From assembly GCA_023014365.1 (NCBI GenBank), contig JAEBUN010000007.1:124001-188000 (forward strand): a DNA stretch of 64,000 nt, read 5' to 3'. Below the pieces are notes generated by a model. The model saw only the letters and a list, made by a program, of their open reading frames with translations, was not told the origin of the DNA and did not search any database. Origin of the DNA: Lepiota brunneoincarnata (lineage: Eukaryota; Basidiomycota; Agaricomycetes; Agaricales; Agaricaceae). This document shows, piece by piece, positions 1-64,000 of the stretch; positions within the stretch are counted from its first letter, which is position 1; each line of letters starts with the position of its first letter. The translations under genes and the position numbers were made by a program.

Positions 1-2164
1 AAACCGCCTCTCGAGGTCAATAAACAACTTCGTGCGTTCAAACAGAGGGTATAAAGTAATCTCAGCTGTGGAAAAACCCCTTGCTCCGTCTGGGCCCCCA
101 TGATCTCGATCTTGGCCAGAAGTCGTGTGAGCCATAATTTCCGATGTGTTGTCAGCCTCAGTGAATTCCGGGCGATGCTAAGATAGAGCAGAGAAGACGA
201 TCAGTTGGATGGAGCAACTCTATGGAAACGTTACGATACCCAAAAAGAGTCGGAAATAACTCAACAATCTGCAGGAGGTCTAGGTGTGAAAGAGAGAATG
301 CTGAAGTCGGTTTGACGGCAAGGCGAGGCCATGCCAGCTGCCAGTGATGTGGCTGTGCAAATAGCACTGTTCTCTCGCGGTAGCAAGTAACGGATCGAGG
401 TTCGGCAGGCAGACCTAATGTCATGGTGCAGTAGAGCACAAGCTGGAAGCTACATGTGCTGGCCTAGTGAAACTGGCTGCAAGCTTCACGTTGAATTGTA
501 GCTAGGATACATGAGCTGGTTTTGGGAGATGTGCGAGAAAGCCGGGTGGGGTCCAGAACAGAACCCGGTAGGGCCTTGTTGTATGACATTTGGAAAGATG
601 TAGGAATTCTCATCAGAAGGACGAAAGGAAGTGAGGGTGTGGGCATCTCACAAAGGAGAGAGGGCATTAGGGAGTTCCCTTGGACACCAGGGTAATGAGG
701 TATCAGCAGAGCCGGGAGGCGGGTATATGTAGAGGCGTGCAATTATGGCCATAATTTTAGGAGTGGGCCAGAGAGCTATTGGAGCCATGTTGTTGACAGA
801 GCCGGCGCTGTTTTGCTGCAGGCCAAGTGGGTCGGTGGCACGAGGGGAAGCGCAAATGAGGGGAGAGGGATAAGCATGGCACCAGGCCCATGGCCGCAAA
901 ACGCATTTTACTATGGGGGCTACTCCGACAAGAGTGTGGTGAGAAGCTCCTCTATTGATGTCGGCAGGAGAAAGTGGAAGTACAGGTCATGGCTACCATC
1001 GCCCCCACTGGCAGATCATAACATCATGCGCTCGTTGAGTTTTCAATATCAACACTGCCCGCTAATATGTTGATGGAAACATCAGGCCCCCCTACATCCA
1101 CCTCATATCTCTCCCCGTGACGCTAACTGCCCTATTCATGGCCACTACGCATGTCCATGCTGCCCGCTCTGCTCATACTACTCAAAATGTATGCTCTTCG
1201 TTGGCCTTTTATGCTTCAAACATCTCATCTGCGACTTTGATCTCTTTCATCATCTCAACATCTTCGAGTGGCCGCGGTCCAACTTCCGTGATACGGTGCG
1301 AGGCTGCGAGCACCATATTACATTCATCCAGATCTTCTGAAATGACATGTGTACGTTCCCTATCCCAGCATTCCAATTATCATAATTTCGTAGTGTGACA
1401 TGGCACCAGTGTCTCGCTGGTCGACATTCTTGTCCAGGTGCGCCCTCCTCATTGAGGACCTGGTTCATGCCCTGACCCCATGTCTAGGATAATGCCCCAC
1501 TGATGATGCCCCGCTAATAACGCCCCAAACCCTTGCTAGGTTGCCTAAGTGACTCAATCAGCGAATCTTCGCTTCTCTCCCCACGTCACTACTGTTAAAT
1601 AAAGTGACAGATCACTTATTAGTTAGTAACGAATTATGATATATAAGTAATTAGTTGTTATGTACACCCATCCCTTGGGGATGTCAATTAGTGGACACCG
1701 AGTTTCATGCCTCGTGTCCATTTTGACAGGATGGGACCTTAGACTAGCCAAATCCTATTATGTGAAGGGGAGTTACATACGAAGAACCTTTACACTTGAC
1801 CAAATCAGTGGGCTTATCAAATCACACTATTATTAACAACGTGTGAATACATCAGTGATTGTTGATCAACTTGAGCTAGTGACTAGTGATCAGTGTGTCA
1901 CTGATACTATTGACTCTACTCAGTTCAACAACTATGACATCCACTCCTTCAGGATTGATTTCCTGTATCCCAACACAGTGGAGAAGTGGTCCATGATAGT
2001 TTGCAGATTGTAGGTGTTTTGCTTATCGTTTGCTGGTGGCATACTTTCAGATCATTCACTGATTAACCACCCTCTTACTGACCTATGCCACATTATGATG
2101 AATCCCATTTCAAATAAAAGCTATAGAACGTGCCTCATGCTCCTCACACTGCTGGCATACAACT
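1..2164. other. No gene recognised
   Basis: Short open frames exist on both strands, but none resembles a protein family I know and none has convincing splice sites linking it to another. Low-complexity T/C-rich stretches alternate with ordinary sequence. The stretch could be decayed repeat or intergenic DNA; I cannot tell which. Confidence 0.4.
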
Positions 2165-2535
2165 ATATCTGAGCATGAGATATCCTTTATTTATATGCCA
2201 AAATATCAACGGGGATATCATAGCTGTAGATATAATAAATATTTAATTGTTATCCCACCTTGAGATATTTGTTAGATATTTATTATTTTCATTCAATATC
2301 ACAAACGGAATATTTAGAATATCAGTATCATATGTCACAATTGAATATTCATTAAATAGATGTCATATGTTGCTATTATGTCAGTGTAAACTAAAAAAAT
2401 ATTGCATGCAGAGATATGATGCTGACAATAAGCAGAGTATGTCATATAGAGATATGGATGACATACCTTGGTTATTGTCAATGACAATATTAAGATACAT
2501 ACTTAGGATATTGCGGTATTTGATATCCATTGTGC
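2165..2535. other. AT-rich tract with many GATAT/ATATC words
   Basis: This 370-bp stretch is much more AT-rich than its surroundings and repeats the words GATAT and ATATC many times on both strands. A long open frame crosses it, but the composition gives a low-complexity translation, so I do not call a gene. It could be the core of an old MITE or simply relaxed intergenic DNA. Confidence 0.35.
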
Positions 2536-2685
2536 ACTGCATGCCCCCTCGGCAAGCAATGTGTGGGCACTCAGTGAACTCTAGGGGCATGCTCAGTGAG
2601 CTCTAAGAGGGCGCCCAGTGCACGTTCCTCTACTGGATTACTGCTGCCGCTGCCGTCATCAGGGAGTCCTTCGCATTTTCTGACT

Positions 2686-3608
2686 TCAACATCTCAGTAA
2701 GATGACCGGAGAGGGGTGGACTCCACTTGTAGGAGAAAGCAAGCAAAGCAGTAAACATGAATATTCACAGAAGATGGTTAGAATACAGTGGATTAATATA
2801 CTGGATCTTTTACTACTGTCAAGATGGAAAAAGTTGTGAGGCAATATGTTAAACAAAGAGTGCAGGTGGCAACCCAAACTGTAATTTACAAAAATCACTG
2901 CAGCAAAGCCTACAACTAAGCCACTGTCTGGGTTGATGTTGAATCTAGAGCTGGCAGTCAGAGTTTTCCTTTGGTCTTCTGATATAGTTCTATGGACAAA
3001 TTTGTGGCTAAGTCTTGTTGACTCTAAGTTGACCAAGGGGGCCTGGAATCTGTCTGCAAAGATATCAGACTTGGACCAATGACGGTGGACGTTGAAGCCA
3101 ACTCACCTGCAGAGTTAGACACAAACCCCGTGTATATTTCACGAAGGCCTCTCTTATGGATAGATCTAGTTACAAGACCACTCGCATAGTCTTTCTGCAA
3201 CACAAGATGGATGCATGTTGCCTCAAGAGCAGTTAAAAATATGTCCGCAACGAACCTGTGAGTTCCCCCTTCAGCTGTGTCCCACAGAGTGCTTAAACAG
3301 CAGACCAAAAACCCACTTCGTGAGGGCAGCTGCACCTAGATAGATCACAGTGTGGTTCCTAATAACGGCTTCTTGGTCTCCTGCCAAAAGTGTAAATACC
3401 TGCTTCTAATGCTCATACCCAGTGAATTTTACACCTCCTTGAACAAGATACCAGACAGTTGTGAGGCCAAATCTGGTCAAGGGTGCTCAGGGCAGATTGT
3501 GAGAGCGCACTGCAGCAACGATAGTCTCAAACATACTGAACAGTCGACTTGGCATTGCTGAGAAAGAACATGTCAGGACTTGTTGCAGACATGGTCAAGC
3601 ACAGAAGA
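2686..3608 (-). other. Decayed coding-like stretch, unidentified
   Basis: Two minus-strand open frames (about 116 and 103 codons) run end to end in different frames, and several stops follow. This looks like a decayed gene, but I do not recognise the product. The solo LTR at 3,609 separates it from the NCA2-like fragment, so it could be a downstream part of that gene. I could not match it to NCA2 by eye. Confidence 0.25.
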
Positions 3609-3992
3609 TGTTATCAGAAATCCTATCAGAAGGACAGATATTTTTAGCTATATTTCCCATGTCACTATGAAACTATCAGTAGTGTACATCAGAAGGACAA
3701 TTCTTACCACATGCCTTGTGTTTCTTATCTCTGACTCATAGTTACCTTGGTCCAAACCATTATAGTAGGAGTACAGCCACACTCAGAAGTATATAAGGAT
3801 ACAGTACCATACCTTGTATCCTTATCTTAGTGTTATAAAGTTCTTGCCTCCTATACCTCTTTGCCATAACCGGCTGGACTTATAGTGCTCCGTCGTCTCC
3901 AAGTCACGCTCAGTAGGACAGGACCAAGTCTGTATAGACATCCTGTGTCGAACCCCATGCTACTCAAGAGTGAACCTCTAACCTGGGTAACA
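3609..3992 (+). mobile_element. Solo LTR, 384-bp family, copy 1
   Basis: The element starts TGTTATCAGAA and ends GGGTAACA. It is flanked by a perfect 5-bp target-site duplication, GAAGA (3,604-3,608 and 3,993-3,997). An inverted, closely similar copy of the same length lies at 13,028-13,411. A TATATAA core-promoter motif at about 3,790 gives plus as the likely transcription direction. There is no internal coding region, so this is a solo LTR left by LTR-LTR recombination. It sits inside the NCA2-like fragment. Confidence 0.88.
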
Positions 3993-4417
3993 GAAGACAT
4001 ACTCTGCAAAAGATACCAGACAGCATTCATCTTCAAACGCTCAACATCAGCCCACCACTCAGCCTCAGCTTCAGCCTCCGTTGCCTGTGCCAAGTAGATG
4101 TCTATTATCTCTGCATATAGGCCAATGGCTACTCAACCAGTGACTGCATTCCTTGATGCATTCTCCTCTGCATCAGCCATGGAAAACCCCTTGCCCTCTG
4201 ATTCAAGTTCAGCAAGGGAGGAAACTGTGTGTTTGGTCTGTGTGCGAGTGAGCGGCTGAGGGAGGGGGAATAAGGCAAGGAGAGCATGGAGAGCATGCTT
4301 GGAACCAGCAGTTGTGTCGGTATGATCTTCTGGCTGAATGTCTAACACAGAGAAGGCGAGAGAAGGTGAGGATGCCATGAGGTGGTGAGTAAAATGATCA
4401 ATGAACTGCGAGGGCAT
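3993..4417 (-). pseudogene. NCA2-like N-terminal fragment, interrupted by solo LTR
   Basis: Reading leftwards from an ATG near 4,417, the translation begins MPSQFIDHF. After about 95 codons there is one in-frame stop, then a conserved-looking stretch containing EAEAEWWADVERLKMNA and YLLQS. I associate this pattern with the N-terminal part of the mitochondrial outer-membrane protein NCA2 (nuclear control of ATPase) in basidiomycetes. That is from memory of the family and not certain. The 384-bp solo LTR cuts the frame right after the WYLLQSMSS stretch. It lies only about 30 bp downstream of the HIS1 stop on the same strand, so the two may be old neighbours. Confidence 0.42.
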
Positions 4418-4449
4418 TGTCGGGAAGAGGAAAATGTATTCACTACATA

Positions 4450-5040
4450 TCACACCCTGCAGTTATCAAGGTTGAAAATCAGAATATCCTCTGCCCCAAT
4501 CTTCACCAACTCATCCATGATACTGGCCACCTTCTTCTTCTCAACCATAGCACTAACAGCCATCCAAATTTCCTCTTCCAGCTGACTTCTCGTTGGTGCA
4601 CACCGTCCTGGTGTTACCTTGGTCGCAGCAGTCAGGTTGTCTCAATGAATGTTGTACTGGGACACAACATATTTGTTGGCAACAATAACTCTGGCCATGC
4701 ACTTAGTGATGACATTTATGAGCTCAGCATGGTGAAGATGCTTTAGCAAGTTGGACCTGATTAGAGCCCCTTCTGTATTGAGGACTGTATCTATGGCAGT
4801 CAAGCCTGCCTCACACATCGTTTCCTGGATTCTAAAATTGTGGTATACATTTGGCTGGATCAATATGTCAGGTTCGACACTTACCTACAAGGTCAACTTT
4901 TTATGGTAGGACAAGCTCATCAGGGGTCAGGCTATTGATCAAAGTGCTCTCGACCTACCTACACCATCCGCCAATCCAAGGGCACAAGCAGCCTCCACGT
5001 TACCCCCAACATACTCAATCTTTGTCCAATTTTCTCCCAA
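4450..5040 (-). pseudogene. HIS1: ATP phosphoribosyltransferase (HIS1) C-terminal fragment
   Basis: HIS1 catalyses the first step of histidine biosynthesis (ATP plus PRPP). The upstream exon (about 4,970-5,040) encodes TKIEYVGGNVEAACALGLAD, the conserved substrate-binding stretch. After an apparent intron the next exon carries IQETMCEAGLTAIDTVL, then TKVTPGRCAPT and the regulatory-domain signature MAVSAMVEKKKVASIMDEL, ending NLDNCRV and a stop at 4,450-4,452. The N-terminal catalytic part is absent upstream. One in-frame TGA at about 4,648 sits where the family has Arg, consistent with CGA to TGA. It is therefore a truncated, decaying copy, and the functional gene must be elsewhere. Confidence 0.8.
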
Positions 5041-5254
5041 TGTCCATGTTCCCTTCAGATGCTGAAAAACACAGTCACTAGAATGGCAGCCTTCATAGTC
5101 ATCAGGAAATGGTAGATTATGAAGTTGTATTTGCTGTGCTGCTGTATTAAGTGCTAATACCTACCTGTGACTGCTGGTGAGTGCCTCTGTGTGTGATGAG
5201 TGCTGCGTCACTGTTGTGCTCACCTTCACTGCCGCCCCCTCACCATCAAACATT

Positions 5255-5422
5255 ATGACCATGCCACCCTTGTATTCATATCTCTACTCACGCTTGCATG
5301 AAAACCCATCCCCAGAAGAGAGAAAAGAGGCTAAGACTGCCTTGGAGGTCGCTGAAGGGGCCTATGAGCAAGATATATCTGGGATATTTGCAGGTCAGGA
5401 TCCAGAATGGGTTCTAATGTGA
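5255..5422 (+). CDS. Unidentified exon-like ORF
   Basis: The frame begins MTMPPLYSYLYSRL and continues with a charged helical stretch containing SPEERKEAK and AYEQDI. It ends exactly at a good 5' splice site (GTGAGT at about 5,416), which suggests a real first exon. It is divergent from the HIS1 fragment. I do not recognise the product and find no convincing next exon, so it may be a gene fragment. Confidence 0.25.
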   Translation: MTMPPLYSYLYSRLHENPSPEERKEAKTALEVAEGAYEQDISGIFAGQDPEWVLM

Positions 5423-6279
5423 GTACCAACCAAACAGATGCGATTGGTGGCTAAGCAAGAAGGTGAAGGGGAAGGAAACATGGCTCAGAAAGCGAGGGAA
5501 GGGACCATTGGACAGTCTGAGGGTTCTATGGCATCCATGCCATCGTGACATTCCACATCTATGGGGGCACTGTCCCAGCAAAGATTTTTAAGAATGGTGG
5601 AATCTGGTCACCCGGAGGGAGGTATCTTGATAGAGCCCAATGTCAACCTTGGTGATATGTAGATTAGGTGTGTATGAACTTGAAAAAAATATCCTTGCCG
5701 TATTGCATATGCCACCCGATGGTAGCCTACACGGGTATGTAAATGTCCAGACTTTCAAATTATCTGAAGCTCATTCCTGGTGGCATAGGTGGAGCTGACA
5801 CAGTAAAGTCCTCCTAATTTCAGCAGCCTGTATTTTTTGCTGATTTGGGTATTTCGGCAGATTCTTTCTGACTGATAATGCTCTGAATGATACTAGCTGG
5901 GATCAAGTCAAAAATGTAAATGAAGAACTGACAGTGCATTTTATATCTGCAAATTCCCTTTTTGCCTGACTGGAGTGATGGGTTCCTTGGAGACATCCTC
6001 TTCATTGCTGCCAGAACCAAGGAACGTCTTCAAATCCTTTTTGATCCTTTGTAGGGGGGGGGGGCAGGCAGTAAGAATGCTTTGGTGCCATTCTGTCAGA
6101 ATGAATCTTCAACCCAGAGAGGTGCTTGATTCAGTCTCTTCATTCAAGGCATCAACAATGGTGTTCACATTCCGCATGATGTTAAAGAAAACAAATGACA
6201 TGCCAAGGCACATGTTCCTTGGCCCATGATTTTTGCGCATAAGCCATTTGGAAGTCTAGCCACACGAGTTAGTAACAAT
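5423..6279. other. No gene recognised; includes G11 run
   Basis: Short frames on both strands show no recognisable family. An uninterrupted run of 11 G residues lies at 6,054-6,064. Confidence 0.35.
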
Positions 6280-9200
6280 GCAGGAGTTGAAGGAAACCTA
6301 TAGGCATCACTTGTCACCCTGGATGCTTCACTTGCACTCGAGCCAGTTTCTTGTGCTTTTTCATAGCTTGCTTGGCAGCCTTGATCTCCGCATCCATCTG
6401 GTTACTAACCTCCAAGGCTCACGCCTTGGCTGGCCCTCTCTTCCTTTGCTGCCTAGGCATCTCCCCCAATGGGGGGTGCAGTGCAGCTGCGAGGGGATCA
6501 TAGGATACTGATGAGTGTGGAACATAGGTGAGCATTGAATATGTCCGTCTTTGCCTTCCCTCAATGGACTTGACGCAAGATCCAACACAGCCCTGATGTG
6601 GTTTGAGCACCAGGAAGCAAATAGCAAGTTGGGATTCTCCCGCAAATTAACATATTAGAATATAAGTATAGGCGCTCCCAAACAGTGGAGGTGATAACGC
6701 TCAGCAGCATCACCACGGGTACGGCACTATGCAGTACCTTTCCTACTGGCGTGAAAATGGGAGAACCCGTGGACAGTTTGGTCGCAAAGGCCACACTCTG
6801 TGCTACAGTAGGTGCCTTGATACTGGGTGGGTTGAGATGAGGGAGACAGTGCTTGAGGAAAGTCTTGGCAACCCAGGTGGTGAGGCCGAAGAAGGAGCAT
6901 GGTTGGATCACCCCGGAACCACACAGCCACTCAACAGTACCAGGTCCAGTAAAAGAAGAAAAAAATGGAGCACGGGCTTTTGGAGAGGACACTGGCTATT
7001 ATGGGGTATGTGCACAAAATCAAAGACTGACGAACAGTGGTGATCACCCCACATCCATCCTTGGCCCAGAATTGGCATTTGGCACATTTCTTCACCTGGT
7101 GCTCCACTTGCAATACAGCGACTGCCTAGCGGCAATCGAGAACAGGCCAGCCTGGAACACAGGAACAGTATCCAGCAGGATACTATCGAAATGGTGTTCT
7201 ATATGGTGATTTAGTTAATCATGCAAACTAGAAGTTGCTGAATGTGTACGAACCAGTACTGAATGCATTGACTAGCCCTGCGCAGAACATTTTGCTGTCT
7301 CCTTGAATATGATCAATTTTGCTCAGCCTGGCTTGCATTGCATGCCACAATTCCTGTGCTCCCTTCCAAAGAAAAACAGGATGGCAAAATCCCCCAGAAA
7401 AGTATTAGAACCTGACAAAATTCTTCAAGGACCGCAGGCAGGGGGTTCACTCAATGATGAAAGCACCTATGACATCTGGCAAAAATGCAAGGTGGAGCCT
7501 CCGAGCTGAGAACATGTATTGTCACTGCTATTGGGAACCAGGCTGAATTGAGACTGGAATCATGAACCCACTACACAAAATTTGGTCAGGGGGAGAGGCG
7601 GTGCTGTGACTTTGCCCGGGAGATACAAGGGCATGACACTCCATCCTGTGCGGTGACTTGACAACGTTGAGGACGAAAGTATATGAATATATGCTAAGGT
7701 CCGTACTCCCTCAGCCAGCATCAGACTTCAGATGTTGAGATGAGGGTCCAAGGGCATCGGCACGGTAGGATAAACACTCCAATCAAGGTCTACAAGAGTG
7801 CTATCCAGGATTCTGTGGCTTTCAATATGCAGAGATCTCAAACTGGGCACTGGCATAGCTGCTGGTACAGTAACAGGGAGGCATGGAAGGCAGCGTGTTT
7901 CTGGGAACCCAAAAAACACAAGCAGTCCCACCCCTCTCCGAAATTCACATTCATTAGGGATAGGAAAGAAAACAAGATGGGCTGAGTGAGAACAAACGAC
8001 TCTCTGGAGTACCAAAAGAGTCGCAAGCAGGAGAGTGTGAGCTAGCTGCTGAGAGATCGCTGATGGTATTGGGCATGTGAACATGAGAGAGTTGTAAAAC
8101 TTATTCACAGTGGGTTCGTTGCGCACCCTGCCCCTGCAATGCCTGTGTTATGGATATCTTCAGACACAGACTCCGGTTAAAATGTGTTTTGGTTTTCCAG
8201 ACACATCCCTCTAGGTTCAAATGCATTTCCTCATTTCCTTAAAGTGTCTTTTCATTGAATCCAAAACTTCCTCATCGCACTCCTGATTCTCAATAGATGC
8301 CATTCAATTCCATTCCTCCTCTCCTTTGTCATCATACTCCCAACTTCTGGAACTGAGGGTTATCTTATACCACGCAGCATGCTCTAGCGCATCTGCTCAG
8401 GAGTCCTTAGTCCAATCCATTGGGCATAGCCCAATTGCATGGTTACTGAGGTGGCTACAAGTTCATTCGTTGTTGTGGGTGATTGTGTAACAACTTTCAC
8501 CTACAATAATTGAAAGTTACTTCTCAGGAGTCTGACCTCTGCTTGTGAGATACCCGCTGCCTCGCATGGAAGCAAGGCCATTGATGGTGCCGCCACAACT
8601 CCCAAGCCCTGTAATGGGTAGTACTGGATGCCATTTGGTCAGTTTAAACCTTCTAAGATTTATTGCCAAGATCTCATCAATTTCTTGATTGTAGAGTCTC
8701 CCAACTGCCTCACCAACTTACAAACACCTTCCCATCATTACCAAGGGCATCCGCCTCACCAGACCACCTCTAGCACCCTAAATCATCAAGCTACTTGCTG
8801 GACTCAAAGGGCAAGATGCAAGGCAGAACCCCAGCTGCGCCAAATGGGGATGTATACCTGGACTCCCCATCGCTTCTAATTCTCCACTTAAGTGATGACA
8901 ATATGTCTGACATCTTATACCCAAACTGCCCTACCCACTAGGGCATCCCAGCTCTGGCAGCTTTAGCTTTGGAACGACACTTCTCAATGATGGCTGGATG
9001 AAGAGATAGAAGATTCCAGGCTTGTTTGTTATGAAGAAATATGAGGGACGCTGGCCCCTCAATCCTACGCTCACAGAAAGACAAGCGGACACCCCACATG
9101 CTAGTAATACAATAGCATATCTCTATACAGCAACTTGCAAGAATCTGGTAGTGGTCAAAATTGGACTTCTTGATGGGCACAATGTCGAGTAACATACCTC

Positions 9201-9915
9201 AGATTGAACAATGGCATTCATGCCATGGCCTAATCAAAGAGAGGGAGGTGATGCAAGGGAGGAAACACGCCTGCATGCATAGCATTGTGCACATTCCCTC
9301 ACTGCTGTCCCACCAGCTCCTGACATGTCTTGACTCTGAAGTGTTGTCACTGCCAGTGGCACAATGCCCCCTCCCCCTCTAGTGTCATTTGCTTTCATAA
9401 TTTTCATAGATACCATTGACTCTTCGTCGCAACATATTCTATTTTCCATAGTTAATTGTCTCAGTCTCATAGTATAAATCTCAGGTGTTTGAGCACCTCG
9501 CTAGCTAGCAGACCCCCTTCCTCTTTTTTCTTTCATCCATCTATTGTTCTTTCTCCCCCACTGTCTTCACTCATACTCCCATAATATTACCCTTTTGTCT
9601 CTCTCCCCTCTTGACAAACTTGAGCCCGAGTAGCTGTATTGCCAATTACACTCACTTTTATTATTTTTGTTGTCAACATTGCTGGCCATTCTTTAACTGG
9701 AGCCTGCTGTGAGGAACCCTGTCTTCTCACAATAACCTCACAAGTTCCCATCCACTGAAGAGAAGTTTGGGAAATGTGCTATGCTGTCCCCGGAAGTCTC
9801 ATTTAGCAGCCTAGGTACCTAGGTATCTAAATATCTGATTAAGCTGCTGCAATGTTTTGACACTTGAAAAGGCTCTGGACCCAGAGATGGAGTTGTGCTG
9901 ACCAAGACAAAAGAG
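6280..9915. repeat. Dispersed WD40-linked repeat family, left copy, part 1
   Basis: By eye this stretch is collinear with several other places in the window. 6,290-6,500 and 6,640-6,900 match 58,840-59,000 and 58,340-58,520 in inverse orientation. 7,085-9,010 matches the inverted-repeat arm 35,021-37,960 in the same orientation. 8,930-9,910 matches 62,650-63,452 in inverse orientation. Similarity is moderate and all frames are broken, so this is an old copy. On the minus strand some exons keep protein-level similarity to the arm copies, for example the IESHRILD stretch near 7,790 and the EEWNW/CDEEVLD stretch near 8,300. The family is therefore made of genes rather than being simple filler. 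Confidence 0.6.
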
Positions 9916-12106
9916 ACTAAATATATTTTTTTGGATTAGCTTTTGGGAAGGGTGGTAGATCTACTAGCATCCTTGTCTGTGTGCCTCCATGGGGGTCCTT
10001 GGCAGTAATTCTATCCTATCTATCTAGGCTTTGAATACGAGCCTCCACTTCCCCTTCGCTCTTCTCCATTCACCAAATGGTGTGCGGAACGCCCATAACC
10101 TGTAGAGTACTCTAGAGAGTTCTTGAATAAATTTCCCCTCAGCTTCAGTTGACGACCGGTAGTCCCAGCAGTCAAGCTCCAAATACTCTAAACCCTGGCA
10201 CCCTCCTAACAGATGTTGCAAATAGTCCTATGAGGGAGCTGGTGAGCAAAAGCTGAGCACCAAGGCAAAGTCCGATACACAACTCACATATACCCCAGGT
10301 TCAAGTGCTTGCATGCCAAGAATGAGTTTCGATGTGCTATCAACCCAAGGCCCAAACAGTCAACAGGTGCACGTGAATTCCTCCAGGTCATTGCAACAAT
10401 GATTCAACACCCAGTATGGCAGATTGATCCTGAGTTTTGCATCCTTCGCATGCTCAGGTTTGATGGGGATCAGCGCCTGTGTGACGAAAGAAATGCTGGT
10501 GCAGAAATCCCACAGCCAATAATCACTGTCGAACATGGGTACAGAGATCTGCAGCAGTTCAAGATCCAATCTCTCCTCTGATATCCAGTGGGCATTCAGT
10601 ATCATGCAGAGTTCTTTGAGTAGGGGTGGTATTATGTTGCTTCCACTGAGAGTCAGCATGGCTCTTTTTTTCAGTGATGGACCACAATTCCTCATGGCAA
10701 TGGATGAGATATGAGGGTGATGGGTAAACAAGGAATTTGGGATGTGAATGTGGTGGTTGGCGGTCAGGTAGAGGCTTTTCAGTCTCGGTAAGCAAACCTG
10801 GTCCCAGTTGAACAATGCTTTGTCATCCTTGCTATCATAGACCAAATTCAATGCCTCCACCAAGGAATTTTTCAATAACGGAAACAACATGCAGTGCAGC
10901 GTGCCCCATATTCTGGCCCCAATGGTCACAGAACAAATCTGGGGATGAACGATAGTGGTAAGTGGCATATTTGTTACTGTCGAGGAGACAGGCAGTCTAG
11001 TAAGTCGTTCACCATTCCTGCAGGCAGTCTTTAGTTCAATCAATCTTGTGTTTGTGGCAACAGCAAGAAGGCCAGAGAAGCTTGGGATTGTCCTTGGATC
11101 CCCCAACAACTTGTTCTCGTCATCATGGACCTTGACAGAGATAGTGAAAACCTTTGGGGCATTATGAATAATTGCATAGATATCCTGAGAGAATTGGAGC
11201 AGGTTGAAGAGGTCGCAGTTAAAGCTGGAGAGTCTAGTTGGTGGATAAATTTGTGAGAGGAAGGTGATATCCGATTTCGAAACATCCCCAAGAAGCTTGA
11301 TGGAGTTATAGGTCCCTTCCCGCAAGGTACCCCTCTTGACAATGCAAGGTTGATATGCGCAGATGATGTTATCAGTCACCCCTTTATCATGGGCAAACAC
11401 CAGTGCCAGTGCAATGAGTCCTGGATCATCAATATAATCAAATATCTCCAACTGAACCTTGGGAGGACATGACCCCAAATCCGGCCCTGAGGTATGCTGC
11501 AGTTTCGTTGTCAGCAAAGAACCATTGCTAACTCAGACCTATCACTTACAAGCCTTTGTTTCTTTTGAGTCTCTGGCCTGCCTGACTCCTTACTTTCTTC
11601 TCTTTTTTGCTTTCTGGGTGTTTCAGACACTGCGAAGATGCAATTCATAACCTCCAGGGCCTAGAGTCATTAAGTAATTAGAATGAAGTTGTTAAATGAT
11701 GCATACCTCCATTGCTATACCCATAGCAGTGGTGGCTAAAGAGAACAAATAGTTTTCGATGTGCAATGGATTGAGAAGTGAACGATACATGTCAAGTTGG
11801 TGCAGTTTGAAGAGATAAGAGTCCCTTTCTTGCCCTTGATATAGTCCCTGCCTTGTCTGAAATTTCAACACTCATCCTATTGTGTTCAGGATGTTGCTAT
11901 TGGAGCACAACATTGTTATTTTCCACCATGTTTATTACCCTCAACTTTTGTTGCAATCCCAAACAGACATTAAATGTCATCTATGGATCTTTTGTGCTGG
12001 AAAATCATCATTTAATTTACTTCCTTGAGCAGTCAGGCTCTACCTAGGGAGTGGATGGCGGGTACACAACGAAATGGAAAGGTACACTAGCTGATGACTA
12101 TTGCGA
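9916..12106. other. 2.2-kb segment inserted in the repeat copy, carrying an F-box-like gene
   Basis: The paralogous stretch near 62,570-62,620 reads continuously from the 9,900 side to the 12,110 side. So 9,916-12,106 is extra here, or was lost there. I see no terminal inverted repeats and no clear target duplication at the joints. Outside the F-box-like gene, 11,520-12,106 holds no recognisable coding sequence. Confidence 0.5.
10024..11517 (-). CDS. F-box/LRR-like protein, two exons
   Basis: A 385-codon open frame (11,517 to 10,360) starts MLTTKLQHTSG and soon reads CPPKVQLEIFDYI, an F-box-like first helix. Leucine-rich segments of the kind seen in Agaricomycete F-box proteins follow (for example CLPRLKSLYLTANHHIHIP). 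A second exon probably follows after an intron of about 150 nt ending CTCATAG at 10,234. It adds QHLLGGCQGLEYLELDCWDY and ends at 10,024, giving roughly 440 residues in total. Such proteins recruit targets to SCF ubiquitin ligases. The F-box itself is weak, so the substrate and even ligase function are inference. It is one of the few long intact frames in the left third of the window. Confidence 0.6.
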
Positions 12107-12930
12107 ACTTAATGAACTTGAAGAATCCCCAGAACCCTGCACATCAACTTTCTCAGCTCTCAATTAACAATGGTACGCCATCTTGTTTCTTGTCCCATTT
12201 CTGTCTGACTGCCCTGGATTCACCTTTTGGGTGTAGCTTTGGTATCAAATGGATTGCTTCATCATCAGGAAGTGCTTTCCTACCTAGCAACAGATTACCA
12301 CTAAGATATGCTGCTGTAAAAGTAACAAAAGCATTTTTTGCAGGATCTTGCTTCTGGTAGTGATCAAGTGAGGGCAAGAAGTGAAGTCACTGTTGCCAGG
12401 GTGTTTAGGCGGCTTTAGAATGAGTTCATTTCTGTCATCTCAAAACCAAAACTTCCTGGTGTCTTTGTCACTTAAGGCTAGGGTTAAAGGGGAGGACAAG
12501 CAGATGTGTTTGGTAATGACAGGAAGATGCCACTGGGCAAATTATTGTGTTCAGGATGTTGCTAGGGAACTTCCTCAACTATTGATTAATTGACTACCAT
12601 CTGATGACTCACAGTTAGTAAATCAACCCAATAATAATAGTGACATTAGTGCTTTGCCGGTCACTCATCTACATATCGCATCATCACTGGGAAGCATTTT
12701 TGCTGCCGTAAAATTGACAAAAGCATTACCAGTGACAAGGTCATCGTTGCCAGGATGTCCTGGTTTTCCAGCGGCTCTGGAATGAGTTTGATTCTGTCAC
12801 CCTGAAACTTCCTAGTGTCTTTGTCACTTAAGGCAGGGGTTAAGGGAGAGAGGAAGAAGGCACTGAGCAAATTGGCCTTGTGTGGCAAGTGTCCTCTATA
12901 GCTGATGAAGCCAATTGTATGACTCATAAA
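12107..12930. repeat. Dispersed repeat family, left copy, part 2, with internal tandem duplication
   Basis: 12,110-12,480 matches 62,220-62,600 in inverse orientation, completing the left copy after the 2.2-kb interruption. Two diverged tandem units lie at about 12,395-12,560 and 12,755-12,900. Each contains the word TGTCTTTGTCACTTAAGG (minus-strand reading SDKDTRKF). The copy at 62 kb has only one unit. No intact gene is present. Confidence 0.55.
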
Positions 12931-13027
12931 ACCAGACCAGTCTTGGGGTTGATAAGTGAGTGCGACTGTGTCTGTCAGTCACGAGGCTTTGATCTAGAGA
13001 GGGAGAGTGAGGGAATTGAGGGGGCAG

Positions 13028-13411
13028 TGTTACCTGGGTTAGGGGTTTGCTCTTGAGTAGCATGGGGTTTGACACAGGATGTCTATACAGACTTGGTCCT
13101 GTCCTACTGAGCGTGACTTGGAGACGACGGAGCACTATAGTCCAGCCGGTTTAAGGGCAAAGAGATATAGGAGGCAAGAACTGTATAACACTAAGATAAG
13201 GATACAAGGTATTGTACTGTATCCTTATATACTTCTAAGTGTGGCTATACTCCTACTATAATAGTCTGGACCAAGGTAGCTATGAGTCAGAGATAAGAGA
13301 CATGAGGCATATGGTAAGAATCGTCCTTCTGATGTACACTACTGATAGTTTCATAGTGACATGGGAAATGTAGCTAAAAATAACTGTCCTTCTGATGGAA
13401 TTCTGATAACA
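13028..13411 (-). mobile_element. Solo LTR, 384-bp family, copy 2
   Basis: This is the inverse orientation of the copy at 3,609-3,992 and the same length. On the plus strand it starts TGTTACCTGGG and ends TTCTGATAACA. A perfect 5-bp target duplication GGCAG flanks it (13,023-13,027 and 13,412-13,416). There is no internal coding region. Confidence 0.9.
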
Positions 13412-13467
13412 GGCAGGGGGGGAGAGATGAGATCGAACTTTTTAAGATAGGTACTTAGATGAGAGGG

Positions 13468-14127
13468 TGTCATATCCATGCCAACTCAGAGTCTAATCAC
13501 TTAAACTTCGGCTTCTCGATTCCACGTGTGCTCCACACAACAACCCTCTGCCCTCCGACTCGGCCCCGACTTGCTCCGACCACAACCCACTGCCCCGATC
13601 ACGCGACCACCTCCACACATGCCATAGTCACCTGACCCTCGGTGTCTCTAGCTCCAGTCTCCATTTCCCGTCCGTAGTCACGATACGTTATCGGTCTCCA
13701 TACCTGTACCGGTTTCCATTCCATTCATAATCTGTTCATAATCCGTTGTAACTATATCGGCCTCCACTTCGCTCCGCACGTAATCAGTACAAGTCATAGT
13801 TCGTAAGGCCAGTAGTATATATACTGTAGGTACTTGGCTTGTACTCCTCAGTCTGATAATCGAATCGAGCAGTGGACCAGCTCCCTGTTCTCTATCCTCT
13901 CCTCTCTTCTGCCTCGCTCCGCTTCAGCCCCGACTTCCTGAAATACGGACTAGGACAGTAGGAGGGCACAGCACATACGCTGAGGCCGCAAGTCCAACCC
14001 CCCGCCCGACGTACTCCGCCTCGGTCCCGAAGTCTACGTACTAACTTCGCCCTGTCCCCCGGTTACCTTATATCAAGGTTACCACCCCAACCCTCCGCCT
14101 CGGTCCCGACCCGCACCGGCTCTAACA
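13468..14127 (+). mobile_element. Solo LTR, 660-bp family, copy 1
   Basis: It starts TGTCATATCCATGCC and ends CGGCTCTAACA. A perfect 5-bp target duplication GAGGG flanks it (13,463-13,467 and 14,128-14,132). A second copy lies at 39,901-40,561. A TATATATA box at about 13,818 followed by CTTGTACTCCTCAG gives a plus-strand promoter. The two copies differ mostly at CpG sites, and this copy keeps more CpG. Confidence 0.92.
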
Positions 14128-14132
14128 GAGGG

Positions 14133-14706
14133 GTGTATTTCTCTACTCCGTAATACACTTTTCTTTTTTACTCTATGAGGTGGAGTTTTAGATGGGGAAA
14201 GAGTAGTTTGGAATGTGAGGAGAAAAGAAAAAAAAGTAGCTATGAAATTTCATATGGAAATTAGTAGCGTATGTTTTTACTACAAAAGGGGAGAGGAAAA
14301 TGAGAGAAATGGAAAAAGAAAGTCGCCTACACAATCTGTTTCATGGCGCGTCCATGCATGTTGGCAGCCGCATTTGGTGTCTTTTGGGTGGTGAACATGC
14401 CAGGAGCATGTGGGCACTGTGGTTGCCTCTGCGGTCTTGTCTGGGTTAGTGGATGTCCGCTCTCCACAAATACCTCGCAGTGGCACCTGGCTGCTTGAAT
14501 GTGATCATGAGATGGACAATAGCGGTCAAAGGGGTGACACTACCCAGCCACCAACAAATGCATCTATGTTGACCCTTGCCTCAGAAAAATACTCCAAAGG
14601 TGAGTGAGGTGGTTTTGAGCCCATCCAGCAATGCTACAACATGTCCTGACACAAATCAGAAACACCCTCATTGAGGATATCCATCAAGGGAAAAAAAACT
14701 TACCAT
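14133..14706. other. No gene recognised
   Basis: T-rich and purine-rich stretches follow the solo LTR. No frame resembles a known protein. Confidence 0.35.
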
Positions 14707-14805
14707 TGTGAGGATCAGACACTTGCTAGCAATGGAATTGCAAGCTCGTGCCCTCCCTTCACTAGTCCCAATGTGCATTTTGCATTGAAATTTGCACCCG
14801 CTCAT
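14707..14805 (+). repeat. Inverted repeat, left arm (99 bp)
   Basis: The reverse complement of this stretch recurs at 15,249-15,347 with about three mismatches, separated by a spacer of about 440 bp. Transcripts of either strand could form a long hairpin. No TA or other target duplication marks the outer ends, so it is not clearly a transposon. Confidence 0.8.
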
Positions 14806-15248
14806 CACCTCCGGCCTCTGCTTCCATTTCTGTGCCCACAGTGTCTGCATATCAGCTCCACGATGACAGGCACCCACATATGTACTCTTTTTTTTATCTT
14901 CATTTTTTCCTTTTGTCTCCTGATTCCCCACTCTACCCTTTACACTCAGTTTTTGCAACCTCAACATCGCCAAGCTAGGACAGGCCATTCAACTGGCATA
15001 TGTCCACCCTCTATTTAAAATTTGTTCCTAGTTACAAGTGTGGGTTTTACCCACTTGTGTTTCATCTACATACACAATAGCTTGGTTTTGTTTAAATACA
15101 ACATGGGTATGTAGAAGAGGGGCAGAATAATACCCCCCCAAGTCTCTTGAAAACTTCTCTGGGTCTAAGAGCACACAACATATGATCAGTGTCACACTTG
15201 CAAAGTCCCTCACTACCTATATCATCAACAAACCTTTCAACTGGGGCA

Positions 15249-15347
15249 ATGAGCAGGTGCAAATTTCAATGCACAATGCACATTGGAACTAGTGAAGGGA
15301 GGGCACGAGCTTGCAATTCCATTGCTAGCAAGTGTCTGATCCTCACA
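15249..15347 (-). repeat. Inverted repeat, right arm (99 bp)
   Basis: This is the partner of 14,707-14,805. Its outer end lies 27 bp from the Tc1/mariner-like element starting at 15,375. Confidence 0.8.
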
Positions 15348-15374
15348 CTGTCTGCAAGGTTTTCATTCTAGATA

Positions 15375-16980
15375 CAGTGACCCACAAAACTGTTCCAATG
15401 TTTTGTACTTTTGACTTAAAGTAGTAATAGCTCAGTAAGTAAAATAGCAATATTTGTGAATATATTTATAGACATAGCCAAATATGTCATATCTGACCCT
15501 GCAAAGTCGCGTTATGTAATACTTCCAAATTAGGCAATTATGAATTTTGTAATCATTTTAAGTCATTGGAATGGTTTTGTCAATGACATATTATACTAGG
15601 CTATCCTATTATTTCTAGTACTTAGAGTAGCCCCCCCTGGCTTTGAGTACAGCTGCTACTCTTCTAGACATACTTTCAATTAACGTCTGACACTCAGAAG
15701 CTGGAATAGCATCCCACTCCTTTTCTACCCTCTGCCACAACTCCTCCATACCCTTGGGAGGAGATTCATACTCTCCCAACTTTCTCTTCACATATTCCCA
15801 TAAGTGTTCAATGGGATTGAGGTCAGGTGACTGTGCTGGCCAGGTTAGGAGCCTAAAATGATTTTTTTGAAACCATTCTTTGGCCAGTGGACTCTTGTGT
15901 TTGGGGTCATTATCTTGCTGGAAAATAATATCTCAGGGTTTAAGCTTGTACCACCAGAGACTCTTCTTCAAATCTTCCTCCAAAATTTGCACAAACAACT
16001 CTGCATCCATCCTTCCATCAATCCTCACTGCATAGCCTGGGCCATCCCACAGCATACAGCTCCAAACCATCACTGATCCTCCTCCATACTTCAGAGTTCC
16101 CTTGACCAATCTTTCACTAAGCCCCTCTCCCTTCTTTTTCCATCCCCACTTCCTCCCATCTGACCCCAAACAATTAATTTTGGTCTCATCAGACCATACA
16201 ACCAGCTTCCAGTCCTCCACAGTCCAATGCTAGTGTGTCAGAGCAAAATCCAGCCTAGCCCTCCTATGCTTGTCAGAGAGTAAAGGCTTTTGTTGCTGGA
16301 CTACAGCCTTCATTCCTGCCTGTTTGAGATGCCTTGCTACAGTCTGTGAAGAGACTGATGTCCCAATGATGGGAGCAAGAGATTTGGCTATATCTACAGC
16401 AGTTTCAGCCTTGCCAGCAGAGATAAGATGGATAGCATGCCGAATATTAGTGGTAGAGAGTTTTGAAGGACATCCTCCAAGTGATTTAGTAAGGCTGGAA
16501 CAATTTTTAGAGGCTAGCCTGGATATGGTACTGCGCCCAACACCAGTAATTGCCTCAATTTTAGTATAGGAATGATGAGAATTTAGCAAAGAGAGGATGG
16601 TTTGCTTTAGAGTAGAAGATAATGGCTTCATGGTAGGTAGGGGGATTGAGAATGATGGGACATGGCTGTCAGCACATCTATTTATATGTCAAAGACACGT
16701 GGTCACATGATCTTGTTGATTCACAATCAACAGAGTCATGTGATTGCTTGGATTAGTATTAAAAATTACCATTGACAAAACTGTTCCAATGACTTAAAAT
16801 GCTTACAAAATTCATAATTGCCTCATTTAAAGGTATTACATAACGCGACTTTGCAGGGTTAGATATGACATATTTGGCTATGTTTATAAATATATTCACA
16901 AATTTAGCTATTTTATTTACTGAGCTATTACCACTTTAAGTCAAAAGTACAAAACATTGGAACGGTTTTGTGGGTCACTA
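15375..16980 (-). mobile_element. Tc1/mariner-like element 1 (1,606 bp, 211-bp TIRs)
   Basis: The ends read CAGTGACCCACAAAAC. TIRs of equal length lie at 15,375-15,585 and 16,770-16,980, with TA target duplications at 15,373-15,374 and 16,981-16,982. Within each TIR the word CAAAACTGTTCCAATG at the outer end recurs inverted and slightly altered at the inner end. This gives two putative transposase sites per end. The element has split a TATAAAAGG motif: joining the flanks across one TA rebuilds GATATAAAAGGAG. Confidence 0.93.
15610..16631 (-). pseudogene. Tc1-type DDE transposase of element 1, two stops
   Basis: The ATG is at 16,631. The N-terminal part has paired helix-turn-helix character (KQTILSLLNSHHSYTKIEAI, then GVGRSTISRL). 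The first catalytic Asp is in VVWSDETKINC, the second in the FQQDNDPKH stretch, and the third acidic residue in SPDLNPIEHLWEY. Two in-frame stops break it: TAG at about 16,227, where CAG is likely, and TGA at about 15,930, where CGA is likely. Both fit C-to-T change. The TIRs are well preserved, so the copy could still be mobilised by a transposase acting in trans. Confidence 0.88.
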
Positions 16981-16982
16981 TA

Positions 16983-17502
16983 TAAAAGGAGCACCACCAT
17001 CGCTAGCATCTGTAAGGGGACTGGCATTGTACGCTCCGCATCGTGCTACCCCTTACACAAGGTACGTCTAGGGACCTGTGGTTGGACATCCGGGCTCGGC
17101 CTTCTTAGCTGATGTCCAATGCCCAAGCCCAGTCTCGGCCTTCAGCCACCCCCATCCCCAAGCCTGACCCGTGGACAACTTCCTACTATTAGTTGTTTGT
17201 TTATTGTTTGTGTATGTTATTACTGGTAGCTATCGTAGTGTTTGGTTACCTGGTCTGTGCGCAGACCACTATGTACATATATAGCATGGGTGGCGATTAC
17301 AATTGCTATCTGAATATCAACTTGGTTCTGGTGCCATATCCTCCCCTAACAGCATCATCAACTTACAAAATGGTGTGAGTGTAATGTCAGCAGGAGACAA
17401 TTCCACCAAGGTAGGCAAGGGTGTACAAGATCTGGTTGTGTCACAAGGCTCCTTCAACTTTCCTGTGGTCAACATAGGGAACTGTGTCTGAAGAGGGTTG
17501 TA
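16983..17502 (+). promoter_or_regulatory. TATAAAAGG core-promoter-like segment, otherwise no gene
   Basis: The flank right of Tc1-like element 1 starts TATAAAAGGAGCACC and is followed by GC-rich sequence with repeated CTCGGCCTTC words. It looks like the promoter/leader end of an LTR or gene, but I find no coding region behind it. Confidence 0.3.
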
Positions 17503-17523
17503 CAGTAGGGTAGCAAAATTGTA

Positions 17524-18772
17524 CAGTAGGGTAGCAAAAGTTTTGCAAAAATTTGTCACATGACCTCATTTAACAACAAACAAAAAAAAATCCTATTAAT
17601 CAACAACTATATCTTACATGCCAAAAATAGCTGGAAAGCAGAATACTGTCTCTGAACTACATATGCTCCCTGATATGTACAAAGCATCAGGGGTGTATTC
17701 CTGCTTGTGAAATTACTGATTTCTTCAGAGTCAATATTTCCACCATCTAGTGGGTTATCCATAGGCACAAGGAGTAGGATCATTATGGGGATGCTCCTAG
17801 GTCTGGGAGACCTTCCTTATTGAATGACAGGGCAATGTAACACATCAAAATTGTGCTGGAGAGAAATAGACCTCAAACTCCCTACAAGATCACCCACTCA
17901 AGAAACACTTCCTTTGACTCCCCTGCTCATCCCCACACAATCTGGTGTACTATTAGGTATCAATTGGGTCTTAGTAAATACATTGCTGTAAAGAAACTAT
18001 TTCTTAAGCCCTACCATGTCAAAGCCAGGATGGTATGGGTAAGGGAACATTGGAGATGGATAGAGGAGGACTGGAAACATGTAATCCAGACAGATGAGGC
18101 TTCTGTGGAGATTGGAATAGGTTCAAAGATAGTTTGGGTATGGAGGAGACCTGGTGAGAGGTACACAGAAAGGTGTTTGACCCCTACTTTCAAGTCTGGA
18201 AGATAGAGTCTTATAATATGGGGGTATATGGCACACAGAAAACTCATTCCACTGGTTTATATACCCAAGGATACAAGGACTGATGCAAATTATGTTAGCC
18301 TAGTCCTTAGTGGACTATTGTAGAATTTTTGTGGGAATTTATTGGAGGAGAGGGGGTAGGTAGCAGTGATGGAAGATGGAGCTCTAATTTACCATGCAAA
18401 GGTCACCCAACAATTCTGCAATTCTCATCTCCCCAATCAACTTCCACATCCAGTTCAGTCACCAGATGTTGGTCCATTGAATATGTATGGAAATACATCA
18501 AAGTCAGAATAAATGACTGACCAGAAATCCCCAAAAACCTTGACAAACTTTGGGAGGCAATTTAGGAGGATTGGACAATGATTGATTTAAATTATATTAA
18601 TGACCTGGTCAAGAGCATGCCAAATCATGCTCAGGCAGTCTATGAGGCCAAGGGCCCCCATTCAAAATATTATCATAATTTTAGATGCAGTTGTGGTAGT
18701 GTAGTGAATATTTTTAATGATTAATGCATTGTTTGTCTTTGTTGTTTTCACAAAACTTTTGCTATCCTACTG
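17524..18772 (+). mobile_element. Tc1/mariner-like element 2 with duplicated left end
   Basis: The ends read CAGTAGGGTAGCAAAAGTTTTG (left) and CAGTAGGATAGCAAAAG (right, reverse complement). TA dinucleotides flank them at 17,522-17,523 and 18,773-18,774. The outer 21 bp, including the TA, are present twice in tandem on the left (from 17,501 and from 17,522). Confidence 0.82.
17637..18665 (+). pseudogene. Tc1/mariner-superfamily transposase of element 2, degraded
   Basis: A frame beginning MPKIAGKQ is followed by several stops. A long open block (17,853-18,206) then holds the first catalytic stretch WKHVIQTDEASVEIG and WRRPGERY. Further along, in shifted frames, SPDVGPIEYVWKYIK-like coding carries the last acidic residue, and the family-typical end (QAVYEAKGPHSKY) follows. 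Many stops and at least one frameshift make it non-functional. Confidence 0.78.
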
Positions 18773-18954
18773 TACAAGAGGCAACATGTGGTGGCCATTA
18801 CCTATGTAGCTACTCATTTACCTTTACACCCTTAATCACTATTCTTCACTGGACTACATGCACAATGCAAATTGCACCATTTACAGTTCTATACTAAGAT
18901 CTACAGTAAATTGGAAGATGAATAGATGATGGAAGCATTTGCAGACTGGATGGT

Positions 18955-21664
18955 TCAAGATAGAGATGCAACAACTACCACCTGCTGGTCATCCCACTGC
19001 AAATGACAGCATGCAAATTGTGATACAACCCTATCCATATCAACAATCTCTAATTCCCCAAGCTGTGTACTATAAAGACTTGATCTAAGCACTGGATACC
19101 TCCGGAATGGGTCATCAGTGACAGGTGGAGGAAGGTGGCTTTGGACTGCAAGATAGTGCTTGGTGTCTAGTCTGAATATATACATAATTCAGGCTGGGTA
19201 GAGTGAGGTCACCAAGGGGCCACGGTAAAATAAAACTTGCAAGTTCCCCTCATGCTTTGCCATTACTGAATAGTGGATACCTAGGGCTGTGTAAGAAGAT
19301 CGAAAATGTGCCTTCTCTGGAGGTTGAGTTGCAAAGGTCCTTTGGTAAGCAGTATCCAGCTCATGAGGGAAGGTAAGAAATTGCCAGACAGATGTGTCAT
19401 CATCATTGGAATCAGGGTTGGAGGTAAATGGGGAGGCCAGCATATCAGTGATTAGCATGTCTCAAACTTGTGGTTCAATGAATTTGTTGAAGATTGCCTT
19501 GCAATTCTGCAAAGCAGGTGACTCTGATTTATGGATGACAGCATGAAGATTAGCCATCCGAGTATAGGAGCGACTGGTGGTCTCCTCATATTCACCTGGA
19601 AACAATATATTGAGGAGGAGAAGAAAAAAAGCTGCTAGTTGCTCACCAGATTTTGTATTGTTTGGAATCTGCTGAAGAATACCAATCAGCCATTCAAAAG
19701 GAAAGGCCCACCAGCCATGGACTGGTCCATATTGTAGTAGAAACTCATGAAGGTGGAGAGCCATGTGATGTTTGGGTTGGAATTTGTAGCCAGGGAAGAG
19801 TTGGTTGATGGTTGAAACATATGCCTTCATATGATGGAAGTATTGAACTGCATGTGATGCTGAAGTGACACGTGAAATTGCAATAATTACAGCTGAGACA
19901 AGATCCACAGTTGCTTGTAAAATCTCATGACAGCGCAGAGATCAGGAGTTGCCATCCTCTATCTTGCTCCAAAGTTGAATCAAAGTGATAACCAAATACA
20001 GCATCCCAAGCATCTGCCACTGGTCAGCCTTCACCTTGCCATGTCTCCCCGATCCAATGTCTCCAGGGACTGATGTCACCCAGGAAGGTGTTGACATCTG
20101 TGCAATATCGGACCAGATCTCCTTATGCTCAAGTTCTGTAAGAATAGCACCATGATGTGCCCAGTCATCTTCAGATTCTGGCAGTATTGGCTGTGCCATG
20201 CGCTATACATGCTATATCTTAGTATTGCATATAGATGAAGAAAATGGCACATTACCCATTCCAGAAGGAACTCCACAAGTTGCATCCTTGTAGCCTGCTC
20301 ATGGTATGCAATCTGGAGTTGGTCGCACACAAATTTGAGTGCTTCCTTGGAACATGCTGCCCATTTCTGGTGTGTGCTGTCATCATTTTCAACATGATTC
20401 TTGAGGTAGTTCCTTAAGCAAGTCACGGATCATTGCTCTTGAGGCTGGAGGTGCATACATTCACCAAACAGGGGGATAGTGCAAACAAATCCATCTTCAC
20501 CTGCATGTTTACCAAGACAAATACCGAGAATGCTATCGAAGTGCTCTGCAAGCAGGCCCAAGAACAAGTTGTGCATGGGATCAACAACCAACATTCGAGA
20601 AACATCAAAATAGGGGAGGCGAAAGAGTTCAGATGATTGAATGCCAGCCTGGCTGACTATAGCACCTTGCCTATCCTGATTGGGAGCAGCTAAGAACTGT
20701 GCAGCCCACTGGCAGGACTCTTCATTTGTATGACATTGCCAGGACATATAATTCACATTCCCATAACCATGAGCCTGTCGAGTGCAGTAGCAGATGGTGC
20801 ACATGAAGGTATGGGTAGGTGATGCAAATCCCACTATCTTCTGAGCTGCCACAAGGTCGCAAATTATTGTCACAAGTGTGCAACAGATGTGGCGACCATG
20901 GGGATGACCATGCATCTGAGTAAAGAATACACTGGGCTCCCAGAGTTCAAGGAGATCATTGACAAGGGGTTTAAGGTAATGATTACCTGCAGTCAATGGC
21001 AGCTCACTTGGGCCAGGGATAATACCAGCTAGAAACATGTTCTCGGGTTTGTAGCACTGGTCAAGAGGGAGATTGAGGCACACCAGGAAGATTATGCCAT
21101 TGGATATTCTCTTCCCCACTTGCTTGTTGCCAAGGGGGTTGAAGAAGTCGACGCACAAGCCAAACACATACTGGCCCTCGTGCCTAGCAGAACCAAAATG
21201 TTTTCCATTGGGACTGGAGAATGTGCGAAGAGTAGAACCATTGAATATGTCATGCATCTCCTGAGGGCTATTGCAGCGCATCCGCTCCCATGCACCATCC
21301 ATCATTGTTTCAAATCCAGGGTGAGAGAGAAGGCTGGTGAGCCAATCTTTGAAGTGGAAGTACACGAAGGGCTTGACAGGTATCTGTATCTCCTTTCCTT
21401 GAACAAGTTTTGAGGTAGTGAGGGTGACCCCACACTCCTCTCCACCTGGGAACTCCTTGCGGTCGCATTGAGTTGGGTACTTGACAGGAGTATCCGAGTC
21501 GCGTGTGTACATGGGGGGATATATCATATGGCAGTTGGGGTCAGGACAGACCACATATGTCATCAACTTGCCTTCGAGGTGTAGGTGGTTTATGATAGAG
21601 CAACTATCTCACGGGAAATCTGATAAAAGTTTTCTCTCAGGTGGGCTAATATTTGAGCCAGCGC
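18955..21664 (-). pseudogene. tnp2-type (CACTA/EnSpm) transposase, main part
   Basis: Consecutive minus-strand frames carry the hallmarks of basidiomycete tnp2 transposases. They include YVVCPDPNCHMIYPP, GIIFLVCLNLPLDQ, YKPENMFLAGIIPGPSEL, CTICYCTRQ, VDPMHNLFLGLL, then SVPGDIGSGRHGKVKADQW and HGWWAFPFEWLIGILQ. There are breaks at about 20,428, 19,941 and 19,460 and one TGA near 21,610 where CGA is likely. The 5' part is cut at 21,664 by the Ty3-type element and resumes at 34,929. Joined across one copy of the 4-bp duplication, the frame runs on without shift. I cannot see CACTA termini. Confidence 0.88.
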
Positions 21665-22964
21665 TGAAAAGGTGGAAACTTTCGTGGGTTTTAATATAGA
21701 TAAATGGCTTGTTCTCACTAAGCTTAGTTGAAATTCGATAAGCTTAAGTTAATACAAGTAGTATTAGATAGATAATGAACAGTTTCGTCTTTTAGGGTGT
21801 TCTGAGGGTGCATTCTGACAGCGAAATTCAAGAGAATAGTGTTTTTAGAGGTTAACAAACAGCTGTTGAAGTTATCTTAGCCATATGGTGCAACAGTGAA
21901 AGGACAATCCCTGTCAATTCAAAGCACGGGGTCTCTAGTCTCTGGTCTCTGGTCTCTGAACTCTGTTCTCTGTCTCTGTCTCTGTCTCTAGCACTCTGGA
22001 ACTCTAAACTCTGGACTCTATTCTCTGTCTCTGTCTCTGGGTTGGTCAATGACTGAAGAAATCACACTTAACAATGCACACTAAATAGTTCTCTGAAACT
22101 GTTCTTGATCACGGCTCGCAGACTTGCGTGTGGAAGCAGGGGTGAGACCTCTTGCTTCTCCACAAACAAGCGCGACCATATTTATATTGTTTAGATACAT
22201 GTGAGAGATAGTAAATATGAAATAGAAAACAATAAGCTTAATTGTTACAGGTACTGCAGAATATTTTGGAAGGTTCAGCAGCATTTCTACCTTGCCCTGG
22301 GTTATGGGTTTTTCTCTGATTGATGAATGGCAATCCAGCCAGACGTGTTCCATGCTCGTCTGCATTATTTTGCGTCCATGCGAGCGCATTAAACCTCCAG
22401 ATCAATTATGATCGGAATGTATGGCATATGTACAATCCCTTGATCCGCTGTAATTAATCTCAGTCAGGCAGTATGCCAAGGTGCTGGGACCCACAAAGCA
22501 CTTGTTAATTATGAGTCTTTGATATGTCTAGGGTTTTGGGCATTGAGTGTCACCTCCCAAATGTTGGACGTTCCGTTCTGTGGTCCGGTCATCATTATTG
22601 GGCTTGCTATGGGCGTAATACCCCTGCAACAGCTGCTATGTACATTCTTTAGGTTCCAACGGATCTGAGTTCATCAGAAAACTGCTCGTAAGGTCCCTTG
22701 ATGCGACCGGAGTATACTCGATAGGCTATGTAAAGTCCGGAATCCCTCCAGAGAGCGTTCTGATAGCTTGGTTCACTAAGCTTAGTGATAATGAGCTGGT
22801 TTGAACACTTCTGAGGCTCGAATATCCTCAGTTTGGTTAAACTGGCTACTATGGGACATAGTACCAATCCTCTATAGGGTTCTTTAATGATATAGCCAAT
22901 GATTCTACATAGAGAATTGTTCCAGAGTACGGAATTCATGTATAGGCATGAAATTGGCATATCA
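21665..22964 (-). repeat. 3' LTR of the Ty3-type element (LTR A)
   Basis: On the plus strand it starts TGAAAAGGTGG and ends GGCATATCA (TG...CA on both strands). It has four TAAGCTTA copies (21,719; 21,739; 22,233; 22,777), a minus-strand TATAAATA box and a GTCTCTG-rich tract at about 21,930-22,045. In its U3 part it resembles solo LTR C more than its own partner LTR. Confidence 0.93.
22179..22186 (-). promoter_or_regulatory. TATA box of LTR A
   Basis: TATAAATA on the minus strand in the sequence ACAATATAAATATGG. It is conserved in all four LTR copies (34,143-34,150 in LTR B). It would place the start of R about 30 bp further on, before the GTCTC-rich U5/R tract. Confidence 0.6.
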
Positions 22965-22974
22965 TCTCCCCCTA
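22965..22974 (-). promoter_or_regulatory. Polypurine tract next to the 3' LTR
   Basis: The minus-strand sequence is TAGGGGGAGA directly before the 3' LTR start TGATATGCC, the expected primer site for plus-strand DNA synthesis. The extended word CTCCCCCTARCCA (plus strand) recurs at 25,685 and 26,788. Confidence 0.75.
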
Positions 22975-23292
22975 ACCAATTGCTGACTGTCCTCAGTCAT
23001 TATCTCCTTCAAATTCACAGTATCTGGGTCTCTGTGATACGCTCTATGTTCTAGAATGTTCACCAGCTTCGAGAGTAGCATACTTTCGCTAAGCTTATTC
23101 CAAGATGATGTCATGTCACCGAGTTTAAATGTATAGATCAACTTCTTGTTGCTATAGCCTAAATTTTTATCTCATTATTGGGTCTTTTTAAAAGTCCCAA
23201 GGTCTCGTTTCCTCTCTTTTGTTCTCCCTCTCACTTCTCACTTGTCTATTTTCATCTCAACTTCCAGTCTTTTATGCCCGCCCACAGCAACA

Positions 23293-25327
23293 ATGGACAG
23301 AAACATGTGCAGCAACAAGAGAGCTTGTCATGATGAAGATTCAGATTCTTCCTCTAGTAAGCAATGTTCACTTTACTGTTGTCCTTGTCTTGCTAACACT
23401 GTCTTCAGACTATACTGAGCCAAGGAGCGCCCTTATGGCTCCAGGAAATGCATCTTCTCCTTCAATCATGCAATGTAAGTCGCATTTTTCCCCCGTTCTC
23501 ATTGTCATCACTCATGTTTTTCTCTGCTTTTAGGTCTCACTATTCGCCTACCAGCGTGTCGCAACCTCCTGCCTCAATGGGAACCACCAGCACCACATAC
23601 TAGGAGGGCTAGAGGAGGGCGAGGAGCTCGAGGAGCTTGCGGAAATCATCAGGTAGGTGTGGCAAGGACTCCTCCTCCACCATACTCTCCGTCCTGCGAA
23701 CCAACTCCTCTGCCGGCCTCTCCCTTGGCCGCTCCAGTGCCAAGACGCATGATTTCCATTGCATCATTGTGCAATCCAACCAACAAGTGCTCTGCCAGAT
23801 TTTCCACAGAACCCTCGTCAGGTATCCCTGTTGGCGGGCCCTCTGGTGGATTATCCACAGAGGCTTCGTCCAGTTCAATGTTGCTGCCCCCTCTCGCCGT
23901 CTCTCTGCACACCCTGGACAAGGAAGACTCGCTGGTGCTCCCTCCCTTGGGTATTGCATCAGGTTCAGAGGTGCTGGGCCCTTCAACAAACTGGCCTTCT
24001 TCCCCCGTACTCTCTTCTGCTACTTCAATGCGTAAGCTTAGTCATTTTTCACAATATATTTGTTCTTTCCGCTGACTTCTGCTTTAGTGCATATACCAGC
24101 TGCCTTTAAAGGCAAACAGAGGGCAAAATCATCAATGCCACCCCCTCTTCCCTTATTCCTGGCGGGTTCTAACTTGTCATCATGTTCTCCGGTCCCTGAG
24201 GTCTCTCAAGCCGACCTCTTTAAAATCTTTAGCTGGTCGTCTTCTCTGGATGAGCAACATGTGCTGGCTTCGCCTAGGTGCTCAACACCATCACCACCTC
24301 ACTTAGCTGGCGCTCCAGTCAAGTCTCCCGCAAGCGCTGTGGAGATTTCACCTTCTCCAGATTTGGAGCTCCTTCTGGAGCCTTCACCTGCCCCTCAAGA
24401 ACCAACTTTTGTTTTTCAAGATGTGTTCTTAGCTTCTCCAACCCCCGTCCTTTCTCGTTTGCCTAGCCCAGTGGTTCCAGAGATCCCTCAAGAGTCCCCT
24501 CATGCTGGCCCATCATGTCAACAACACGTCCTTTCGTCCAAGAAGAGTTTGAACACACAGACGAAGAAATACGTTCCCCAAGTTCGCATTCGACACTCTG
24601 AGGCCGCCATTATTTGGGACCATGGATACCGCCACCTAGTCCCACTCTTTTGTGAGGACTTTCCTAGGCTGCTGGCAGCTAGCCAGCTTTCGGTACATTC
24701 TCCAAGTTTTTTTTTCATGTTTCCTTACTGAAGGTTTTGACATCCACCCCAGTATGTGCCACCTTGGTCTCGGTGTCCTTCCTGCACTGCTCGTAAGTTG
24801 GAGTGCGAGCCTCTGGGCAAGGGTAAGAAGTGTCACAGCTGTGACCTCTATAATTACCCCTGCACCTTCGCAGACCATCCGCGAGTCTCAGCTGGCGTTG
24901 TGAACGCCCTAGTCACGTCTTCACTGACCAGTGAATACTGTAAGTTTCTTTGTTCACTATTTTTTTCCTTTCTTATTCTCTTTATTTTCTAGATCTGGCT
25001 GCTTTTGCACATGTTGTGTCCTCCAGCTTGGTCAGCCTGGAGGCAAACCGCGTCGCTTACGAGGCTTCAGTGTTTCACCACCGTTGGGTGGTTTATCAGT
25101 TCATCCAGGAAATGCAAGCTACCTGGACGGCCTTGGAAGGTAACGATGTGGCGTTCATTGAGATGGGGATGGCCAACTCCATTGAAGACGTCGAGGTGTT
25201 CTTTGAGTTCGCCAACAACTTTCCGGGAGTCCCAACATACGAAGAATTTGAGGAGCTCAAATCACTTCTCTTCCTCGCTTTCCCAATGACTCAGGATCCA
25301 GAGTCTATCTTGGAGGACTTAAACTAG
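23293..25327 (+). CDS. Zn(II)2Cys6 protein encoded antisense inside the Ty3-type element (584 aa)
   Basis: Six exons read as one frame: 23293-23356, 23409-23474, 23534-24031, 24088-24692, 24753-24939 and 24993-25327. All five introns are GT-AG and 52-60 nt long. The exons total 1,755 nt including the stop. The N-terminal half is Pro/Ser-rich and probably disordered, with an Arg/Gly patch at residues 67-77. A perfect C6 cluster follows, with Cys at residues 419, 422, 429, 438, 441 and 448 (CX2CX6CX8CX2CX6C) and TARKLE after the second Cys. The C-terminus is acidic and helical. Zn2Cys6 domains bind DNA, usually as dimers on symmetric sites. No stop interrupts it although gag-pol on the other strand is broken. 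No TAAGCTTA lies in its exons; one forms the 5' splice site of intron 3. Target and role are inference. Confidence 0.82.
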
Positions 25328-25683
25328 CTGCTCCCCTTTTATACCTTTATCTCTTGAATGTAACATCCTATTTTGTCCTGTAGATACATTCATAATTAAA
25401 GATTCTTGTCTCTTGGTATCCTTCTGAGTTAAGCTTGAGGCCTTTCTGAAGACCCTGAGCTAAGCTAAGGCTTCCAGCTGCTTATACGCTCATTAGATAT
25501 TTCTCTGACACTTCTGCAATGCCTATTGCCCCTCAACGTGCTGTGATCCGCAATGCGTAGCGACCCAGCTCATCCGCTCCGGTTTACTTACAAGCCCGAA
25601 CCAGCCTGTCCATGATGTTCGAAAAAGCTCTTCGCGAAAAAGCTTGTGTCAAACTGTCAAACTGAAGCGCCCCTTGGGACCCA

Positions 25684-25693
25684 TCTCCCCCTA
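25684..25693 (-). promoter_or_regulatory. Second polypurine-tract-like sequence
   Basis: CATCTCCCCCTAGCCAAATTG here closely matches CATCTCCCCCTAACCAATTG at the 3' LTR. It lies between the two antisense genes and could prime plus-strand synthesis internally, or mark an old junction where the Zn2Cys6 gene was added. Confidence 0.4.
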
Positions 25694-25924
25694 GCCAAAT
25701 TGAAATCGGTGCCCTCACTGTTCCATCAGAATCCCTGTGCACACTGATAACCACAAGACCCTGGCAACATGTTACCTAATAAGGCAACTGTGGTTCAGCA
25801 AGTCTGTCAAAGGCTGGCTACTCAAGATTACAGGTTTCCTAGGCCTCTCAGGTCATAAGCTTAGGGTGGAGGGTGCTCTTCATCCACTTGTTATGATTTG
25901 TCATCACTGCCTACGGCCTTTTCT

Positions 25925-25931
25925 TATAAAA
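25925..25931 (+). promoter_or_regulatory. TATA box of the 359-aa antisense gene
   Basis: TATAAAA lies 46 nt upstream of the ATG at 25,977 in the context TCTTATAAAAGCGAGG. One TAAGCTTA octamer lies 62 bp further upstream (25,856-25,863). Confidence 0.6.
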
Positions 25932-25976
25932 GCGAGGGAGCGACGCCTCATTCTAGCAGACACCCTTCGCAAGAAA

Positions 25977-27324
25977 ATGGCTTCTTCTATCCCCCATCTC
26001 CAGGTCAAGCTCGACGATCTCATCAGCAATGCCAAAGGTCATCTTCAGCACCTGCAAAACGGCCAAGTTGCTCGTCCCCTTGTCAAGAAGGCTCTCCTTG
26101 CGTTCGACGCCCCTGGGGTATGTCTACTCTTTCCATGCTTCTCTCGCCATTTCTAAATCATTTCTAGTCTGCTTATATTGAAGCGTTATTGGAGGATAAT
26201 GAGGCTATCAAGCTTCATGTCAACCAGGACTACATCTTCCGTATCTGCAAGCTCTACAAAATTTACCAAAACAACTACCATTTGTCTTATGAGATGCCCG
26301 CGATCTATAAGGCGCTCTCTGAATGCTGTAGCTGCATTAATCGTGTTTGTTCTGAAGAATCCCACAAATCCAGGACCAAAGAGGCTCAGAACCCATCGTC
26401 CATGACTGGCTCTACTTCCTCCAACATTGCTGAAGGCTCTGCTGTCCCCAAACGTGTAAGCTTAGCATTCTTTTGGCTCCAATCATCTCCTCATGTATAA
26501 GCTTAGCCTCGCAAAGGTTGCAAGGCCCGTGTCTCTGCTGCTATTGTGGTAGACACCGATACCGAGCTTGCTGAGAGTATGACCAGTGCTTCCAACTCCT
26601 GAGCAACCAGTGCTGACATGGTAATATAGCTGCTTCTCAACCTATTACATTGGCTGAGATAATCACTCGCCTTCAGGACATGATAGTTGATGAGGAGGTC
26701 TCTCAAGCTATTGTCAAAGAGGTTCATGTAGTCTCGCCTTATCGCAAGCGTCATTTGTCTACCTCCGACATGGTGTGCCCAGCTCTACTCCCCCTAACCA
26801 CTGATTCTGACTTCATCCTTCGCTAGGAGGCCGTCAAAAAGTCCTCCTCATCTAAAGGCACTGTCCGTCTTCTTCCCTATTGTCAAGTTCCCAATATGAA
26901 CACTAAACACTGCTGTTATGCCCAGGCTGAACAGGTTCTAGCCAAAACCAACACCAATACTGCCAAGCGTGCCCATACCAAGTTTACTTCCGATGAGCGC
27001 ACCTTTGCAGGCTTATCTGGTGGGCAATTTCTTACTTCTATTCGCTAAGCTTAACGGTTCTGACACCTCTCCTGGGCAGCTCGTTTGCTCCAGGAACTCC
27101 AAAACCTCCTGTCTCACTCTCGCGACAAGTACAAATCCGAATCTCGTGGTGACGATGCTCAGTCAGTCGAATGCGACCTCAATTCGCTCAGCTGGGACTT
27201 CATCAATGCTATTCCCTTGCTCAAAGCCAACTTAAAGAGGTTCCAATTCCTCATTCAAGAGTGCATCCATCTTAAAAGCCTTTTGCGCAACCTTTCCGAC
27301 TTGGACAAGTCCTCCCCCGCTTAA
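25977..27324 (+). CDS. Second antisense gene in the Ty3-type element (359 aa, unknown function)
   Basis: Six exons join without stop: 25977-26117, 26168-26455, 26507-26576, 26630-26772, 26827-27019 and 27080-27324. They total 1,080 nt with stop. Introns are 50-60 nt and several have clear CTGAC branch sites. The product begins MASSIPHLQVKLDDLI and is mostly helical and charged. It has a basic patch PKRPRKGCKARVS around residue 142 and a helical end with FINAIPLLKANLKRFQFLI. I recognise no domain. Intron 2 (26456-26506) begins GTAAGCTTAG and ends TAAGCTTAG, intron 5 contains the octamer, and the stop codon TAA is the first three bases of another. It lies tail to tail with integrase. It may act with the Zn2Cys6 protein; that is inference from adjacency only. 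Confidence 0.78.
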
Positions 27325-27400
27325 GCTTAACGCTTTTACAGTCCCCAGGATAGTTTTCCTTTGATAAGTAGATAGTTCTGTCCACAATATCAGGTTTTTT

Positions 27401-28903
27401 CTATCCCTCCAACTCTTCTGGCTCCCATCTGTCACTAGGCTCATCCTCAGTAGTCTCCTCCAGGGTCTTCAGTCCCTCTGGCGACAGATCTAACAACTCT
27501 TGTAACTCCAGCGGCAATGGCATATGTTTTCTGGCTAAGTAGGGAATTACTCTGAACGCCGCCACTTTATTCTGCCATACAGAGCCATCCAACTCTGCCA
27601 GGATATATGATCCTCCCTTTGATCTAGATATGACCACCATGGGTCCTAGATACCTGGGTTTCATCTTCCTGTCTGCTGAGCTCTCTATAGCTGTGTTTCT
27701 CACTAATACTAAATCTCCTGGGCCGAAGTGATAATCTTTTATCTTATGCGCTGCTTGTCATTCCATCTCCCAAGCCTTGCTAAGCTTAGTGTCTGAAACA
27801 TGCTGACGCACCTCCTCAACATGCTGAACATGTTTTGCCAAAGCCTGAGCTCGGTATCCTATCAACCCGGCCATGGTTAAGTACTTATTTGGTAGTTGTA
27901 CTAGCCAAGTGGCCTCTTTGACATCCAGAGGTAGCACCAGGTGCACTCCGGTTACCAGAAAGTACAGGGAACACCCCATTCCTTTTCTAATGGTTATCCG
28001 ATCTGCCCACATAACGTGCGGTAGGTGCCAATACCACTTTTTGACATCTCCATCTGTAGCTTTGTACAACATTTGCTGCACATCCCAGTGGGCTCTTTCA
28101 ATAATCCCGTTCACTTTGGAATTGTAAGGAGATATTGTTACTCCTTTTATCCCATATTTTTCTTCCAGCCATCAAACAGCTTTCTTAAATGGAGAACCGT
28201 TGTCTGTGACAATCTTCACTATACAGCCCCATTGGCAAATGATATCTTCAAATAACCACTGCACAATCGAACTAGCATTCTCTTTTCTCAAAGCTTTTGC
28301 CTCCATCCAGGATGATAGTCCACACCTTCCATGCACAATGTAGCTACACCCATTAGAACTTGGTGTCATATGTAGCATGTCCACATGTAGCACTTGGAAT
28401 ATCGATGGTGTGGGCGTTACTATTGGTGGCGTCTTGATGATCACCTTTTGTCATTGCTGGCATAGATGGCATGATTGCACATACCAAGCTACGTCTCCTT
28501 CAACTTCCGGCCACCAGAACCTCTGCATTATAAGCTTAGTGGTTGCGTATGTTCCTCTGTGTCCTAGGAAGTCATGGCTGGCTCGCAACATATACATACG
28601 CTGCTCCTTATCCACTACTAGCTGATGTTGACTGCTAGGACTCATCCTATACAGTCTCCCCTCTTCATCCAAGAAGAAATGCTCCACCATATACTTAAGC
28701 TTACGCAGATCCGGCTCATCCAAGCCTTCAGCTGTGCTACTGCCCCCTGTTTTCAGGAATTCCCTGACTTTGGGTATTCTTCTGTCTTGTATTTGTGCTG
28801 TATCTGTCCTACACGATTCATCATATGCTTCCTCTATCTTGGTCAACTTTTCCTCTTCGAAATCTGGCACTAGCCTGACATCCGTCATTAAGCTTAGTAC
28901 TTG
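27401..28903 (-). pseudogene. Integrase region of Ty3-type pol
   Basis: Read leftwards, the region holds the zinc finger with His in HDFLGHRGTYATTKL and Cys in SCHLCQQ. The core follows with catalytic Asp in VLHVDMLHM and IVTDNGSPF and Glu in NGIIERAHWD. A C-terminal module contains [11 protein letters not shown] and ends at 27,401. In-frame stops lie at about 28,448 (TGA where CGA is likely), 28,169 and 27,755. The product would insert cDNA into chromosomal DNA, but this copy cannot make it. Confidence 0.88.
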
Positions 28904-30508
28904 TCAGTGGTTTTCTGGGCACACTGGGTCTTCTATAACCCTAAGCTTAGCCTGTTGTTCATCCAAGTACTCTTCCCGAGCTTGATCCAGCTCATACTCA
29001 AAATCATACACATCACGCGCCAGACCCTGGTTGAAGCCAGAGTGACTGTCGATCTCATCACAGAAGGCTTCCAAGGGTAATGGATCTGCAGCCCCTGGAT
29101 CTTCTTTGATCAACTCGAACTCCTCTCCCTCGTCCTCAGATCCGTCATCGAAATGACGGGCTGTCTCATCACCGGGATAGTAACGTTGTCTGGACAGTCC
29201 ATCCGGCCCAAATGTCTTCCCTTCTTTGTGTACTAGCATGAAGTGGAACAATCTAATGAAGTCCACCCAACAGTTTACAGTAGCATTCAGGAGTTTTCCT
29301 GGGTTGTTTAACATCCCAAAGAGAAACTTCGTGTCTGTTTCCACTACTAGATTTCTCGATCCCCACAATAAATATTTCTCCTGTTCCAGCACCATTCTTA
29401 AGCCGCATAGCTCTTGCCTGGGCTGAGAATACCTCTGCTGTCTCTTGTCCAATAATATTGACCCAAACTTCACATAATGTATAAGCTTAGCGTCTTCTAC
29501 ATCTCTCTGATATATATAGTATCCCACCGCCCTCCATGAGGTATCCACAGCTACTACTATGGGTTGTTTACTTGGGAATTTGGGGTTCCTGGTTGGGAAA
29601 CAGCGCTGAATTGCATCTTTCAGCTCCTGCTGCGCTTTCTGTTTGTTTTCTCCCCATTCAAACTCTTGTCCCTTCTTACACTTTTTGTATAGAGGTGCAG
29701 CAATGGCTATGAACTTTGGCATATGATTCCTGCAGCGCGTAGCTGTTCCTAGAAAACCCCTTAGCTCTGAGACATTCTTGCAATCCCCCCATCTTAAAAT
29801 TTTTCCGATGGTGTCTGTGGCAGGCAACCATCCTTTATAGAAGCATTCACAACCCACTACAGTGATTTCATCAGCGCAGATAGTCGTTCTGGGCCCAGAG
29901 AAGGTTCCCCCTACCTATTTCATCCTCTGTAGAATCCTATTGACCATCTGCATGTGTTCCCATACAAATCGTCGGATCCCTGGGTTCTTTTTCAACGTCT
30001 CTTCAGTGCCATCTGGCAACTTGTATCTGGTTTTCGGTCCCCTGATAGGTACATCATCTATGTATGGCATTGTGTATTCTGGTATCTCACTGGCTAGGAT
30101 CGCTGTTACATCCTCATGAAATATAGGCACTGAATTGGTCCATCCCATAGGTAGCGTCACTAAGCGTAGCACTCCAAAAGGCATCTGGAACATTGTTAAG
30201 TCCCAAGACGACTCAGCTAACAATCACTTGTCATATCCAACATATAGATCCAGGATGCCTCCACAAGCCCTGCCTGCAAAGTGCATTGCCAAATCTTCCG
30301 TTGCTGGTGGCAGCCCTGAATGTGCTATTGTTACTCTGTTCAGCGGTTCCAAGCTGTGTACCAGTCTCAAACTTTTTCCATCTTTCTTTACCACACAGAA
30401 CCATCTGGATCTATAGGATGAGTTTGATGGCTCGTATACACCAGCACTAATCTTTCTTTTTATAATGGCACAGACTTCATCATAGATTGCTGGTGGAATC
30501 GGAATGGG
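28904..30508 (-). pseudogene. Reverse transcriptase and RNase H region of Ty3-type pol
   Basis: The active-site YIDD is intact in TMPYIDDVPIRGPKTRY, with PFGVLRLVTLPMGWTNSV upstream. The thumb/connection has ELRGFLGTATRCRNHMPKF. RNase H begins at VVAVDTSWRAVGYYIY and includes VVETDTKFLFGML, ending KTFGPDGLSRQ. Breaks include TGA at about 30,225 in the stretch normally reading DER (CGA likely), TAG at about 29,912 and TGA at about 28,901 (CGA likely). The first 300 nt after 30,508 are shifted. Confidence 0.88.
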
Positions 30509-31150
30509 TTATTCAACCCACGGAGTATGTTCTACCATCGGTATCTTGATCGGCGGGAAGAAATCTTCCCTAAAACATCCCTTTTCCTCATCTGTCCAGG
30601 CAAATGCCTTTTCTTGAAGCATCATGATGTGGTGCATCAGCTTTCTTTCCTCTGGCCACAAGAAATCCCCTGCATGGGCTTCGTCCAGCTTAAGCTTATG
30701 CTCCTCAGTATATCTGCCTGTCAGGACAAACTCTGGAGGATGCATGCTAAGCTCAGGCATTTCTGCCAGCAGGTCCCCTTTTATTTCTCGTTTTATCCTG
30801 AATTTCTCCAGTAGATCACCCAACACTGGCCTCACTTTTAAGGCTACTGGTTTATATTTCTTCCCAGCCAGGCATTGTACCGTATCTTTGTCATCTTCTT
30901 CTGTTTTGAAGACAGTTATTCCCTGGTCCTCTGTGCCCTGCACGTTGGCTATGCATCCTAGGCACAATAATGCCATCGCTTTATCTTCTTGTGGACAGTC
31001 CTCATCGCATATGACTCGGTCAATGAACATTAGCTGTAGCTCGGCCTCTGAGAAGCTTCCTTTCGCTAAGCTTAGTGTTTGTGCGACGACAGGGCCCTTC
31101 TCATCATCATAGTCTATTATGCAAGCCACCTCTCCTTGTCCCTTGGTCAA
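30509..31150 (-). pseudogene. N-terminal pol region before the RT
   Basis: A 213-codon open block contains YKPVALKVRPVLGDL, TGRYTEEHKLKLDEAHAG and GDFLWPEERKLMHHIMMLQ, the standard lead-in to the RT in Agaricomycete Ty3 elements. It ends EHTPWVE with a stop just before the RT starts. Two octamers are read in frame, as HKLKL (30,691) and TLSLA (31,067). Confidence 0.8.
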
Positions 31151-31212
31151 CTCATCAAGGTTTCTTGAAAAATTTGACTGTTTTCTCTAAGCTTAAGAGG
31201 ATTACACTCTCC

Positions 31213-31764
31213 TCAAGCATAAGTTGGCAACACAGCCCTTTCTCTGGTATTTGGGTCCATAATAACCAAGGTTTGCTCACCACCGGCGCTATTCCTGACT
31301 TCGCTAGCAGTCATTACATCAAACGGTCGTCCCAGCAGTACTCGATATGTGGGGTTGCGAACTATGTGAACTTGTAAATAGATTGTGACTCCCCTGCAGG
31401 TAAAGCCTACATTCTTTGCCAACCCACAAGTCTTTTCAACCTGCCCATTCGCACTCTGCAAATTAATTGTAGTGTCTGGGTCCCAAGAAACTTGACATGC
31501 AATCGCCACTTCCTGACTCATAGATAGGATCTGTGACCCACTATCTAGCAAGGCCTCTTCCTGCCAAATCCCATTTATCAGAGTCGGAACTACTCTCAAC
31601 AGTTCGCATTCTTTAGCAGTAAACACTTGCCATCCCCTGTCTCTTCTGGGAAGTGACTCCAAGTACTGCATGATTGGATCCTGAGCTACCCAGGCTTGCA
31701 TTGCTGAGCCTTCTCGGAGCACTGTATCATACTTCCGAGAGCCATCTGCCAACTCCGTTATCAT
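31213..31764 (-). pseudogene. Retropepsin-like protease region
   Basis: The block has the aspartic protease signature ALLDSGSQILSM and the second conserved stretch YRVLLGRPFDVMT, with LQSANGQ between them. It would cleave the Gag-Pol polyprotein. It is separated from the upstream and downstream blocks by stops. Confidence 0.85.
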
Positions 31765-31937
31765 AACCTGTACCGGCCCACTATTAATTCCATATCTTCT
31801 GTATCATCTTCCAAGGAACCAACTCCTGCTATTAAGCTTTTATTCATAGGTACCCGTTTTCTCATAATTTGCTCTCTATAAGCATTCCTGTATAAAGGTG
31901 ACAATGCCAAGAGTTCTCCATGTGATACTGAGGCTTC

Positions 31938-33682
31938 TCACTTCAATACCCTGCTGAGTACTTCCTCAACATCGACATTCCTCTCTATAGGGGCCTGGTG
32001 CTTATACGCAGGCTCCTTCTTGGATGATTCCATCCTTCTGACAGGCAGCGGTGGTACCCCAACGACCGGGCGCAGTAGTTTCACATTCCTATATGGTAAT
32101 TCCCCTGCTACTGCATGCAGTGGTTTCTCTGTTGTCTGCCCTATTTCCTCATTTTCTGATTCTTCTGATCGCTCGGAATCTGATGCGTCCTCAGGAGTCT
32201 GTCCTCTGGCGAAGGCGACCTTCTTCTTCAGAGCCAGCTCCTTCCTCAAACCCTTTAGAAACCTGACTCCAAGTTCCAAGTCTTCACGCCACTCCTGGTG
32301 TCCAAATACTGGCTTGCCGAGGGCGTACCATCTGTCAAACCACTAAGCTTAGCCTGTATCTGGGCCAATTGCTTGGCCAAAGACTGTATCTCAACATTAT
32401 CATCCTTTCTGGTCATAAGCTTAACCTTTGGGGCACTCCCAGCGTGGATGGCAGCTGTTTCCAACATCTCCATGCGCTGCTTCAGATGGCGGATTTCTTC
32501 TTCTGCTGGCGACCTTTGGTTTTCTGACCTCAGGAACGCTTTCTGTGCAACCACTGCTGCCGCTGGCACTTGCAGTAACTCAGGCTCAACCTCTGGCAGT
32601 TCTAGTACCTGAACAAAGAGTTGTCCCTTTGTCGCATAGTACTTTGCTACTTTCTCTTTAATAGGCCCTTCCCCTTGAGGGATACTCAAGCTGTCTCCCA
32701 TATATATTTTGTTCCCTTTGACTCTAATTTGGCCAGCTTGTTTATCCACCTCCATGTCTGGGCAGAATAACCAACTATGCCCCAATAACCAACAGTAGAA
32801 ACACTTGCGATCAGAAAGCGACCCTGCTAGCCCACTTCCAGTATTCCTCTGAGCGTGATTATAGCCGGCATGATTATGTCCGTCCTTCGCCAAACTCTCT
32901 AAGTATGATTTTAAAGTATGCCCCTGGATATTCATGAGGTCCTTAAGCTCAGCGAGACCGCCTGCCATCTGCGAGACTTCATCCTGAAACTTCTGCTTTA
33001 AGCTTTGCAGCTCTTGCTTTACTACAGGGTCATAAGTCCCTGTTCCGGACGTCGCAGGTGGATGGCTCATCGATGCCAAGTTCACTGGCCTTGAATCCTG
33101 ATGAAGGGATCGCATAAGTGTTTTGCCAATCGAAATTTCGACAGCTTTATCTACGACAATCCTCCAATCATAGGGGTCCTCTTTGCGTAAATCCTTTGCA
33201 GTTAGTGCCGACCCATTGCTCACGGTTCTACGCGCCCCGGTGATTGCTAATCTCGCATTGAGTACATCCTGGAACACGGAGTCCAGTGTGCTCGTAAATA
33301 ACTTGACTAGCTCTTGGTTCGAGACTACTGCCAGCGACTTCAGGCACTTTTCTGCTTCTAGAATGAATTGCCTTTTGAAGTCCAAGACTCTATGCTCCTC
33401 ATTCATCGCAATGCCTCTACTCTCTGTGCAGAGTTCCCTCAATCGTCGCACTGAGCCCTGCTTGGCTGCCACAGTCTCAGGATACTCTTTCTTCAATCTC
33501 TCTACGAAGCCTGTCCAGCTTCCTGCTGGGAACTCTGCAAAACTCATCCACTCTTCACGGATATCCTGGTCCACATATGACACTGCCCAATTTATCCTTT
33601 CTGCATTGTCCATCATCTTCGTTATCATTGAAAAGGTGGAAACCTTTGGAGGTTTTAATATAGATAAATGGCTTGTTCCCAC
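31938..33682 (-). pseudogene. Gag region (capsid/nucleocapsid) and gag-protease linker
   Basis: A long open frame (about 33,682 to 32,255) holds the capsid-like part (ERINWAVSYVDQDIREEWMS) and one CCHC-like zinc knuckle remnant (CFYCWLLGHSWLFCPD). It then shifts into a linker (32,279-31,938) with APIERNVDVEEVLSRVLK and a TGA. No in-frame ATG exists before the LTR edge except the one at the LTR/internal junction. The last LTR codons nevertheless read KPPKVSTFS, a typical Gag N-terminal motif. About 25 residues normally following that motif are missing. Confidence 0.8.
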
Positions 33683-34928
33683 TAAGCTTAGTCGAAATTC
33701 GATAAGCTTAAGTTAATACAAGTAGTATTAGATAGATAATGAACAGTTTCATCTTTTAGGGTGTTCTGGGGGTGCATTCTGACAGCGAAATTCAAGCGAA
33801 TAGTGTTTTTAGAGGTTAACAAACAGCCGTTGAAGTTATCTTAGCTGTCCGGTGCAACAATGAAAGGACAATCCCTGTCAATTCAAAGCGCAGGGTCTCT
33901 AGTCTCTGGTCTCTGGTCTCTGAACTCTGTTCTCTGTCTCTGTCTCTGTCTCTAGCACTCTGGAATTCTAAACTCTGGACTCTGTTCTCTGTCTCTGTCT
34001 CTGGGTCGGTCGATGACCGAAGAAATCACACTTAACAATGCACACTAAATAGTCCTCTGAAACTGTTCTTGATCACGGCTTGCAGACTTGTGTGTGGAAG
34101 CGGGGGTGAGACCTCTTGCTTCTCCACAAACAAGCGCGACCATATTTATATTGTTTAGATACATGTGAGAGATAGTAAATATGAAATAGAAAACAATAAG
34201 CTTAATTGTTACAGGTACTGCAGAATATTTTGGAAGGTTTGGCAGCATTTCTACCTTGCCCTGGGTTATGGGTTTTTCTCTGATTGACGAATGGCAATCC
34301 AGCCAGACATGTTCTGTGCTCGTCTGCATTATTCTGCATCCATGCGAGCACGTTAAGCCTTTGGATCAATTATGATCAGAATGTATGGCGTATGGACAAT
34401 CCCTTGATCTGTTGTAATTAATCTCAGTCAGGCAATATGCTGAGGTGCCGGGACCCACAAAGCACTTGTTAATTATGAGTCTTTGATATGTCTAGGGTTT
34501 TGGGCATCGGGTGTCACCTCCTGAATGTTGGACATTCCGTTCCATGGTCCGGTCATCATTATTGGGCTTGCTATGGGCGTAATACACCTGCGACAGCTGC
34601 TATGTACATTCTTTAGGTTCCAACAAATCCGAGTTCATCGGAAAACTGCTCGTAAGGTCCCTGGATGCGACCGGAGTATACTCGATAGGCTATGTAAAGT
34701 CCGGAATCCCTCTGGAGAGCGTTCTGATAGCTTGGTCCACTAAGCTTAGTGATAATGAGCTGGTTTGAACACTTCCGAGGCTCGAATATCCTCAGTTTGG
34801 TTGAACTGGCTACTACGGGACATAGTACCAATCCTCTATAGGGTTCTTTAATGATATAGCCAATGATTCTATGTAGAGAATTGTTCCGGAGTACAGAATT
34901 CATGTATAGGCGTGAAATCAGTGTATCA
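33629..34928 (-). repeat. 5' LTR of the Ty3-type element (LTR B)
   Basis: It starts TGAAAAGGTGG and ends GTGTATCA on the plus strand and is 1,300 bp. Octamers lie at 33,683, 33,703, 34,197 and 34,741, the TATA box at 34,143-34,150 (minus). Its U3 part is closer to solo LTR D than to LTR A. Confidence 0.93.
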
Positions 34929-35020
34929 GCGTGCATGAGTGACAACTGGACTGCATAATAATTCATCTCAAGCAGAAAGTCTGCACCACGCCTATGGAGT
35001 CCAAGAATTGCCTGGCAGGT
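34929..35020 (-). pseudogene. tnp2 transposase, upstream fragment
   Basis: The minus-strand frame reads QAILGLHRRGADFLLEM and YYAVQLSLM, then continues at 21,664 in the same frame if one copy of the GCGC duplication is removed. It ends abruptly at 35,020/35,021, where the inverted-repeat arm begins, so the 5' part of the transposase is lost. Confidence 0.8.
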
Positions 35021-35100
35021 GGCAATCGAGAATAAGTTGATCTGGAGGACGGGATCAGTACCTGGCAGGATACCATCAAAATGGTGTCCTACATGATGAT

Positions 35101-35460
35101 TTAGTTAATCGTGCAAACTAAAAGCTGTTGAATGTACGAACTGGTATCAAATGCATTGACCTGGTCCTGCACAGAACACTTTGCTGCCTTGTAGTCCTCC
35201 CTAATCTGAGTGATTTTGTTTAGCACAGCTTGTGCTGCATGCTGGAGCTCCTGCATTTCCCTTTCAGAGAGTGATAGGCCAGCAAGATCTTCTAGAAAGG
35301 CATGATAGGACCTAGTGAGATCCTTGAAGGCACGCTTAGAGGCCCCACTCAGGGGATAGTTTAATGTGGAGAGTGCCTCTGACATTTGGCAAAGGCGTAA
35401 GGTAGAGGCCCCAAGCTGGGAAGGTGCATCGTCACTGCTAGTGGGAGCTGGTGCTACATT
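35101..35460 (-). CDS. Helical protein fragment, unknown (left arm)
   Basis: A 94-codon open frame starts MSEALSTLNYPLSG and holds a long amphipathic helix (LSEREMQELQHAAQAVLNKI). The frame continues upstream to about 35,460 with PSQLGASTLRLCQ before a TGA. The diverged copy near 7,205-7,500 keeps part of it (KCSAQG), so it probably was an exon of a family gene. I do not recognise the family. An identical copy lies at 55,800-56,084. Confidence 0.35.
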   Translation of the reverse strand, partial: NVAPAPTSSDDAPSQLGASTLRLCQMSEALSTLNYPLSGASKRAFKDLTRSYHAFLEDLAGLSLSEREMQELQHAAQAVLNKITQIREDYKAAKCSVQDQVNAFDTSSYIQQLLVCTIN

Positions 35461-36167
35461 GACACTAGTTTCATAAACTCATTGCACCCCACTGGCCGGG
35501 GCAGGGGCACAGTGTTCTATCCTGGGCAGTGGCTCGACATCCCTGAGCTACAGGTCACCTAACATCAGTCCAAGGCTATCAACAGAACCATGGGCCCCAC
35601 CACCATCAGCCAAGGATAAAGACATATGAATATGTCTTTGAGGATGCAGGAGTGATCTATCCTCCCCCCTAACATTGTTACCATCAGGCTTCAGACGTTG
35701 CGGTGGGGATGGTTCAGAGGCATTGGATTGGTGGGGGGATATATTCTGATCATGGTCTACAAGTGTGGCATCCAAGATTCTGTGGCTTTCGATGGTACAA
35801 CAATCTTGAGCCGCACCTTGGCATCTGTGGCTGATACAGTTGCAGTGGGGCATGAGGAGTAGCATGTTTCTGGAGATCCAAAAAACACAAGAGGAAAACT
35901 GAGTGAGGAACAAGTGACTCTCTGGAGCACCAAAAGAGTCGCAAGCAAGAGAATGCAAACTGCAAAATTAACGACCCCTTCTTCTCGACTAAGCAGCATT
36001 GGGCACATGAATGCATGTGAAATCCTCTCGTCACATCCACAACAGGGTTCCTCATGCACATAGTACTGTTTCGCCCCCGCGTGACCAGACATCTGCATTA
36101 TGGATCCACCAGATGCAGATTTTTATCTAGGATGTGTTTTGGTTTCCAGACACATTCATTCAAATCG

Positions 36168-36570
36168 CTAATCTTCTGCTGGGCTATCTACTATGGCCTT
36201 TAGGCCTTCTTCAGCCTCTCTCCTCCAGCGTTCATACTCTCTTTCTATTAGGGCTAGTACTTCCTCATCATAACCCATCTTTCTAGCAGATTCCACCCAA
36301 TCCCATTCCTCTCTATCATCATCATCATTCCCAAGGCCCCAACTCACAAGACCAGGAGTTGTCTTGTACTGCACAGCTTGATCCAACTTCGATTGCTGGC
36401 TCAGTGAGCCCTTAATCCAAGCCGTTGGAGAACAAACCCAATCCTGCAGTTACTGAGGTGACCACTAGTTCATTTTTTGTCATGCACAAACTTACCATGC
36501 GCATGGAATCATTAGCTGCGACTGCCAGGAGAAGCAGCAAAACAATGTTAAGGATCAGCAGTGTTCCCAT
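36168..36570 (-). CDS. Small secreted-type protein, 116 aa (left arm)
   Basis: This is the mirror copy of 54,615-55,017. Exon 1 encodes 25 residues with a hydrophobic core LLILNIVLLLLLAVA followed by ANDS, a good signal peptide or anchor. After a 52-nt GT-AG intron, exon 2 encodes a charged acidic domain with DDDDREEWDW and DEEVLALIEREYERWRRE, ending SPAED. The diverged family copy near 8,270-8,440 keeps EEWNW and DEEVLD, so the frame has been under protein-level constraint. No known domain. Secretion is predicted only from the leader. Confidence 0.55.
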
Positions 36571-36979
36571 CGCTGAGTCCTTCGCTGAGTCCTTTGCCGC
36601 TGCCCCTGTTGCTCCCTCCTCCTTTTGTAGGATCTACCCACATTGTGTTCAGGCTCCCTCATACGTTTAGAGTGGCTACATACAGGTTTGGCCCACAGGC
36701 AAATGTCACAAGTGGGATCCAAAGCTCCGCTTGCAATATAGTGGTGTTTTTTGGTTGAGACTGCCTGAACTGTCTGAATTGGTACCGTATCTACAATCTC
36801 AAGTAAGATTTCAAACTGGATGAGGAACCCCTACCCACCCTTTCCCCAATACCATGCCTGCAATGTGTGGGTGAGGACCTGTGTCCCCCCAGGAGATGTA
36901 GTAGGCATCACGTAGACCATTCCGTGGTCACTTCCCCCAATCACCCTAGTTCCATCTTCCCCCAGTGCATCACCAAGTC

Positions 36980-37180
36980 ACATATGGTTCATACACTCTG
37001 GCTGCTCTCAACTCTCCAGAGCTTAACTTGTTCATCGTCACCTGTTAACATACGGCTTTTGCTTGCAACATTTGGAAGCCACTTCTCAAGAGACTTACCT
37101 CCGCTTGCGAGATAATTGCCATCTTGCATGAAAGCAAGGCAATTCACAGCCCCGCTGTGACCCCTGAGCCTCACTAGTAA
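36980..37180 (-). pseudogene. WD40 repeat fragment (left arm)
   Basis: The minus-strand frame reads RLRGHSGAVNCLAFMQDG, NYLASGG, then DDEQVKLWRV: two blades of a WD40 propeller with an apparent intron remnant between. Neighbouring sequence is broken. It is the same family as the fuller gene at 60.4-61.7 kb. Confidence 0.6.
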
Positions 37181-38495
37181 TCGGTAGCGCTGGATATCAG
37201 TTGGTCAGCGTGCACTTTGAGATTTATCACCAAGTCTCACATTGGTTCTTTGATTATAGAGTAAAGTCATGTCTGGTGGGTTGTACAATAGATAGTAATG
37301 CAACCTCAATCTCTGATTCTGGTGATTTTTAAGTGAGCCTCCCCAATTGTTTTGTCAACTTGACTTATGAGTGCTGATCACCACTTTACTTAGTCACTCC
37401 AAGTTGCTCTTCTGTGTGCCGCTGATAGACAATGTTGTTGTTATTTGATTACCAGAGTGGTTACCAATGAAGCTGTTATACTCAGACGCCTTTTGTTCCC
37501 ACTTGTTCCCAATGCAGAACTCTTGTTTGTGCAGGTGGATATAAGTCTGTCCTGTTTACTGTGGAGGGATAACCAACTATGCATGGCCAGTTTGTACAAC
37601 ATCACCTCCCTATCATTACCAAGCATGTCCATTTCACCAGGCCACCCCCACTCACAATGCCTGAAATCACAAAGTGCACCACCTGCAAGGCACCACCTGC
37701 TGGACTTGGGGAGCAACAGTCTAGGGTTGGTGTACTGGCTAGGCCTGACAGTGACATGCATACAGGTCCCCCATCACCCCTGACCCCAAACCCAAGTGAC
37801 GATGACATGTCTGGTATATCCAAAACTGAGAGTGATCTAGATCTTATCCCAAAGCCACAGGGGGAACCGGGATGACCGCAGAGTGGTGGTTATAGTCTCG
37901 AACTGACACTTCTGAGTGGTGGCTGGACAAAAAGAAAACTTGGAAGATTCCAGGTACATTATTTTACCATTCCAGGACTTATTCATATTCTCACAATTGG
38001 ACTATGGAAGGATGTACATGAGCTTGCAGATGAAAAACTGGACACAAGTGTGAGCTTCCAATTCCAGGATGCTGCCAAAATGAAACAATTTCGTGCCATG
38101 GTAACAGAACATGATTTACGTGATACAGCAGACACTAATTGTCAGCTACCAGGTTCTGAAGCACCACCCAATTCTGGAGAAGTATAAACGCTACTGGCCG
38201 CTTGATTCAATGCTCAAGCTATACCTTAAGAAAACATCTGAAGGTGCAAGGTGCAAACAAGACCAAAAAGGCAAGACCAGGAAGGTGAGTAAGGATCTCT
38301 GCTATTGTTGCTCCACACTGATAGTGGTTGTAGTGAAGGTGTATGGTGCTCCTATGTAATTTCTGCTGTACAATCACTGAACCTGCACAATTACACATCT
38401 ATGGCTTTGTAAAATGGTACTTGATCTATAAATATGGGAGATCTGGATAGCACTCTCAACAACTAATTGCCCAACTGTGAACTTTCCTATGCACG

Positions 38496-40987
38496 ATGTC
38501 CCCAATTGCATTTAACCCTTTACAGCCCCCCGTTGGCTCCCCACCTGTACTTGTTGCTCAAGCCTCCAATTTCTCTCCCCTTGCCACTGCTGAATCATCT
38601 GAATCAACCTCTGAGTGGCCCACCTCTGAACTAGCGGATGCCCAGGCAATTGCTACCTCACATGTGACTAAGGTCAGATTGGTTGGTGTCAGCAGCCCCC
38701 GGAGTGCCATTGCTCCTGCAATTGATTCCAACCATATATGAACCATCAGGGCCCTACAAATGCAGGTGTGTTCCCTTTATTTTTGGAGAGACCATCATTT
38801 CTTAATATTCAACTTAGAATGCCATGCTAAGAAAGGTGTTAGCTAGGAAAATGAAGATGGCAATGTGCAGAAAGGTAAGGGCCAAGTGCTGTTCATGTTT
38901 ATGGCTTTATCTTATGCCAAGTTCAGGTATATTTTCCCATGATCTCTTGACAGACACCCATCCCAAAAGATGGACATTTCTATTCCGAATACCCTGGGCC
39001 CACTAATAAAACAAACACCCATGCCAACGTCATTGGCCCAGGGCTGGGAATAGGGGTCAGCCATGCCACAGCGCTTGAGCCTAGCTGCTCTACAAATGTT
39101 TACGCCACCCACATCTTCCATACCCCCACTCAACATCACTCCCTATGCCCTCCAGATGTTCCTAGCATGCCTGGAGTGGCCCCAATTCCACCACCAATGG
39201 ACCTAGATGAAACTATAGACGAGATCCCAGAGTTCGATAACCTCACCGATAAAGTCAGCCCTCCACCTGATTCCTCGGTTTCAAGTACTTGTGAGTCTTT
39301 CATTTTGTTTCATGCGGCTTCATTGCCACATGGTTTCTTCCCAGTGCCAGCATTACTCAGGAGTAACAAAGGCAAAGGAAAAGAAATGCCTACCACACAC
39401 CACAGGAAAGAGCAAATTGAGCAAGAGTTCAGAATAGTTGCTCACGAGATTCGCGCCAACATGGAGGAAGAAATGGGGGTCATCAATGCAGTGCAGGAAA
39501 GGGGCCCCTGCAACTGGGACCAGTATTGATACTGAGATGGCATAAGTGACATGAGCTCATCTGATGGTGAAAGTCTGGTAAGTCTGCACCTGATAGTAAC
39601 TGAGTTCTGACAAATACATGGTCCCAGAAATCGATTCAGCTGCCACAGTTTGCCCCTCCTTTGACAAGGTTTCCCCATCCAAACAGCAGTGCTGGTAGGA
39701 TCCAATTACTAGAACCAGCTGATGTATGGCAGATAAACAACACACCAACTCATCCTGTAAGTTGTGACTTGGGTAAATCATCCTTCGCTACTCAACACAG
39801 TTATAAGCAGAGGTGCATAGATCTACACAAGGAGGCCATGCATGAAGGCCATGATGATAAAGGCACATCCTTGAACGTTGGGCTGGATGGCTTGGTATGT
39901 TGTCATATCCATGCCAACTCAGAGTCTAATCACTTAAACTTCAGCTTCTCGATTCCACATGTGCTCCACACAACAACCCTCTGCCCTCCGACTCAGCCCC
40001 GACTTGCTCCAACCGCAACCCACTGCCCCAATCACGCGACCACCTCCACATGTGCCATGGTCACCTGACCCTTGGTGTCTCTAGTTCCAGTCTCCATTTC
40101 CCGTCCGTAGTCAAGATACATTATCGGTCTCCATACCTGTACCGGTTTCCATTCCATTCATAATCTGTTCGTAATCCGTTTGTAACTATATCGGTCTCCA
40201 CTTCGCTCTGCATGTAATCAGTATGAGTCATAGTTCGTAAGGCCAGTAGTATATATACCATAGGTACTTGGCTTGTACTCCTTAGTCTGATAATTGAATC
40301 GAGCAGTGGACCAGCTCCCTGTTCTCTATCCTCTCCTCTCTTCTGCCTTGCTCTGCTTCAGCCCCGACTTCCTGAAATATGGACTAGGACAGTAGGAGGG
40401 CACAGCACATACACTGAGGCCACAAGTCCAACTCCCTGCCCAACATACTCTGCCTTAGTCCCAAAGTCTATGTACTGACTTCGCCCTGTCCCCTGGTTAC
40501 CTTATATCAAGGACACCACTCCGACCCTCCACTTCAGTCCTGACCCGCACTGGCTCTAACATATGTTACTCACCTTTAGCCTCTTTGTGTTGCTTATCCT
40601 GCCAGTCCATATGACCACAGAAAATGGCCAATCAGCCTTGGATAGGCTTGCAAAAAAGGATTATGGATTCTACGGGCTCACACATCAGGGCTCCACTAGA
40701 TGGGAAACCCTCTCATGAATCCGTGAATAGGAAACTTGCTGACTTTGAAGTCCTGGTAAATTGTCCCCCTTTGACGCCCCATTATGAGCATCAGAGTACT
40801 ATGTGACCACAAAGGGCACCCACCCAACCTCCGCATGGTGCCCACAAGAAGGGCAAGCAAAGAAGCCATACTGCTGAAATCCTGAGCGAGGATTTCTCTG
40901 ACTTTGAGCAAGACTTTGTGAGATATCCTACTCTTCTGTCATCCTACATTTTGCTGATGTTGATATCAGAGATTCAAACCATCCTGG
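38496..40987 (+). pseudogene. Agaricomycete hypothetical gene A, 5' part, split by a solo LTR
   Basis: The frame starts ATG at 38,496 (MSPIAFNPLQPPVGSPP) and is Ser/Pro-rich. Later exon-like blocks include MDLDETIDEIPEFDNL (about 39,190) and KEQIEQEFRIVAHEIRANM (about 39,405). The 660-bp solo LTR at 39,901 sits exactly in a GTATGT splice donor. Beyond it come a block with HIRAPLDGKPSHESV (40,680) and an acidic stretch EDFSDFEQDF (40,890). Solo LTR C then interrupts at 40,988. The order suggests one multi-exon gene ending at 44,131. The N-terminal linkage is inference. Confidence 0.4.
39901..40561 (+). mobile_element. Solo LTR, 660-bp family, copy 2
   Basis: It starts TGTCATATCC and ends GGCTCTAACA. 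A perfect 5-bp target duplication TATGT flanks it (39,896-39,900 and 40,562-40,566). A TATATATA box lies at about 40,252. It has lost more CpG than copy 1 at 13,468. Removal of the LTR rebuilds GGTATGTTACTCACC, a splice donor of gene A. Confidence 0.92.
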
Positions 40988-42287
40988 TGAAAAGGTGGAA
41001 ACTTTCATGGGTTTTAATATAGATAAATGGCTTGTTCTCACTAATCTTAGTCGAAATTTGATAAGCTTAAGTTAATACAAGTAGTATGAGATAGATAATG
41101 AACAGTTTTGTCTTTTAGTTTGTTCTGGGGGTGTGTTCTGACAGCAAAATTCAAGAGAATAGTGTTTTTAGAGGTTAACAAACAGCTGTTGAAGTTATCT
41201 TAGCCATACGGTGCAACAGTGAAAGGACAATCCCTGTCAATTCAAAGCACAGGGTCTCTAGTCTCTGGTCTCTGGTCTCTGAACTCTGTTCTCTGTCTCT
41301 GTCTCTGTCTCTAGCACTCTGGAACTCTAAACTCTGGACTCTGTTCTCTGTCTCTGTCTCTGGGTTGGTTGACGACCGAAGAAATCACACTTAATGACAC
41401 ACACTAAATAGTCCTCTGAAACTGTTCTTGATCACGGCTGGCAGACTTGCATGTGGAAGCGGGGGTGAGACCTCTTGCTTCTCCACAAACAAGCGCGACC
41501 GTATTTATATTGTTTAGATACATGCGAGAGATAGTAAATATGAAATAGAAAACAATAAGCTTAATTGTTACAGGTACTGCAGAATATTTTGGAAGGTTTG
41601 GCAGCATTTCTACCTTGCCCTGGGTTATGGGTTTTTCTCTGATTGACAAATGGCAATCCAGCCAGACGTGTTCCATGCTTGTCTGCATTATTCTGCATCC
41701 ACGCAAGCGCATTAAACCTCCGGATCAATTATGATCGGAATGTATGGCATATGTACAATCCCTTGATCCGTTGTAATTAATCTCAGTCAAGCAGTATGCC
41801 AAGGTGCCGGGACCCACAAAGCACTTGTTAATTATGAGTCTTTGATATGTCTAGGGTTTTGGGCATCAGGTGTCGCCTCCCGAACGCTGGATATTCCGTT
41901 CCATAGTCCGGTCATCATTATTGGGCTCGCTATGGGCGTAATACCCCTGTGACAGCTGCTATGTACATTCTCTAGGTTCCAACAAATCTGAGTTCATCAG
42001 AAAACTGCTTGTAAGGTCCCTTGATGCAACCAGAGTATACTTGATAGGCTATGTAAAGTCCGGAATCCCTCTAGAGAGTGTTCTGATAGCTTGGTTCACT
42101 AAGCTTAGTGATAATGAGCTGGTTTGAACACTTCCGAGGGTCGAATATCCTCAGTTTGGCCGAACTGGCTACTATGGGACATAGTACCAATCCTCTATAG
42201 GGTTCTTTAATGATATAGCCAATGATTCTATGTAGAGAATTGTTCCGGAGTACAGAATTCATGTATAGGCGTGAAATCGGTGTATCA
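40988..42287 (-). mobile_element. Solo LTR of the Ty3-type family (LTR C)
   Basis: It shows the same TGAAAAGG...TATCA ends and length as LTRs A and B. Flanks are CTGG (40,984-40,987) and CCGG (42,288-42,291), a 4-bp duplication differing at one CpG. Three perfect octamers are present (41,062; 41,556; 42,100) and the first is mutated to TAATCTTA. Open frames inside are LTR sequence, not genes. Confidence 0.92.
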
Positions 42288-44131
42288 CCGGAGGGCAATC
42301 ACCCAGCCCCCTCTCAGTGCACACAAAAACATGGAAAGAAGATATATCCATGAGGCTTCGAGTAATGATGAACCCTCTGACCTGGAGGAAGACCCGGTGG
42401 GTTGCCCTTCCCTAGCATCTTCTTGTTCATTACTAATTCCGAACAATAGAAGCTTATGTGATGACAAAAGGCACCTGCTCATGCAGACAGAAGACATGCT
42501 CATGAACTCATGAACAAAGAGAAACACCTCAAATTTAAAAACGTACCAGTAACTTGTCCTTTTTTGCACACTTTCCTCATCTGTTGCTCATTTGGACAAC
42601 AGAGACCCATACCAGGATGAAAGGTGCCTTGGCCCTCCCCAGACAGAGGCCCCATGCATAGCATCATAAGTGATGAGGAACTCTTGTGCTTTGAAGAGAA
42701 CCCGGTGTGTTGTTGTCCTCCCCTCATGGACCTCAATCCAACGTTGACACAAATATCAGAGACCTGCAGCACCGCAGCAGGTGGTTACTCAACCTTTTAC
42801 TCAACCCCCCCAGACTTGTGCAAACCAATGGCTAGGACCCGAGCCTTCCCCCCCCAAAGCCCATCAACACCTATTGCTTGTTTAGTGCCAACTCATATTA
42901 GTATAGACTCCGATGATGGCAGATCTCGACAACAAACTCAGAGCCCACACCATTATAACAGTGACATGAGCTTTAGACCTCGCGATACCTATGACAGTCA
43001 TTACACTAATGTTCCAGAGACTAGAGAAGCTGATCAATGACATGAACACTCTCAAGGAACAATATGAGCATGATCACACTACTGCACACACAACCAGAAT
43101 CGCACAAAACAAGGTCTCAAATGCGCACTTCAAGGCATCACCAAGGAAGGTGCAGGATGCTGAGTCTGTTCAGAAACAGGTGAGAAATATAGCATTCAAT
43201 TATGATCTAATGCTCAAATATACAGTCTACATGGTGCAAACACATGAACCAGCTCCTCCACATCAGCAAGGATCAGGCCATTGCCTCTGTTGAAGACCCT
43301 GATGTGGACAGTGTCATGCATTTTGAAGTGGATGAGGATGTGGAGGAGTTATGGCCTACCCTGGACCCAATGCAGCCGAACTGGGATGATATTCCCTCTG
43401 CTTGGAACAAGAAGCTTTGCGATCTATTTATTGAAGACCTAGCCATGTTGCAGCAAGATGCATACCTTGATGAAGATCTGAGAAGTGAAGTCCAAGTGTA
43501 CTTCTTTGTATGCTTAAAAAGGCTTCGCTGCATTCACAAGAGCTTGGTGAGGGGCTTTGATGAAGACTCAGATGCAAGGGGTGCCCGACTTTCCACCAAT
43601 ACGGAGGTTTGATTACAAAAGAATAGGAGAACCACTAGGCGTCACAAGGTATGCCTTGAACATGATTACAGGGGGCCTGTTGTGGGAACCTAATATACTC
43701 TTGTATAGCTATGGGAGACCCGCTGGTCCATTGCAGATGACTCCAGAGATGAAACAGCCTGGACTCTGATATTTGAAATGATCTGCCTGCTGGACCACAC
43801 TGGGATGAGCTCAGATGAAAGTGATAAAGATGACTCAGGGCGGCCAATCTACTATGTGAAGTGGCTCCCATGGTGCAGCCAGCAGGTTAGCAAGCTTCTC
43901 CAAATTGTTGACAACAATCAAAATACAACAAATGCCTATGGAAATACTTGCACTGGAAATCCACCACGCAAAAGGATTGCTCGAAGAGAGGCTAGTGAAA
44001 CTTGCCGAGAAGCCCCACCAGGTCTACCATTCAACTTCTACGATAAAGATTGGCTTGACAATCTTTGCGCTAGGGAAAAAAAAGAGTTGCTTGTTGCACC
44101 TGAAGCTCCCCTACCTAGAGTCCAGAATTGA
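42288..44131 (+). pseudogene. Agaricomycete hypothetical gene A, 3' part (GMSSDES family)
   Basis: Exon-like blocks follow LTR C: DEPSDLEEDPVGCPS (42,370), the block from 42,624, then KASPRKVQDAESVQKQVRNI (43,130) and WNKKLCDLFIEDLAML (43,405). The last exon reads GMSSDESDKDDSGRPIYYV (43,800), NTTNAYGNTCTGNPPRKR and FYDKDWLDNL, ending at 44,131. I know this pattern as a repeated, domainless family in Agaricomycete genomes, often beside transposons. Splice sites between the blocks are plausible, but some frames look broken, so I call it probably non-functional. Gene B follows 200 bp downstream on the same strand. Confidence 0.6.
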
Positions 44132-44329
44132 TAGCAGAAAATTATATCTACATAAATTAGATTTCTGTTATTAAACGTTATTGTTCCAATTTGTTTGTGT
44201 GAAAGATCACATGACCCATGTTCCTCTATCCATTTGCAAGTCTGCCCCACATCTCAAATGTGTTTTGGATTCTCCAGATACGTATACCATAGGGTTGTTT
44301 TGGTTTCCAGACATCTCACCACATACACA

Positions 44330-44525
44330 ATGGATGGAAGGGTTTCAATTATAGATGGTGACATCTATTTCTCTCCAAACTGCGCCTGCAATCTCCTCCA
44401 AATATCCGACACTGCAGAGAACACCAACAAGCTTTCTACTGCTGGGAATTCCACTGCCTCAGACTTTCAGCAGCCACATTGGTGGTCACCCTCCACTGAG
44501 TGGTTAGCATTTGTGCCACATGCAC
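44330..44525 (+). pseudogene. Gene B, 5' piece
   Basis: ATG at 44,330 gives MDGRVSIIDGDIYFSP and ends WLAFVPHA at the Ty3-family solo LTR D. Joining across LTR D with one GCGC duplication continues in frame to 45,829. Confidence 0.6.
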
Positions 44526-45828
44526 TGAAAAGGGTGGAAACATTTGTGGGTTTTAATATAGATAAATGGCTTGTTCCCACTAAGCTTAGTCAAAATTCGA
44601 TAAGCTTAAGTTAATACAAGTAGTATGAGATAGATAATGAACAGTTTTGTCTTTTAGTTTGTTCTGGGGGTGTGTTCTGACAGCGAAATTCAAGAGAATA
44701 GTGTTTTTTTAGAGGTTAACAAACAGCTGTTGAAGTTATCTTAGCTGTACGGTGCAACAGTGAAAGGACAATCCCTGTCAATTCAAAGCACGGGGTCTCT
44801 AGTCTCTGGTCTCTGGTCTCTGAACTCTGTTCTCTGTCTCTGTCTCTGTCTCTAGCACTCTGGAACTCTAAACTCTGGACTCTATTCTCTGTCTCTGTCT
44901 CTGGGTTGGTCGACAACCGAAGAAATCACACTTAACGACGCACACTAAGCAGTCCTCTGAAACTGTTCTTAATTACGGCTGGCAGACTTGCATGTGGAAG
45001 TGGGGGTGAGACCTCTTGCTTCTCCACAAACAAGTGCGACCATATTTATATTGTTTAGATACATGCGAGAGATAGTAAATATGAAATAGAAAACAATAAG
45101 CTTAATTGTTACAGGTACTGCAGAATATTTTGGAAGGTTTGGCAGCATTTCTACCTTGCCCTGGGTTATGGGTTTTTCTCTGATTGATGAATGGCAATCC
45201 AGCCAGACATGTTCTGTGCTCATCTGCATTATTCTCCGTCCATGCGAGCGTGTTAAGCCTTCAGATCAATTATGATCAGAATGTATGGCATATGGACAAT
45301 CCCTTGATCTGTTGTAATTAATCTCAGTCAGGCAATATGCTGAGGTGCTGGGACCCACAAAGCACTTGTTAATTATGAGTCTTTGATATGTCTAGGGTTT
45401 TGGGCATCGGGTGTCACCTCCTGAATGTTGGACATTCCGTTCCGTGGTCCGGTCATCATTATTGGGCTTGCTATGGGCGTAATACACCTGCGACAGCTGC
45501 TATGTACATTCTTTAGGTTCCAACAAATCCGAGTTCATCGGAAAACTGCTCGTAAGGTCCCTGGATGCAACCGGAGTATACTTGATAGGCTATGTAGAGT
45601 CTGGAATCCCTTTGGAGAGTGTTCTGATAGCTTGGTTCACTAAGCTTAGTGATAATGAGCTGGTTTGAACACTTCTGAGGCTCGAATATCCTTAGTTTGG
45701 TCGAACTGGCTACTACGGGACATAGTACCAATCCTCTATAGGGTTCTTTAATGATATAGCCAATGATTCTATGTAGAGAATCATTCCAGAGTACGGAATT
45801 CATGTATAGGTGTGAAATTGGCATATCA
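44526..45828 (-). mobile_element. Solo LTR of the Ty3-type family (LTR D)
   Basis: It starts TGAAAAGGGTGG (one extra G) and ends GGCATATCA. Flanks are GCAC (44,522-44,525) and GCGC (45,829-45,832), again differing at a CpG. Four perfect octamers lie at 44,581, 44,601, 45,097 and 45,641. Confidence 0.92.
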
Positions 45829-45897
45829 GCGCCTGTGTTATTTAATGGGGTGTTATTGGAACCATTAGGACACATTCCTCGTCGGATACCCAACGTA
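45829..45897 (+). pseudogene. Gene B, middle piece between two insertions
   Basis: This 69-bp stretch encodes PVLFNGVLLEPLGHIPRRIP in the frame of gene B, bounded by LTR D on the left and Tc1-like element 3 on the right. The frame continues at 47,499 after removing one TA. Confidence 0.65.
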
Positions 45898-47498
45898 CAG
45901 TGGCATCCAAAAGTATCACACTGTCACATGACCAAGGGATCAACTCTCTCTCATTCTTCAAGATCATTGTTGTTTCATCCATAAATTATATTGACAGAGA
46001 GCTAAGCATGTAGGGAATCGATATATAGTAGTAGAGAGACATAATATACAGAATTTAAATCAAAAAATGAGGAGGAGTGTGAAAAGGATGGTGCAATACT
46101 TTTGGACATCACCTATTAAGAGATAAGATTAGAGCATTGTGGGATGAAAACAAAACCATTCACCTCGAAACAAGTTAGTACTTGGTGTTTCCACCCTGGG
46201 CCTTAATTACTGCCTCAACATGATGAGGCATACTCTCAAAAAGGGTGTCCAAATTTTCTTGAGATATATTACCCCATTCCTCCTGAAGAGCAGCCCACAT
46301 CTCATCCTGGTTGCGAGGAAGAGGGTCACAGGCATGCACAAGACGATCCAATTGGTCCCATGCATGCTCTATAATGCTCATATCAGGGCTTGAGGTGGCC
46401 AGTCCAAGTGGCAAATTTTTTTCTTCTTGAAAAATTCCTTGGTAACTTTACTCCTGTGTTTCGGATTGTTATCCTGCTGGAAAATCGGTGCACTTCGACC
46501 TGTGGATTTCAGATTAAGATCCTTGAGAGTCCCTAGATAAGACTTTTCAAGGATCTTGACATAATCCGGACCACACATGATGCCGGATATCTGATGTAAC
46601 CTCCCTACCCCCCAACTAGTGATGTACCCCCAAACCATAATATTCCCCCCCCCCATGTTTGATGTTCTTCTTGGTAACTCGAGGGTCCAGGGCCTGTCCG
46701 GGCTTCATCCAAGCATATTGATGGCCATCTGACTTGAAAAGGAGGAATTTAGATTCATCAGAGAAAATTACCTCCTTCCAGTCATCAACCATCCAATCAG
46801 AATGCTGGCGTACCCACGCAAGTCACTTCTTCTGATTGATTGGAGAAATGTAGGGACAGGGCCTCCTGACTCAGCATATCAATCCTTTCTCCTTTAGGGA
46901 GCATGCTACTGTTTGGCATGACACACCTGGGAAGGTGGTTTTAGCCAATTCAGTTGCATTGGATACCTCCATTTGGGCAAGAAGCCAGGCCCCAACTCGC
47001 ACTTGGCACTCATCCAGCTTTCGAGGGCAACCAGATTTGGGCCTGACATAATATGGATCTTCAGTTTTGGAGAATCTGTCGAGTACACGGCCAACAGTAG
47101 AGTGATGGATACTGATCCTTGACCTGATCTGTCTATGGGTCATCCCAGAAGACCGGAGTTCAACAATGCAAGCGACTTTAGATGGGGAAGTATAGACCAT
47201 GGTGTAATGAGGCTGAATGATGCAAAAAACTTGAGGTTTGTTCACTCTGGCTTCACCTATATAGCTTCAAAGGTGATTGAACTTAGATGTCCAAAAGAAA
47301 TGCACCATAGGTGTGGCACTAAAACATGAATTTTATTCCTAGAATACATTATACAGCAAAGTTTCATTGCCATGATGATTCCTTGTGTCCTGGAGCATGA
47401 AACAGCATACTTTGTTTCACCTCAAGTGTTACATGAAATAGATAAGTGAGATCAAGAGATCAGGTCACATGATGGTGCAATACTTTTGGACACCACTG
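45898..47498 (-). mobile_element. Tc1/mariner-like element 3 (1,601 bp)
   Basis: The ends read CAGTGGCATCCAAAAGTAT (left) and CAGTGGTGTCCAAAAGTAT (right, reverse complement). TA duplications flank it (45,896-45,897 and 47,499-47,500). A third copy of the terminal word, in the orientation of the right end, lies inside at about 46,088-46,112. It would be an internal transposase-binding site or the relic of a second end. The element interrupts gene B. Confidence 0.92.
46175..47245 (-). pseudogene. Tc1-type transposase of element 3, frameshifted
   Basis: N-terminal helix-turn-helix: SKVACIVELRSSGMTHRQI and STVGRVLDRFSK. Catalytic Asp 1 lies near 46,760 in a FSDES context, Asp 2 in APIFQQDNNPKHRSKV, and the last acidic residue in SSPDMSIIEHAWDQL. 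The C-terminal end is AVIKAQGGNTKY. Stops near 46,868 and 46,700 and a frameshift near 46,400 break it. Confidence 0.88.
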
Positions 47499-49866
47499 TA
47501 CCTCTGCACGGATACATACTCCAAGCCTCTCTTGCTGCGCAATGGCTAGCATTGGATGAGCTATTAGCTCAAACAACTAAGCTGTTGGGTGAGGCAAATG
47601 GTCTCCACTACAAATGTCCTTTCCCTCCCTACCACTTCAAGTACCACCAAGGTCATAGAAAGGAGGCCTTAGCCTGTTCCTCTGCCATTCAGGCTCGGGA
47701 TTGATTTTCACTTTGGATTGGTTTGTTGTATTGGATGATATCCAAAATTCCAGACCCTGGATACCAGGAGGGCCTCTCACCACCTCAGTGGTTTGTTCAG
47801 TTGGCGGTTCTGTGGCGTCTCAGCCAAGTCTTCCTTGATGGCTGCCATATAGCCCCACTCTTGCAGAAGATCTGGCATGTCGATCACATTGGGGTGGTAC
47901 TGCATTTCCCTACCGATCACACATCTCAACCACCACCCCCATGGTTTGTCAAGCTGGGCATGCCAATATGGTACTGCTGAAGAAGCTGTGAAAAGCGCAC
48001 TTCTGCTTCAAACTCATATTTTCCTCTCATAGCCCCTTCCGAATGGCACCTGCAGAATGCTACAAGTTGGTTGGTTTCCAAACCTACATTCTCTGAGGAC
48101 TCGGGCCTACCCCTTGAAGTGGATCCTGCCCTTGATTCAAATCCCACCCAAGAGACCTTTTCCTTAAGCGAGTATTCAGCCGCTATCGCAGCTCAAACTG
48201 TTGAGTGTGCACAAACATTCTGGGAGCCTTACTTTGCATCTAGAGAAGCCATTCACAAGAAGAAGAGGGAAAGGGAGACACCACAAGAGCACCAGATGAG
48301 AGAAAACCATGAAAGGAACCCCCCTTGCACTAGCATGGTGGTTTATGTTTGGGACTGGGACTTTGATCATCCAAACCAGTTCACTTGCAAGCCAGTTCTT
48401 CGCAGTGAGCAGGAAGCCACACTGGAGGAACACAGCGAATGTCAGAAGCATTACGATTCATTCTTCAATGATTGGCATTGCTGCAGGGAATGGGGGCCTG
48501 ATCTAGACCCAGATGACAAGCCAGATGAACTGCCCTTTGTGGATGGCACTGGCTGGGAAATGCCTGCTAGGAATTTGGAGCAGTGTTTCCTGGGTGATAA
48601 AGCCAATCCTGTGGCCCCTGCAGCAGTGGTTTCTCCACCAGTAGCAATGGAAGAACACCCAGTGGTGCCTGATCATCCATCCAAAAACCCAGCTTTCATT
48701 GCTGAGTGTGCTCAGTATGAAATCCTCCACACTCTTACTTACTTCTATGGTTTTGTCCCTCCTCTACTCCACCCTATGACCTTTGAGGGCAACATCAACA
48801 TGCAGGACTGCAAAATTTTTCTTGCAGTTCTTGGCATTTCATGGGTGCTGCCTGACAGTCTCTTTTTCTCACAGCCAATCAGGAAGCTATGTGTCCAGTT
48901 CATCAAAAATTTCTCCTTGAGGAGGGCCAAGAACCCCCCCACAGACATCTGGGACTTGGACCGCTCTAATCATCAACCACTTTCATTTTCCCAGCAGCTA
49001 GTGTGCATCCACAGTGTCAAGAATTCGGCCTGCCAAATGTACATGTTTGATTTTGGCAATTCCTTGACAGTATCATGGAAGCTTGCTGTCTATAGAGCCT
49101 CTGCTGCACTCTATATCTGCCATTTGGACAGGATGATGACAGAGAAGGACATTGCTTTTGATCTTGTCCAATCAGGGATCCCATTTTGCACTCTACAACA
49201 GACTTGCACACTCCCTATTGCCCCCTCTGGCAAGCCCCTCTCCCTAGCCATCCCAATCAGATCGCAGCATGAATTTACAGCCATTGATTTTGAGTTTTAT
49301 TGAAAGCAATGTCAAGAGATCTTGTTCCTACCCCATGCACATGCTACCTTGCTTTGTGGAGGATTCATTTGGCGCATTGCAATCAACAGTGTTAGTACTC
49401 ATGAAGCCTTGCATGGGCCCACATGTCTACACCCCAACATGTTCTCTGTTCATGATATAAATGGTCATGAGTATGTCGACGATGATCTCAGCACAGATGA
49501 GCTCAATCTCCTCTGTGGAATGTATACTTCATTCACAGGTAAGTGTCTACTAACCAGAATGTTGCATATATATTGATCCCCCTTGCAGGCCAAGGCTCTC
49601 AACAAGCAAAACTTTCCTGGTTCCCTCTTGTGACCACCTATGAGGGGAGTGGTGAGGATCAAGGCCACTGGACCTCCTGCATCAATAAGCTCTATGATGA
49701 CCGCGTCCAGGCCATTTTAGATGAAGACTCATCCCAAAGCCTTCGCAATCCCCTTCCAGCACATAAATGGAGAGATAGACTGAGGGGACAAGGGGACACC
49801 TGCTACACACACAAACAGCTAGAAACTTGGTCAAGGGAATTCATCAAACAATATGTAGAGTTTTGA
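47499..49866 (+). pseudogene. Gene B, main part: Agaricomycete hypothetical family
   Basis: The frame resumes PLHGYILQASLAAQWLALDE. Blocks shared by the family follow, such as ALACSSAIQARDWF, SLWIGLLYWMISKIP and PPPWFVKLGMPIWYC. A 410-codon block (48,071-49,303) contains VVYVWDWDFDHPNQF and ILHTLTYFYGFVPPLLHP. A single TGA at 49,301-49,303 precedes HAHATLLCGGFIWRIAI. A 50-nt intron (49,539-49,588) leads to the last exon with HKWRDRLRGQGDTCY, ending at 49,866. I recall this family as common in Agaricomycetes and of unknown function. Two insertions upstream and one stop make this copy inactive, but the rest is well preserved. Confidence 0.62.
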
Positions 49867-51684
49867 ATAGCACTAATACTCATATGTGAATTATCCTCTA
49901 ATAGCTCCTGTTTTTGGTACTCTTGAATCTACCATAATGTCTAATTTTTTGAAATGGAGGATTTCAGGCACTGCAGCCTGTGAGTGTCCAATCCTCCCTC
50001 ACCCACTGAGCATTAGCCTCTCACTCAACCTCAGCTGTACAACACCACATATGGTGATGGCATGTGTGGGTAGCAGTAGTTGTGGTAGTAGTCAGGTAGT
50101 GGCATGCCCGTCACTTCTTATTGATTTTGAAAGATGATCTTTGGGGCAAATTCAGGATAAACCTTGAGGCCTCGAGACTTGGATCAAGGCTCTCGGAGCA
50201 CTTGTGATCCACCCACTATCCCCTTCAAATTCAAATTGTTGGCAAATTCTCCACTTAGCTTCTGCCAGCAAATTTCTTGTGTGGAGTCGAAGAAGGTTGC
50301 CTTCCTGTATGCCATACTTCCCAATCATCACACAACTCATTTCACACAGGAATTGAATATGGTAGCTAGATACAGTACCTGCAGAAGAAAATGAGGGGGT
50401 GCAGCTCTATACACCACAGCGTGGTGCAGGGATCTTGCAGGGTATATTGGTGCATTGAGGGGAGGTTGAATGGTAGAGAGGGAAAGCCCCACACCAGCAC
50501 AGTTATGCCCCAGCCAAACAACCCCCACTTGGACAAAGCACATGCTAGAGACATTGGATTCTGTTTCTTGGTTGTAAGTGGCCCCCACTCTTCCCATTTT
50601 GCTGTCCCTGCACATGTAAAACTCCCCTTTGGTTAACCTACCTTTGCCCCTGCCTCATTCACTCCCTTTTCCCTCTGAATATTGTGTAAATCAGCTATAC
50701 ACAAAGTGCAGATATTTGGAACTTGTTCCCCACTGAACTAGAATGACCCAGAATATTACATCGAAATGGACCAATGCCATTTGCAGGAGGAAGTGAGAGA
50801 CCTGACTCTATCAAGTTTTCTGGTCATTTATCACTGCACCAGGTGAGTACCTGCAAGTGCATGGAACACATTAGCCAGTCCTCTCCTGCCAGTATCCTGG
50901 AGCTGGTGCTAGCTAGCCACCAGGCCAAGACACACCTTTGGTAATTAGACTTGGGTATTGTCCCTGGTGAGGCCGCTATAATGAGAATGTATGTGCAGTA
51001 TCATGTTGAGACAAAGGATATATAGGGCTGGAATATATAGGATTGCTAGGATCCAAACAGGAAGATTAATTAGTGTCTACCAGAGACAACTAGTGAGTAC
51101 GCTACGCACCTAGGATCCAAACAGGAAGATTGGATCCTAGTAATTCTACTTGTCTACTTAAGTATGATGCGAGCTATGTAGCACTGTTTATGGAGAAATT
51201 GAGACTGATTGTAGTTGCTACCTAATTATAATAGGAGCCAAAATGTGTCTACAGTGTCCATGGAAATATATGAAATAGAGATATCATAAAAGAAAAAACA
51301 ACAAACATCGAGCTGTACACTCAATATTTGACATGCTAGCTGAGTGCCTGGGTCTAGCTCCACCTCCCCAGGCTCCCTCTGGTCTCGAGCCACTCCTAGC
51401 TGGCTTGCTGGGCATGGCCATTTCAAACTTCCAAGCAGCTGCCTACCTGCAAGCTCTCGAGTAGCAGCAAGCCTCAGCAGGACTTTGCTTCAAGTCAGTG
51501 CATGCTGGTCACAGGCGCCCATTTGATTTTCATGTGCCAGCTGCAGATTCTGCCAGCTTCCAGTCCTCTCACAACCTCGGGCCTTCTAGAAAGTTTGGTG
51601 AAGAGGCTCAGACTCTCCTACAGGTGGATCACGCTGGGGCAGAAACGGCTGAGCGAAACAAGCCGAAACCAACCAAAAGCAAAA
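49867..51684. other. No gene recognised; short direct repeat
   Basis: No frame is convincing. The 22-bp word CTAGGATCCAAACAGGAAGATT occurs at 51,046-51,067 and 51,110-51,131 in direct orientation, 42 bp apart. Confidence 0.4.
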
Positions 51685-52295
51685 TGAAGCACAACAAAAC
51701 ACAACAAAACAAGGTATGAGTGTGATTGGCAAAACAATCACAGGGCTTCGAAAACCACAGAGACATGCTATATAGGATAGAGAGATAGAGAGTGAGATAC
51801 AGAGAAAGTTTTCAGGTCTTTTCTTGACTGGAGAACTTGTCTCCAGGGTTCCTACTTTATATACACGAAAACTATGAATAATTATAATTTTCCTACACCA
51901 AAATGGAGAAAAAAATGTTGGATACTAAAGCTAGGTCATATCTGGGATGTAGGGAACATGAAACAGGAGAATCGCGAAGTTTTTCTTGACTACGTTAGCA
52001 GAAGATTAGGCAACAGAAAACAAGAGGATAAAAGGGGTGATGTGTGAAGCACAGAGAAAACCAAAAAGAGGGAGAAATTTTACTCTACAACCAGGCTTGT
52101 GAAACAGAATGGAGGACTAAATAAAAAATTGACTGTCCTTGAACATATGAGGCTATCGACAGGATGGATATGCTGTCAAATGATACCTGTTTCTTTTGTA
52201 TGAGCGCTCTGGGTTTCGTGATCTGAGGTTTGATCTGGATTCAGGTTCCAAGTTTGACTCCATTCCAGGTTCGGCTTCTGAAAACTATGAGAGGT
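51685..52295 (+). repeat. 610-bp dispersed repeat, copy 1
   Basis: It starts AAGCACAACAAAACACAAC and ends GGCTTCTGAAAACTATGAGAG. A direct copy of the whole length lies at 59,319-59,930 and a shorter, more diverged copy directly follows here. Internal tracts of AGAGATAGAGA occur. I see no coding sequence and no target duplication. It could be a non-autonomous element or an LTR fragment. Confidence 0.65.
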
Positions 52296-52403
52296 GGCAT
52301 GGGGCAGCCATTGCACCATGCAGCTGCATGCCCACCTCTACATTGGATTTGCTGCAGCTGGGTTGAAGAGTAGGCGGCTCCTCCTACAAGTGAATCAGGT
52401 CAA

Positions 52404-52795
52404 AACAAAACAGAACGAAATGAAGTGAAACAACGTGAAGCGAGATTTGAGATGCAAGCACGACCGGCGGAGCAATAACTGGGCTTTGAAACCAAGAGGG
52501 TTTGTCCAATGAGGGAGACATGGCACAAGTGGGAAATGATTGACTGGAGGACAGGTCTCTGAAATATGTTCTTTACATACAGGTATTTCTATGGTGGGTT
52601 GTGCTTTTCTTGTGCCCAAAGAAGATAGGAAAATACAAGATACATGAAGCTACACTACTCTCGAGAGATGGAGAAGGTGAAACTGGGGGAAAGCAGTAAA
52701 TTTTTGTTGATCTGGGGTTCAATCCAGGTTCAGGTTTCAGGTTCCGAGTTTGACTCCGTTCCAAGTTTGGGTTCCGAACACTATGAGAGGGGCAG
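52404..52795 (+). repeat. Diverged copy of the 610-bp repeat
   Basis: It begins with a similar A/C-rich word (AAAACAAAACAGAACG) and ends GGGTTCCGAACACTATGAGAG like the other two copies. The middle is shortened. The word CATGCCCACCTCTAC follows both this copy and copy 1. Confidence 0.5.
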
Positions 52796-54004
52796 TCATG
52801 TGTAGCCACATGCCCACCTCTACAATACACACCACTATTTTCACACCTTCACTACCACCACTATCAGTGTGGAGCAACAATAGCAGAGATCCTTACTCAC
52901 CTTCCTGGTCTTGCCTTTTTGGTCTTGTTTGCACCTTGCACCTTCAGATGTTTTCTTAAGGTATAGCTTGAGCATTGAATCAAGCGGCCAGTAGCGTTTA
53001 TACTTCTCCAGAATTGGGTGGTGCTTCAGAACCTGGTAGCTGACAATTAGTGTCTGCTGTATCACGTAAATCATGTTCTGTTACCATGGCACGAAATTGT
53101 TTCATTTTGGCAGCATCCTGGAATTGGAAGCTCACACTTGTGTCCAGTTTTTCATCTGCAAGCTCATGTACATCCTTCCATAGTCCAATTGTGAGAATAT
53201 GAATAAGTCCTGGAATGGTAAAATAATGTACCTGGAATCTTCCAAGTTTTCTTTTTGTCCAGCCACCACTCAGAAGTGTCAGTTCGAGACTATAACCACC
53301 ACTCTGCGGTCATCCCGGTTCCCCCTGTGGCTTTGGGATAAGATCTAGATCACTCTCAGTTTTGGATATACCAGACATGTCATCGTCACTTGGGTTTGGG
53401 GTCAGGGGTGATGGGGGACCTGTATGCATGTCACTGTCAGGCCTAGCCAGTACACCAACCCTAGACTGTTGCTCCCCAAGTCCAGCAGGTGGTGCCTTGC
53501 AGGTGGTGCACTTTGTGATTTCAGGCATTGTGAGTGGGGGTGGCCTGGTGAAATGGACATGCTTGGTAATGATAGGGAGGTGATGTTGTACAAACTGGCC
53601 ATGCATAGTTGGTTATCCCTCCACAGTAAACAGGACAGACTTATATCCACCTGCACAAACAAGAGTTCTGCATTGGGAACAAGTGGGAACAAAAGGCGTC
53701 TGAGTATAACAGCTTCATTGGTAACCACTCTGGTAATCAAATAACAACAACATTGTCTATCAGCGGCACACAGAAGAGCAACTTGGAGTGACTAAGTAAA
53801 GTGGTGATCAGCACTCATAAGTCAAGTTGACAAAACAATTGGGGAGGCTCACTTAAAAATCACCAGAATCAGAGATTGAGGTTGCATTACTATCTATTGT
53901 ACAACCCACCAGACATGACTTTACTCTATAATCAAAGAACCAATGTGAGACTTGGTGATAAATCTCAAAGTGCACGCTGACCAACTGATATCCAGCGCTA
54001 CCGA

Positions 54005-54205
54005 TTACTAGTGAGGCTCAGGGGTCACAGCGGGGCTGTGAATTGCCTTGCTTTCATGCAAGATGGCAATTATCTCGCAAGCGGAGGTAAGTCTCTTGAG
54101 AAGTGGCTTCCAAATGTTGCAAGCAAAAGCCGTATGTTAACAGGTGACGATGAACAAGTTAAGCTCTGGAGAGTTGAGAGCAGCCAGAGTGTATGAACCA
54201 TATGT
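54005..54205 (+). pseudogene. WD40 repeat fragment (right arm)
   Basis: Identical mirror copy of the fragment at 36,980-37,180, with GHSGAVNCLAFMQDG and DDEQVKLWRV. It lies upstream of the small secreted-type gene on the same strand. Confidence 0.6.
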
Positions 54206-54614
54206 GACTTGGTGATGCACTGGGGGAAGATGGAACTAGGGTGATTGGGGGAAGTGACCACGGAATGGTCTACGTGATGCCTACTACATCTCCTGGGGGG
54301 ACACAGGTCCTCACCCACACATTGCAGGCATGGTATTGGGGAAAGGGTGGGTAGGGGTTCCTCATCCAGTTTGAAATCTTACTTGAGATTGTAGATACGG
54401 TACCAATTCAGACAGTTCAGGCAGTCTCAACCAAAAAACACCACTATATTGCAAGCGGAGCTTTGGATCCCACTTGTGACATTTGCCTGTGGGCCAAACC
54501 TGTATGTAGCCACTCTAAACGTATGAGGGAGCCTGAACACAATGTGGGTAGATCCTACAAAAGGAGGAGGGAGCAACAGGGGCAGCGGCAAAGGACTCAG
54601 CGAAGGACTCAGCG

Positions 54615-55017
54615 ATGGGAACACTGCTGATCCTTAACATTGTTTTGCTGCTTCTCCTGGCAGTCGCAGCTAATGATTCCATGCGCATGGTAAGTTTGTG
54701 CATGACAAAAAATGAACTAGTGGTCACCTCAGTAACTGCAGGATTGGGTTTGTTCTCCAACGGCTTGGATTAAGGGCTCACTGAGCCAGCAATCGAAGTT
54801 GGATCAAGCTGTGCAGTACAAGACAACTCCTGGTCTTGTGAGTTGGGGCCTTGGGAATGATGATGATGATAGAGAGGAATGGGATTGGGTGGAATCTGCT
54901 AGAAAGATGGGTTATGATGAGGAAGTACTAGCCCTAATAGAAAGAGAGTATGAACGCTGGAGGAGAGAGGCTGAAGAAGGCCTAAAGGCCATAGTAGATA
55001 GCCCAGCAGAAGATTAG
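54615..55017 (+). CDS. Small secreted-type protein, 116 aa (right arm)
   Basis: Exon 1 (54,615-54,689) gives MGTLLILNIVLLLLLAVAAN plus DSMRM. The intron is 54,690-54,741 (GTAAGT...CTGCAG). Exon 2 (54,742-55,017) begins DWVCSPTAWIKGSLSQQ and ends KAIVDSPAED. The leader is a good signal peptide or membrane anchor, and the mature part is acidic and helical with a Trp-rich EEWDW. The mirror copy in the left arm is identical. The function is unknown; an effector-like role would be speculation. Confidence 0.55.
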
Positions 55018-55724
55018 CGATTTGAATGAATGTGTCTGGAAACCAAAACACATCCTAGATAAAAATCTGCATCTGGTGGATCCATAATGCAGATGTCTGG
55101 TCACGCGGGGGCGAAACAGTACTATGTGCATGAGGAACCCTGTTGTGGATGTGACGAGAGGATTTCACATGCATTCATGTGCCCAATGCTGCTTAGTCGA
55201 GAAGAAGGGGTCGTTAATTTTGCAGTTTGCATTCTCTTGCTTGCGACTCTTTTGGTGCTCCAGAGAGTCACTTGTTCCTCACTCAGTTTTCCTCTTGTGT
55301 TTTTTGGATCTCCAGAAACATGCTACTCCTCATGCCCCACTGCAACTGTATCAGCCACAGATGCCAAGGTGCGGCTCAAGATTGTTGTACCATCGAAAGC
55401 CACAGAATCTTGGATGCCACACTTGTAGACCATGATCAGAATATATCCCCCCACCAATCCAATGCCTCTGAACCATCCCCACCGCAACGTCTGAAGCCTG
55501 ATGGTAACAATGTTAGGGGGGAGGATAGATCACTCCTGCATCCTCAAAGACATATTCATATGTCTTTATCCTTGGCTGATGGTGGTGGGGCCCATGGTTC
55601 TGTTGATAGCCTTGGACTGATGTTAGGTGACCTGTAGCTCAGGGATGTCGAGCCACTGCCCAGGATAGAACACTGTGCCCCTGCCCCGGCCAGTGGGGTG
55701 CAATGAGTTTATGAAACTAGTGTC

Positions 55725-56084
55725 AATGTAGCACCAGCTCCCACTAGCAGTGACGATGCACCTTCCCAGCTTGGGGCCTCTACCTTACGCCTTTGCCAAA
55801 TGTCAGAGGCACTCTCCACATTAAACTATCCCCTGAGTGGGGCCTCTAAGCGTGCCTTCAAGGATCTCACTAGGTCCTATCATGCCTTTCTAGAAGATCT
55901 TGCTGGCCTATCACTCTCTGAAAGGGAAATGCAGGAGCTCCAGCATGCAGCACAAGCTGTGCTAAACAAAATCACTCAGATTAGGGAGGACTACAAGGCA
56001 GCAAAGTGTTCTGTGCAGGACCAGGTCAATGCATTTGATACCAGTTCGTACATTCAACAGCTTTTAGTTTGCACGATTAACTAA
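55725..56084 (+). CDS. Helical protein fragment, unknown (right arm)
   Basis: Identical copy of the left-arm fragment. The frame from about 55,725 reads TSVNVAPAPTSSDDAPSQLG and then MSEALSTLNY with a long helix, ending at 56,084. The upstream block 55,300-55,637 (IESHRILDATLVDHDQ) has a conserved counterpart near 7,790. Both may therefore be exons of one family gene. Confidence 0.35.
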   Translation, partial: NVAPAPTSSDDAPSQLGASTLRLCQMSEALSTLNYPLSGASKRAFKDLTRSYHAFLEDLAGLSLSEREMQELQHAAQAVLNKITQIREDYKAAKCSVQDQVNAFDTSSYIQQLLVCTIN

Positions 56085-56164
56085 ATCATCATGTAGGACA
56101 CCATTTTGATGGTATCCTGCCAGGTACTGATCCCATCCTCCAGATCAACTTATTCTCGATTGCC

Positions 56165-56678
56165 GTGGGACAGTCGCTGCATTGCAAGTGGAGCACCAGG
56201 TGAGACGATGTGCCACTTCTGAGCTCCTAGGCCTTGTCGCTTTCCCACTAACATAAATCACTTGTACGCGACCCAATTTATGCACTCCAGTCCCTTTCTC
56301 ATCCTTCCATCTTCTCTCTACCTCTCAGCCATATGCACAGAACCCTTCTTGGACAACATCTGCTCAGAACGTTGACCACGATCACAAGGAGATAGGTTCA
56401 ATGGATGCGATGTTGCGCTGCAAAATCATTTCATTTGTGAAATCACTAGCTAATAAAGTAACTAACTCTCCATTACTGAATAATATCAGTATATGGCCAT
56501 GGTCAGACACTGGGTGCGAGAGATTTAGAATACTATCTAAAATATGTGAAGGCGGACATCTCAGAAACAGAACCAGAACACCCAGACAAGTAAAAGTGAT
56601 GTTAACTAACTTATGGGTGACAAGGCTATGGAAGAATGACTCTGGTATGAATGTACCCAAGCATTGTATCCGATACCG
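56165..56678. other. Unassigned stretch right of the inverted repeat
   Basis: The first 45 bp continue the old repeat family. Opposite-strand open frames of about 90 codons cover 56,382-56,688. The minus one (HPVSDHGHILILFSNGELV) looks more protein-like, but I do not recognise it. Confidence 0.3.
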
Positions 56679-58053
56679 TGTTAACTAAGATATTAGTTAA
56701 GATACTCATGACTGCACAAAAAGACCCATTTCTTTGCCTCTGCCCTAGAAAGCGGACGAGTCGCAACACCTATGTCATCCGGATGGTACCTAGTCATAAT
56801 AACAGGTCCAGGAGTGAATCTTGACAAAAGAATGTAGGGATTAGCTGAATGCCCTGACAAGAATGCCCCCTTGAAACGGTTCTGATGATATTGAAACCTA
56901 AGGGATCGAATGGGGGTATCCCCGAGGGTACTCAGGGAAGGATGCCCCCTCATAGAAACAAAAAGAGATCAGAAATGATGAACTAGAAAATGAAGATTGA
57001 TAAGAATAGAATAAGCTAATTAATTCTAGTGTTAGTCTACTACCTGAAGACTATGGAAGTGGACTTTAGAACATTAGGGTTGAAAAGCTCAGGTGTGGAG
57101 AGTCCGAGAATAAAATAAAAACCAATAGATAAACATTAGCGAGGAAACTCGCTAACCTGGCTGGCTGTGATATAAATAGCCAGGCACCTAGGGAGCAAGT
57201 CCCTGAGAGCAAATTGATGTCGCTGATATCGGAACTCCTAGAATGATGCTCCTAAATGATGAGGAGACAATAAAATGATGAAGCTGAAGGCTTGTTTCAG
57301 GTATACCCATAAGTTAATTGTATATTGTTATAAAAACTCATCTGTAAATTACATGGGAGGCAAGAAACCGCTTGCCTATTTCCCCCCCTGATTGTATGGT
57401 TGATTAGGATAAGAATATAAAGCAATTTTACGCGATTTTCTTCGGTCATAAGACCACCAGAGACTTAAAGAGTTATACTCTTTAAAACCAGACCCTTTGA
57501 AATGATTGAGATATTGACAGACCCTTCTGCTTGACTCGAGAACTGAATACGAGTTGCTACGCCTCTTCGGTTCTTAAGTAGAAAAGTTCACTAACTTCCG
57601 TTTCTTTGGGTTCCTCTTAGAGGCCTTGCCTCAGAAGTATACCATTGAATTGTAGAGCTGTTTAATTGAGAAGCGAACATAGTATGCTAGGGCCCGTTGA
57701 AAACGCTGTCCACTAGGTCTATCTAGTTTAAAGATACTTACTGCAGGAGCTCGCTAGAAGCCTGTCTCGCTGAGTGGTATAAAAGTTTTATTGCCTTGTT
57801 CAGAAGCTGTAGTGCGCTAGGGCCCGTTAGATAACACCGTCCGCTAGGCCTACTAGCTTAAAGACACTTACTGCAGGAGCTTGTCAAAAGCCTGTCTCGC
57901 TGGGTAGTGTAAATTTACAGTATTGTCAAGAGAAAAGGACGTAGTATGCTAGGGCCCATTAGAATACGTTGTCTGCTAGGTCTACGGAGGTTCACTGATT
58001 GCGAAAGCTTGCATTTTGCCTGACTTATCGAATCGTGAAGATATTAGTTAACA
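56679..58053 (+). mobile_element. LTR-like block, 1,375 bp, with terminal TGTTAACTAA/TTAGTTAACA
   Basis: The block begins TGTTAACTAAGATATTAGTT and ends GATATTAGTTAACA, perfect 10-bp inverted ends of TG...CA type. A TATA-like GATATAAATAG at about 57,168 and AATAAAATGATG at about 57,268 suggest plus orientation. Flanking 5-mers (TACCG and TATTA) do not match, so it may be one LTR of a truncated element, or not an LTR at all. Confidence 0.4.
57681..58020 (+). repeat. About 130-bp tandem repeat, 2.5 units
   Basis: Units start at 57,681, 57,811 and 57,943, each with AGTRYGCTAGGGCCCRTT, then GTCYRCTAGGYCTA, and in the first two CTTACTGCAGGAGCT and AAGCCTGTCTCGCTG. The third is truncated. They lie inside the LTR-like block. 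Confidence 0.75.
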
Positions 58054-58184
58054 TATTATATAGCAACGACCGTCAAAAGTTCCCATTGTATTCAGATAGA
58101 ACAACTGTCTGTCTAGTTGGAGACTAAGAGAATAACGTACCAAAACCCTAAAAACACTAGAATTGAATATATTTCTGGAGATCT

Positions 58185-59318
58185 GTGACAACCTCTCCCC
58201 CACGAACTTATAAAGTTGGAATTAGCGAACCTGTTAACAAACTTCGTTTTCAATCTCGTAAAGTAATCCGCTTTTCAGCGACATCCAAAACCTCGGATGA
58301 CTTTACAAACGATGGGTCAACTTCTGACAACGGTGTGTCTGGGGAGGCGCCTATTGTAGCACAAAGTGCAGCCCTTGCCACCAAAATGTCGGTGGATTTT
58401 CCCATTTTCATGCCAGTAGGAAAAGTGCCACATAGTGCCACAGCCATGGTGATGCCACCCAGAATTTTCACTTCTGCCCTTCCAGAGTGCCTATACTTAG
58501 GTCTTGATTTAATTTTCATGTTTGACCCCATAACCGATCATATATTCTAATATATTAATTTGTGGGAGAATCTCAACTTGCTACTCACTTCCTGGTACAT
58601 ACACTTGTTTCAAGAGCCAATTCTAAGGAGGATATAAAGCACATGCTGACAGTCAAGTTCAAATTTCCTTACCCTTTCTGATCAACAAGTTCCTGATTAT
58701 CCCAAAACTGCATCAGGATTGCGTCGGATCCTTTGCCAAGTCCACTGAGGGAGACAAAGATGGACATATCTAATGTTCACTCATGCTCCATTTGTTAGTA
58801 ATTAGTATCCATGATCTCTTCACACCTGTACTGTGGCCCCCACTGGAGGAGGAGATGCCCAAGCAGTAAAGGAAGAGAGGGGTGGCCAAGGTGAGAGAGC
58901 CTTGGAGGTTAGTAACTAGTTAGATGTGGGGATCAAGGCTGCCAAGCAAGCTATAAAAAAGCACAAGAAACCAGTTCAAGTGCTGGTACTTGGTCAATGT
59001 ATGAGTAGTAGATGTCAGCAGCATCCCTTTCTGTTTCTTTTGGCTGAAATATTAACAGGCAAAACACCACGATAAAGTGCGAGTGAAGCATCCAGGGTGA
59101 CAAGTAATGCCTATAGGTTTCCTTCAACCCTCACATCATTGCTAACTTGCATTGCTAGACTTTGAAATGGCTTACACTCAGAAGACATGAGCCGAGGAGC
59201 ATGGACAGCATTGTCAGCATCTTGAGTGAAGAGACTGAATATAGCGTCTCCTTGGGTCAAAGACCCGTTCTGACAAAATGGCACTGAAATGTTCTTCTCC
59301 ACCTGTCCCACCTACAAA
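58185..59318. repeat. Dispersed repeat family copy (58.2-59.3 kb)
   Basis: 58,340-58,520 encodes PIVAQSAALATKMSV and FMPVGKVPHSA on the plus strand. The left copy near 6,640-6,900 encodes PTVAQSVAFATKLST and FTPVGKVLHSA on the minus strand. This protein-level conservation implies an exon of a family gene, of unknown function. 58,840-59,000 matches 6,290-6,500 inverted. 59,111-59,311 is an open minus frame of unknown identity. Confidence 0.55.
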
Positions 59319-59930
59319 GTGAAACACAACAAAACACAGCAAAACAAGGCACAAGTGTGATTGGCCAAATGATCATGGGGCTTCGAAAACCACAGAGACA
59401 TGTTATATAGGATAGAGAGATAGAGGACAAGATAGAGAGAAAAGTTTCTGGTCTTTAGTTGACTAGAGAACTCAACTCTGAGTTTCCTACTTTATATACA
59501 TGAAAACTACAGCTAATTATATTTTTCCTGCACCGAAACGGAGGGGAAAATGTTGGATACTAAAGCTAAGTCATATCTGGGATGCAGGGATCTTGAAACA
59601 GGAGAATCGTGAAGTTTTCCTCAACTACGTTAGCAAAAGATTAGGCAACGGAAAATGACAGGATAAAAGGAGTGATTTGTGAAGCACAGAGAAAACTAAA
59701 AGAGGGAGAAATTTTACTCTACGATCAGGCTTGTGAAACAGAATGGAAAAATGAATAAAAGAAAATTGTCTGCTCTCGACAGGATGGATACACCATCAAA
59801 TGATACTGTTTCTTTTGTGCTGTTTCTTTTGTGCGAGCGCTCCAAAATTTGTGATCCAGGGTTTGATCTAAATTCAGGTTCTGAGTTTGATTTCCGTTCT
59901 GGGTTTGGGTTCCGAAAACTATGAGAGGTG
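59319..59930 (+). repeat. 610-bp dispersed repeat, copy 2
   Basis: Direct-orientation copy of 51,685-52,295, starting GTGAAACACAACAAAACACAG and ending TCCGAAAACTATGAGAG, with the same internal AGAGATAGAG tract. Confidence 0.65.
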
Positions 59931-60412
59931 ACAATCTAATGTATCAACAGTACATATGCCAGTATTGGCGATGCATGGTCTCTGCCGCTCTAGTACTAAT
60001 TCTGGAGCAGTGTTTGACACCCTGACATCGGTTGCATGCAGTCTTTGCAAAATTTTGACATTAGCAATGTGCACTCTCTGTGGTATCCTGGTGTGTGGTC
60101 CCTGTGGTGCCTTGGCATTGGTCTTCTCATTCTTATCGCTATCACCATCCCAACAAGTGTTTGAGCCAGTCCCCCTGTGCCCCAATGGGATTGACCTATA
60201 CCTCCCCCACCCTACTAGTCAGTTTCCAACCCAAGTAGAGGCTTCCCCAAGCGAATTATGAGCACCCGTTGTTTGTGCCAAGAAACACAGTAATGTGCAG
60301 TTGAGAAAGATGAGGATCACAACAAGCAGTGAAGTCCCCCCCCTCTCCTGCTGCTGTGTTTTTTCTCCACTCTGCAAGATCTAGCTGGGGTGTGACTGGG
60401 TGGTTCAATGTC
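59931..60412. other. No gene recognised
   Basis: Open frames on both strands at 59,919-60,261 have low-complexity Cys/Leu-rich translations and no splice support. I leave them uncalled. Confidence 0.35.
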
Positions 60413-61705
60413 TTAACTACCACTTACTGGTTTTGCCCATAATGAGATATCATACTGCGGGCCTGAGGATGCACTCACGATGTAGTGGTTTTGCTGGGAT
60501 GAGATTGTTTTAACTGTCTGAACAAGTGTCTTCTCTGTGTTGCTAGTTAGTCTGGTGCTACACAGGTAGAAGTCCAACATACCCCTTTCCCCATACCATG
60601 GGACATGATCAAGAACCTGCATCTTCCCAGATGACATGAAAGACACAACATAAACCTTTCCATGATCACTTCCTCCTATTATTACAGTCCCATTCTCTCC
60701 AAATACCCCATCCATCACATATGTTTGAGCCCTAGGGACCAAGATTCTCTGGACTGGGGATGTCCTATTCACCTTGTAAAGGTCAAACCTGGTCACCACA
60801 TTGTCAATGAGAAAGTATTTTTCATTTGGACACATGTTGGCACTCCCTCTAGTAACAACTGTGGTGAATTCAAGAAGGAGAAGGCTTCGAAGCAATGCAC
60901 ATAGCAGATTTCAAGATCCTCGATACCAATACATGGCCTGTCTCTGCATCAAAGAAGGTTCTGGTTATGATTAGCATGCAGGCCCATATCATGCAACTAT
61001 TCACCCACATATTTCCAGTCTCAGTTGCAAATGCTATAAGGCTCCGATATTCGTTGTAGAAAGTCAAAGATCAGAGTGAAGCAGTTGTTGATTCATCAGC
61101 ATTCCAGAGCTTCTCGAGGGTTCCTACCAGATTGGATCAGCAGGTGCTGTGAGCAATACTTGAAGGTTGGGAATATTACCATCTGATCTCATCAAATACA
61201 TACTAATCCTTCCATGGTGGCTAGAAATGCCAATATGCTGATGGGCACTATCATACACAATCACTTCAATTACATTGCTTTCAGAGAATGGGCATGTCAT
61301 GTGCACTTCGCTATATAACACCTATCCTTGGTTAGCAAAGCTTCACCAACCAACGATCCACACCCCAGCTCACCAAGTTTGTATTATATTGATAAACAAG
61401 AACAAACCCTCTTCCCATTCCAAAGATGAGATGAGATCCTTTGCTTAAGAACGTTCCCTGCCACTGAATACAAGTAATTTGCCCCCATCACCTCCCCAGG
61501 TCACAAATAGTTTGTACACATGATTGGCTCTTGATATCCCATAATTTGACATGCTCATCGTCACCTGTAGGACATTTATCAGGAATATGTGCTAATAGAA
61601 TCTTCCAGAAAGTACCTCCACTGGCAAGATGCTTGCCATCCTGTGCAAATGCAAGGCAATTGATGGGTGCGTTGTATCCTCCTAGCCTTGCCAGGAGTCG
61701 ATAAC
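60413..61705 (-). pseudogene. WD40-repeat protein of the Agaricomycete family, partly decayed
   Basis: Read leftwards from 61,705, the first blades are INCLAFAQDGKHLASGG and GDDEHVKLWDIKSQ. The family-typical segment WGQITCIQW plus LIFGMGRGFVLVYQ follows. Next come blocks CPFSESNVIEVIVYDSAHQ and TETGNMWVNS, then a long open block (60,895-60,413) with NGTVIIGGSDHGKVYVVSF and QTVKTISSQQNHYIVSASSG. Several stops and shifts lie between blocks, some explainable as introns of about 50-60 nt. WD40 propellers are scaffolds for protein complexes; no specific partner is visible. Fragments of the same gene lie in both arms of the long inverted repeat. Confidence 0.62.
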
Positions 61706-63452
61706 GCTCATACTAGTTATGTGTTAGTCAGCTTAGGCCCACAAGATTACAGTCAAGACTTACGTTGACCACCTGGTTGTAGGAGAAGAGACTCATGTCT
61801 GTTGTTATGATTGTGTGGTAGGTTGCATCGCTCCATTTTAAATCAATCCCTCAATTGTCCTGCCTTGACCTGTATCTTATTTCCCAATTATTGAAGTTTA
61901 TTGTTGCATCAAAACCTCAAATCCTCTGTCTGATTCCATGAGTCTTTTCTCCTTTGTTAGCTTGTGCCCGTTCTTGGGTGTGGAGCGACAAGGAGCGACA
62001 ATAGATCAACTCAGATTTACCATTGACGTAATCATACAGTGTCTGCCACACTTATATTAATTGCTACTGGATAATAAGGCCAATCTGGTTTTATGAGTTG
62101 TACCATTGCCTTCATCAGTTGTAGAGGACACTCACCATGCAAGGCCAATTTGCCCAGTGGTATCTTCCTGTCATTACCAAACACATCTGCTTGCCCTCCC
62201 TTTAACCCTAGCCTCAAGTGACAAAGACACCAGGAAGTTTCGGTTTTGAGATGACAGAAATGAACTCATTCTAAAGCTGCCTAGACACCCTGGCAACAGT
62301 GACTTCACTTCTTGCCCTCACTTGATTGCTACCAGAAGCAAGATCCTGCAAAAAATGCTTTTGTTACTTTTACAGCAGCATATCTTAGTGGTAATCTGTT
62401 GCTGGGTAGGAAAGCACTTCTTGATGATGAAGCAATCCATTTGATACCAAAGCTACACCCAAAAGGTGAATCCAGGGCAGTCAGACAGAAAAGGGACAAG
62501 AAACAAGATGGCGTGCCATTGTTAATTGAGAGCTGAGAAAGTTGATGTGCAGGGTTCTGGGGATTCATCAAGTTCATTAAGTTTGGGCTCTTTTGTCTTG
62601 GTTGGCACAACTCCATCTCTGGGCCCAGAGCCTTTTCAAGTGTCAAAACATTGCAGCAGCTTAATTGGATATTTAGATACCTAGGTACCTAGGCTGCTAA
62701 ATGAGACTTCCGGGGACAGCATAGCATATTTCCCAAACTTCTCTTCAGCAGATGGGAACTTGTGAGGTCATAGCGAGAAGACAGGGTTCCTCATGGTGGG
62801 CTCCAGTTAAAGAATGGCCAGCGATGTTGACAACAAAAATAATAAAAGCAAGTGTAATTGGCGATACAGCTACTTGGGCTCAAGTTTGTCGAGAGGGGAG
62901 AGAGACAAAAGGGTAATATTATGGGAGTACGAGTGAAGACAGTGGGGGAGAAAGAACAATAGACAGATGAAAGAAAAAAGAGGAAGGGGGTCTGCTAGCT
63001 AGTGAGGTGCTCAAACACCTGAGATTTATACTATGAGACTGAGACAATTAACTATGTAAAATAGAATATGTCACAATGAAGAGTCAATGGTATCTATGAA
63101 AATTATGAAAGCAAATGACGCTAGAGGGGGAGGGGGTATTGTGCCACTGGCAGTGACAACACTTCGGAGTCAAGATGTGTTGGGAGCTGGTGGGACAGCA
63201 GTGAGGGAATGTGCACAATGCTATGTGTGCAGGCATGTTTCCTCCCTCGCATCACCTCCCTCTCTTTGATTACGCCATGGCATGAATGCCATTGTTCAAT
63301 CTGAGGTATGTTACTCGACATTGCGCCCATCAAGAAGTCCAATTTTGACCACTACCAGATTCTTGCAAGTTGCTGTATAGAGATATGCTATTGTATTACT
63401 AGCATGTGGGGTGTCCGCTTGTCTTTCTGTGAGCGTAGGATTGAGGGGCCAG
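61706..63452. repeat. Dispersed repeat family, right copy
   Basis: 61,700-61,870 resembles 37,180-37,330 and 8,610-8,700. 62,220-63,452 is the inverse counterpart of 12,480-12,110 plus 9,910-9,060, here uninterrupted by the F-box segment. No intact gene is visible; frames are broken by stops. Confidence 0.6.
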
Positions 63453-63806
63453 TGTTACCATATTTCCCTTTTACACGCCTGCCTGCCTATTTTTTACTTA
63501 TCATGTGTTATTGCCTGCTGTCAGCGCTTGGTTATATTTACTTATCACATGCCACCGCCCGTCTATAGTTAGTTCACCTTTGGCCTGTGATTTCCACCCA
63601 TTTGCATGTGATTCTCCCCTTTATCACATGCCAGTAAACCCAGTAGTATATATAGACCTAAGTATTACTTGTAATCCTTAGCTTTGTCTTGTTATACATT
63701 GTATTTGTTCCTGTTCTTTGGCATTGCCTTAGACTTGCTCGCACTACTCAACAGTTAACTTGTTGTTAATCGCATTGAGCCTTGCAGACGCCTAACCAGC
63801 GTAACA
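63453..63806 (+). mobile_element. 5' LTR (354 bp) of a retrotransposon leaving the window
   Basis: The family homology stops after GGGGCCAG and a block TGTTACCATATT...CCAGCGTAACA begins, with inverted ends TGTTAC/GTAACA. A TATATATA box lies at 63,647. The expected flank duplication cannot be tested because the other end is outside the window. The flank left of it is GCCAG. Confidence 0.62.
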
Positions 63807-63937
63807 AAAGACAAAGCTACTTGTTGCCTCTCTTCTCTCTTCTCACCCTCTTTGGTTTGCACAGTACCGTTAACTGTGAGGTCTAGACAGAACCGTAATC
63901 TGTTGAGGATCATCGCTTGTCTATTCGAGCATCTGAC

Positions 63938-64000
63938 ATGGTCCTCACCCCGAAGAACTCCGGCTGTTGTTCTTCTGAACCTTCACACCCCAGCGTCTCT
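63938..64000 (+). CDS. Possible start of gag of the same retrotransposon (partial)
   Basis: ATG at 63,938 opens a frame MVLTPKNSGCCSSEPSHPSV that runs off the window. It lies 132 bp after the LTR end, a normal gag position. Only 21 codons are visible, so this rests on position, not on homology. Confidence 0.35.
   Translation, partial: MVLTPKNSGCCSSEPSHPSVS

Follow-up and report, generated by a model that had tools for sequence, protein, structure and literature searches.

A dispersed palindromic word in a Ty3/gypsy-like retrotransposon family of Lepiota brunneoincarnata and its possible recognition by an antisense-encoded zinc-cluster protein

We analyzed a 64,000-nucleotide stretch of the Lepiota brunneoincarnata genome (the window, whose positions are used throughout) and found the palindromic octamer TAAGCTTA dispersed through one Ty3/gypsy-like element and two solo LTRs of the same family, f1. 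The word is very probably under selection at the nucleic-acid level: its sites are found in LTRs, in introns predicted for the antisense genes and in two gag-pol reading frames, they are conserved above CpG-matched controls, and a lost site has been replaced nearby. This supports an earlier note on this DNA, which had proposed selection as DNA or RNA rather than as protein. The candidate word is likely to be bound as double-stranded DNA. We see an even chance that TAAGCTTA is a family-specific binding site of the element's own zinc-cluster protein, serving self-recognition.

Distribution of the octamer in the element, the window and the genome

The f1 element has LTRs and, in the order typical of Ty3/gypsy elements, protease, RNase H and integrase in pol. 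The 3' LTR (21665-22964, minus strand, 1,300 bp) carries TAAGCTTA at 21719, 21739, 22233 and 22777, and the 5' LTR (33629-34928, minus strand) at 33683, 33703, 34197 and 34741. The LTRs end in TG...CA, a polypurine tract on the minus strand (~22965-22976) adjoins the 3' LTR, and the flanking 4-bp repeat reads GCGC (21661-21664) and GCGT (34929-34932). On the same minus strand lie a gag-like open frame extending into the LTR (32255-33712; placed by position, a confident Pfam match being absent), an aspartic protease (31213-31803; PF13975, E = 1.1e-07), and the RNase H and integrase part of pol (27401-31186), which in the window's copy is broken into several frames. Reverse transcriptase was assigned by position, as it gave no Pfam match in the frames scanned from f1 or its sister family f2.

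The window holds 33 exact copies of TAAGCTTA, against 0.83 expected from 100 dinucleotide shuffles (largest count, 3). An exact count bore out the earlier tally of 26 in the element (21719-34748), with four per LTR and 18 in the interior, and seven more in the solo LTRs; none occurs in the remaining 48,107 bases of the window. Interior sites begin at 23090, 24033, 25856, 26457, 26498, 27046, 27322, 27781, 28531, 28696, 28889, 28942, 29482, 30691, 31067, 31188, 32344 and 32416. One solo LTR (40988-42287, minus strand, flanks CTGG/CCGG) carries three sites (the first reads TAATCTTA), and the other (44526-45828, minus strand, flanks GCAC/GCGC) carries four; their TAAGCTTA copies span 41062-42107 and 44581-45648, respectively. 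The core AAGCTT by itself occurs 51 times in the window vs 24 expected, and genome-wide we counted 5,370 TAAGCTTA vs 842 for the reversed word.

Within the interior, TAAGCTTA was the top-ranked ungapped 8-mer (18 vs 0.18 expected, -log10 P of 29, where the maximum over all words in 40 shuffles was 6.5). Neighboring sites in the element are 20-1,823 bp apart, a wider range than the 50-1,800 bp reported previously, and when we looked for even spacing the placement was indistinguishable from random. Counting the LTR sites once gives 22 distinct sites, four in the LTR and 18 interior, ten of the latter inside gag-pol open frames of the window's copy; the flanks of the 22 are unrelated and are not repeats of one another. 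Extension to the 10-mer CTAAGCTTAG, given in the earlier note for many copies, is seen at only six of the 22 distinct sites in the window's element (four interior, two LTR); genome-wide we counted 2,011 of this 10-mer vs 39 for the reversed control. A similar octamer density in other sequence, which would have spoken against selection, was not seen in the part of this comparison that was run, namely the rest of the window, f2 and a third family, f3.

Conservation and replacement of sites among copies

The copies examined, a non-random sample, were taken best-scoring first: 30 of 133 matches to the cluster exon described below, and 30 of the 122 found with RNase H, a search with 1,100 first-look candidates of which 120 were scored. 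The window's own copy, one locus per set, was excluded from the counts. In a pooled parsimony test covering 15 of the 22 distinct sites, we counted four changes vs 25.5 in resampled CpG-free control octamers, and none of 5,000 resamplings was as low; controls changed about six times more often than sites. Copies were projected on the reference via BLAST matches and only substitutions were counted, so an inserted base at 24033 in one copy (L020) falls outside this figure. Among the seven distinct sites outside the test, five had one to four comparisons each, all intact, and 32344 and 32416 were covered by none of the copies examined. An alternative version using whole loci, non-homologous flanks included, gave 18 changes vs 32.6 expected (P = 0.004) and put 14 of these in two antisense-gene sites, where the BLAST-projected version, on which we relied, found none.

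Direct counts gave a similar picture. Intact site-copies numbered 351 of 372, against 252.5 expected from control octamers free of CpG, TpG and CpA, and in copies below 90% identity 66 of 67 were intact vs 31.9 expected, the latter figure representing eight distinct sites with 24033 and 25856 supplying 47 of the 67. Here any gap was scored as a loss, and locus L002 was dropped since it overlaps L001; a laxer count, accepting the inserted base as intact and using both loci, gave 357 of 376 and, below 90%, 71 of 71. The RNase H alignment alone (31 copies) was mildly significant once CpG was controlled for (one shared change vs ~4.8; in the parsimony test, P = 0.022); without that control it overstated the effect. 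Site 30691 is lost in 16 of 30 copies, and the same 16 carry a replacement at 30748, 57 bp away. Gain and loss at the neutral rate, the other outcome that the earlier note had named as contrary to its reading, was thus not seen among the copies examined relative to the control rate, a comparison run in part. CpG columns were polymorphic in 210 of 242 cases vs 500 of 3,762 columns elsewhere, mostly through transitions, a pattern suggestive of methylation of these repeats by the host.

The antisense protein and the words of related families

Between pol and the 3' LTR, opposite to gag-pol, we modeled by hand a predicted gene on the plus strand (antisense gene 1, 23293-25327; 584 aa) with six exons at 23293-23356, 23409-23474, 23534-24031, 24088-24692, 24753-24939 and 24993-25327. 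Median dN/dS values in f1 of 0.08 for exon 5 and 0.12 for exon 6 indicate that the gene is under purifying selection. Exon 5 (24753-24939, plus strand) encodes a Zn2Cys6-like six-cysteine cluster, C-x2-C-x6-C-x8-C-x2-C-x6-C, and both f1 and f2 encode such a protein antisense to gag-pol. In an alignment of nine cluster sequences, omitting the decayed L071 (which lacks the first cysteine and has a stop) and an f2 copy, C17, in which Tyr replaces the first cysteine, the only invariant columns are the six cysteines and one glycine. The spacing in f1 is canonical for Zn2Cys6 (PF00172); f2 has X7 in two loops. Zn2Cys6 loops usually carry basic residues, and the f2 cluster loop is without them.

The Pfam Zn_clus model matched the cluster exon at E = 0.0057 (17.2 bits) and the full gene 1 protein at 12.8 bits, both below the cut-off of 21; zf-ChsH2 also matched three of the nine cluster sequences (best E = 6.5e-05). 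The predicted fold (mean pLDDT 67.5) gave 16 PDB matches at E up to 10, with a best E of 0.38, all of which we take to be chains of Zn2Cys6 proteins, and a PDB search by sequence matched no chain. The predicted fold thus weakly resembles Zn2Cys6 proteins and no others, none of the matches being significant.

Farther along the plus strand, the region of antisense gene 2 (25977-27324) begins with three predicted exons (25977-26601) encoding 174 aa with no Pfam match, and includes another open frame, which stops at the TAA within TAAGCTTA at 27322.

The pol regions of f1 and f2 share 65-70% DNA identity. The f2 body holds one TAAGCTTA, at an identical f2 place in three copies, with coordinates that match no f1 site; in the aligned part, f1 and f2 site positions showed no correspondence. 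f2 instead seems to keep a different word, TAGNTAAC, with 12 copies in 9.3 kb of body. It recurs in an f2 LTR that played no part in finding it (four vs 0.37 expected, 0 of 2,000 shuffles). This LTR (56408-58277), which is 97.9% identical to the sequence adjoining f2 gag on C1 and is taken as the f2 LTR from that position, carries TAGNTAAC at 56601 and 56680 on the minus strand and 57828 and 58045 on the plus strand, and no TAAGCTTA. As a signal, the f2 word falls far short of that of f1: its scan score of 7.5 exceeds the 5.8 maximum of its own 40 shuffles, but shuffles of other stretches reached 7.6. TAGNTAAC is not enriched in the window as a whole (6 vs 4.9 expected), nor is TAGKTAAC genome-wide (857 + 865 vs 2,433 + 2,348 for the reversed word).

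In f3 (loci L068 and L075) the cluster is 58% identical, and the loop after the second cysteine is nearly identical. We found no TAAGCTTA in 7 kb of L068 or 4 kb of L075, and a search for a word of its own returned only microsatellite-like words and words shared via internal repeats. Two families thus speak for a pairing of protein and word and one speaks against it, and the word-free state of f3 counts against the model of a family-specific binding site.

A possible self-recognition role and its alternatives

We propose that the binder is the Zn2Cys6-like protein encoded between pol and the 3' LTR; whether the word is bound by the product of antisense gene 1 is an evenly balanced question. 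Zn2Cys6 factors such as Gal4, Ppr1, Put3 and Hap1 bind as dimers to short inverted, everted or direct half-sites, usually CGG. The f1 protein shares the six-cysteine spacing of these fungal factors, its sole fold matches, if below significance; its candidate half-site is TAA/TTA rather than CGG. The palindrome would suit a homodimer on two such half-sites. As sites occur roughly twice per kilobase, in LTRs, introns and coding sequence alike, such a protein could cover the f1 copies and hardly any other DNA. The element would most probably gain self-directed relief from silencing, for which the suggested host methylation would supply a motive, or family-restricted trans-activation, although anti-silencing as the main effect of the putative binding is doubtful. 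As f1 and f2 seem to differ in their words and both encode a putative zinc-cluster protein, the elements may label themselves for their own proteins, and f2 would pair a diverged cluster with TAGNTAAC. A general code for LTR retrotransposons, in which each family's antisense Zn2Cys6-like protein coats its own DNA via a private dispersed word, families diverge by flipping the order of shared half-sites (inverted TAA-GC-TTA in f1, everted TTA-GN-TAA in f2) and new sites arise by point mutation, coding DNA included, is a tentative extension that we would sooner doubt than assert.

VANDALs are plant DNA transposons (MULEs), and the earlier note had drawn an analogy with their VANC proteins. In the available parts of two accounts from Arabidopsis, a transposon-encoded VANC protein, for which binding and demethylation were demonstrated, has as its counterpart a short word that recurs throughout its own element; the words vary by family (YAGTATTAY for VANC21, AGTTGTCC/AGTTGTAC for VANC6) and lie in non-coding regions, often as tandem repeats (PMC5735166, PMC10398659). 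As far as those accounts go, f1 is similar in having a short, family-specific word enriched along the whole element, and the VANC-like idea gains weight because f2 has a different word and purifying selection acts in f1 on the six-cysteine protein encoded antisense. The analogy weakens where f1 sites are single rather than in tandem, with unrelated flanks and over half of the interior ones inside gag-pol frames, and where f3 has no word; moreover, f1 is an LTR retrotransposon, with protease, RNase H, integrase and LTRs, and its candidate binder is Zn2Cys6-like. The plant gypsy elements Retand, Grande and RIRE2 have, in the portion of the source available, a long region between pol and the 3' LTR with antisense genes and a predicted DNA-binding domain, which in Retand is TRP28, of flowering plants; tandem repeats are described there for Retand, and a dispersed recognition word like that of f1 is not (PMC11963269). 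f1 resembles these elements in having genes antisense to gag-pol in the same place.

A host DNA-binding protein (an activator, insulator or architectural factor) recruited through TAAGCTTA would fit the enrichment and conservation at the DNA level equally well, and f3, with a similar cysteine cluster and no TAAGCTTA, speaks for it. We nevertheless consider this unlikely: host sites might be expected in the non-f1 part of the window, which has none; f2 has a different word; and the sites are spread through gag, pol and LTRs, while recruitment sites are usually grouped in an LTR or UTR. A host factor is recruited in this way by the Drosophila gypsy insulator, a cluster of repeated sites for the host protein Su(Hw). 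It is likewise carried by an LTR retrotransposon with repeated protein-binding sites (candidate ones in f1), but those sites form one cluster, whereas f1 sites span the whole element.

That the protein of antisense gene 2 is the binder, with the self-recognition role unchanged, is quite unlikely. f2 frames resemble a gene 2 equivalent by eye and the 174-aa part has a basic PKRPRKGCK stretch, but it has no known domain, and a recognizable DNA-binding fold occurs in the cysteine cluster only.

A role in RNA on either strand, as a palindrome for dimerization or packaging or as splice-like signals (GTAAGC/CTTAG), could account for the three of 18 interior sites at predicted antisense splice boundaries (24033, 26457 and 26498) and for the preference for a following G (22 of 44, symmetrized). 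It is nonetheless very unlikely, given that the sites have lower unpaired values than controls of matched GC content on the two strands (0.41 vs 0.54 and 0.42 vs 0.51), that splice signals are degenerate yet one-mismatch neighbors of TAAGCTTA are barely enriched (14 vs 9.1), and that 14 of the 22 distinct sites lie in the LTR or in gag-pol frames. An RNA-loop role is not supported, the word being no more unpaired than matched controls.

There is a slight chance that TAAGCTTA aids cDNA handling through a cDNA-coating protein, in nuclear import, integrase-complex assembly or chromatin-targeted integration; the palindrome marks either strand alike, and sites occur in the two LTRs as well as in the interior, but family-specific words are not in themselves needed for this. 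That the spread and conservation stem from mutational bias, from gene conversion or from the slow decay of CpG-free sequence is hardly credible, for although CpG decay is strong, TAAGCTTA lacks CpG and the RNase H alignment by itself reaches just mild significance after the CpG control, the CpG-free controls of the pooled test changed far more often, f2 octamers at the corresponding positions are unrelated, and loss and gain are paired at 30691/30748.

Genes that run opposite to gag-pol in the region from pol to the 3' LTR recur in gypsy elements without an assigned role (PMC11963269). In f1, such a gene comes paired with a candidate target site. To our knowledge, sequence-specific self-recognition is known from plant VANDAL DNA transposons only. 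If the proposed self-recognition by the zinc-cluster protein is true, it would extend to a retrotransposon, probably outside the plant kingdom, whose protein has a different fold and whose sites run through protein-coding DNA, and protein families with diverging words would offer a natural series on the coevolution of DNA-binding proteins and their targets.

Distribution of the octamer in f1

Across the window, 33 occurrences of the octamer TAAGCTTA were counted where 0.83 would be expected: 26 in one LTR element of f1, a Ty3/gypsy-like family, and seven in two f1 solo LTRs, exactly as an earlier note had counted. It was absent from the 48,107 window bases outside these elements. Within the 10.7-kb f1 interior, TAAGCTTA was the top-enriched ungapped 8-mer (18 vs 0.18 expected, -log10 P = 29; the maximum over all words in 40 shuffles was 6.5). 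The 55.6-Mb genome contains 5,370 copies of TAAGCTTA vs 842 of the same word read backwards, and 2,011 copies of CTAAGCTTAG vs 39 of its backwards control. One-mismatch neighbours of TAAGCTTA were only slightly enriched (14 vs 9.1), hence the exact word matters.

The window f1 copy reads on the minus strand. Its 5' LTR (33629-34928) is followed in order by a gag-like frame, aspartic protease, RNase H, and integrase, with pol split over several frames, and a polypurine tract adjoins the 3' LTR (21665-22964). The region from pol to the 3' LTR holds two predicted genes on the opposite strand. Gene 1 (584 aa at 23293-25327, predicted to have six exons) contains the six-cysteine cluster CX2CX6CX8CX2CX6C. 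Gene 2 starts at 25977, and a late open frame in its region stops on the TAA of the TAAGCTTA site at 27322. The cluster exon and RNase H each have more than 100 f1-like matches genome-wide, fragments counted. Adjoining the element is a minus-strand frame of 392 aa (20430-21608), transposase-like by eye.

The 22 distinct sites include four in the LTR, three at predicted antisense splice boundaries, and ten in gag/pol frames, where eight translate as KL and two as LSL; the third reading frame of the word would be a stop. At the predicted splice boundaries (sites 24033, 26457, and 26498), TAAGC falls within GTAAGC donors and CTTAG forms the acceptor. Since the aligned octamers of f2, a sister family, are unrelated to TAAGCTTA (the alignment is gapped at 28942), the sites probably arose within f1. 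They were apparently gained by substitution, since their flanks are not copies of each other.

Conservation and replacement of sites

We compared the window f1 copy with its pairwise matches among 67 loci and LTRs, counting each site in each copy. Intact sites numbered 351 of 372, vs 252.5 predicted by control octamers without CpG, TpG, or CpA, the fastest-decaying contexts; a laxer intactness rule gave 357 of 376. Below 90% identity, 66 of 67 were intact vs 31.9 expected, from eight distinct sites, two of which supplied 47 of the 67. In L071, a diverged subfamily (68-74% identity), both covered sites were intact. Sixteen of the 21 losses were a single common change at 30691 (to TAAGCTTG), and the very 16 copies without this site carry a new TAAGCTTA at 30748; site number is therefore kept while position shifts. 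A further gain, at 25430, is common to two copies. A tree-based count, which takes shared ancestry into account and covers 15 of the 22 distinct sites, for the most part in best-scoring copies, gave four changes vs 25.5 in resampled controls, and none of 5,000 resamplings was equally low (separate parts: P = 0.022, 0.008, and 0.082).

Related families and their words

Family f2 (L065, L067, and L070) shares 65-70% DNA identity with f1 in pol and carries frames for two antisense genes. The six-cysteine spacing is X2-X7-X8-X2-X7 in two copies; a third lacks one cysteine. The f2 body has a single TAAGCTTA, at an identical place in all three copies that is not an f1 site; two extra TAAGCTTA in L065 fall in an adjoining f1 LTR scrap. 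The best f2 word was TAGNTAAC (12 in 9.3 kb vs 1.4 expected, 11 on the same strand; -log10 P = 7.5 vs a maximum of 5.8 in 40 shuffles of the same sequence). Taken alone, this enrichment is suggestive because shuffles of other stretches reached 7.6. The f2 LTR (56408-58277), identified after the word was found, serves as an independent test and contains four TAGNTAAC vs 0.37 expected (0 of 2,000 shuffles). TAGNTAAC was not enriched in the window overall (6 vs 4.9), nor was TAGKTAAC genome-wide.

The f1 word is laid out as TAA-GC-TTA, and eight of 16 f2 sites lengthen to TTAGNTAAC, that is, TTA-GN-TAA. Reading the two words as one pair of triplets arranged in opposite orders is speculative: everted triplets at the TTAGNTAAC gap were enriched (z = 3.3 in the f2 body, 3.8 in the f2 LTR), but so were rival arrangements, to an equal degree (inverted, with z = 4.3 at gap 4 in the body and z = 3.6 at gap 8 in the LTR).

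The f2 LTR has an internal tandem duplication of ~175 bp, ~75% alike (57680-57985). In L065 (contig C1; L065:2880-6659 and 1574-2777), pol is open over 1,260 aa without a break, and frames on the minus strand that include hydrophobic stretches lie between pol and the antisense genes. A 3.3-kb inverted pair (35021-38342 and 52843-56164, 99.94% identical), whose right copy ends near the f2 LTR, is probably a recent duplication or insertion.

The third family, f3 (L068 on C35 and L075 on C60), counts against a pairing of protein and word. Its cluster is 58% identical, and the antisense cluster gene lies in a short unit between ~0.5-kb repeats. In the f3 stretches read, nothing resembled the gag-pol of f1 or f2, TAAGCTTA was absent, TAGNTAAC occurred once in each, and no clear word of their own emerged. 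Either f3 is non-autonomous, or something other than the cluster sets the word.

A candidate binder and its possible role

Median dN/dS of gene 1 was 0.08 in exon 5 and 0.12 in exon 6 (vs 31 loci, f1 copies for the most part), hence gene 1 appears to be under purifying selection. Only the six cysteines and one glycine are invariant among nine f1, f2, and f3 cluster sequences. Zn_clus was the sole Pfam match of the window cluster exon, below cut-off; over the nine members, Zn_clus matched five and zf-ChsH2 three, one zf-ChsH2 match outscoring every Zn_clus match. With matches accepted to an E value of 10, an AlphaFold model (pLDDT 67.5) matched 16 PDB chains, none significantly; all come from Zn2Cys6 proteins (Hap1, Ppr1, Put3, Gal4, AlcR, Pho7, and CBF3).

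For words that are family-specific, dispersed, and replaced when lost, the best explanation is a protein that has to locate numerous sites throughout its own element. An f1-encoded protein is a plausible candidate binder, although a host protein may bind instead, and binding may serve activation or cDNA handling. In the literature searched, the closest known mechanism is VANC/VANDAL (PMC5735166) and the closest known anatomy that of Retand elements (PMC11963269). The titles and abstract openings listed, together with portions of these papers and of a meeting report (PMC12859917), described no LTR retrotransposon whose own protein is paired with a dispersed word, and the matches listed for TAAGCTTA itself included no transposon paper.

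CpG columns were polymorphic at 210 of 242 positions vs 500 of 3,762 elsewhere, for the most part through transitions. The 4-bp repeats flanking three f1 insertions differ solely by one CpG-type transition each: GCGC/GCGT at the element (21661-21664/34929-34932), and CTGG/CCGG (40984-40987/42288-42291) and GCAC/GCGC (44522-44525/45829-45832) at the solo LTRs. These differences suggest methylation-driven decay after insertion and, with the polymorphic CpG columns, that the host methylates f1 elements, in which case anti-silencing would have a motive.
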